Assembly: GCA_903908555.1 (NCBI GenBank)
Contig: CAIVSG010000052.1
Location: 1 to 38,521 of the forward strand
Origin: an uncultured Chlorobiaceae bacterium
Lineage (GTDB): Bacteria; Bacteroidota; Chlorobiia; Chlorobiales; Chlorobiaceae
Reading direction: 5' to 3'
Length of the DNA: 38,521 nt
In this document: piece by piece, positions 1 to 38,521 of the stretch
How the letters are laid out: every line of letters starts with the position of its first letter
Position numbering within the stretch: position 1 is the first letter of the stretch
Notes under the pieces: model-generated
The model's database searches: none
What the model saw: only the letters and a program-made list of their open reading frames with translations
What the model was told of the DNA's origin: nothing
Position numbers and translations under genes: made by a program

Positions 1-1
1 A

Positions 2-634
2 TCGCTTTTGTCTGCCAATTTACCGGGACGGGCAAGACCAGAGGACGCATTTTCCTTTCGCTGGAAGAATATTAGTCCAACAGATCCGCTGACTTTCAAG
101 GTTGTCACTTCTTCCCTTCTACAGGGCAAACTTCTTACTTTCTGTTACTACTCCCCCACCGCAAGTAACTGCACCATGCGCACGGTAGAACCGCACCATA
201 TGGTCAATTACATGGGTAACTGGCACCTGATAGCATTTTGTCTTTTGCGTAATGACTGGCGTGACTTTGTGCTGGGCAGAATGACACTCTGCAATGTTGA
301 GGGAACTTCCTTCAAGATCCGCGAGAAAGAGGAGTGGCTGCCGTATCTCCAGAATACCTTTGGTATCTTCCAAAACCGGAAGAGCTTTAACGTAGTCCTG
401 CGCTTTACCCCGGAGCGGTCACGTTGGATCAAGGGGGAGATGTGGCATGAGGCGCAAACTGAGATAGTTCAGGATGACGGCTCGCTGGTACGTACCATCC
501 CGGCTTCTCACGAAGCTGAAATCATGCTGGAGATCCTCAAGCATGGTTCGCATGTTGAGGTATTGGAACCGGATTGGTTGCGTAAGAAGGTAATCAAAGA
601 AATGAAGGATGCAGTGAAAAAATATCGTGTATAG
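2..634 (+). CDS. WYL-domain transcriptional regulator, 5' truncated by window edge
   Basis: Frame is open to the window start; motif-like segments typical of WYL domains (FCYYSPTASNCTMRTVEPHHMVNYMGNWHLIAFC..NDWRDFVLGRM) followed by a WCX-like C-terminal region. Confidence 0.8.
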   Translation, partial: SLLSANLPGRARPEDAFSFRWKNISPTDPLTFKVVTSSLLQGKLLTFCYYSPTASNCTMRTVEPHHMVNYMGNWHLIAFCLLRNDWRDFVLGRMTLCNVEGTSFKIREKEEWLPYLQNTFGIFQNRKSFNVVLRFTPERSRWIKGEMWHEAQTEIVQDDGSLVRTIPASHEAEIMLEILKHGSHVEVLEPDWLRKKVIKEMKDAVKKYRV

Positions 635-709
635 GTCGCTATATGGGGGAGGTCGTGTAGTAAGGTATGATCATCTTTTAAGTTTTCGCTGGCACACAGG
701 AAGAAAAAA

Positions 710-1483
710 ATGTCCGCAACTGAGATTGCCCCTCTGATATTGAGCTTTTTCCTTGGAATGTGTGTTTTGTACCTTACCGCATATTCAAAAGCCAGGGCCA
801 AGAACAAAGCTTTACAGGAAGCAGTTTTGAGGCTGGAAGATGATAATCAAAAGCTGTTGGCCAAGTATATAACTGAAAAAGAAAAGAACGAATTACCCCG
901 CCGCAAGCAGCGGAATATTGTACCGACTAAGGTCAAAAAGCAGTGGGACATTTCACCTTCAGAGACTATAAAACCTAGTGTTGTTGACAAAGAGAAAAGG
1001 GATTGTCAATTCGATGAGAAGAGACAGCAGTTTGTGAATTATTTTACGCTACTTGATGAGTTCCATCGGAAGAACAATGAGATTTTTACTCTTCAATTTC
1101 ATCCAATTTTGAATCGCTTCCTTTCTTCAAATCCAGTTAAGGACGAAACCGACAGAAACAGCGCAATTCTTGAATTTAACAGGGAAGTTCAGTCGTTATT
1201 CAATCAGTTGTATGAAGAACAGCAAAAAGTATATTCCGGAGCTGACAGCATCAGATCGTTCTCTTCCAGCACACTGGACGAACTGCTCGATAAACTTGAA
1301 TCAGCAATAAAGAAATCAACTGATGACGCCGCAGAAGTCTTGAAATTCATGGTCTCACCTGAGTTGTGGGCGGGGCAATCCCTGGCAGCACCGCTCCAGA
1401 AAGCAGAAAATTCCGTGCAATTGGTACTGACCTGTCGGAATGTAGTCCGCAACAGAATGAAAGTAGAGCTGGATGGAATTTGA
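710..1483 (+). CDS. Membrane-anchored coiled-coil protein of unknown function
   Basis: 257 aa; N-terminal hydrophobic segment (IAPLILSFFLGMCVLYLTAY) followed by a charged coiled-coil-like stretch (KARAKNKALQEAVLRLEDDNQKLLAKYITEKEKNE). Confidence 0.7.
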   Translation: MSATEIAPLILSFFLGMCVLYLTAYSKARAKNKALQEAVLRLEDDNQKLLAKYITEKEKNELPRRKQRNIVPTKVKKQWDISPSETIKPSVVDKEKRDCQFDEKRQQFVNYFTLLDEFHRKNNEIFTLQFHPILNRFLSSNPVKDETDRNSAILEFNREVQSLFNQLYEEQQKVYSGADSIRSFSSSTLDELLDKLESAIKKSTDDAAEVLKFMVSPELWAGQSLAAPLQKAENSVQLVLTCRNVVRNRMKVELDGI

Positions 1484-1579
1484 GGAGGGGATCACCATGG
1501 ATTTTTTAATGCAAGTGATCATAGCCGGTTAAATGCCTTTGTTAAGTTAAAATATACAACTTCCCCACGGGGGTTTACC

Positions 1580-4500
1580 ATGACAGAAGATAATAAATCC
1601 GCTAATTCAAAGACCAAATACTTATTCAGCAATTGGCAGGATGAGTTGATTCTGGCTGCTGCTGATGCGGTTGAGTGCTGCATAACTAGCGCTTATTTGA
1701 ATTATGGCGGAGTAGAGCTGCTGTCTCGCCTATCTAAGCGCCTCGCCACCTTATCCACTTCTGCCGCAGAAAAATCCATTAAGCTTCTCATAAGTTCGCA
1801 ATTTGCACCCACCGCAGAAGATCAGACAAAAATTATCAGTAGGTTAATGGATTTGCCCAATGTCGAGATTCGCATTTGCGGACGAAATGAGTTTCTGCAC
1901 TGGAAAAACTATATATTCAAAACGAGCGAAGACATCAGAATCGTAATCGGATCTGTCAATGCAACATCGGGTGGTTTTTTCCATAATCTGGAATGTGCGT
2001 CGTTGTCAATTCACAAACTGGATGATCCCGAAGTAATACGTATGCAGGATAAATTCTCTCATTTATGGGACGATGCTGTTCCTGCTCAGGATGTCATTAA
2101 AGGAGGGATACAGAATATGGCACCGCTACCAAAATTTCAAGTCGGTGACAATGTGCGCATTATCAGCACAGGCAAAATTGGTACGATAAATAAAGTGCTT
2201 TTATCCGATGATTCAGTTGGTTATAGAGTAACTATAGACGGAAAAGTTCAGGCGTATCAAGAAAAGTATCTGGAAGCTTTCATTGACGAAGAGCAGGAAA
2301 TTATCGACAAGCTGGCTATGATGGCTTTTCGCAAAGGCGAAGATTTTCGAATATTTCAGACATGGTTTCGATTAAAGCGACCCATAGAAGGCAATATTTA
2401 TGCTTATCTCGCCAGCCGAACTGTCTTTAATCCTTACCAGTTTAAACCACTGATGAAGTTCATCTCACCTGGGTCTGAGGAAAGACTTTTCATTGCCGAT
2501 GAAGTAGGGGTTGGAAAGACCATTGAGACCGGAATTATCTTAACGGAGTTACTTGCACGTGGCCGGTTGGATCGTAGAAGTAATATTTTGATTATTGGTC
2601 CAAATGCATTAGGCCCCAAATGGGTCAAGGAAATGCGATTACGGTTCAATCTTGATTTCCGGATTCTTAATGGGCAGGATTTATCAAATATCACGAAGGC
2701 TGTTTTAGAAACTGGGTTCCTGCCTGAATATGCAAAATGGTCGGTAATAAGTCTCCAATTGATCAGAATAGATAAACATCTCGAACAGTTGGAAAAAATA
2801 AGTAGCTTACGAGAAGCACATCTTTGGAGCATGGTTGTCATCGATGAAGCTCATCATATGCGAAATAAAACGACCGACAGTAACAATGTGGGGGCAATTT
2901 TAAGCGGTTTGACCGAAATGATGCTAATGCTGTCGGCAACGCCCCTTAACCTTAAAGATGAAGACCTCTATCAGCAAATGAACATCCTGAATCCTTCCAT
3001 GTTTCCGGATTTGCAGACGTTCAATAATATGATGCAGCCTATCAAGCTAATTAATCGTTGTCGCAGATTATTGGTTCAAAATGATCCAGACAATCATCGG
3101 GAACTAATTGATACCATAGATGAATTAGAAACCACCGCATTAGGCAAAGTCGTGATTTCACATCCGAGAATCATAGCTTTGCGAAAGGCACTTCAATCAT
3201 GTGAAATTCTTCAGTATTCGGATATAGCTGATTTTGACAAGTCGCTTATAGCTCTTAGTCCCCTCGATCAATCGTTTACCAGAACATTAAAACGCGAAGC
3301 ATTTGGTCATCCCATTGTCAGGGACGCAATCAAGGTGCCGGTACTTCTCAGTCAAGCTGAAAGAGAATTCTACGATGCTGTAATCAAGTTGGTTGAAGAC
3401 GCCTATTTAGCGAAAGGCGGCGATCAAAGAGCGATTGGTTTTATCAGCAATATGCCGCAACGGATGGTCAGCAGTTGTATTCCGGCCATGCGGGAATATC
3501 TGGACTGGTGCCTGGTGAATGATCAGGAACTGGTGGACGACCTGATGAAACAACGCGAGGATGAAGCGGAAGATGACATTGATCTCAAAAAAATTCCTCT
3601 AATGCCTGAGCATAGGGACCAGTATGCCATTCTAAGAGATCAAGCTTCACTACTCGGCGAGCTTGATAGCAAATATGCTGAATTCAGCATTCTGGTAAAA
3701 AATCTCAGGGGAGAACTTGAAAACCCTCAAATAATGGTTTTTTCATTCTTTGTCAGGACGCTTAAATACTTACAAAAAAAACTGGAAATGGAGGGATACC
3801 GGGTTGGTTTGATTTGCGGCGAGGTACCGCTTGAAACCGAGGGCGATCAAAGAGGTCGTTATGAAATTATTGATGACTTTGAAAAGAAGACGATAGATAT
3901 CCTCTTATCCAGTGAAGTTGGCGGTGAAGGATTGGATTTCCAGTTCTGCCAAGCCATGATCAATTACGATCTGCCTTACAATCCTATGCGAGTAGAGCAA
4001 CGAATCGGCAGGATCGACAGGTTCGGGCAGAAGGCAGAAAAAATCTTTGTAGCTAGTATGTTTATTAGCGACACAATCGACGAAAAAATTTATGTGGCCC
4101 TTTATGACCGTATCAAATTAGTGGAAAACAGCATCGGTGCCTTAGAACCGATTCTGGGTAATGCCTTGGCAGATTTGCAGAAAGAAATTATCAACGGGAA
4201 GTTGACGGAAGCACAACTTGAAGACCGGATGAAGGCAATTGAGCTTGCTGTAGAGCAAGCAAAATTAGAAATGGAGCAGTTTGAGTCAAATCGGCGAGGT
4301 TTGATGGGCGACGAATTCTTTACAGATCCTCTACACCATTTGGATGAAAAATCAGAATTTGTCAGACCATCAGATGCAACATTTCTCACATCTCTCTGCT
4401 TAAATTCATGGGAAAAATGTGCTTACGAAAGCATTGATGAGGAGCGTGGGGCAATCACACTTTCAAAAACCGTCATTGCCGAATTGGAACAGTTCACGCG

Positions 4501-5266
4501 TCGCCCAGGGTCAGAGGGCAGTTCCAGCGAATTGCGTCCTCTTCTTGAAGGTGGGTTCCCATTGCCTATCGTTTTTAACGGAAGTCTCGCCGACCAATAT
4601 AAAGATCATCACTTTTTGTCTCCAACCGGTTCTTGGATACGGTTTTTACTTCATGACCTTGAGAGTAAAGGCAAAATTCACAAAGTATTTTATTTCGCTT
4701 CGGATCATCGGGAAATCGGTCTTGAAGAGGGCTATTATCTAGTTCCCATCTTCGAAGTACAGTTGGAAGGGTTTAGAATAGAGCTGGATTTAGCTGCTGT
4801 GCCTATATCTTTAGGAAGTAATGCTGTTGAATCGTTAGATTTCCGGAAGTTTTCTCGATTACTGGGCAAAAACATTATGGAGTGTGATGTTCCTTTCCCT
4901 CCCGATATGGCCGATGATCTTGGTCAATACATAGATAACGCAAGGGTTGCCCTTGAAAAGCAAATGGACGAAAGAGTTGTTCTCCTGCAGGCTGAAAATA
5001 TGTATCGCATTGAAACGCGAATTATATCATTGGAGCGAGGGCGAGATTCTCGAATCTCAAGATTTAAACAATTAATCTACGACCACCAAATAAGATCTGC
5101 GGCAGAGGGTAAAGAACCCAGTCAAAAGTATTTGAATATAGTCGAAGGGCAGATGGCAACAGAACAACGACGAACAGCGGAGCACATCGATAAACTGTCA
5201 TCAAAAAAGAATCTGTCTCTTACATTGTCGTTGGTAGGGGTTTGCTTAATTAGCGTCAAAGGCTAA
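1580..5266 (+). CDS. PLD-like domain plus SNF2/DEAH helicase
   Basis: 1228 aa; N-terminal PLD-like motif (HWKNYIFKTSEDIRIVIGSVNATSGGFFHNLE); helicase motifs DEVGVGKTIETGIIL (I), VVIDEAHHMRN (II), LMLSATPLNL (III), NYDLPYNPMRVEQRIGRIDRFGQ (VI). Confidence 0.88.
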   Translation: MTEDNKSANSKTKYLFSNWQDELILAAADAVECCITSAYLNYGGVELLSRLSKRLATLSTSAAEKSIKLLISSQFAPTAEDQTKIISRLMDLPNVEIRICGRNEFLHWKNYIFKTSEDIRIVIGSVNATSGGFFHNLECASLSIHKLDDPEVIRMQDKFSHLWDDAVPAQDVIKGGIQNMAPLPKFQVGDNVRIISTGKIGTINKVLLSDDSVGYRVTIDGKVQAYQEKYLEAFIDEEQEIIDKLAMMAFRKGEDFRIFQTWFRLKRPIEGNIYAYLASRTVFNPYQFKPLMKFISPGSEERLFIADEVGVGKTIETGIILTELLARGRLDRRSNILIIGPNALGPKWVKEMRLRFNLDFRILNGQDLSNITKAVLETGFLPEYAKWSVISLQLIRIDKHLEQLEKISSLREAHLWSMVVIDEAHHMRNKTTDSNNVGAILSGLTEMMLMLSATPLNLKDEDLYQQMNILNPSMFPDLQTFNNMMQPIKLINRCRRLLVQNDPDNHRELIDTIDELETTALGKVVISHPRIIALRKALQSCEILQYSDIADFDKSLIALSPLDQSFTRTLKREAFGHPIVRDAIKVPVLLSQAEREFYDAVIKLVEDAYLAKGGDQRAIGFISNMPQRMVSSCIPAMREYLDWCLVNDQELVDDLMKQREDEAEDDIDLKKIPLMPEHRDQYAILRDQASLLGELDSKYAEFSILVKNLRGELENPQIMVFSFFVRTLKYLQKKLEMEGYRVGLICGEVPLETEGDQRGRYEIIDDFEKKTIDILLSSEVGGEGLDFQFCQAMINYDLPYNPMRVEQRIGRIDRFGQKAEKIFVASMFISDTIDEKIYVALYDRIKLVENSIGALEPILGNALADLQKEIINGKLTEAQLEDRMKAIELAVEQAKLEMEQFESNRRGLMGDEFFTDPLHHLDEKSEFVRPSDATFLTSLCLNSWEKCAYESIDEERGAITLSKTVIAELEQFTRRPGSEGSSSELRPLLEGGFPLPIVFNGSLADQYKDHHFLSPTGSWIRFLLHDLESKGKIHKVFYFASDHREIGLEEGYYLVPIFEVQLEGFRIELDLAAVPISLGSNAVESLDFRKFSRLLGKNIMECDVPFPPDMADDLGQYIDNARVALEKQMDERVVLLQAENMYRIETRIISLERGRDSRISRFKQLIYDHQIRSAAEGKEPSQKYLNIVEGQMATEQRRTAEHIDKLSSKKNLSLTLSLVGVCLISVKG

Positions 5267-5284
5267 TAGAAAGAGGAGCTTCAC

Positions 5285-8200
5285 ATGGCAGAAGAAATTA
5301 ACTTCGCAGATGCGCGGCAACGACTATTAGATCAAGTAAAATCGCTTCCCCCAGGTGGGTCGGCATTAGAAACGCTTTCAATCGTCCGCGCCGACTATGA
5401 CTGGGCTATTCCTGGTTATAGAAAAGCTTTGGACATTTTGAGCGATACCATTTACCAGGATCGTAAGCATTTTTTGCTTGAATTGATTCAAAATGCCGAC
5501 GACGCAGATTATCAGACAAAAACACCGTGCCTGACCTTCACTATCAATGCCGACGATATCGAACTTCAATATAATGAAGAGGGTTTCGATGTAGATGACA
5601 TAATTGCGATTACTGATACAGGCGATTCAAAAAAGAAGGGAACAGACAGGCTAAAAAAAGGCTTCATTGGCGAAAAGGGCATTGGCTTCAAATCCGTTTT
5701 TGCCTTAGCATCGGAAGTCGAAATAGAGAGCCCGCCCTGGCATTTTCTTCTCCGAAAGGAAAAGTGCATTGTTCCAGAAGTACTGAGGAACGGAAAACTC
5801 AAAACAGGTACACGAATCAAGGTAAAGTTTACCGAACATGGCTATGCAGCTAAAATTGCAGAAGAGATCAGAAGTTTTGTAGATGGTAATACTGAATCCT
5901 TCCTGTTTTTGAACAAGCTTTCAAGGGTAATCGTACTGGATCAGCAGCAAGAACAATCCAGCAAGTGGTTATTGGAAATTGAGCCACCAGACAGAATGAG
6001 TTCTACTCTTACGATCAAAGCAGATTCAGTAACTGGCAATTCTGTCCGCGAATATCAACTATATGAACGATGTATCAAATTTCCACCAGAATTGGTGAAA
6101 AAGAGATGGGAGCGTTTAGCTTCAATTGAAGGGCCACAGACACGCCCAATAATCGTCGCAGCATTAATGGAGACGTCAGAAGATTCTTTGCCAACTGGTC
6201 AACTTTTTTGTTATTTGCCAACAAAAATAACTCTACCGGTGCCCTTGTTCCTTCAAATAGACGGTCATACAACAGCCGATAGAGAGCGACTTCTTGATCC
6301 TGCAACAAATGATTGGAATCGACATCTTCTGCAACATGTCCCTCGCTTTTTAACTGATGCCATCTTGAATTGGCGGTCTGAACCTTCAATGCAAATGGGA
6401 CTGCTGAACTATATTCCAACGAGCATCGGTAACGATCAACTCCACCCTAGTATTTTAAGCTGGCAAGAAAGCCTAAAATCTGTGGCTTGGCTTAAAACTT
6501 TTGATGATTCTATTGAAGAAGGTTGGGTTGCTCCAGATGATGCTCTTTGGGCCGATAGCTATTGGATGGAGTGGTTTGCCAATGAACCTGATTTTAGAAA
6601 AGAAGCTGAAAAACGGTTGAGTAAAAAGATTGTCCATCAAAAATGGATTGCCCATAAGAAATGGACAGGAGTTCGAGACTGTTACAAAATCAAAAAATTA
6701 AATGCCGACCAAGTTGCAGCCATATTGCGATATGTGACCTTACCGAAAGTTATGTTGACCCCCTATAACTTCCCACAACTGTATCAGCATCTTAATGAAT
6801 TAAAAGAAACACCATTGATAAAATCTGAAATAAAAAGAGCGCCTATCTTTCCTCTCGGAAAAGGGAAATGGGGCGCCTTGATTGATGATGTCGATGATCA
6901 CCGGAAGGTTTATTGGTTGGATAGCCGTTCATCGCGACAAACCGGGCTAGAAGGCCATATCGAGTATCGCATCGTTGATCCAAGATACACTTATCGGCAT
7001 GAAGCTGGGGGGAAAGCTACTGACCAAAGGCGTGAAGAATCGAGACGGATTAATGATCGAAATGAAATTGTAAGAAGTCTTTTGAAAATACTAGATGTTC
7101 GTGAACTCAACGATGATCGTATCCTTACTGAATTACAAATACCGTGGCTTGCGGCAATTACTGAAATTGAAGAGGGTGTAGCCGAAATTCAATATGATGT
7201 TTTGTCCAAAATATTTAATGCCTATCAGGCAAAACAGAACAAAGATGATAAATATATCAGTCTTTTCAAACCGCTTGCCGAAGCATTATTTCTATCTGAA
7301 AAGGGTGAAGCACATAGACTGAATAATTTGGTATTGCCGGAAACACTTCATTTCAATGATGCGGACAAGCTGTACGCAAACTCATCTGGCCACGTTATAT
7401 CTGTTCCAATAACGCTTATAACTCCGCCTCCAAGCGAGGCAAAGCATATCAATCTAGATTTAGAAAGTGAGCGGCAAGATAAATTCAGGCAAGATTGGCG
7501 GCAATTTCTTCTTCACTGCGGGATTAAGTCGAAACCAATTTTTTCCGATATAGTGCAAAACTTCAGTAATTCATATGAGTTTTCAAGAAGAGATAAATAC
7601 CTTTATGATCTGTGGCTTGTGAAAATCGATTACACATATATTCAGAAAAACGCAGTAAATATAATCCGTTGTGAATTAGATGTTTTGACAAAAAATACTA
7701 TCAAATCAGACAGTTATAATAAATTGCTGATGTCAGATATATTATATCAGTCTTGGAAAGATACGTTTGCTGAGAAAGCAAGGATTTTCCAATACAACTG
7801 TCAATCGAATGAAGGAACAATACCAAGTTGGTTAAAGGTCTTTTACAAGAAATCTACTTATTCAGATAAATGCATAGCTATATCTGATCCAAAGTGGGCT
7901 GGCTTGGAAAAAGATTTAATCCCCCTCAAGACAATTAACGGACATCCAACAACTAAACTCAAAGCTTTGAGAGTCCCCAGTTTAAAGAAAACCGAACTTC
8001 TAGTGACCCCCCGATATTTAGATCTTGTGCTTGAACAGGATAAGATCGGGGAAGGACCTGACTACGTAACAACTTTTTTGGATTCATTGGATATCAGGAA
8101 ACCTGCGATTGCTGACGTGAATGCTCTTTTTAAGCAATGCGATCAAGATCATTACAGGGATATCGCCCAAGTAGCCGTTGAATTGATAAATATTGGCGTT

Positions 8201-9745
8201 CAAAAGTTTGGGCTTCAACTCCATGATTTCAAGGAGAACCGTATTCGGTCAGTAAGTGAATTTAAACTGGGTAAAAAATCACGTCGAGGGTGTCCTCTTA
8301 TAGAAGAGCAATATGGCGAAGAAATTGGTAAAAAACTTGGGGAAATATTCTCTTTAGAAACAGAGACGGATTTCTCTTCCGACTTTCTCGGATTGTTTAA
8401 GGAATATTTCAAAACCGGGCCTGATGAAAATATATGTGAGCGAATTTATGAAATGCTAAAAGGCTGGGAGCAGTTATCGGGGCAGCAACAATTGCTGATT
8501 AAACAGGATCTTAGGAATACACTTACTGCAAATTCACATGAACAATTTGCAATTGCTTTCAATGACAAGAAATTGGCTGGTGAATTGACAGCAAATAACC
8601 TCCCTTGTATTTCAATTGATATTAACGAGACAGATCGCTATCGGTTTGAAGATTCAGCCAGTGAAATCGGTTTAACACTGATAACCGAGTTTGGTGATTT
8701 AATATGGCATGGTGAAAAAACGTTGACGGAAGAAGAATGTATAGAATTTAATGATCTTACCGGAAAATATTTTGATAGCCTTGAAAATAGGGAAGCATCA
8801 AGACTTAATCGTTGTTTGAATGTTCTGGGGAATTCGGGAGTGTGGTGCAATAAGATAAGGAGGGTAAAAATACTTCAACGGACATTTTGCGATACTGTCA
8901 AAAGGATAGAAAAATTGCCCCATTTGGATATTCAAGATGACAGCCAGTTCTTTATAGGTTTGGATGATTCTATAGAAGAAATTCTTGCGGGTCTGTTGAG
9001 CTGCTGCGAATTTACAAATTACAAAAGCGCAGTTCGGGATATTGAGGATTTAAAAGAAAACGATGAAATAGGCTACATCGCCTCTGATCAAGATGTTTCT
9101 TCTCCAGTGAAAATTCAGGATGTAGTTCAATCTGTTAAAAATGCTTTGAAAGAGCTTAGGCAACCATCAATTTCAACAAAAGGGAAGGGATGGAAACTTG
9201 GACTACCGCCAGAAGAGGAAGAGAAATTTCGCCAGAATATAATAGACAAACTGGAAGACTCTTTTATTAAAGGGCCTGATGCCTATGAAAAAAGACACAG
9301 GTCAAGATCTGAAAAAGCGGAAGTGGCCTCTTTTATCGACCCATCGGCACCTGAACCCAAAACCTTTTTAAAAACAGAGTATGATGGCAAGTGCCAGATT
9401 TGCAATGTAGAGCTGATATCAAGCCGTGGCGATAAACTGATAGAAACCTACCGTATCGTTGAAACAAGACGGAAAAATTGGTGGGCGAACAGACCTTTTA
9501 ACATTTTGTGCATGTGTCCCAATTGTCATGCTTTAGCAAAGCATGGCGGTGGAAAGGACTTTGGAAATATCTACAATCATGCACAGGAGATTCTAAATGG
9601 AGATACGATACCGATCGAAGTTCCTGAACGACAAGGTGATTGTTATGTTGTGCCGATATTGATGGCAGGGAAAGAGCACAATATGTATTTCAGTAAAGCT
9701 CATATCAACTATTTTGCAGCACTTTTTGAGCATGAAGAAAATTAG
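5285..9745 (+). CDS. Giant GHKL (sacsin/Hsp90-like) ATPase with C-terminal HNH-like domain
   Basis: 1486 aa; N-box-like HFLLELIQNADDADY and G-box-like GEKGIGFKSVFALA; C-terminal CQICNVELISSRGDKLIETYRIVETRR...NILCMCPNCHALAKHGG resembles an HNH/zinc-finger nuclease. Shine-Dalgarno-like AGAGGAG precedes the ATG, 18 bp after the helicase stop. Confidence 0.85.
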   Translation: MAEEINFADARQRLLDQVKSLPPGGSALETLSIVRADYDWAIPGYRKALDILSDTIYQDRKHFLLELIQNADDADYQTKTPCLTFTINADDIELQYNEEGFDVDDIIAITDTGDSKKKGTDRLKKGFIGEKGIGFKSVFALASEVEIESPPWHFLLRKEKCIVPEVLRNGKLKTGTRIKVKFTEHGYAAKIAEEIRSFVDGNTESFLFLNKLSRVIVLDQQQEQSSKWLLEIEPPDRMSSTLTIKADSVTGNSVREYQLYERCIKFPPELVKKRWERLASIEGPQTRPIIVAALMETSEDSLPTGQLFCYLPTKITLPVPLFLQIDGHTTADRERLLDPATNDWNRHLLQHVPRFLTDAILNWRSEPSMQMGLLNYIPTSIGNDQLHPSILSWQESLKSVAWLKTFDDSIEEGWVAPDDALWADSYWMEWFANEPDFRKEAEKRLSKKIVHQKWIAHKKWTGVRDCYKIKKLNADQVAAILRYVTLPKVMLTPYNFPQLYQHLNELKETPLIKSEIKRAPIFPLGKGKWGALIDDVDDHRKVYWLDSRSSRQTGLEGHIEYRIVDPRYTYRHEAGGKATDQRREESRRINDRNEIVRSLLKILDVRELNDDRILTELQIPWLAAITEIEEGVAEIQYDVLSKIFNAYQAKQNKDDKYISLFKPLAEALFLSEKGEAHRLNNLVLPETLHFNDADKLYANSSGHVISVPITLITPPPSEAKHINLDLESERQDKFRQDWRQFLLHCGIKSKPIFSDIVQNFSNSYEFSRRDKYLYDLWLVKIDYTYIQKNAVNIIRCELDVLTKNTIKSDSYNKLLMSDILYQSWKDTFAEKARIFQYNCQSNEGTIPSWLKVFYKKSTYSDKCIAISDPKWAGLEKDLIPLKTINGHPTTKLKALRVPSLKKTELLVTPRYLDLVLEQDKIGEGPDYVTTFLDSLDIRKPAIADVNALFKQCDQDHYRDIAQVAVELINIGVQKFGLQLHDFKENRIRSVSEFKLGKKSRRGCPLIEEQYGEEIGKKLGEIFSLETETDFSSDFLGLFKEYFKTGPDENICERIYEMLKGWEQLSGQQQLLIKQDLRNTLTANSHEQFAIAFNDKKLAGELTANNLPCISIDINETDRYRFEDSASEIGLTLITEFGDLIWHGEKTLTEEECIEFNDLTGKYFDSLENREASRLNRCLNVLGNSGVWCNKIRRVKILQRTFCDTVKRIEKLPHLDIQDDSQFFIGLDDSIEEILAGLLSCCEFTNYKSAVRDIEDLKENDEIGYIASDQDVSSPVKIQDVVQSVKNALKELRQPSISTKGKGWKLGLPPEEEEKFRQNIIDKLEDSFIKGPDAYEKRHRSRSEKAEVASFIDPSAPEPKTFLKTEYDGKCQICNVELISSRGDKLIETYRIVETRRKNWWANRPFNILCMCPNCHALAKHGGGKDFGNIYNHAQEILNGDTIPIEVPERQGDCYVVPILMAGKEHNMYFSKAHINYFAALFEHEEN

Positions 9746-9815
9746 CCCAAAACGGATATGACAAGGAATTATTCAACAGGTCATACTCTGTATCATCAAG
9801 GAATCCTGAAAACCC

Positions 9816-10085
9816 ATGCAGAAAATCAAGGGCACAATCCATCACTCTGCTTCCGATCTCGTCAACTTTCTCGAATGCGAACATCTGACGGCGTTGGACT
9901 TGATCAATCTGGAAACCCCACTTACCCAGGCGGAGGACGATGAACAGGCAATCCTTTTTCAGCAGAAGGGGATTGCCCACGAAGGGGCGTATGTCGAACA
10001 TCTCAGAAGCAGTGTGTCATCTCTTATTGACATTACCGAACTCAGCAGGGATGACCTGAAGGCGGCCTGTCGGCTGCAATTTTAA
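9816..10085 (+). pseudogene. Truncated N-terminus of a TM0106-family RecB-like nuclease
   Basis: 89 aa; HHSASDLVNFLECEHLTALDLINLETPL...LFQQKGIAHEGAYVEHLRSSVSSLIDI resembles the family N-terminus; reading stops abruptly with no nuclease core. Confidence 0.6.
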
Positions 10086-10186
10086 TAAATGCTCATTCTA
10101 TTGGATAACTACCTCCGTTTCTGATATGTAGAGACTCGTTGTCTAGTATGGACCGAGTCTATTTGAAGTCAGGGAGCTGGATCATG

Positions 10187-10546
10187 ACAGTAAGACAGCA
10201 GGCAATTGAGTGGATAAGGAGCCATAACCCATCAGAAGCGTCAAACCCTCTACGCACATCTCGATTTTACCCTGAAAAAGAAATTTGGTTCTTTACTTTT
10301 CCATCGGCATTTTTTGATGACGGGAAGGAAGGACACTTGAATATATTGTGCCAGAAGCAAGCCAACACCAATGACTTCTACTATTTGAAGGTACCCTTTT
10401 CATTTTTCAGGGAGAACCATGACAAACTCAATGTTCGTGCATCTGGCGAGAATTTTGATTTACATATCTCCGGTAAAAAGAGGAACTGGCTTGTGGATGA
10501 AAGAAGCGACGATGTAAATTTTGCTGTATTTGAACAACAGAGGTAG
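10187..10546 (+). CDS. Uncharacterised small protein
   Basis: ORF with ATG at 10187 preceded by a GGGAG-like RBS; MTVRQQAIEWIRSHNPSEASNPLRTSRFYPEKEIWFFTFP... Confidence 0.5.
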   Translation, partial: TVRQQAIEWIRSHNPSEASNPLRTSRFYPEKEIWFFTFPSAFFDDGKEGHLNILCQKQANTNDFYYLKVPFSFFRENHDKLNVRASGENFDLHISGKKRNWLVDERSDDVNFAVFEQQR

Positions 10547-10662
10547 TTTTAATCAGATACGAGTGAGATCTAGGCCGTACTGCGCCTATACGGTTGTTTA
10601 CCCGGCTATCCACCGGTTTAAATAGATGGCCAGATCTGGCCGACTCCCAAAGGAGGGCGTAA

Positions 10663-11067
10663 ATGAATGAGCAATTGAATTTGAGGGAAGACCTATTGAA
10701 GCAGCTTTCCCATTTAGCAAAGAATGACATGACGAAGCAATACCATGTCATCAACATGTGTATATACGAGATGATAAAAAACAAAGAATTTCTGACACTT
10801 GATACAGTCACTGAGAAATGCAATCTGTATTACAAAGTGCAAGTTAGTGCCAGATACGGGAAAATAGTTTCGCAACGAGTTCAAAGATCAATTGGAGGAA
10901 ATAGCGCATCAGCTCATCATGATGAAATCAATTGCAAACTTTCAACTTCCGGCTGGAGTTTGAAATTAGGTACATCTTCATGCACGGCTTTCCTTAATGA
11001 TAAGAACGGTCATCAGCATAAATTAGATTTGAACTCGACATTGAGCACCGAAAATAGCGTGCAATAG
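10663..11067 (+). CDS. Uncharacterised protein
   Basis: 134 aa ORF, RBS-like AGGAGGG upstream; no recognised domain. Confidence 0.45.
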   Translation: MNEQLNLREDLLKQLSHLAKNDMTKQYHVINMCIYEMIKNKEFLTLDTVTEKCNLYYKVQVSARYGKIVSQRVQRSIGGNSASAHHDEINCKLSTSGWSLKLGTSSCTAFLNDKNGHQHKLDLNSTLSTENSVQ

Positions 11068-11211
11068 TGTTCTCTTTTGGGAGACTGGTGGACACGGATT
11101 GCTATATTGCTATTGAAGAATTCTGAAACAATAAAGGCGCATCCAAAAAAAGACTTACGACCGTCCAAGAAACCTGCGGGCCAAAGTCATGCCAACGGAG
11201 TGGAGAATGTT

Positions 11212-11589
11212 ATGGAGCTTCAAATTGGAAGATCATATTCAAGGTCGGAAATCAGTAAAATTCTGGGAGGAAGTATAAGAGCATCACTTCCCGTATCGGG
11301 GGGAGCGGTTGTATGTGGTTGCTTCAAAAAAGCGCCGGAATGGAATCCCCACGCTCCCGATGAGGTAACTCTAGGAGTTAAGCCTCGGGTACACGCTGCG
11401 GCCCGTACACTTGCCGAGCAAGGCGGACCTATTCCAATTTTTCTGTTCCAAGAGAACTCCGCCTGGAAATACAAGGGCGACTATCTCTGCACAGACTATT
11501 CAACAGATGAGAAGCTATGTGAACAAAAGATGAAAGAGAACCCCGTTCGGGGGCAAATTGGGGGAGTTCTCAGTTTCGAGAAGGTATAG
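11212..11589 (+). CDS. Small protein, possibly DUF6697-like
   Basis: ATG at 11212: MELQIGRSYSRSEISKILGGSIRASLPVSGGAVVCGCFKKAPEWNPHAPDEVTLG...PIPIFLFQENSAWKYKGDY; pattern recalls DUF6697, not verified. Confidence 0.45.
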   Translation: MELQIGRSYSRSEISKILGGSIRASLPVSGGAVVCGCFKKAPEWNPHAPDEVTLGVKPRVHAAARTLAEQGGPIPIFLFQENSAWKYKGDYLCTDYSTDEKLCEQKMKENPVRGQIGGVLSFEKV

Positions 11590-11677
11590 GACCAGTTAAA
11601 GTGCCCTACTATCGGCAAAACCAGCTACAATATGGCCGTTCATATCGGAGCCAAGTTAAGGTATGGAGGTACAAACC

Positions 11678-12330
11678 ATGAAAAAGCATGCGATACTACT
11701 ACGGCTGAATCCTCAACACTGGCCTAAGTGGGACAGTAAATTAGCGCAAGGGTATGATGTGGATGTTTGGTTCACAACGGGTCGCCGCCGCGCCGATGAT
11801 ATATACACAGGGATACCTGTTGTCGTCTTGGGTACAGACAATCTCGGTGTCGTCGCATGTGGGGAGACATCAAGTTGCGTAGAATTTCGGTCCGATACGG
11901 ATTGGGAAGAATCACCACTGGAATTCCAATCGAGTGGCAAAATAAACTTGAACAGAGTCTGCGTCAAAATCAGACGTGTACGGCTTGCAGCAAAGGGTAT
12001 GACCGAGTTTGCCGCCAACAGTGGCCGGGCGCGGTGGGTGACAAGTCCGATCCTCGGTGAAGCTGATTGGGAGGTATTGCAGGAAGGGAGTGATGCGCGG
12101 CAAGACGATGTCCTGAAGCTGGCGCTTGAGATCAGTATTGCCGATTTGAAGAAAACGCTTGAGCAAGAAACACTTTCTGCCCTTGCCTGGCTGGTCGATG
12201 ACGGCATCCTGGATTTTAAACTGGCCATGCCGCGCACAAGCTTGATCAGGGCGAATTTCATGACAAGTTCGGCATCTTTTCCGATGCAGAGGGCAACTGG
12301 GCAGTTAAAATAATGAGTAATATCAATTTA
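11678..12330 (+). pseudogene. Frameshifted, truncated N-terminal fragment of a PLD-containing helicase with an EVE/PUA-like N-terminus
   Basis: Frame 1 reads ...LSALAWLVDDGILDFKLAMPRT; after ~12238 the continuation is in another frame: KLDQGEFHDKFGIFSDAEGNWAVKIM (PLD HxK-type motif), then it stops with no helicase motifs. Confidence 0.6.
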
Positions 12331-12347
12331 TTGAACGAGGCAAATTA

Positions 12348-13937
12348 GTGGAAAGTGTAACGAGTCTCCGAGAAGCATTAAATGTACTAAAAAAATCATC
12401 ACCCCAGGCCGTTGAGGTCGAATGTCTCGACCGCACGCGCAATGTCCTAAAAGAATATTTGTACATTAGGACAAATATTGAAAAGGATTTCAAAAAGCAT
12501 CTTGAAGCACTTTTAAAAAACCAAGTCATTTTTTTGTGTGGTAGCAGTGGAGATGGCAAATCTGCAATACTGACTAGGTACAGTAGTGAATACGCTCATA
12601 AAGCAATTTTCCATCTTGACGCCACCCATAGTTCCGCTCCTCACCAAGATGCAATTACGACTCTGGACCAATTATTTTCCGAAGCAAAAAAAACAAGTTC
12701 ACCACTTGTTATCGGGATAAATATTGGGATGATGGCTAACTATGCAGAAGGTGGTTCAGAAGAACATGACGCTATCAAACGCTCTATGCGAGCTCATTTA
12801 AATGAAGGGCCCACTCCGATTGATCATATATATCTTGATTTTGAAAATTATCCAAAATTCATATTTGGTGAAACAGGTCCTATTTCAGAATTTGCAGTAG
12901 CCTTGATGAAGCGCATTACAAATAATGAAAACAATCCGTTTCGGGCGTTACTGGAGCAAGATAAACACTCACAAAACGATCCAAGGTTGACTGTAAATTT
13001 TAATTTACTCGCTCTGGCTTCAGTTCAGAAAATCATCGTCGAAATCCTGTTGAAATCGCGTCTCATTAAAGATCAGTTTGTCACTGCCAGGACACTTCTG
13101 GATTTTATGCATCAATTGCTAACTGATGATGGCTATCTTTTTGACAATCTATTTTCCGGTTCTGATAATGAATTATCACAACGAATTAAGTTTTTTGACC
13201 CAAGTACATTAAGGACCAAACGGATTGACCATTTTATTCTTCAGTTTAGTTTGGGACTAGTAGATGTGGATTTTGATAAATTTAAGCAGGACTTAATTGT
13301 GTTTGGCATTTCTGAAAAAGGCAGCCCAGCATCATTCATAAGATTGTTTTATCTCCTTCGTGACCAAGACTTAGGGAACAATTATCATCATTCTTTCTGT
13401 GAAGACTTCTCCGACGAGCTCATAAATTCATACGCAAAGTTTTGGAAATTACATACAAACTTCTCAGATTCTCACGAAGAACGAACAATACTACGAACAG
13501 ATTTTTACAATAATATTTTGCTCCAAGCTATTCATAACTATATGAATCGCAATGCAATGAAGTTGAGGAGACGACAGTACTTTATCGGCGAACACAATGG
13601 GTATCAGTTAGCAGCGCCATTAGATATCAGAGCTGATTTTGAAGCAATTCTAAACGATAGTAACAATAAGATCGGATATTTCAATGCATATTTAAAGGTT
13701 TCAAACAATTCTCTTCCTCCGCTATCAGTCAACATAAATTTGCATGAGCTTATGATAAAGCTCACTCAAGGATATCGACCAAACAAACATGATAAAAATA
13801 CAATTGTGATTCTTGATGAAATTGTAGAAGCAATTGTTGAACTGGCTAACAATAGTCAATCTTTAATAATTGTTGGAGATTCAGTGCACTACGAAGTAAC
13901 TCAAAGTGACAACATAATTGAAGTAAGCGGAGTTTAA
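12348..13937 (+). CDS. dptF: DNA phosphorothioation-dependent restriction protein DptF
   Basis: 529 aa; P-loop IFLCGSSGDGKSAILTRYSSEY followed by FHLDATHSSAPHQDAITTLDQLF, characteristic of DptF; GTG start; first gene of a three-gene operon with the size pattern of dptFGH. Confidence 0.88.
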   Translation: MESVTSLREALNVLKKSSPQAVEVECLDRTRNVLKEYLYIRTNIEKDFKKHLEALLKNQVIFLCGSSGDGKSAILTRYSSEYAHKAIFHLDATHSSAPHQDAITTLDQLFSEAKKTSSPLVIGINIGMMANYAEGGSEEHDAIKRSMRAHLNEGPTPIDHIYLDFENYPKFIFGETGPISEFAVALMKRITNNENNPFRALLEQDKHSQNDPRLTVNFNLLALASVQKIIVEILLKSRLIKDQFVTARTLLDFMHQLLTDDGYLFDNLFSGSDNELSQRIKFFDPSTLRTKRIDHFILQFSLGLVDVDFDKFKQDLIVFGISEKGSPASFIRLFYLLRDQDLGNNYHHSFCEDFSDELINSYAKFWKLHTNFSDSHEERTILRTDFYNNILLQAIHNYMNRNAMKLRRRQYFIGEHNGYQLAAPLDIRADFEAILNDSNNKIGYFNAYLKVSNNSLPPLSVNINLHELMIKLTQGYRPNKHDKNTIVILDEIVEAIVELANNSQSLIIVGDSVHYEVTQSDNIIEVSGV

Positions 13938-15271
13938 TGCAGATGATTCCAATACGCCTTGATTTACCAGCTAAAGTTGAAGATGTGCCACGAATAAATA
14001 CGTTAAACAGTTACTTGCCATTACGTAATAATAAAAATGAATTTAGCTGGGATGTTGTCATTGGTCTTTTTCTTGGCTATGCGTGTAATTTACAAATTCA
14101 AGACTACTCGCAAGAGAGGTTTGTTGAAGACTGCCGTAAAGTGTTCGAAGAGAAGTTAGAAGAAGTTGAGTTCTGGAATGTATTGAAGCGCATGTATTTT
14201 GAAAATGGTGCATTTTTCAATATTGCACCTGAGTGCCAATTGTTTAGAGCTCAAAAAGCTAACGTCAGGGCCGCAGAAGAACGTATAGCGCTGATGTATT
14301 TTTCGCTTCTTAATGGACTAGATCTGTCTGGTTGTTTTGGTGGCAAGATTAATTTCATCGAGCAGCATATTGTTGAGACACTCCAAAAAAAGCTTGTTTC
14401 AGTGACCACTCCGAGCAAAGAGCACCCCTATCTACCATATTTATCAGATCGATTTAGGGAAGATCTGGTTTTCTTGACTAGCAAACCCAAATATATGCTT
14501 GGTGAGCTTAAGAACTTTCTTGCAGTTTACGGCTTTCTATATTGCACTCAGCTGGCACTAAATTTACTTGAGTGGCGCAAGGAGACTCCCAAGCCTAAAC
14601 CACTATATTTTATTTTAGATAATGAGAAGGCCAGTTTGGAGCGCACCGAAATCCAGCGATATGGATGGAGATCTTTCTATGACGCTGCTCAGAACTTGTT
14701 TCCCGTTCTATCAATGTTAGAAAATTTACAACTTGAAGATAAAAACTCAATTAAGCACCCATTGTGGCATATGGCAGAGTCTATAAAAAATCATGAAGAT
14801 GCGGATAGATACAAAGATGCATTTATGAAATTTGCAATATGTTTTAAAGAACAACGAAACCTGAATACCGAGTTGAAGCAGAGCAATGATGTCTTAGACT
14901 GGATTGATAACCTAATTAAGCTCGCAATTAGCCAATTTAGTAAGGATCTCCCAGATTCCTCACGGTATGACGTGAATAGAAAATATGTCAAAGAAGTAGT
15001 AGAGCTAATTTGTGAGGGGTTTGTGCAAAACCGTCGCCGTGGTGGTCTCGTTTTAGTTATAAACCAAGATAGGCTGATACTTCTGACCAATATTGCTATA
15101 GGCTCTGCAGAAAAATTAAGATTTCATGAGCTGATTTTGGCTTTTGAAAATAGAGGAATTTATTTAGATAAACAGACTCAGCAGAAACTTATCGAATTTT
15201 ACGAACGAATTGGTAACGTTGATCGTATGAGTGACAGTGGGGACGCCGTGTATGTCAGAAAAACAATTTGA
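13937..15271 (+). CDS. dptG: DNA phosphorothioation-dependent restriction protein DptG
   Basis: 444 aa, starts within the dptF stop (TAATG overlap); position and size between dptF and dptH. Confidence 0.82.
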   Translation: MQMIPIRLDLPAKVEDVPRINTLNSYLPLRNNKNEFSWDVVIGLFLGYACNLQIQDYSQERFVEDCRKVFEEKLEEVEFWNVLKRMYFENGAFFNIAPECQLFRAQKANVRAAEERIALMYFSLLNGLDLSGCFGGKINFIEQHIVETLQKKLVSVTTPSKEHPYLPYLSDRFREDLVFLTSKPKYMLGELKNFLAVYGFLYCTQLALNLLEWRKETPKPKPLYFILDNEKASLERTEIQRYGWRSFYDAAQNLFPVLSMLENLQLEDKNSIKHPLWHMAESIKNHEDADRYKDAFMKFAICFKEQRNLNTELKQSNDVLDWIDNLIKLAISQFSKDLPDSSRYDVNRKYVKEVVELICEGFVQNRRRGGLVLVINQDRLILLTNIAIGSAEKLRFHELILAFENRGIYLDKQTQQKLIEFYERIGNVDRMSDSGDAVYVRKTI

Positions 15272-18200
15272 AATATTTCTTTCCAGTGCACTAATCAATT
15301 GGGCAAATGAGTCCGCTAGTCCTGGATATAGGTATCAATTTAGAACTCCAAGTGAAGAAAATCGATTAAAGCTGTACGAGGCTATGATTCTTCAAGCGGA
15401 TGATGAAGTGCACTTTAAGGGCAGCGTTCTCAAGGTTATTACCATAGGTGAACTTCGATTGTTGCCGTTGCTGCATTTAGACGATGATAAAGGGCTAAAT
15501 GAGCATTTTATTGCAACTATTAGAGATTATATTGCTCCAGATATTGGCGGTGAATTGGCCGGTTGCGTCGCAATAATTATTCACGATAGTGATCTAGACA
15601 CCATTAGTAATAGCTCTGAGCGTCTCGATAAACAAAATGGCATTTGGAGTCCCGAGCATATAAAGCAAATGCTTAAAGCCTTAATAGATTACAAGGATAC
15701 AGGGAAGGATATCTCTCAGTGTCTGCTTGATTATCAATTCGCAGCAATACAAGAAGATGGCGCAACTATGTTTGGCTTTGCTCCATTGTATAAGGCTCTC
15801 TTGGATGGAGATCTGAAGTTTGATGAACTTGGCTTGCTAAATGATCCTCTAATTGAAAGTTTTAGCGGAAAACCTAAACAAATAAAAAAACGACTGGAAG
15901 AAAACCGTAAGCTATATAAGCAACTTGAATATGATGTTGTACATTTTTCTGGCCAGCTTAAAAACAGATTAGATTTTGGATCAAAGTTTATTGATAAGTA
16001 CTTCCCTGATGGCAACATTGATAAGTGGAAAACAATTGATTTTCAAGTCTTTTGTAATGAACTTACTAAAAACAAAAACCAAACACTTGAATTTGAAAAT
16101 GAAGTTGCTGGTATGAACATTGCGCTAATTGCTAGAAATAAAGATGAGTCAAAATCTGGAAAAAGAGAGCGCAGCATAATTATTGTAGTTGATGAAAATC
16201 AGACTGAGCAAGAATTTGAATTGCATTTCATCGGAAATGATCTTGAGGATAGTCAGTTACGAATTGCCACCAAAAGCTCTTTGATAAACGCTGAGTTCAA
16301 AATATTCAGTAGAGGCACCAAACGCAGAAAAGCGAGATTTAAGGCTCTTTTTGATGGCACACCATCATATTTTACTCTCTATACTGATCGGGATAAGACA
16401 ACGGAAAGATTTAAATTTAATTGCTTAGTAATACGAGAAAATGATTTTTTTGTCGATGCATTCAAGACGTGCTTTGTAATTACGCCAAATAAAAAGGAAA
16501 TTATTCTTCAGACAGACGACAGTAAGCTCTGTATTAATCCGGAATTACCAGGTTGCTCAGTTGTTTGCGATTTGAATCAAGAGATTGATTCTGATTTATA
16601 TGGTGAGGTTGATTTTTCAAAATTAGCCAATGAGTCAGATCTTATAGAATTTAAAGTTAAGCACGGTGAACATAGCTTAAAGTTCGCTGTAGAGGGGCAA
16701 GCAGCAACTGACTCCCTTAGCCTGCCTATTTTGCTTGATACCGATAGATATATTCGCTTGTTTACGGATGAATATTACGGCGAGTTCAATCGTTTAAAAG
16801 ACGTTGTAATAATTGATAATAAGGAGCTATCACCCGTCAGTAAACGGCTTAACCTTCTAAGATGGGAAGCAAGCTATTTAGACGAAGATATAATCGCATT
16901 TTCTTCCTCCGGAGGAGTGAAGTTAAGTGACATAGAGTCTGTAGACCTCAATTTATATAAAGCATACAGCGAGTTATTTAGTTTTCTTAGAAAACTTGGG
17001 ACAATGCCATCTTTGGTCGGTTGGGGGCCTGAATTCCGTAAGTCTGTACAGACAGTGATCGAATCTTACATATCTTACTTGGAGCAAATTCAAAAAAATA
17101 CGGTATTAAACTCCGATCAAAAACTAGTGATGAATATTGGAATGGGGGTGTTTGAAGGTAAAGAATATCTTACTCCATACCATCCATTGATCCTTTCGTA
17201 TTACCTAACCATAGCTGAACAAATTGTTGTGGATTCTGAGACTCGAAGCTTTGAAACGTTACCTAGAATAACATTAGAGCGTTTAACTCCCAGAGGGCTT
17301 TTGCCATATGTCTATGACAGCAAATGTGGATTTTCCTACACGCAGCAAGTTAAGGAAAATGTCTTCTGGCTTGAACTGGTTCCTCAACAGGAAAGTAGCT
17401 ACCAGTTCGTTCGTAAGCTTGTAAAAGAAAAAATAGGTGAATTTAAATTAGCCTTCAAACAGCTATTTTCAGCAAATAGTAGTAAATTGATTATCAATGC
17501 TCTGAACCAGCAAAACAGTGAGGAATTGTTTCTGGGTTTAGTTGATTATTTTAAGGAACAGCTTGAAGATGCCTGCCCAGTTCATGTGAATCTATATGAT
17601 GATACTTTTCATCTAAATGCATTTGACCGATTTGCTGAGGAACCAAGCATATCAGTGATAAAGAGTAAGCTTGAGCTAGACAAAGGTGCTTCAAAAGACA
17701 ACGCAGATTCAATAGTTGATTTACTTCGAACAAAGCTCACCTATAGTAAATTCACTCATACACAAGTAAAAAATAAGCAGACTTATGCACATCTCGCATT
17801 TTTCCGAAACAATCAGAAAATTGACTGTCGGCAGATTGATATCGATTCAGCATTAAGTGGTGTAGCAGCTGATGGTATTTTGGCCAACGAGGCATCAGAA
17901 AATAAAGGTGGAAGCTACTACACAGCCTTTGGACTTAGAAATGTAGATTACAAGGAGCTGCCACACCTTAAACTCGCAAAATTATATGGATCTCTCTATC
18001 GCCCTTCGAGGGAGTCAAATACCCAGTTTACAGGTAGTAATGCTGTAACACTGGCGGTGAGTGACGATTTTAAGGAGTTGTTAGAGCAAGCCTATGATTC
18101 TGCAATCTGGACCACAATTATTGATCCAAAAGTTACTCTAGATTTTTTTACCAGCAACAATGATGTATTGCTCATCCATTATTCAGATCAATATTCGAGT

Positions 18201-20381
18201 TCAGCTAGTTATGACGCAATAACCGTCACGCGTGAAACAAAGCTTTTTAGAAGCGTGCTTCAGCTGGGCCAAGGCGGAATCATAGATGAATTCAATGCCT
18301 TCAACGGCGAGTGGCTTTTAAAAATGCTAACTGCTAGTGCCAATGACCGGAAAGGTACTGAAGGTATAATTGGTGCTTATAAATTCATAACAGGGCTGGT
18401 TAAAGGATCGGAAAACATAACGTGGGTTCCGCTTTCAGTCGCGGAAATGATTCGTGTTGCTGGCAATATCGGTTTGAAGATTAGTGATAGTGAGTTTTCA
18501 AGAAACGTGCATGGATACCGTTCCGGGGCAATTTCAGATGATGTATTGCTTGTAGGATTTAATAATGCACAAGAGCTATTTCTGTTGCCAGTAGAGGTTA
18601 AGACCGGTGCACGACCAGATTACAATAAAGCAGTAAAGCAAACAAAAGAATTGAAGCGATACTTATCATCTTTACTTGGCCCACGTACTTTTGCGGCCAA
18701 ACTTTTCCGCGCATTATTTGTCCGACAAATACTAACTCAGATTGATAAATATCGCTTATACAAGGTTTTTGAGGACGATTACTTTAAACCATTGCTTGAT
18801 GAACGAGAAAAATGGTTACGCGGTAATTATCATCTGGCTGATGTTATCAATTATCCTCAAGGTTTTGTTGTTGCACATGTTGAGAGTGATACTGTCTTTC
18901 AGCCAAGTTATAGTGAACAGGAATCAGTTGTTAAAATTGAACTGCCCTATAGCTTGCTATCTGGCCTAGTCAAGACACCTTTACTCAAGCTGCTTAATGA
19001 TGATGGTATACAAAAGCATTGCCATGTTCCCGATGAATTACTATTGAAAGGGAAAACAAGCTCAGTTTTGGTTGATTTTGTCCCAGATATCACAGGCGAA
19101 AATGAAGATGGAGATCACGAGCTTCAAGCCTCCGTGACGTTACAGGATGTCAAATCTGCTGAAACAGTTGAGGGTGGAATCGACTATTCAAATAATTTAT
19201 TGCCATCTTCAGAACCCTCTAAAATCCTGCCATCTTCTAAATCTGAGAAGCTTAAAGTTCTGTTCGGCAATAAAGTCATGACTCATGAACCCGTTTTTTG
19301 GGAGCCAACCAATACGAGCAGAGTCTTTAACACAAATACTGGTATCATTGGTACTATGGGTACAGGTAAGACCCAATTCACGAAAAGCTTGATTACCCAG
19401 TTGGTACGAAATCAACATGACAATGTAGATGGACAGCCGATTGGTGTTTTGATTTTTGATTATAAAGCAGACTACGTCAAAGACGACTTTGTTAAAGCGA
19501 CTAATGCCAAGGTATATGACCTCTTCAACCTGCCATTCAATCCCTTTGCCCTTTTAGGCAATAAACCAATTTTACCTGTTCATACTGCCAGCCAATTTCG
19601 TGCAACGCTTGGTAAATCGTTTGGTTTGGGTCCAAAGCAAGAAAACCGCATTCATGGTTTAGTGATGGAAGCCTATGAGAAATACGGAATATCTACTACT
19701 GATTCGAGTACCTGGGTAAAACAAGCTCCTACGCTGAAAAACATTTGGGATATATACAATGAACAAGACAAGGTGGAGCAAGATTCGTTATATGCTGCAC
19801 TGTACGAACTGAATACGTTCCAGATATTTGAACCGATATCAAAGAAAACACAATCACTCTACGACACTTTAAGTGGTGTGGTTGTTATCAATCTTTCTGG
19901 TTACGACACCAAAATCCAAAATCTTGTAGTCGCAATCACACTTGATATTTTTTATTCACAAATGCACCAGCAAGGTAGTTCAAAGTTGGACGGCAATTAT
20001 CGTCAAATATCAAAAATGATCTTGGTGGATGAGGCCGATAACTTTATGTCTCAAGAGTTCGAAAGTCTTAAAAAAATCCTCAAAGAGGGCAGAGAGTTTG
20101 GGGTGGGTACGATTCTTTCGACTCAAGAGTTAACGCATTTCAAAACAAGTGAAACCGACTATTCCAGCTATATCCTTACGTGGATAATTCATCGTGTATC
20201 ACAGTTAAAAAACCAAGAAATCAAAGCAATATTCAATGCGAAGGATAAGCAAGCAGAAGAGGATCTTATGCAGCAGATTCGAACGCTAGAAAAGCATTAC
20301 AGCTTGTATATAGATGGCGATAAAAAGATCGCTAAGCTGAAGGACTTAGCGTTTTGGGAGCTGATTAGTAATGAATGCTGA
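15252..20381 (+). CDS. dptH: DNA phosphorothioation-dependent restriction protein DptH (HerA/FtsK-like ATPase)
   Basis: ~1709 aa from ATG 15252 (overlaps the dptG end by 20 nt); Walker A NTGIIGTMGTGKTQFTKSLITQL, Walker B-like MILVDEADNFM near the C-terminus. Confidence 0.88.
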   Translation: MSEKQFEIFLSSALINWANESASPGYRYQFRTPSEENRLKLYEAMILQADDEVHFKGSVLKVITIGELRLLPLLHLDDDKGLNEHFIATIRDYIAPDIGGELAGCVAIIIHDSDLDTISNSSERLDKQNGIWSPEHIKQMLKALIDYKDTGKDISQCLLDYQFAAIQEDGATMFGFAPLYKALLDGDLKFDELGLLNDPLIESFSGKPKQIKKRLEENRKLYKQLEYDVVHFSGQLKNRLDFGSKFIDKYFPDGNIDKWKTIDFQVFCNELTKNKNQTLEFENEVAGMNIALIARNKDESKSGKRERSIIIVVDENQTEQEFELHFIGNDLEDSQLRIATKSSLINAEFKIFSRGTKRRKARFKALFDGTPSYFTLYTDRDKTTERFKFNCLVIRENDFFVDAFKTCFVITPNKKEIILQTDDSKLCINPELPGCSVVCDLNQEIDSDLYGEVDFSKLANESDLIEFKVKHGEHSLKFAVEGQAATDSLSLPILLDTDRYIRLFTDEYYGEFNRLKDVVIIDNKELSPVSKRLNLLRWEASYLDEDIIAFSSSGGVKLSDIESVDLNLYKAYSELFSFLRKLGTMPSLVGWGPEFRKSVQTVIESYISYLEQIQKNTVLNSDQKLVMNIGMGVFEGKEYLTPYHPLILSYYLTIAEQIVVDSETRSFETLPRITLERLTPRGLLPYVYDSKCGFSYTQQVKENVFWLELVPQQESSYQFVRKLVKEKIGEFKLAFKQLFSANSSKLIINALNQQNSEELFLGLVDYFKEQLEDACPVHVNLYDDTFHLNAFDRFAEEPSISVIKSKLELDKGASKDNADSIVDLLRTKLTYSKFTHTQVKNKQTYAHLAFFRNNQKIDCRQIDIDSALSGVAADGILANEASENKGGSYYTAFGLRNVDYKELPHLKLAKLYGSLYRPSRESNTQFTGSNAVTLAVSDDFKELLEQAYDSAIWTTIIDPKVTLDFFTSNNDVLLIHYSDQYSSSASYDAITVTRETKLFRSVLQLGQGGIIDEFNAFNGEWLLKMLTASANDRKGTEGIIGAYKFITGLVKGSENITWVPLSVAEMIRVAGNIGLKISDSEFSRNVHGYRSGAISDDVLLVGFNNAQELFLLPVEVKTGARPDYNKAVKQTKELKRYLSSLLGPRTFAAKLFRALFVRQILTQIDKYRLYKVFEDDYFKPLLDEREKWLRGNYHLADVINYPQGFVVAHVESDTVFQPSYSEQESVVKIELPYSLLSGLVKTPLLKLLNDDGIQKHCHVPDELLLKGKTSSVLVDFVPDITGENEDGDHELQASVTLQDVKSAETVEGGIDYSNNLLPSSEPSKILPSSKSEKLKVLFGNKVMTHEPVFWEPTNTSRVFNTNTGIIGTMGTGKTQFTKSLITQLVRNQHDNVDGQPIGVLIFDYKADYVKDDFVKATNAKVYDLFNLPFNPFALLGNKPILPVHTASQFRATLGKSFGLGPKQENRIHGLVMEAYEKYGISTTDSSTWVKQAPTLKNIWDIYNEQDKVEQDSLYAALYELNTFQIFEPISKKTQSLYDTLSGVVVINLSGYDTKIQNLVVAITLDIFYSQMHQQGSSKLDGNYRQISKMILVDEADNFMSQEFESLKKILKEGREFGVGTILSTQELTHFKTSETDYSSYILTWIIHRVSQLKNQEIKAIFNAKDKQAEEDLMQQIRTLEKHYSLYIDGDKKIAKLKDLAFWELISNEC

Positions 20382-20936
20382 AGAACTCAAAGAACTTCAT
20401 TCAGAACATATCTCGCTGGAAACGTGGCGATTTACGGGCCCCTCATAAGCCGCTACTACTAGTTTATGTTCTGGCTCAATATTTCAGGGGTCATACGCAG
20501 CTCTTCTCATATGAAAATGAGATCGACAAGCAATTAGATGATTTGCTTAAAAGATTTAGTCCCGTACGAAGCACATATAATTTTCATATCCTTTTTGGAG
20601 ATTATTGAATGATAAATTTTGGAAATTAATCAATGCCGAATCGGTAATTCCCCCGAAAATCCAATACGGATCCTCCAAAGTCTGAATTGATACCTTGTTC
20701 GGTAAATAACGGACTTTGTCTTTGTTCATTACATCATCGAGCTTTTGATATGGGGGCCATATCTATAACTGATGATTATCGCCTTCTTTAATCTTCATCA
20801 ATAAATGGTGGTTCAAGAGTTAAAGAATTATTTTATAAATTTGATGGAGTACAAATAACAATTCCAAAAGTTAATTTGTTGATGCCTTCTGCGGATTATA
20901 TGAAGATGGCATCGAGATGAAGTTTTCCGAAAATAG
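20371..20936 (+). pseudogene. Decayed SBD-HNH (sulfur-binding-domain, PT-dependent) restriction endonuclease
   Basis: Frame of 20375: ISRWKRGDLRAPHKPLLLVYVLAQYF...RSTYNFHILFGDY (SBD-like); shifts to LLNDKFWKLINAESVIPPKIQYG (from ~20602), then VNNGLCLCSLHHRAFDMGAISITDDYRLL (HNH-like, from 20702), an in-frame TAA, GVQITIPK..., and finally WHRDEVFRK* in the third frame (20907-20936). Confidence 0.8.
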
Positions 20937-20973
20937 TTTGCTCCATTATGTATATCCACAATAACTATTTGAG

Positions 20974-21225
20974 ATGGAAGAGAACATGTATATTGCCGGG
21001 AAAAAGTTGACCATATTTAGTTGGGCACTATTCAGTTCTCAGACGGATATTCCGGTGGTTAAGGCTATTTCCCTGGCTGATGGGGATGATATTAATGTGT
21101 TGCTCAGTCAGGATGAGATGCTGAATGCTGTTGGGGAATATGCAAATGCTGGAATTCATGATTTAAGATCAAGAATGTTTGATGAACATGGGCAACCGTT
21201 ATGGAACTTGTTGACATTGTTATGA
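20974..21225 (+). CDS. Small uncharacterised ORF
   Basis: 83 aa ORF between the pseudogene and the DUF262 gene; no recognised domain. Confidence 0.35.
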   Translation: MEENMYIAGKKLTIFSWALFSSQTDIPVVKAISLADGDDINVLLSQDEMLNAVGEYANAGIHDLRSRMFDEHGQPLWNLLTLL

Positions 21226-21256
21226 AATATAACGATATTTATATCTAATATGGAGA

Positions 21257-23071
21257 ATGAAAATGATTATTACGCCTACTCACTTAACAATTGGACAGTT
21301 ATTTGATCAACAGTTTATTTTTAGGGTGCCAAAGTATCAAAGATTTTATGCTTGGGATTCGGACGAAATAGATGATTTTTTAGAGGATCTAGAGCAATGC
21401 CAACTAGCAAGGATGACTGGTAATGGTCGTCACCATTTTTTTGGCGGATTGGTGACTGTAAATATACCTTTCGCAGGCTCAGCGAGGAGAAATATTGAAG
21501 TTATTGACGGACAGCAACGTTTGGCATCATTTACAATGCTTGTCGCCCAACTGAGAAAAGCGTTAATTAAATTAGAGTCTGAAGTCGACAAAGCTGCACC
21601 TGACAATCCAGCCAAATTTTTGAAAGATAAATATGACGCACTAAGAGGTAAATACTTGTTTTTTCAGGATACAATGAAGCTGCAAGTCCATGAAATTCAT
21701 AGACTTGAGCTATCTAACCCAGACAAAGCCTTTTTCAAAGTCCTCATTGAAGAAGCTGGCCCTGATGTGACAAGGGATTCACATCAGTTACTTCTTAATG
21801 CATACAATAAAATAGGTAAATATCTCCAAAACCTTGTTAACAAGCAGGCGACTGATTTGGATAAAGCCTTAGCGTTAAGTAGAATTGATGAGGTGTTGCA
21901 ATCAGACTGGACAGTTATCCATATGAGTACAGATACGAAGCAAGAAGCATATATGATGTTCCAGGTATTGAATGATAGAGGCAAGGATTTGACAGAAGGG
22001 GAGCTTCTTCGCGCTCGCACTTTAGAGATGCTTGAAGGAGTGCAATTTTCAGAAAAGCAAGAGGTAGTGGAGGATGCATGGAATCAAATGTTGAAGAAAA
22101 ACAGCCAAGTTGAAGACTCGTTGAGAGCTGTGTACGCCTCGGTTGTGGGGAAGCGACCTGGGCAGGCGACACTATTTGACCAGTTTTTAGATCAGTTCTT
22201 TCCAATGCATAAACAACCCACCCTTGATGACGAAAAGGCAACGAAACTTGTTGAACAAGTTAATAAGCTGAAATCTGACTTTGGGAAGCTTGAGAAAATT
22301 TGTAGTGGGGAGTGGCCATACCCTGTTGCCCCAGGCATAACAGCATGGCATCGTGATAGGTTGAGACTTCTTGTTTTAGAGTTAAAGCATACCAACTGTC
22401 TGCCTTTGTTGTTGGCTGCGTGCAATCTTGAGCAGAAAACCTTCGCTGAAGTTGTTCAAATATTGGAACGGTTTGTCTTTAGATACAAAATTATATGCGG
22501 GGCGCATATCAGCGCTGCACAAAATGTCTATTACAAACATGCTGTAAAAATAAGAAATAATCCGACTAATTATCAAGTCAAAGAATTAAGAGATGATTTA
22601 CAGGCCTTGCTAAATAAAAACACCACTGATAGCTTCTTTAAAAGCAGTATAAAAGAAATGGTTTACTCAGATGAAGTCAGTAACAAACCTCTGAAATATT
22701 TCTTGATGACAATTGAGCATTATTACAGGTGGTATGCAGGAGGAGCAAGTAACGCACCTAAGTGTCTTGATCCTTCAAGAGTGTTTGACTTCGCTAATAC
22801 CACTATAGAGCACGTTTATGCACAAAACACGGCAACGCCGAACGTAGCAATGGACGCCTTGGTGAACAAACTGGGAAACCTTACATTTTTAGGAACAGGA
22901 GATAACGAGGCCGTTGGTAACAAGCCGTTCGTACAGAAAAAGCCCATTTTTGCAGCGTCTGGCGTGAAATTAAACAATAAAATTGCTGAGAATGCGACTT
23001 GGGACTCAGCCACTTTAGAAGCCAGAATGGAAGAGCTATCAATGATGGCTATTAAGATTTTCAAGCCATAA
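21257..23071 (+). CDS. DUF262/DUF1524 protein (GmrSD / SspE-like)
   Basis: 604 aa; DUF262 motif IEVIDGQQRLASFTMLVAQLR and C-terminal DUF1524 HNH-like TIEHVYAQN...LVNKLGNLTFLGTGDNEAVGNKPFVQKK. Confidence 0.85.
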   Translation: MKMIITPTHLTIGQLFDQQFIFRVPKYQRFYAWDSDEIDDFLEDLEQCQLARMTGNGRHHFFGGLVTVNIPFAGSARRNIEVIDGQQRLASFTMLVAQLRKALIKLESEVDKAAPDNPAKFLKDKYDALRGKYLFFQDTMKLQVHEIHRLELSNPDKAFFKVLIEEAGPDVTRDSHQLLLNAYNKIGKYLQNLVNKQATDLDKALALSRIDEVLQSDWTVIHMSTDTKQEAYMMFQVLNDRGKDLTEGELLRARTLEMLEGVQFSEKQEVVEDAWNQMLKKNSQVEDSLRAVYASVVGKRPGQATLFDQFLDQFFPMHKQPTLDDEKATKLVEQVNKLKSDFGKLEKICSGEWPYPVAPGITAWHRDRLRLLVLELKHTNCLPLLLAACNLEQKTFAEVVQILERFVFRYKIICGAHISAAQNVYYKHAVKIRNNPTNYQVKELRDDLQALLNKNTTDSFFKSSIKEMVYSDEVSNKPLKYFLMTIEHYYRWYAGGASNAPKCLDPSRVFDFANTTIEHVYAQNTATPNVAMDALVNKLGNLTFLGTGDNEAVGNKPFVQKKPIFAASGVKLNNKIAENATWDSATLEARMEELSMMAIKIFKP

Positions 23072-23090
23072 ATCAACTTGACTTCCAGTA

Positions 23091-23138
23091 AAAACAAGTT
23101 TAACTTCCAACATACAATGGAAGTTAAACTTGTTTTTT
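23091..23138 (+). promoter_or_regulatory. Perfect 19-bp inverted repeat with T-tract: terminator, attenuator or dndB operator
   Basis: AAAACAAGTTTAACTTCCA (23091-23109), 8-nt loop ACATACAA, TGGAAGTTAAACTTGTTTT (23118-23136), then T-run; 15 bp before the dndB start. Confidence 0.85.
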
Positions 23139-23153
23139 TAGAGGGGTCTTGTT

Positions 23154-24248
23154 ATGTCAATTGGGGAATATATCTTTTCTGCAATAAAAGGCAGGCAGGC
23201 AGGCCGTGAGTTTTATATATCAATGTGCCCCCTCAAAATAGTTCCCCGGCTTTTTTTGTTTCAACCTGAGGAATTACCTCCCGAACTTCGTTCTCAGCGA
23301 GTACTCAACAAGAGCAGAATACCTGAGATGTCGCGGTACATAACCACCAATCGCCAAAATTACATCTTCTCTGCAATTACTGCTTCAATTGACAGCCAAG
23401 TGACGTTTGAAACACTTGTCGTTAATGGGAAAGAGCATCAGGACATTGGAACGCTTCGAATACCTATTGAAGCACGTTTTATTTTAAACGACGGTCAGCA
23501 CCGCAGAGCAGCAATTGAAGAGGCTTTGAAGGAACAGCCTGATCTTGGCGATGAAACCATCTCTGTTGTTTTTTTTATCGATAAAGGCTTAAAGCATTCC
23601 CAACAGATGTTTGCTGACCTCAATAAACACGCTCTCCGTCCATCCCGCTCAACCGGGATCCTGTTCGACCATAGAGACCCATTATCAAGTCTGGCCTGCG
23701 AAGTAGTTGAAAATATACCGGTATTCAGGAACCTGACTGAGATGGAAAAAACTTCCATATCCAATCGTTCCACCAAGCTTTTCACCTTGAGCGGCATTTA
23801 TCAGGGCACGTTAGCGCTGTTGCGCAAGTCAGAAAAAACAAAGGCAATTTCTGATGAAGAGATGAAAGTGGCATTTGATTTCTGGAGCTGTGTTACGGAA
23901 AATATGCGCGATTGGAAGCTTGCGGCAACTAAGGACATCAGCACACACGAATTGCGCCTGGACTATGTCCATGCCCATGCGCTTGCCTTGCATGCTATCG
24001 GAAAACTGGGCGCAGAACTTCTCTCCACGGCTGGACGGGACTATAAAGAAGATCTGAAACGGTTGAATGATATCGATTGGGCCAGAAAGAACAGCGCTTT
24101 GTGGGAAGGGCGGGCAATGCATAATGGTAAAATCAGCAAGTCCCACACCTGTGTCACCTTGACTACTAACTACCTCAAAACCTACTTCAAACTCCCGCTG
24201 TCACCTGAAGAACGCCAGATTGAAGACACATTTCTAAGGAAAGCCTAG
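23154..24248 (+). CDS. dndB: DndB, DNA sulfur modification regulator
   Basis: 364 aa; FSAIKGRQAGREFYISMCPLKIVPRLFLF..EELPPELRSQRVLNKSRIPEMSRYI and LNDGQHRRAAIEEAL typical of DndB; first gene of dndBCDE. Confidence 0.93.
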   Translation: MSIGEYIFSAIKGRQAGREFYISMCPLKIVPRLFLFQPEELPPELRSQRVLNKSRIPEMSRYITTNRQNYIFSAITASIDSQVTFETLVVNGKEHQDIGTLRIPIEARFILNDGQHRRAAIEEALKEQPDLGDETISVVFFIDKGLKHSQQMFADLNKHALRPSRSTGILFDHRDPLSSLACEVVENIPVFRNLTEMEKTSISNRSTKLFTLSGIYQGTLALLRKSEKTKAISDEEMKVAFDFWSCVTENMRDWKLAATKDISTHELRLDYVHAHALALHAIGKLGAELLSTAGRDYKEDLKRLNDIDWARKNSALWEGRAMHNGKISKSHTCVTLTTNYLKTYFKLPLSPEERQIEDTFLRKA

Positions 24249-24255
24249 ATACAAC

Positions 24256-25632
24256 ATGGATAAAATAACAGAGATCAAAGAGCACATTAAAAAGGTGTAT
24301 CTGGCCTACAATCGTCCGCTTGTGGTCGGCTATTCCGGCGGCAAGGACTCGACGGTTGTCATGCAGCTTGTCTGGGATGCCATTGAAGAACTGCCGCGTG
24401 AACAGCTGAAACAGGACGTTCACGTCATCTCCACGGATACCCTGGTGGAAACACCTTACATCATCGATTATGTCGCCACGACTTTGGAGCAGATCAACCA
24501 GACGGCACGTGCCAGCAACCTTCCTATCTATGCCCATCGCCTGACACCGTTGTTTAAAAACAGCTTCTGGGTCAATCTGATTGGCAAGGGCTACCCCGCG
24601 CCAAGCCGCAATTTTCGCTGGTGTACGGAGCGCCTGAAGATCGAACCGGTCAATCGCTTTATCTCGGAGTATGTCGATAAATGGGGTGAGGCAACCGTTG
24701 TTCTTGGTGCCCGCCGGGACGAGAGTTCTTCTCGCGCCCAGGTGTTGAGCAGCAAGGCGCGTGATCACATGGGGCTTTCCAAACATCCGACGCTTCCGGC
24801 TGCCTTTGTCTTTACCCCTATTGAGGAGATGACGACGGACGATGTCTGGTCGTACCTGCTGAGTCATAAATGCCAATGGGGCGGCAATAACCGTGACCTT
24901 GCGGCCATGTATCAAAATGCCAGTGGTGGCGAGTGCCCGATGGTGGTAGATAAATCGACGCCATCTTGCGGCAGCAGCCGCTTTGGTTGCTGGACCTGCA
25001 CATTGGTTCAGAAAGATACCACCATGGAAAACCTGATCGACAACGGCGAAGAATGGATGACGCCTTTATTAGAGTTCCGGGACTTTTTGAGCGAAACCCA
25101 GGATGTCGAAAAGAAGACAATCTATCGCAGCCACAAACGCCGCGACGGTAAAATTTCTTATGTGCGTGATGGGACGCGGATTGCCTATGGCCCTTATAAA
25201 CTGGAGTGGCGTAAGGTGTTTCTTGAGAGGCTTTTGCAGATCCAGAATGATATCCGGAAAACCGGCCCTGATGCCACCGTCAGTCTTATTTCTTTTGAAG
25301 AGCTGGAGTACATCCGTGATTATTGGCGGGAAGAAGAGTGGACAGATTCGGTCCCGGAAATTTACCGGAAGACCATCGGTAATGATCATGCCTGGCTGCA
25401 TGATGACGGCGTCAAATTCTCTCAGGAGGATTTTCAACTGCTCAAACAGTTCTGCGAAGAGGAAGGTGTCAATCCCGGACTACCGACAAAACTGATCGAT
25501 CAGGAGCGCCGGATGCAGGGTATGAGCCGACGCGCGGGGATTTTGCAGAAGATAGATCGTATCTTCAATGAAGATTGGGACACTGAAGAAGAAATCCTCG
25601 ATTGGCTTGGGTCGCAAAATGATATTCAATAA
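24256..25632 (+). CDS. dndC: DndC, PAPS-reductase-like ATP pyrophosphatase
   Basis: 458 aa; PP-loop VVGYSGGKDSTVVMQLVWDAIEELP; conserved cysteines (SSRFGCWTCTLVQKD). Confidence 0.95.
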   Translation: MDKITEIKEHIKKVYLAYNRPLVVGYSGGKDSTVVMQLVWDAIEELPREQLKQDVHVISTDTLVETPYIIDYVATTLEQINQTARASNLPIYAHRLTPLFKNSFWVNLIGKGYPAPSRNFRWCTERLKIEPVNRFISEYVDKWGEATVVLGARRDESSSRAQVLSSKARDHMGLSKHPTLPAAFVFTPIEEMTTDDVWSYLLSHKCQWGGNNRDLAAMYQNASGGECPMVVDKSTPSCGSSRFGCWTCTLVQKDTTMENLIDNGEEWMTPLLEFRDFLSETQDVEKKTIYRSHKRRDGKISYVRDGTRIAYGPYKLEWRKVFLERLLQIQNDIRKTGPDATVSLISFEELEYIRDYWREEEWTDSVPEIYRKTIGNDHAWLHDDGVKFSQEDFQLLKQFCEEEGVNPGLPTKLIDQERRMQGMSRRAGILQKIDRIFNEDWDTEEEILDWLGSQNDIQ

Positions 25633-27628
25633 ACTGACGGTAACAAATCTCGGAAACTTTGCCGGTACGCATGAGTTAAACCTACGTCCTAATGACACGA
25701 AGGCGATTAAACCGATCATCCTTTTTGGCGGCTTGAACGGTGCCGGTAAAACGACCATTTTTGACGCTATCAAGCTCTGCCTGTATGGCCCGGAAATGTT
25801 CGGAACAATCACTGCGGCCAAATATCAGGAACACCTGAAACAGAAGATCCACAGCTCCAAGATAACAGTTGTCCAGCCCAACAGCGCCGGGATCGCCGTT
25901 GAATTTGAATACGCGTACCTCGGGACTGTCTGCACGTATCAAGTGGAACGCATGTGGGAAATTTCCGGTCAGAAGGTGCTTGAAACATTGACCATCGAAA
26001 AGAATGGTCTGCCGCTGGATGATGTTGAAAAGGATGGCTGGCAGGATTTTATAAAGGAGATCATCCCGCTGGGCTTGTCGCAACTGTTCTTTTTTGACGG
26101 TGAAAAGATCCAGAAGATGATGTCTGACGATAGCAACGAAGAACTGAAACGGTCCATCCTGTCCCTGCTGGGTCTTGACCTGGTGGAGCGGCTGCAAGCG
26201 GATTTGAAGATCTATCGGAGCAAGTCTCTGAAAGGTGGTTCCACGGAAAGTTTTGCCAAGGAGATCGCGGCGCTGGAAGGGCAAAAAGAACAGGTTGAGG
26301 CTGATATCCGTAAACTGAATGATGACAAGGCCAGCCCGGAAAATTCAATTCAACAGCTGACTGCCCGGATTGCAGATTACAGAGATAAGATGTCGGCGCA
26401 GGGCGAAGGGTACTACCGTAACAGGGTCAGCCTTGAAGAGAAGAAACGAAGCCTGGAGCATGATATTGATTCGATTAAGGACAAATTACGTGAGTTGGCA
26501 GCCGGTTATCTGCCGGTGGCTATTGCGTCTTCGTATGCACTGAAACTGAAAAAACAGATTGAGGATGAGAACATATACAAAGCAAACACGCTCCTTTCTG
26601 AAAACCTGAAGAAGAAGCATCACGAAATGCTTTCTGTCATTAATTCTTCCGGCTTCTTGAAAATAGATGGGCTTGATTCGAGCACTTTGAGTAAAATTAA
26701 GTCGAAACTCAAAACGGAAATCGAGATGCTTTTTTCGGTGGAAACCAAGCAAGATCGCCAGCCAGAAATCTTCGGTTTTTCACAGAAGCAGGCCTTGGAA
26801 ATACTGGGCTTGATTGATAAGGCCATCAACGTCATCCCGTCAGAAATGGCCGTCTTGACTGATATGTATGAGGTCAAATTCCGGGATCTGCAAGATACGG
26901 TTACCCAGCTTGCCAAAGTGCCGGATGATGAGTTTATCAAACCGATGTATGAAACCCTTGAGGGCCTGAATATCGAGCTTGGTGGACTTACGGAGAAACA
27001 GGCAGCCCTGGACGCACAGTTGGTGGAATTGACAAACACCCGTGGCGAGCTGGAACGGAAGATTGAGCAGATAAACAGCAAAATTGAGTCATCAAAAGAG
27101 CTGGATGAAAAGCTGGAATCTGTTCTGAAGGTAGAGAAGGTGCTGGCAAAATATCATCTGCACCTTGCCAAACAGAAGATCTATAGCTTGCAGGAAGAGT
27201 TCACAAATATTTTTAAGGTCGTCCATCGTAAGGATGACATGATTACCCGCATCAAGATTGATCCGGAAACATTCAATGTCACTCTGTATGACCGCAAAGA
27301 CAAGGTAATTAATAAGAACAGCTTGTCATCTGGCGAGCTGGAAATTTATGCCATGTCCATGTTGTGGGCCTTGGCGAAGACCTCCGGGCAAAAGCTGCCG
27401 TTCATTGTCGATACGCCACTTGCACGACTTGATTCAAAACATCGGGATAATCTGGTCGAGCTATTTTTCCCCCATGCATCACACCAGATGATGATATTTT
27501 CAACCAATACGGAAGTTGACCAGCAGTATTTTGATCGGCTTCGCCCATATGTGGCGCACGCCTACAACCTTGAATATTGCGAAGAGAGTAAATCAACCGT
27601 GGTAAAGGAAGGTTACTTTTGGAATTGA
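25619..27628 (+). CDS. dndD: DndD, SMC-like ATPase
   Basis: ATG at 25619 (14-nt overlap with dndC): MIFNKLTVTNLGNFAGTHELNL; Walker A FGGLNGAGKTTIFDAIKLCLYG; C-terminal SLSSGELEIYAMSMLWAL..LPFIVDTPLARLDSKHR. Confidence 0.95.
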   Translation: MIFNKLTVTNLGNFAGTHELNLRPNDTKAIKPIILFGGLNGAGKTTIFDAIKLCLYGPEMFGTITAAKYQEHLKQKIHSSKITVVQPNSAGIAVEFEYAYLGTVCTYQVERMWEISGQKVLETLTIEKNGLPLDDVEKDGWQDFIKEIIPLGLSQLFFFDGEKIQKMMSDDSNEELKRSILSLLGLDLVERLQADLKIYRSKSLKGGSTESFAKEIAALEGQKEQVEADIRKLNDDKASPENSIQQLTARIADYRDKMSAQGEGYYRNRVSLEEKKRSLEHDIDSIKDKLRELAAGYLPVAIASSYALKLKKQIEDENIYKANTLLSENLKKKHHEMLSVINSSGFLKIDGLDSSTLSKIKSKLKTEIEMLFSVETKQDRQPEIFGFSQKQALEILGLIDKAINVIPSEMAVLTDMYEVKFRDLQDTVTQLAKVPDDEFIKPMYETLEGLNIELGGLTEKQAALDAQLVELTNTRGELERKIEQINSKIESSKELDEKLESVLKVEKVLAKYHLHLAKQKIYSLQEEFTNIFKVVHRKDDMITRIKIDPETFNVTLYDRKDKVINKNSLSSGELEIYAMSMLWALAKTSGQKLPFIVDTPLARLDSKHRDNLVELFFPHASHQMMIFSTNTEVDQQYFDRLRPYVAHAYNLEYCEESKSTVVKEGYFWN

Positions 27629-27999
27629 ACGGACTGGAATTCAAACGCATCAAGTTGTCACAAGAATCGACCAAGAAACTGCAACTGTTCAAGAGCCGCA
27701 CCGGCCTGACGCCGAACATCGCCTGTCGCCTTGCTCTGGGTATTTCCATCGCCGAAAACAACATGCCGTCACTGGAGCTGTTCACTGAGGAGTCGGGGCA
27801 GGAGATCAATCGATATACCTTATTTGGCGAGCATGAACTGGTGTTGACGTCACTGTTCATTCAATGGTGTCAGGAGAAACACATCAAGGCCAAAGAACGA
27901 GAAGATTATTTCCTAGCACATATCAATCGCGGCGTTGAACTGCTGGTGAACCGTGTGCGGGGGCTGGAAAATCTGGCTCAGTTGATAAAGGTGAATTGA
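27619..27999 (+). CDS. dndE: DndE
   Basis: 126 aa, TTG start overlapping the dndD end; FKRIKLSQESTKKLQLFKSRTGLTPNIACRLALGISI typical of DndE. Confidence 0.92.
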   Translation: MELNGLEFKRIKLSQESTKKLQLFKSRTGLTPNIACRLALGISIAENNMPSLELFTEESGQEINRYTLFGEHELVLTSLFIQWCQEKHIKAKEREDYFLAHINRGVELLVNRVRGLENLAQLIKVN

Positions 28000-28007
28000 G
28001 GTGTAAC

Positions 28008-28355
28008 ATGCGGATAGATCCTGAATACAACGACTATTACGTCTTTACTTCCGTTTGTCAAAATGGCAAGCAGAGCAGTAGCGGCGCCTGCCCCGTGGTC
28101 TGGGATAGTCAGAACGCACTTCCGTTGACTCAGAATATACAGGTCTTGACGTGGGCTGACGGGAACTACCACTTGTATGAAAGTTTTTGGCTTGCCGATG
28201 AAGAACCCTCTGTTGTTGAAGAGTCCATCTTTTCTGCGCTTAACGAAGCGGGGGAAACATTTGGCAGGATAAAGCTGAATAACCCTGAGTGCGAGGTTCG
28301 CTGGTGTCTGCTGGAAAAAGAACAGATGAGCATGGTTATGGACGTACCGGATTGA
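28008..28355 (+). CDS. Small uncharacterised protein between dndE and dndA
   Basis: ~115 aa from ATG 28008 (MRIDPEYNDYYVFTSVCQNGKQSSSG...); close spacing to dndE (8 bp) and dndA (8 bp). Confidence 0.65.
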   Translation: MRIDPEYNDYYVFTSVCQNGKQSSSGACPVVWDSQNALPLTQNIQVLTWADGNYHLYESFWLADEEPSVVEESIFSALNEAGETFGRIKLNNPECEVRWCLLEKEQMSMVMDVPD

Positions 28356-28363
28356 ACGGGACA

Positions 28364-29512
28364 ATGGAAATGCCAATATATCTCGATCATAACGCCACAA
28401 CGCCCGTAGACAGAAATGTGCTGGAGAAGATGCTGCCGTACTTCTGCGAGGTCTACGGCAATGCTGCCAGCATCGACCATATCCACGGGAATAAGGCAAA
28501 ACAGGCGGTTGATGAGGCACGGCAGGCTATAGCAAAAGTTCTTGGCTGTCGAAAAGAGAGCGAAATTGTCTTTACCAGCGGTGCTACGGAGTCAATCAAC
28601 CTGGCTTTGATTGGTGCGTTCCGGCGCTTTAAGGACAAGGGCAATCACATCATTTCATCGGCAATCGAACACCCTGCCGTGTTGGATACCCTGAACTACC
28701 TGCAAAGTGAAGGTGCGGAAATTACGCGACTCCCCGTGGATAGAAACGGTGTCGTTGATCTGGAAGTTTTGGAAAAGTCGATCAAGAAGGATACGATCCT
28801 GATTTCGGTAATGTTTGCCAACAACGAAATCGGCACTATTCAGCCGATCAAGGAAATAGGCGCTCTTGCCAAGTCGAAAGGGATCATCTTTCATACCGAT
28901 GCGGCCCAGGCGGTGGGGCATGAAAAGATCAACGTCTATGACTTGAACATTGATCTGCTCTCCTTCAGTGCCCACAAGTTTTATGGCCCAAAAGGGATTG
29001 GTGGGCTCTTTGTCCGTTCTTATTCTCCTTTGATCAAGCTGAGCCCTATTTCCTTCGGTGGCGGTCATGAAAAGGGGATGCGGTCAGGGACACTGAACGT
29101 GCCGGGCATTGTCGGCATGGCTGAAGCACTTTCCTTGTCGATCAAAGAGATGAGTTATGAAAACAATCGGCTGAGAAAGGCTGCAGGGGTGATTTGTCAG
29201 CGACTCCAGCAAACGTTTCCAGATATCAAACTCAACGGGCACCCGCAAAACAGGCTTGCTCATAACCTTAGCCTCACCATTCCAGGCGTCGAGGCAAAGG
29301 CATTGATCCATCGCCTGAAAAATAGGCTCTCTTTCTCCACAGGTTCCGCCTGCTCGACCATCAAGGTTGAACCGTCACATGTGCTCAAGGCGATTGGACT
29401 TGCCGATGATGAAACTTTTCAGACGGTACGGCTGGGACTGGGGAGGACAACACAGGGTGCAGCGGGGATCGCTGATATTCTGATTGATGGAGTTAACCAC
29501 GTGAGGAAATAA
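28364..29512 (+). CDS. dndA: DndA / NifS-type cysteine desulfurase
   Basis: MEMPIYLDHNATTPVD; IIFHTDAAQAVGH; PLP lysine SAHKFYGPKG; catalytic-loop Cys FSTGSACSTIKVEPSHVLKAIGL. Confidence 0.93.
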   Translation: MEMPIYLDHNATTPVDRNVLEKMLPYFCEVYGNAASIDHIHGNKAKQAVDEARQAIAKVLGCRKESEIVFTSGATESINLALIGAFRRFKDKGNHIISSAIEHPAVLDTLNYLQSEGAEITRLPVDRNGVVDLEVLEKSIKKDTILISVMFANNEIGTIQPIKEIGALAKSKGIIFHTDAAQAVGHEKINVYDLNIDLLSFSAHKFYGPKGIGGLFVRSYSPLIKLSPISFGGGHEKGMRSGTLNVPGIVGMAEALSLSIKEMSYENNRLRKAAGVICQRLQQTFPDIKLNGHPQNRLAHNLSLTIPGVEAKALIHRLKNRLSFSTGSACSTIKVEPSHVLKAIGLADDETFQTVRLGLGRTTQGAAGIADILIDGVNHVRK

Positions 29513-29697
29513 TGCCTTGCTTCTTCGTTCAGGAGCCTTTCAGGATGGAGTTACTTTTATATTAGAGGTTACATCGAAGTTTAATTGCACATAGAATTGG
29601 ATGGGAAGATAAGATTTCAGGTCTTCTTGGCTATGTTATTTAGCGCAAATAAAGTATCAGTCTCTTACAGTATAGATTCTTTGGGTGAAAATATACT

Positions 29698-30801
29698 ATG
29701 AAAGAAAACTCTAGACTCAAAAATGAATTGAATAATGAGCTATGGCCTGAGAGCTTAAGTGGATTAAAAAGCGATGAGATTAATTCTAAAATATATAAGG
29801 AATTTAAAGTTTATTTTGAAAATGAAACCAACCTCAAACTCACCGTTAATACAGGATTCTTGATTTATTATTATAATGCATTTTGTAGAGACTATAAAAA
29901 CAGTATATTTGAAGCTTTTCTCTTAACTATAATTGAAATATATAGGGCCGCGAAACATAAAAATCAGACTGAATGTATTTCATTCCTTCAAACCCATGAG
30001 CCAACTATCAGCCAAGCATTTAGAAATACTACCGCTGTTGTTCATACAGAGCAACATAAGGATATAATACGACTGAATTTTTATGCAAAAGTGTGTTTCA
30101 GAGAGCTTGGGGATTTTATCGAAGGATCTTTTAAGCCTTTTATAAAGGAGCTTCTTGGCCTTCACCTTCTGAACAAAAAGACTTGTCCGGAAGTAATCGA
30201 AATAATATCGCAAATATCTTTAGGCGATGCAGTGGCGACACTCGTTAAAGCTTATGAAGATTTAAGTATTTTATACAAGCATGCGCTCAGTGGTGTTACA
30301 TTAAACCAATGGCGCAACATAGCAAATCACAATAGTTATTTAGTAAACGAAAACGCTAATAAGATAATATGTAACTATGGTTCAAACGATAATAAGAAAT
30401 CAATTGCGCTTTCTAGAGAAGATTTATGTAGAACTTATTTGGCCATATCCAAGATCCAATATCTTCATCAAATGGCGCATGCGTTCTTTATAGCTGATAA
30501 TATAAATGTCATGTCAGAAAATCGACCTGAAGTCGATATTTCTGGAGATACAGCTATTATGCAAACTTTTGAATCCCTAGCATCTAAGGGATTCAAAGTA
30601 TTTGAATATAAAAAGAATGAAAGTGAGTATTTCCTTTCGGTTATTGATATGGAGTCAAGAGGCAAAGAAGAAATTGAGCAATCTCTCAAAGAAATAGTTC
30701 CAATTGTATTTTCTTTGCTAAGAAAGCTTAGGTTAAATGTTTACAACACTGAAAATATCCCTGTTTTTGAAATAAAAAACTCACATGAACATGTTGACTA
30801 A
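29698..30801 (+). CDS. Uncharacterised protein with HEPN-like RNxxxH motif
   Basis: 367 aa; LNQWRNIANHNSYLVN (R-x4-H) in a helical context, followed by KSIALSREDLCRTYLAISKIQYL. Confidence 0.6.
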   Translation: MKENSRLKNELNNELWPESLSGLKSDEINSKIYKEFKVYFENETNLKLTVNTGFLIYYYNAFCRDYKNSIFEAFLLTIIEIYRAAKHKNQTECISFLQTHEPTISQAFRNTTAVVHTEQHKDIIRLNFYAKVCFRELGDFIEGSFKPFIKELLGLHLLNKKTCPEVIEIISQISLGDAVATLVKAYEDLSILYKHALSGVTLNQWRNIANHNSYLVNENANKIICNYGSNDNKKSIALSREDLCRTYLAISKIQYLHQMAHAFFIADNINVMSENRPEVDISGDTAIMQTFESLASKGFKVFEYKKNESEYFLSVIDMESRGKEEIEQSLKEIVPIVFSLLRKLRLNVYNTENIPVFEIKNSHEHVD

Positions 30802-30831
30802 CTTTCTTATCTGGTTAACCAGGACACTCCT

Positions 30832-33822
30832 ATGTCCCAAGAACAAGTTAAAAGACCTCAAGACCAACGCCCCTCCTCAGAGCTTCTCAGCCCCGCTGAG
30901 GCCGCCCATTTTCTCGGGGTGACGCCAGAGTTGTTGTTTGCCTATGCAGTTTACCCTCCGAAAAAAGCCGCTGGAGATGATTTCACCCTAAAATATTCAA
31001 GTGAAGGTGATCGTTCGGGTTTTCTCCGCGCAGACCTCGAATTCTTCGACAAGTACTTACGACAACCGTGGTCGGAGCTTGGTGCTCACAGACCGCCACT
31101 TCCTACATATGTTGGAGATTATCTGAAGGTAGAGTGCGGCGGCCAATGTGCGAGGTGCGGAAGGGGCTATAAGCTTGAGAATGCTCACATAACACCTTAC
31201 GCCGAGTCCCGTTCACATCACCATCACAATCTGATCCGTCTCTGCGTTGAGTGCCATGAAGCTTTTGAGACGAAACGGCTGATTCCATACTCTGAACTGA
31301 ATGCACTCAAACAGCGACTAATCGCTGAAATTCGTGATCGTTTACTTCCGCGTGCGAATACAACACAAAGCGAATTAGGTCGGATGCCCAATCCCGCATC
31401 ACAATTTGTTGGACGACAACATGATTTGGGAGAGTTGGTTGAAGCGCTTCGGCAGAAAAGATCCATCAGTATTGAGGGGCCTGGAGGAATTGGTAAGACT
31501 CAGCTTTTGCTGAATGCTCTTAAACTCAGCTCTGATCCACGTCCTGTTCTTTGGATAAACATTGAATCTTACAAGACAGTGAACGATCTCCTATTTGCCT
31601 TGTCGTCAGCTCTTTCAAAGCCAGGTAGTCCTGTCAATTCTTGCTCGATTGCGGACATCTTAGCCGATGAAGAAATTCGTCTTGTTTTCGATGGAGTCGA
31701 ACAGATGTTGCCTGCGGACATGGACGAAGTAGAAGACTTTTTTGGAACTCTCCTGACAATGACAACTGCACCGCAGCTCATCTTCACGTCCCAGGTCGAA
31801 CTGATCAATCTGGATCTTGAGATGCGTCTTAAGCTTGATCCTATTAGCAATGAGTCAAGTTTATTCATTCTTGAATCTGCGCTCGCTCCTGAATTGAGAC
31901 ACATCGACATTGAGGTAGAAGGACTGTGCTATCTGATTGAGTTTTGTCAGGGGCATCCGCTTACTCTACAAGTCACGGCAGGCCTCCTACAATACTTTAG
32001 GTCTGCGTCAACTGTCATGGAACGGATTCAACGAAGCGGAAGCGCCGCGATTCAGAAACCAGCGCGGCACCGGCAGAATACTCATACGTCGCTTCGCGCT
32101 TGTTTAATAGTGTCTTACCAAACGCTCACTTTAGGACAACGTAAAGTCCTCTGGATGGCATCTCAGTGCCCGGCTGGTTTTCTTTCTGATATACTGGCGG
32201 AAGTAACTGCATTCGGAATCGATGACTATATGGCGGATATTGCCGCCCTTCGTCGTTGGCACCTTGTTGATGTTAACAAAACCATGCCATTTGGAACTCG
32301 ACTCTACGTTCTTTCGCCAATTCGGGCGTTTGTCAATTTCGAGTTTCTAGAAAATGCCCCTCAAGAGATTGAGGAACTTGAGTATCTGCTTGTCATGGAC
32401 ATGACCGTCCAGGCGCGATTTCTTGATAGTAATTTTATGCAGAACGGCGATGTGGCATTGGGACTTCAACTTTTCAGTATTGAGTTGCCTAATTTCATGA
32501 ACGCCATGCAAATATTGCTGAATCGAGCGAGTGAGAGATCTCTAAACCTCGTCGCCATCATGGCCGGATGCCTTATGGTATATTGCTTTGTCAGCGGTTT
32601 CGTGCAGCTTGGTATTGAGATATTGCAGATGGGTGCTGACGCAGCCAAACGGATTGGAAATAAACATCAAGCAAGCGAGCTTTTGGCTCGTTTACTTACC
32701 CTTGCCGTACGCTCCGCAGATACCGAGATTGTCAGCGCTACGGTTGCGGAACTTGTTCGTCTAGCAGAGGACTCGTCAGACCCTATTCTAATCGCTAACG
32801 CTGCGAGCGGTCGTGGTGAACTTGCACGAATGAACAAGCAAACTGATGCCGCATTCGAAGCCTTCGCGGCCGCTGCCGTTGAATATGAAAAGGCTGCACA
32901 AGGGGCAGCCAATAAGATTGCTCGAACGGATGAGGATGAATGGCAGGCTGATTCCAATTGGGCCACACATATGTTGGCAATGACCTTGAAAAGACAGGGT
33001 GATTTGCATGAAAATGCCAAACGACCTGTTGAGGCCTTGCGCTATTATGAACAAGCACTTGGTCTTGTGCGGGAGGGGAGAGACCAGATTAACATCGGAT
33101 CTCTCCTGCACCATATGGGCAATTGTGCCGCTGATATGAATCAGAAGCAGAAGGCTTTTGACTTTTATCTAGCTGCTGCAAATAAATTCCAAACCATCCA
33201 ATTCGAAGAGTATCTGAGTAATAGTCTTGCCGAACTAGGATATCTACTTGTGGGATGGGATTCACCATCGCCGTTTGATGATCTCCTTACAGAGGAGCTG
33301 ATCGCAGACGGACTTCTTGATGTAGCACGGCAGGTGGAGCGTGTGTTTTTGCCTTTAAAATCTGAACTAAGCAGTCAATGTTCGCAAACTCTCCGCAAAG
33401 TATTCGGCATGAATATACTTGCGAGCTTTTCGTCGAAGAACCATCTCCTGGCAGATTGGGCTTGTCACCTGAGAGAGGAGGTAATACTTTCGTTCGTGGA
33501 GCAAGCAGACTGGGAAGAGCGAAGCATGGGTGACAAAATATGGATCATGTATTTAGATCTTATCTTGGCATTAGCTGGAAGTCTATCCGCAGTGGAACAA
33601 CCAAACGCAATTGGGCCGTCCCCGTCGATTCCGGAGGTTGAACACTATGCGCGACTTTGCTACAAGTATTTTGATCACGGGTGGGCTGTATTCCACCCAT
33701 TTGAGTGGCTTGCAACCTATCTTCATCGGCACCGAGGTACTTTGCCAATCCAGCCCAGTGTACTTCTATCAGCTGCAGAAGAGGCCGAAACGTTGGGACG
33801 CGAATTCTCAATAATTCTCTAA
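30832..33822 (+). CDS. HNH - STAND (NB-ARC/NACHT-like) NTPase - TPR-like protein
   Basis: 996 aa; N-terminal HNH CARCGRGYKLENAHITPYAESRSHHHHNLIRLCVECHEAFE; FVGRQHDLGELVEALRQKRSISIEGPGGIGKTQLLLNAL P-loop; C-terminal TPR-like repeats (VEALRYYEQALGLVREGRDQINIGSLLHHMGN). Confidence 0.87.
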   Translation: MSQEQVKRPQDQRPSSELLSPAEAAHFLGVTPELLFAYAVYPPKKAAGDDFTLKYSSEGDRSGFLRADLEFFDKYLRQPWSELGAHRPPLPTYVGDYLKVECGGQCARCGRGYKLENAHITPYAESRSHHHHNLIRLCVECHEAFETKRLIPYSELNALKQRLIAEIRDRLLPRANTTQSELGRMPNPASQFVGRQHDLGELVEALRQKRSISIEGPGGIGKTQLLLNALKLSSDPRPVLWINIESYKTVNDLLFALSSALSKPGSPVNSCSIADILADEEIRLVFDGVEQMLPADMDEVEDFFGTLLTMTTAPQLIFTSQVELINLDLEMRLKLDPISNESSLFILESALAPELRHIDIEVEGLCYLIEFCQGHPLTLQVTAGLLQYFRSASTVMERIQRSGSAAIQKPARHRQNTHTSLRACLIVSYQTLTLGQRKVLWMASQCPAGFLSDILAEVTAFGIDDYMADIAALRRWHLVDVNKTMPFGTRLYVLSPIRAFVNFEFLENAPQEIEELEYLLVMDMTVQARFLDSNFMQNGDVALGLQLFSIELPNFMNAMQILLNRASERSLNLVAIMAGCLMVYCFVSGFVQLGIEILQMGADAAKRIGNKHQASELLARLLTLAVRSADTEIVSATVAELVRLAEDSSDPILIANAASGRGELARMNKQTDAAFEAFAAAAVEYEKAAQGAANKIARTDEDEWQADSNWATHMLAMTLKRQGDLHENAKRPVEALRYYEQALGLVREGRDQINIGSLLHHMGNCAADMNQKQKAFDFYLAAANKFQTIQFEEYLSNSLAELGYLLVGWDSPSPFDDLLTEELIADGLLDVARQVERVFLPLKSELSSQCSQTLRKVFGMNILASFSSKNHLLADWACHLREEVILSFVEQADWEERSMGDKIWIMYLDLILALAGSLSAVEQPNAIGPSPSIPEVEHYARLCYKYFDHGWAVFHPFEWLATYLHRHRGTLPIQPSVLLSAAEEAETLGREFSIIL

Positions 33823-33867
33823 AATGTCTTGCTTTGTAGGCCGCACAGCGCCACCGCCGTCAATAAC

Positions 33868-33887
33868 GGGGCCGAATGGCCCCTTTT
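33868..33887 (+). terminator. Putative intrinsic terminator after the STAND gene
   Basis: GGGGCC-GAAT-GGCCCC-TTTT, 45 bp downstream of the stop codon. Confidence 0.7.
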
Positions 33888-33905
33888 CCGCTAAGAAGAT
33901 TTGAA

Positions 33906-34358
33906 ATGATTGACTTTGACGACATTGACGACTGGGAGCCGAAGCTTGCCGCTACGCTAAGCCAACATCTTCCGAACTCTGTTGGGCTGACTTTAACGAC
34001 AGCGGCGCCGGAGTACGTTGAGGATGCACTTGATCTGATCTTCGACTTATCGCTTCGCGACGCGGTCATAGACGCAACGCTTGGCTGGATTCGCTCGACA
34101 AACATTGCGGGCTATCATGGTTCACGACTGGCTGATGATGAAATGGCTTCAGTCCGAGCAAATGGCCTGATTCCCTTGAAAGCGGAAGCGCGTCGTCATC
34201 GGCTTATACGGGCGTTGTCACAGCATTCCGACTGGCGACGCGTCGCGGATCAACTAGACGCGGCCATTCTGGCATATGGACAAGGGGGAGCCGCCGGTTG
34301 TCGCACTGCGCCTGGCCTTGCTGCAGACCATGGGCGCCCGGGTGGCTTTTTTCGATGA
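33906..34358 (+). pseudogene. Truncated uncharacterised ORF fused out of frame to an SbcC-like fragment
   Basis: ATG at 33906 (MIDFDDIDDWEPKLAATLSQ...); C-terminal ~30 codons run out of frame over the SbcC-like fragment. Confidence 0.45.
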
Positions 34359-34410
34359 GCCCACCTCCAACCTAGATGCTTCACGGCGCGAGAACCTACC
34401 CGCAAAGCGA
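34276..34410 (+). pseudogene. Relic of an SbcC/SMC-like ATPase C-terminus
   Basis: Translation EPPVVALRLALLQTMGARVAFFDEPTSNLDASRREN contains a Walker B/D-loop (FFDEPTSNLD). Confidence 0.65.
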
Positions 34411-34413
34411 GGA

Positions 34414-35361
34414 TTACGCCTGACTCTTCCATACTCTGCTCACCGCAGCCATCTTATTTGCCTCATTCGTCTTGGCATAAAAAGTTGCCGTAATACTGAT
34501 GTTAGAATGCCCAAGTAAATCCCTAATAGTCTCAAGATTTGTTCCGGCACTAACATGCCTCCTTGCCATTGTATGCCGTAGAATGTGCAATCCTTTTTTT
34601 TCTATCCCACCCCTTTTATATATCCCAGTTACGATTTGGTACATATTCGTCAGGTTAATGACGCCACCAGTCCGCGTAGTACAGACAGCCCAGTCGCGGC
34701 CATTCGCTTCAGTTAAGGTGTCAATCTCATCGGCGGCAATAGAATACGGCACATAGACATACCGCTCTTTACCACCTTTCCCACGGACGAGCAGAACATA
34801 AACTTCATGCTCCGTATTAAGTTCGTAATCCTTCAATTGCAGATCTAAAAGTTCATGTGCCCTTAACCCACCATACAGCATAGTTTTTATGAGAAGAGAA
34901 TTGCGATAATTGATTAAACGGTTTCGCGGGGCTTTTTTTTCTATTTCAAGATATTTTAGCAATCTCGAAACCTCATCACCGTTAAAGCCTGATTTTTCTT
35001 TAATATCTGTCTTAACTACCATTTTCTTAAACATTTTTGTATAATCCGCATTATCATCATTGTTTTCTGTAATATAGTTGAAAAATGACTTTAATACCGT
35101 GATATGCAGTTTTTTTGTGCTTGCCCCAAACTTATTGCTTATCTTCTCCATATTAGACAAATAACCATTCAAAAACATCCGGTTTACATCGGAAAGACCT
35201 AGTTCATCCTGATACTGACGGGCATATTCCACAAAGCTGTCAAGGATTCCGGTATAAATAGTAATAGTCCGCCCTGCCAGGTTCTTATTGGCAACTTCCT
35301 GCATGTACGTGGCCATCCATCTCTGTAAATCCTTTACCAGGTTATCTGCTTCGAGCTTCAT
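34414..35361 (-). CDS. Tyrosine recombinase / phage-type integrase
   Basis: 315 aa; SAM-like N-terminal domain, catalytic Arg in TMLYGGLRAHELLDLQ, HILRHTMARRHVSAGTNLETIRDLLGHSNISITATFYAK (H-x-x-R...H...Y). Confidence 0.93.
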   Translation of the reverse strand: MKLEADNLVKDLQRWMATYMQEVANKNLAGRTITIYTGILDSFVEYARQYQDELGLSDVNRMFLNGYLSNMEKISNKFGASTKKLHITVLKSFFNYITENNDDNADYTKMFKKMVVKTDIKEKSGFNGDEVSRLLKYLEIEKKAPRNRLINYRNSLLIKTMLYGGLRAHELLDLQLKDYELNTEHEVYVLLVRGKGGKERYVYVPYSIAADEIDTLTEANGRDWAVCTTRTGGVINLTNMYQIVTGIYKRGGIEKKGLHILRHTMARRHVSAGTNLETIRDLLGHSNISITATFYAKTNEANKMAAVSRVWKSQA

Positions 35362-35378
35362 TTGCCACCTCCATATAA

Positions 35379-35392
35379 AACAACTAGTTGTT
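35379..35392. repeat. 14-bp perfect palindrome AACAACTAGTTGTT upstream of the integrase gene
   Basis: Direct reading; lies 18 bp upstream of the integrase start codon. Confidence 0.8.
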
Positions 35393-35572
35393 GTATTATA
35401 TTATGTACCCATTGTTTAGCACTCAGACTTGATAGATCTCGGTCCAAGAGCTGTATATGTTGTTTTATATTATCTATATTATATGTCTGAATCAATAAAA
35501 TAAATATTGATATTGATAAAAGTTACGCGTATTTTATATATAATCAGCTTCACCAAACATTATGGGGGTAAT

Positions 35573-35842
35573 ATGGCTAAAACTGTAAATGATGTGAGCG
35601 CTGGTGCTGTTTTTGAAATAGGTGAGAGTAACGGAGTGGCTATGGATAAAATTACCAAGAGAATTGTTATAAAACCTGAAACTCTCCATAAGATGAAAAA
35701 ACTGGTATCCCTATTCGATGATGAAATATCGGCAGATGCAAAAGAGCCAGAGCTGATCGGATATTTCCTCGAGAAGGGCTTTGATGCACTTGTAGAATCG
35801 GGCGAGATTGATCGCAGGGTTAAGGCCGTGTTGGGGAAGTAG
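35573..35842 (+). CDS. Small uncharacterised protein divergent from the integrase
   Basis: ATG at 35573 with GGGGG upstream; MAKTVNDVSAGAVFEIGESNGVAMDKITKRIVIKPETLHKMKKL... Confidence 0.65.
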   Translation: MAKTVNDVSAGAVFEIGESNGVAMDKITKRIVIKPETLHKMKKLVSLFDDEISADAKEPELIGYFLEKGFDALVESGEIDRRVKAVLGK

Positions 35843-35875
35843 CAGTAATTAGTGGTCGCGATAGAGGAGTTCCGC

Positions 35876-36130
35876 ATGTTGGCTTATCTGAAAGTGACAT
35901 GGCACAATCTGAAAGATATTTTAGCAACTGGCTTACGTGGCACTTTATTGGTCATAATCTTCGCACTGATTGGATGCGGATTTGGCTATTTGCTTGCCAC
36001 CCATCCAACAATATGGGTCCGATCAATTGTTGGAGGACTAATGATCTTTTGCTTTATCATATGGGTAACTTTATGGAATCCATGCTGTTCGTTTAACCGT
36101 AGACGTTATTTGGGAATGAACAAAAACTGA
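35876..36130 (+). CDS. Small membrane protein
   Basis: ATG at 35876, GAGGAG upstream; two hydrophobic segments (TLLVIIFALIGCGFGYLLA; WVRSIVGGLMIFCFIIWVTL). Confidence 0.6.
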   Translation: MLAYLKVTWHNLKDILATGLRGTLLVIIFALIGCGFGYLLATHPTIWVRSIVGGLMIFCFIIWVTLWNPCCSFNRRRYLGMNKN

Positions 36131-36175
36131 AGCACATCATAAGTCCAACAACCTCCATAGTTCGCATTCGTATCG

Positions 36176-36213
36176 CGGCGTGCCTCTGAAATATACAGAG
36201 CACGCCGTTTTTA
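36176..36213 (+). terminator. Putative intrinsic terminator
   Basis: CGGCGTGCCTCTG-AAATATA-CAGAGCACGCCG (one bulge) followed by TTTTTATTTT. Confidence 0.8.
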
Positions 36214-36383
36214 TTTTCTATTCTGAATTTATTTTTAACATAGGACACTATTCGGGGGTGGTAAGAGCTTATTCTGAAATCAACAAGACAGTTACTCCAA
36301 AATATAAGTAGCAATCCACTTTGTAATTTCACCTGGTACTAAATCCAACAATCTCAGCATCACAACAAATTAGGAGGTGCGCC

Positions 36384-38521
36384 ATGAAAGTTAGAGGCCT
36401 TATCTTCCCCGAAGGGATCACAAACAAAAGATCAAAAAAACCGGTCCGGGTACTCGGCATTGACTTGGGCACCACAAACTCCACCGTAGCGGAAATTGTA
36501 TATGACCCCTCCAGCAAGACTGATATTAGCGTACGTTGCCTGGCAGTTGAACAGCCGACTGGCAATAGAAGCCACTGGAATCCGCTTGTACCCTCAATTG
36601 TCGCAATACATGATGGACAGGAAATTGTCGGCGAAGGAGCCAGATTGCTGCGGAGCAAGAGCCGTGAAGCCGGCATGATTGATGAAAGTAACCTCTTTGC
36701 CGCCGTAAAAAACCATATGGGTCTCCGTCGCACATATAACATGGCCCCTGCCGGTTATAAGTCTGCAGCCGAAGTGAGCGGACGGATACTTTCGTTTCTC
36801 AGGGATGCAGCTATGAAAGACAAGGCTCTTGAACCTGCTCGCACGACTGTTACTGTTCCTGCGTCCTTCCAGACCGCTCAGCGTGACGATACCTTCAAAG
36901 CTGCTTCACTGGCCAAACTAACAGTCAGAGGCGGCGATCTCCTTGACGAACCGGTGGCAGCATTCATCGGCTATCTGGCAGAACATCCTGAAAAGTGTCT
37001 TGTCGAAATCGGAGAGACAAAACATCTGATGGTATTTGACTTCGGTGGAGGCACCTGTGATGTTGCAATCTTCCGGGTGAGTACCGATCTTGCCGGCAAC
37101 CTGATGGTAGCCTCACTGTCAGTGTCACGCTACAACCGGCTGGGGGGAGGCGATATTGACCAAGCGATCCTTTATGAAGTCCTTCTTCCGAGTCTCATGG
37201 ATCAGAACGGACTGGACCGACACTCTCTGGATTTTGAAACCAAGAAAACAATTATTGAGCCGGCCTTAATTGGAGTAGCGGAACAGCTTAAAATAGGCTT
37301 GTGTGAAAAATTGCTTCAGGCATTAGATAACGATGAAGACATTTCCGAAGTTACGGAGACCTGCCATAAGAAATTTATTTGTCAATTGCCCGAAGGAGGC
37401 AGCCTCACACTTGTTAATCCTACGTTGAGTCTGGAATCTTTTGATAAGGTACTCACACCTTTCCTCGATACGGACATGTTGTTTACCCGTGAAACGGAAT
37501 ATTTCCAGACTCTATCGATATTTGTGCCGATTCAGGATGCATTGGATAGAAGCAACCTGAAGGAGGAGCAGATAGACCTATGCTTACTGGTTGGCGGAAG
37601 CTGCTTGATTCCTCAGGTTCGATTCGCTCTTGAAACCGCCTTTGAGAAAGCTGATACCCTCAATTTTGAAACCGCTGATGCAATGCAGACTGCAGTTGCG
37701 CGTGGAGCAGCTTTGAATGCTTTGTCGCTGGCAATTCAGGAACGACCGATCATTCAACCGATCTGCCAGGAGACCATTGCTCTAGCAACAAGTAACGGTC
37801 CATTTGACCTTGTACCCAGGGGAGGTACGTTGCCCTGGCCACCAGAGGGTGGTTATCGGGAGATTACAAATTTGATGCTGCCGCAGGATTCCCCCCGAAA
37901 TCCTGTTACGGTGCGGGTAGAAGTTGTGGCACGGGAAGACGCTGGTTTGCACATTCTTATGAGCGAGTTATGGGACATCCCGGCACCAGTCAAAGCCGGT
38001 GAACGAATCCGATTGGAATACCGATATGACGAAAACCAAGTGCTGGATGTACGTGCTTTTCATGCTGATCGCGACGATGTGAAGCCGCTTAAAGAACGTA
38101 GAGAGCATCCCCTCACAAATATATCCAATCCCCAGGTGATCAAACTGCGCATAGAGGAAACTGAGGAGAAGCTACGAACCGGTGTAATCCAGCCAAACGA
38201 GCGTAGAAATATTGTCATGAACCTGGCCGAAGATTGCGCTGAAATTCGACAGTATGAAAAAGCGATTTCCCGGCTTTCAGAATTGTTACGCCAGCGTAAT
38301 GAACCTGATGCCTACATCATTAATCGCATGGCCCTCTACTGCGGTTATATGGGGGATACCTCCAGAGAAGAACGACTCTATGCCGAGGCCAGTGCAGCAG
38401 ACCCGACCATAAGTACGCCCTGGTTCAATCTTGCCCTCTTGATGCATAAGCAGAAACGATTTGATGAGGCGAAACATGCCATCGATATGGCCATAGGGCT
38501 GAAAGGAGAATCGGCACCATA
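36384..38521 (+). CDS. Hsp70/DnaK-like chaperone with C-terminal TPR-like region, 3' partial
   Basis: ATG at 36384 with TTAGGAGG upstream; VRVLGIDLGTTNSTVAEIVYD and HLMVFDFGGGTCDVAIFRV; open to the window end, with TPR-like ...ADPTISTPWFNLALLMHKQKRFDEAKHAIDMAIGLKGE. Confidence 0.9.
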   Translation, partial: MKVRGLIFPEGITNKRSKKPVRVLGIDLGTTNSTVAEIVYDPSSKTDISVRCLAVEQPTGNRSHWNPLVPSIVAIHDGQEIVGEGARLLRSKSREAGMIDESNLFAAVKNHMGLRRTYNMAPAGYKSAAEVSGRILSFLRDAAMKDKALEPARTTVTVPASFQTAQRDDTFKAASLAKLTVRGGDLLDEPVAAFIGYLAEHPEKCLVEIGETKHLMVFDFGGGTCDVAIFRVSTDLAGNLMVASLSVSRYNRLGGGDIDQAILYEVLLPSLMDQNGLDRHSLDFETKKTIIEPALIGVAEQLKIGLCEKLLQALDNDEDISEVTETCHKKFICQLPEGGSLTLVNPTLSLESFDKVLTPFLDTDMLFTRETEYFQTLSIFVPIQDALDRSNLKEEQIDLCLLVGGSCLIPQVRFALETAFEKADTLNFETADAMQTAVARGAALNALSLAIQERPIIQPICQETIALATSNGPFDLVPRGGTLPWPPEGGYREITNLMLPQDSPRNPVTVRVEVVAREDAGLHILMSELWDIPAPVKAGERIRLEYRYDENQVLDVRAFHADRDDVKPLKERREHPLTNISNPQVIKLRIEETEEKLRTGVIQPNERRNIVMNLAEDCAEIRQYEKAISRLSELLRQRNEPDAYIINRMALYCGYMGDTSREERLYAEASAADPTISTPWFNLALLMHKQKRFDEAKHAIDMAIGLKGESAP

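What the first reader, a model, noticed from the sequence alone, without database searches (positions are those of the whole stretch)
1580..9745. Candidate two-gene defence system: PLD-SNF2 helicase plus giant GHKL-ATPase-HNH protein
Two very large co-directional genes 18 bp apart combine a PLD-like nuclease fold, an SNF2 helicase, a sacsin/Hsp90-type ATPase and an HNH-like domain. Motifs are read directly. I cannot match the pair to a defence system I can name with confidence (DISARM, Druantia, Zorya and Mokosh differ in composition). It abuts a Dnd island, so guilt by association is strong.
Basis: partly seen in the sequence, partly recalled or inferred. Interest (0 to 1): 0.78.

Follow-up and report, generated by a model that had tools for sequence, protein, structure and literature searches.

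The report
Helicase-ATPase pair with swappable nuclease
Two neighbouring giant bacterial genes, a DNA-motor protein carrying a DNA-cutting domain and an Hsp90-like ATPase, form a conserved pair that recurs in distant bacteria and an archaeon, mostly beside known antiviral systems, and that I found under no published name, so it is a good but untested candidate for a new antiviral defence.

Summary
Genes 1580-5266 and 5285-9745 lie 18 bp apart on one strand. The first encodes a SauUSI-like PLD nuclease domain fused to a RapA-like SNF2 motor. The second encodes a sacsin-type GHKL ATPase with an HNH-like C-terminus. One correction: the HNH domain is homologous to McrA/TagI, but the catalytic histidine is replaced in all 11 relatives aligned, so it is probably not a nuclease.

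The pair is conserved. Wherever a sacsin protein carries this C-terminal domain and the flank was readable, the same helicase family precedes it (13 loci, several bacterial phyla and one archaeon). In 399 sampled genomes of the window's phylum both genes occur in the same four. The helicase N-terminus is interchangeable: PLD here, an active-looking HEPN RNase in five relatives, no recognised domain in seven. Neighbours are mostly defence genes: Dnd, class 1 DISARM, types I and III R-M, Septu.

It is not DISARM, ARMADA or any named system I could test; Tiamat stays a distant relative. A GHKL + SNF2 + HKD/HNH theme was predicted for MORC-like R-M operons in 2008. Best reading: an ATP-driven motor/clamp that licenses a swappable nuclease. 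No function has been tested.

The parts
1580..5266 (+). Gene A: PLD + SH3/Tudor-like + RapA-like SNF2 translocase, 1228 aa
   Evidence: 43% identical over 1049 aa to the M. hollandica pair helicase
1637..2089 (+). PLD (HKD) nuclease domain of gene A, H107xK109, GS124-N127, single motif as in SauUSI
2417..4159 (+). SNF2 motor of gene A (N and C lobes)
5285..9745 (+). Gene B: sacsin-type GHKL ATPase with C-terminal HNH-like domain, 1486 aa
   Evidence: full-length relative in Psychrobacillus, 27% over 1533 columns
5417..5734 (+). GHKL ATP-binding domain of gene B, motifs intact
9368..9742 (+). HNH-like (McrA/TagI-type) C-terminal domain plus conserved tail with H1473; catalytic His missing
9816..10085 (+). 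Remnant (first 86 residues) of a TM0106-family RecB-like nuclease gene that is intact directly after the pair in Ensifer
710..1483 (+). Upstream gene, predicted membrane segment plus coiled coil by eye; probably co-transcribed but not a conserved part of the pair
   Evidence: no homologue upstream of other pairs
2..634 (+). C-terminal part of a WYL/WCX-domain regulator, cut by the contig start; possible regulator of the locus

Best explanation
It is the two-gene core of an unnamed defence module. Gene A is a RapA/DrmD-like SNF2 translocase that moves on double-stranded DNA. Gene B is a sacsin/Hsp90-type GHKL ATPase that I propose dimerises into an ATP-gated clamp, using its dead McrA-type HNH domain as a zinc-stabilised DNA- or partner-binding foot. 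When the motor/clamp complex meets foreign DNA or an aberrant transcription or replication complex, ATP turnover licenses an effector at the helicase N-terminus: a SauUSI-type PLD DNase in this window, a HEPN RNase in relatives, or a nuclease in trans elsewhere. It sits as an add-on beside systems that often mark self DNA (Dnd, DISARM, R-M). Shown: gene anatomy, conserved pairing, effector swapping, loss of the HNH catalytic residue, defence context. Inferred: complex formation, clamp mechanism, trigger, anti-phage activity.
For: Same helicase family immediately upstream, same strand, in 13 of 13 readable loci; both genes in the same genomes of 399 sampled; correlated divergence of the two proteins (r=0.57, Mantel p=0.0009). 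Motor and GHKL catalytic motifs intact and conserved. PLD or HEPN nuclease domains at the same helicase N-terminus. Defence neighbours in nearly all loci, six of 13 modification-based. Precedent: GHKL-driven Shedu nuclease VcSduA protects against phage (PMC12137116); GHKL + SNF2 + HKD/HNH operons predicted as R-M (PMC2292703).
Against: No activity, expression or interaction data. Six relatives have no recognised nuclease at all in the pair, so the effector there is unknown. The middle of gene B (about residues 400-1290) has no recognised domain and the structure model was poor. Pairs have exchanged partners at least once, so the interface is not strictly co-evolving.
Confidence: 0.55

Rival explanations
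1. It is the phosphorothioation-dependent restriction arm of the adjacent Dnd system: the pair reads PT marks and cuts DNA lacking (or carrying) them, alongside or instead of DndFGH.
For: It lies 2.6 kb upstream of dndF on the same strand; HKD-SF2 helicases are reported near Dnd modification genes (PMC10853773); the PT-dependent enzyme ScoMcrA shows up as a weak profile hit of the HNH-like domain (5zmm, E=0.16).
Against: A complete DndFGH is already present. None of the other 12 pair loci examined showed Dnd genes; they sit by DISARM, R-M, Septu and others, although not every neighbour was scanned. No sulfur-binding domain was recognised. Degraded ORFs separate the pair from dndF.
Confidence: 0.12
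2. It is an accessory module of DISARM-like restriction, gene A being a diverged DrmD that functions with DrmA/DrmB.
For: PADLOC DrmD model PDLC02623 matches gene A full length, 409 bits. Nostoc has the pair directly before drmA-drmB, and Obscuribacterales before drmD-drmMI-drmA.
Against: NCBI DrmD cut-off not met (279 vs 610 bits). A true DrmD (1061 bits) coexists with the pair in L025, and pair helicases are only 19-21% identical to it against 23-75% to each other. Most loci, including the window, show no drmA, drmB or drmMI.
Confidence: 0.13
3. It is a housekeeping or stress module: a RapA-like RNA polymerase recycling motor with an Hsp90-like chaperone, unrelated to defence.
For: RapA is the closest solved helicase and the ATPase is Hsp90/sacsin-like.
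Against: Repeated fusion to PLD and HEPN nuclease domains, sporadic distribution (about 2% of genomes or fewer in the clades sampled), presence on plasmids and recurrent defence neighbours.
Confidence: 0.1

Closest known systems
MORC/paraMORC restriction operons (Iyer, Abhiman and Aravind 2008, PMC2292703)
   Same: GHKL ATPase genes paired with SFII helicases, one class being SWI2/SNF2, with HKD or HNH nucleases; same mechanistic idea.
   Different: Those GHKL families are MORC and paraMORC1-5; the paper does not mention sacsin. The degenerate C-terminal HNH and the PLD/HEPN swap on the SNF2 helicase are not described there.
SauUSI (type IV restriction, PLD + helicase; PDB 7clg)
   Same: N-terminal PLD with the same HxK/GSxN motif fused to a helicase.
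   Different: Single-protein enzyme with no GHKL partner known to me; sequence similarity to gene A was detected through the PLD region only.
DISARM DrmD
   Same: SNF2 helicase of similar length; full-length match to one PADLOC DrmD model.
   Different: Below the NCBI cut-off; a true DrmD coexists with the pair; no DISARM core genes in the window.
Tiamat (PADLOC TmtA)
   Same: Large protein with a sacsin/GHKL N-terminus; best PADLOC match of gene B (171 bits over residues 46-855). That TmtA stands for Tiamat is my own reading of the name.
   Different: As I recall it, Tiamat is a single-gene system; gene B is always paired with the helicase and has its own C-terminal domain outside the match.
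VcSduA (GHKL-Shedu, PMC12137116)
   Same: GHKL ATPase controlling a nuclease in anti-phage defence.
   Different: Nuclease is PD-(D/E)xK in the same protein; no helicase.
ARMADA (PMC12458937)
   Same: Contains a RapA/BrxHII-like helicase (ArmA).
   Different: The tested type II system also has a PglX-like methylase, a YprA helicase and a GajB-like protein; none is part of this pair.

Membership tests
DISARM (class 1) | SNF2 helicase scores above the NCBIfam DrmD cut-off | tested here: not met
   NF038317 278.9 bits against 610; NF038318 149.8 against 950
DISARM (class 1) | drmMI, drmA, drmB present alongside | tested here: not met
   No such hits among the window genes scanned; DNA beyond the contig start is unknown
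PLD-helicase anti-phage protein (NF042964 / PADLOC PLD_Helicase) | score above curated cut-off | tested here: not met
   172 bits against 1100, match in the helicase part
Tiamat (TmtA) | full-length match to a TmtA model | tested here: inconclusive
   171 bits over residues 46-855 of 1486, C-terminus outside; no published cut-off used
Tiamat (TmtA) | single gene sufficient, no helicase partner | tested here: not met
   helicase always adjacent in the 13 readable loci
MORC/paraMORC R-M operons | GHKL protein encoded next to a SWI2/SNF2 helicase with HKD or HNH domains nearby | tested here: met
MORC/paraMORC R-M operons | GHKL domain belongs to MORC or paraMORC1-5 | not tested
   No models for these families searched separately; Pfam and NCBIfam call it sacsin-type
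Active HNH endonuclease (McrA/TagI type) | HNH fold with homology to McrA/TagI | tested here: met
Active HNH endonuclease (McrA/TagI type) | catalytic histidine present | tested here: not met
   R in window; R/Y/E/N in the ten relatives
PLD (HKD) nuclease | HxK and GSxN(x)E active-site residues | tested here: met
   H107, K109, N127, E138 aligned with SauUSI
Anti-phage defence system | protection on expression | not testable with these tools
   needs bench work

The most novel reading that the evidence does not exclude
A widespread, unnamed prokaryotic immune family built on one constant chassis (RapA-like translocase plus sacsin-type ATPase with an inactivated McrA-type HNH), on which the effector is interchangeable between DNA-cutting PLD and RNA-cutting HEPN, plugged in beside self-marking systems such as Dnd, DISARM and type I/III R-M.
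Probability: 0.45. Interest if true: 0.8.

Novelty: new variant of a known kind. Interest (0 to 1): 0.6.

Why it matters
If confirmed, it would give sacsin/Hsp90-type ATPases a defined role in bacterial immunity. It would also show one sensing motor switching between DNase and RNase outputs, and offer a tractable two-gene test of the 2008 proposal that GHKL ATPases and SNF2 motors cooperate in restriction.

Tried and rejected
The first genome-contig search with the whole of gene B found nothing; a C-terminal alignment was needed. The three viral-contig hits are short HNH proteins with the catalytic His in place, not members of the pair family. Phylum hits to the C-terminal profile between E=1e-8 and 1e-14 lie in ORFs of 120-510 aa and were treated as ordinary HNH proteins (only L041 was read), so only E<1e-15 hits were counted. 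I considered DrmD membership because of a 409-bit full-length PADLOC match, and rejected it because L025 carries both a true DrmD and the pair. I considered the upstream gene 710-1483 as a third component: no homologue precedes other pairs. I tested whether the sacsin C-terminus tracks the helicase better than its N-terminus: suggestive for M. hollandica, but the difference reverses when that one locus is dropped and L049 contradicts it, so it is not claimed. The full-length structure model of a relative was too poor (pLDDT 51) to read domains from. Promoter and terminator scans were no better than shuffles. GrwAB, found while searching papers, is unrelated (DUF262).

Full report
OBSERVATION. 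Gene A has an N-terminal PLD region, just below Pfam's cut-off (26.2 against 27 bits) but matched by phmmer to the PLD half of SauUSI (7clg, E=1e-5) with HxK, GSxN and a following E aligned. It is followed by an SNF2 motor whose closest solved relatives are RapA. Gene B has a sacsin-type GHKL domain above the NCBI cut-off with motif residues E66, N70, D73, G129, G132-K136 and R333 conserved in at least 12 of 14 homologues.

THE HNH IS REAL BUT PROBABLY DEAD. A profile of 11 family C-termini hits the HNH domain of EcoKMcrA (E=4.6e-8) and TagI (E=0.0076). A 197-residue AlphaFold model (pLDDT 70) has TagI, Cap5 HNH and EcoKMcrA as its top Foldseek hits, though at weak E-values of 0.015-0.16. The first CxxC is kept and the second varies between CxxC, CxxH and similar, but where McrA has VHH the family has YR, VY, NY, VE, PE, IE or HN: the catalytic second His is absent in all 11. 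I therefore predict a structural or DNA/partner-binding role; this is inference.

THE PAIR IS CONSERVED. Sacsin proteins with this C-terminal domain were located by protein and profile searches in plasmids and genomes. In every locus with readable upstream DNA the same helicase family precedes it on the same strand: the window, a Methanomethylovorans hollandica plasmid (L002), Rhizobium bangladeshense (L015), Ensifer adhaerens (L016), Psychrobacillus (L023), Obscuribacterales (L025), Nostoc (L026), two genomes of the window's genus (L030, L033), G213 (L036, ATPase split over two contigs with L046), G419 (L047), G403 (L049) and G992 (L052): 13 of 13. The Rhizobium and Ensifer loci were fetched after adjacency was suspected, so they are less independent. 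L024, L027, L028, L029 and L051 end at contig edges and could not be judged. Reciprocally, in 399 sampled genomes of the phylum the domain (E<1e-30) and the family helicase occur in the same genomes, three of 398 apart from the window's own (chance about 1e-7). Sacsin-like proteins without the domain (L031, L032, L034, L037-L040) have no such helicase beside them; L035 has a more distant SNF2. Helicase and ATPase divergence correlate (r=0.57, Mantel p=0.0009), but imperfectly: the L049 helicase is L030-like while its ATPase is L026-like, and an L030-type C-terminal remnant lies just after the L026-type ATPase of L028. Partners have therefore been exchanged within the family.

THE EFFECTOR IS INTERCHANGEABLE. 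The helicase N-terminus is PLD in the window; HEPN_Swt1 in L030, L033 and L036 (above Pfam cut-off) and, by sequence similarity and an RNRWAH motif, in L049 and L052. No such domain was recognised in M. hollandica, Psychrobacillus, Obscuribacterales, Nostoc, Rhizobium, Ensifer or G419. In Psychrobacillus a separate PLD gene (L023:10765-12102, minus strand), 30% identical to the window's PLD, lies next to the pair. Ensifer has an intact TM0106 RecB-like nuclease right after the pair; the window keeps only its first 86 residues at 9816-10085.

CONTEXT. Neighbours are known or candidate defence genes: dndFGH and dndBCDEA in the window; type III R-M in M. hollandica; drmD-drmMI-drmA in L025 and drmA-drmB in L026; type I R-M genes in L049 and L036; Septu in L030; PDC-S68 in L033 and L047; Mrr-like genes in L033 and L036; ABC-three-component genes in L015. 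Six of 13 sit beside a system that is, or in its full form is, based on DNA modification.

MECHANISM. RapA-like SNF2 proteins translocate on dsDNA and GHKL-S5 proteins form ATP-gated dimers (established knowledge of RapA, Hsp90, MutL). Iyer et al. 2008 proposed DNA looping by GHKL ATPases with SFII helicases in R-M operons (PMC2292703), and VcSduA shows a GHKL domain in a working phage-defence nuclease (PMC12137116). I infer that A and B form a DNA-engaged complex whose ATP turnover licenses the attached nuclease. The trigger is unknown; the modification-rich neighbourhood suggests, but does not show, a role for self/non-self marks.

KNOWN OR NEW. DISARM and PLD-helicase memberships fail on tested cut-offs, ARMADA on composition; Tiamat is a distant match only. 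Ten searches of an open-access paper library found no paper describing this pair. Subscription papers and most preprints are not held, PADLOC is the 2023 version, and DefenseFinder was not available, so a recent name cannot be excluded. I rate it a new variant of a known kind.

Noticed in passing
9816-10085: Truncated start of a TM0106-family RecB-like nuclease gene, 70 bp after gene B; the intact gene follows the pair in Ensifer (L016:13009-16398). Degraded-looking ORFs fill 10.1-12.3 kb.
   Followed up: partly
11663-12313: 216-aa ORF before dndF matching a stretch of PbeA models (PT-linked restriction of archaea) over about 85 residues only; possibly a remnant.
   Followed up: no
21257-23071: DUF262/GmrSD-like 'Orf5' gene between dndH and dndB, related to SspE and HEC-06; possibly a further PT-linked nuclease in the same island.
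   Followed up: no
30832-33822: 996-aa protein with an N-terminal HNH, a STAND/NB-ARC-type NTPase and TPRs, with no PADLOC match: a possible separate STAND-type defence gene.
   Followed up: no
34414-35361: Tyrosine integrase on the minus strand beside the Dnd island, suggesting the island is mobile; no tRNA was found in the window.
   Followed up: no
L026:10612-16422: Nostoc drmA-drmB directly after the pair, with no drmD or drmMI seen in the stretch; it may be a hybrid DISARM-like locus.
   Followed up: partly
L028:3032-3331: Remnant of an L030-type sacsin C-terminus directly after an intact L026-type sacsin gene: a scar of gene replacement within the family.
   Followed up: partly
L015:9339-9869 and L016:6142-6696: Small sigma-factor-like helical gene overlapping the start of the helicase in both Rhizobiaceae pairs (53% identical); function unknown.
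   Followed up: no

Follow-up and report, generated by a model that had tools for sequence, protein, structure and literature searches.

What kind of gene once lay between dndH and dndI in this island, and why was it lost? Enzymes that cut phosphorothioated (PT) DNA should not live beside genes whose PT marks they recognise, but there are exceptions, and the window (the whole stretch of 38,521 nucleotides analysed here) contains the degraded remains of a gene for such an enzyme inside a PT island.

A degenerate SBD-HNH gene in a dnd island

The region at positions 20371-20936 of the window, on the forward strand, is a degenerate SBD-HNH gene of the EcoWI type (NCBIfam NF045808, “phosphorothioated DNA-binding restriction endonuclease”). 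In profile searches, the open reading frame (ORF) at 20375-20605 matched NF045808 positions 4-66 (E=3.4e-21), and the ORF at 20648-20788 matched positions 206-236 (E=1.1e-12) as well as the Pfam domain HNH_2 (E=3e-8). A genome search that reads through stops extended these matches to 76.6 bits for the sulfur-binding domain (SBD) half (positions 4-103) and 71.1 bits for the HNH and C-terminal half (positions 206-277, E=1.3e-19), the two matches abutting at 20692/20693. This likeness is far beyond chance: three segments of the remnant, collinear with the model, score 86, 73, and 24 bits, whereas shuffling this DNA 1000 times gave no segment score above 5.1 bits.

All pieces of the remnant lie on the forward strand and follow the order of the intact protein. 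The N-terminus, MNAEELKEL (20371-20397), aligns with MSPEELKEK of the intact Neptunomonas orthologue (locus L053, see below) and does not share the frame of the SBD body, which marks an additional frame change at about 20397 relative to intact orthologues. The first part of the SBD, IQNISRWKRGDLRAPHKPLLL...RSTYN (20399-20581; model positions 4-66), keeps the His and Lys of the sulfur pocket in the motif APHKP (within RAPHKPLLL). The second part, SYPFWRLLNDKFWKLINAESV (20582-20646; 23.9 bits, model positions 67-97), is in a frame unlike that of its neighbours and keeps the pocket Tyr-Pro. The main frame returns with the region of the base-contact loop, PRKSNTDPPKSELI (20651-20692), which has the same residues in L053 and in the Alteromonas locus L082. 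All sulfur-pocket residues (His, Lys/Arg, Tyr, and Pro; assignments from PMC6224610) are retained, as APHKP and SYPFW. At 20692/20693 a sharp deletion of ~102 codons (~306 bp) preserves the frame: the model passes from position 103 to 206, and the query from 107 (or 106) to 210. The deletion takes out the rest of the linker between SBD and HNH, the zinc CxxC, and the first HNH His (AAHIKW). Downstream of it follow the C-terminal half of the HNH domain, PCSVNNGLCLCSLHHRAFDMGAISITDDYRLL (20693-20788, beginning PCSVNNGLCLCSLHHRAFD), an in-frame TAA stop (20789-20791), and a C-terminal region, SSSINGGSRVKELFYKFDGVQITIPKVNLLMPSADYMK (20792-20908, beginning SSSINGGSRVKELF), which is part of the match to positions 206-277. 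After a last frame change at about 20905, the extreme C-terminus WHRDEVFRK and its stop codon (20907-20936) are read in a third frame and align with the WH..EVF that ends intact members.

A complete HNH domain (CxxC plus the H..N..H triad) is absent from the fossil: model positions 104-205 are missing, and NG..LC..HH is all that is left. Because the zinc ligands and the first catalytic His are deleted, the fossil is predicted to make no nuclease. Judged by its sequence, it is unable to encode a complete SBD-HNH protein, and hence no PT-dependent cleavage is predicted. Its two pieces carry internal stops and lie below the curated NF045808 cut-off, which is set at 180 bits for a whole protein in an open frame; the remnant classifies as a pseudogene of the family and not as an active member. 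Much of this had been seen in an earlier reading of the DNA (the sequence-only reading), which described SBD-, HNH-, and C-terminal segments in order, an in-frame stop, and an apparent loss between SBD and HNH. The peptides that it quoted, RWKRGDLRAPHKPLLL, NGLCLCSLHHRAFDMGA, and WHRDEVFRK with its stop, are all found where it placed them, and the stop and the loss correspond to the TAA and the deletion described above. Its assignment of these segments to three frames holds for WHRDEVFRK, which is in the third frame, but not for RWKRGDLRAPHKPLLL and NGLCLCSLHHRAFDMGA, which share the frame of 20375; it did not quote the piece between them that is read in another frame (~20582-20646).

The fossil sits within a complete PT island, all of it on the forward strand. 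Upstream are dndF (dptF; 12348-13937; PADLOC DndF, E=1.6e-203), dndG (dptG; 13937-15271; PADLOC DndG, E=2.4e-168), and, directly adjacent, dndH (dptH; 15231-20381; PADLOC DndH, 2400 bits). The fossil is followed by an 83-residue ORF (20974-21225) that resembles the C-terminal half of DNA phosphorothioation-associated protein 4 (TIGR04062 positions 56-131 of 151, E=5.9e-8, under the curated cut-off) and by dndI (21257-23071), which encodes a PT-sensing nickase with DUF262-DUF1524/GmrSD architecture (solved DndI 9JFL over 5-602, E=2.1e-83; PADLOC Orf5). The PT modification genes dndB, dndC, dndD, and dndE (23154-27999) and the cysteine desulfurase gene dndA (28289-29512; PADLOC DndA, E=1.4e-152) complete the series, in which dndF, dndG, dndH, dndI, and dndB to dndE are all open. 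The host genome, from a class with only 99 genomes, is a fragmented draft in 286 contigs that is 81% complete; the 3′ flank of the window is 86% identical to a congener over 1.8 kb, which indicates that the contig belongs to the genus. A profile search of the host genome and its genus found no further SBD-HNH; the matches to NF045808 within the genus span mainly the HNH part (157-283) and represent other HNH_2 proteins. No DNA similar to the fossil region was found in E. coli genomes or plasmids, and the window DndH had no match among viral contigs.

The position after dndH in other genomes

Counted from its ATG at 20371, the fossil shares 11 bases with the end of dndH, whose stop codon is at 20379-20381. 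An alignment of the DndH C-terminus, used to scan GTDB genomes, yielded 267 relatives, of which the best 80 were kept with 10 kb flanks. An intact SBD-HNH gene lies directly after dndH in at least seven of the loci: L053 (Neptunomonas), L057 (Parendozoicomonas), L061 (Endozoicomonas), L082 (Alteromonas), L121 (Vibrio), and L123 and L127 (both Shewanella). In L053, L057, L082, and L121 it is accompanied by intact dndB, dndC, dndD, and dndE within 10 kb; the contigs of L061, L123, and L127 end before the position of dndB-E. Overlaps of the start with the dndH stop recur in these islands (4 bases in L053, 14 in L082, and 1 each in L057 and L061). The L053 island has the same order as the window up to dndI, with dndFGH followed by SBD-HNH, dndI (9JFL, E=1.6e-71), and a convergent dndEDCB. 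The overlapping start and the intact orthologues in this slot (L053, L057, L061, and L082) agree with the suggestion of the sequence-only reading that the gene was once the fourth of the dpt operon, and they support its placement as a former fourth cistron of dndFGH on the same strand, for which co-transcription is predicted.

Damaged copies are also present in the surveyed loci. The copy in L063 has one stop near its end, L064 combines stops with truncation, L126 is truncated, L108 has one stop and lies upstream of dndF, L094 is cut inside the HNH, and L097 is a C-terminal scrap. The lone stops in L063 or L108 could be sequencing errors.

Among the matches listed, L053 is the closest relative of both the fossil (59% identity over the fossil columns) and the window DndH (58% over full DndH), and in a tree of SBD-HNH sequences the fossil and the L053 copy group as sisters (88/90). 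Since both are nearest to the same locus, the fossil and DndFGH appear to have travelled together. The fossil has diverged little, with 1 of 24 invariant residues altered and an identity to L053 that matches that of DndH, which implies that, on the time scale of the lineage, the gene died recently. The tree shows strong clustering of the dnd-linked copies (3 label changes versus 8.7 in shuffles), a pattern that leaves a single clade unproven. The histories of SBD-HNH and DndH differ in places, as in L064 and L126 (SBD-HNH 88%, DndH 54%), which indicates that the slot has been refilled by exchange.

Explanations for the decay

The account that we prefer, with a probability of roughly 0.7, is that the fossil is a recently inactivated SBD-HNH gene, the fourth overlapping cistron in dndF-dndG-dndH-(SBD-HNH)-dndI, and that this accessory arm was lost as dispensable. 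It builds on the family, piece order, lesions, and operon position of the remnant and on the intact orthologues that other dnd+ islands have at this place, all of which were established here. We hold it as nearly certain that the remnant is a pseudogene in this operon slot, and we lean towards dispensable loss over a purge. The gene would have been acquired as part of a PT-defence island, its intact product serving as an accessory arm. DndI and DndFGH are restrained by host PT marks and attack unmarked DNA (PMC11662687); the preference of SBD-HNH enzymes for PT DNA is the opposite. In a division of labour of this kind, DndFGH and DndI would attack DNA without the host PT mark, and the SBD-HNH arm would attack DNA with PT in a context that the host does not write. 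Once selection relaxed, the dispensable gene would have been lost through frame changes, a stop, and a deletion, such a loss being no obligatory purge of a lethal neighbour.

A different cause would be a swap of modules, in which a foreign dndBCDE(A) with another PT context replaced the original beside the fossil and DndFGH and thereby made the enzyme harmful. GC content is 0.36-0.385 in dndF, dndG, dndH, and the fossil, versus 0.46-0.51 in dndB-E and dndA (GC3 0.48-0.62). The window DndD is an outlier, with its nearest relative at 33%, the second lowest value of all loci, against 58% for DndH; its best plasmid match is haloarchaeal (35%). Moreover, dndBCDE and dndFGH are co-oriented, an arrangement that most relatives lack. 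The GC split and the outlying DndD suggest that the modification and restriction modules of the window are probably of different sources. However, Dnd modification and DndFGH modules are generally decoupled (PMC10853773), and other pairs of equal DndH identity also show DndD at 26%, so that a swap as the cause of the decay is a tentative idea with the odds against it. A wider proposal would make dnd-linked SBD-HNH enzymes a third, context-discriminating arm of dndFGH-dndI islands, whose fate (to stay intact, to lose the sulfur pocket, or to die) is decided by the PT context that the resident dndBCDE writes, the fossil in the window then recording a change of modification module; we consider this speculative and rather improbable.

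The sequence-only reading had favoured a purge by self-restriction: an active copy beside dndBCDE would be self-destructive because it cuts the PT marks of its neighbours, and the decay would record the survival of cells with a broken copy. Such a conflict is real for some pairs. EcoWI cuts PT DNA and fully blocked GpsAAC/GpsTTC plasmids, and GpsGCC plasmids only mildly (PMC7461809), and both EcoWI and SBD homologues act as a barrier to incoming dnd clusters (PMC7461809; PMC6224610). SBD-HNH or SBD-SRA-HNH genes in Dnd loci have been reported already (PMC7461809, PMC10853773), and the incompatibility prediction was published in 2020 together with ~65 unresolved cases of coexistence (PMC7461809). 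In our data, 6 of 13 dnd-linked copies (those listed above, the window being left out) are damaged, against 1 of 11 copies in genomes that were searched for dndC with none found (Fisher p=0.08, kinship ignored). Some of the surviving copies have a changed sulfur pocket: in the alignment, Asn replaces the pocket His in the clade of L082, L123, and L127, and L082 also has Gly in place of the pocket Pro, whereas all rows unlinked to dnd keep both residues. When the pocket Pro was mutated in the homologues tested, binding was lost or fell strongly (PMC6224610), and, given these substitutions, PT recognition may have been lost in some “intact” copies.

Against a purge stand the intact genes after dndH in at least seven loci, three of which (L053, L057, and L121) combine an undamaged pocket and HNH with a full dndBCDE set. 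The sequence-only reading itself had held that intact SBD-HNH genes, if common in the same slot of dnd+ strains, would speak against its view, and intact genes in that slot are what the survey of dndH loci found. The L123/L127 pair of SBD-HNH genes is under purifying selection (dN/dS 0.10 at dS 0.42), and the L057/L061 pair has a pN of 0.12 at a pS of 0.77. The state of the gene shows no relation to the type of DndC or DndD, as L057 is intact and L063 has one stop while the two loci share 88% in DndC and 80% in DndD. Avoidance of co-occurrence was not seen in 5426 E. coli genomes either, of which 238 contain SBD-HNH, 177 dptH, and 408 either: both are present in 7, versus 7.8 expected when kinship and gene state are ignored. 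Finally, one early stop or shift would have been enough for a purge, and the many lesions of the fossil look like ordinary decay. Purging is unsupported as first stated, and its strong form is refuted by the intact dnd-linked copies and the lack of avoidance in E. coli; as the cause in this window we rate it unlikely. Taken together, these tests reject an absolute incompatibility but would still accommodate a conflict tied to the PT context, and the weak excess of damage in dnd islands leaves open a milder conflict of this kind, for some PT contexts only.

Partial E. coli copies (52 of 238), considered as a control for damage, gave no significant difference (p=0.08 or 0.15) and are clonal; they were not relied on. 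In a phylum-wide survey, DndH was too rare (2 of 399) to inform on co-occurrence. A special base-contact loop was dropped as a mark of dnd linkage, because a comparable loop (SNTDP) occurs in L017, whose genome yielded neither dndC nor DndH.

That the metagenome assembly misread an intact gene is very improbable. The draft is fragmented and one frame change falls at a run of C, but several frame changes, one stop, and the ~306 bp loss are packed into 566 bp, and the sharp loss of model positions 104-205 is unlike a base-call error; because the surrounding ~15 kb of dnd genes (dndF, dndG, dndH, dndI, and dndB-E) is open, assembly error is not the likely source. Least credible is a shortened, working SBD-only protein from the 77-codon ORF at 20375-20608, which starts near the dndH stop and keeps APHKP, but ends before the pocket Tyr-Pro and the base-contact loop and thus covers only about half of the SBD, while the true frame from the overlapping ATG stops after 25 codons.

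Comparison with known systems

Taken alone, the fossil is an ordinary pseudogene, its family and this type of island both being known already, and both the general tension and the coexisting cases have been published (PMC7461809). The comparative set is more useful than the fossil, and moderately so: the slot after dndH provides a matched set of intact, pocket-altered, and decayed genes in one operon position, which allows the coexistence of PT cutters and PT writers to be tested with natural pairs, for example from the Neptunomonas island.

With the EcoWI group (NF045808) the fossil shares an SBD with APHKP and YP, the C-terminal half of HNH_2, and the WH..EVF end, all in the same order; in contrast to that group, it is not open, has lost its catalytic core, and scores below the curated cut-off. 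ScoMcrA (SBD-SRA-HNH) likewise combines a sulfur-binding domain with HNH, but contains an SRA domain, of which the fossil and its orthologues show no sign. Bsp48385I (PMC7461809) is an SBD-HNH enzyme encoded near dndA-E and dndFGH, a likeness of proximity; unlike the fossil it is intact, with low activity regardless of PT (PMC7461809). The Salmonella Cerro 87 system (IscS-DndBCDE-DndI and dndFGHI; PMC11662687) also joins dndFGH, dndI, and dndBCDE in a single operon. The window differs from it by the fossil between dndH and dndI, the passages on the dndFGHI operon making no mention of an SBD-HNH gene. The SBD-HNH gene of Neptunomonas qingdaonensis (L053, 11128-11994) is intact and belongs to an island whose dndBCDE is convergent and of another lineage, and it shares with the fossil the slot between dndH and dndI, the overlapping start, and the base-contact loop PRKSNTDPPKSEL.

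DndI and the ORF adjoining the decayed gene

The GmrSD-type gene at 21257-23071 encodes a full-length DndI (match to the solved structure 9JFL, E=2e-83), and the island therefore contains two PT-restrained restriction arms, DndI and DndFGH. Directly after the fossil SBD-HNH gene (20371-20936) lies an 83-aa ORF (20974-21225), which matches TIGR04062 (dnd-associated protein 4) over positions 56-131 only, with a score under the cut-off. This ORF may be a second truncated gene beside the fossil.

Base composition and other genes of the window

Within 12348-29512, G+C content shifts abruptly between dndFGH (0.37-0.385) and dndBCDE/dndA (0.46-0.51), and the phylogenetic neighbours of these modules also differ sharply. 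DndD represents an outlier lineage, with a haloarchaeal top plasmid match. Upstream of dndFGH lie the genes for an SNF2/PLD helicase (1228 aa) and, next in order, for a protein of 1486 aa that weakly matches a sacsin domain; this pair (1580-9745) looks like a further defence module. A 996-aa protein (30832-33822) weakly matches the IscB HNH region (residues 97-153) and FxSxx TPR NTPase (residues 186-446). The tyrosine recombinase encoded on the minus strand near the 3′ end of the island (34414-35361) is possibly its mobility gene.

SBD-HNH variants in related islands and in E. coli

Intact dnd-linked SBD-HNH proteins from Alteromonas (L082, 11130-11999) and Shewanella (L123, 11353-12219; L127, 11395-12261) have an altered sulfur pocket, in which His is replaced by Asn and, in L082, Pro additionally by Gly. 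In L126, a related island with a truncated SBD-HNH copy, dndH is followed at ~11120-11700 by an ORF with a long series of Val-Ala-Glu triplet repeats (EVAEVAEVA...) and, 3′ of these, a helix–hairpin–helix-like end. Among the 238 E. coli genomes carrying SBD-HNH, 52 cover less than 80% of the gene, and a truncated allele comprising bases 1-292 only, mostly annotated as “hypothetical protein”, recurs in several strains.
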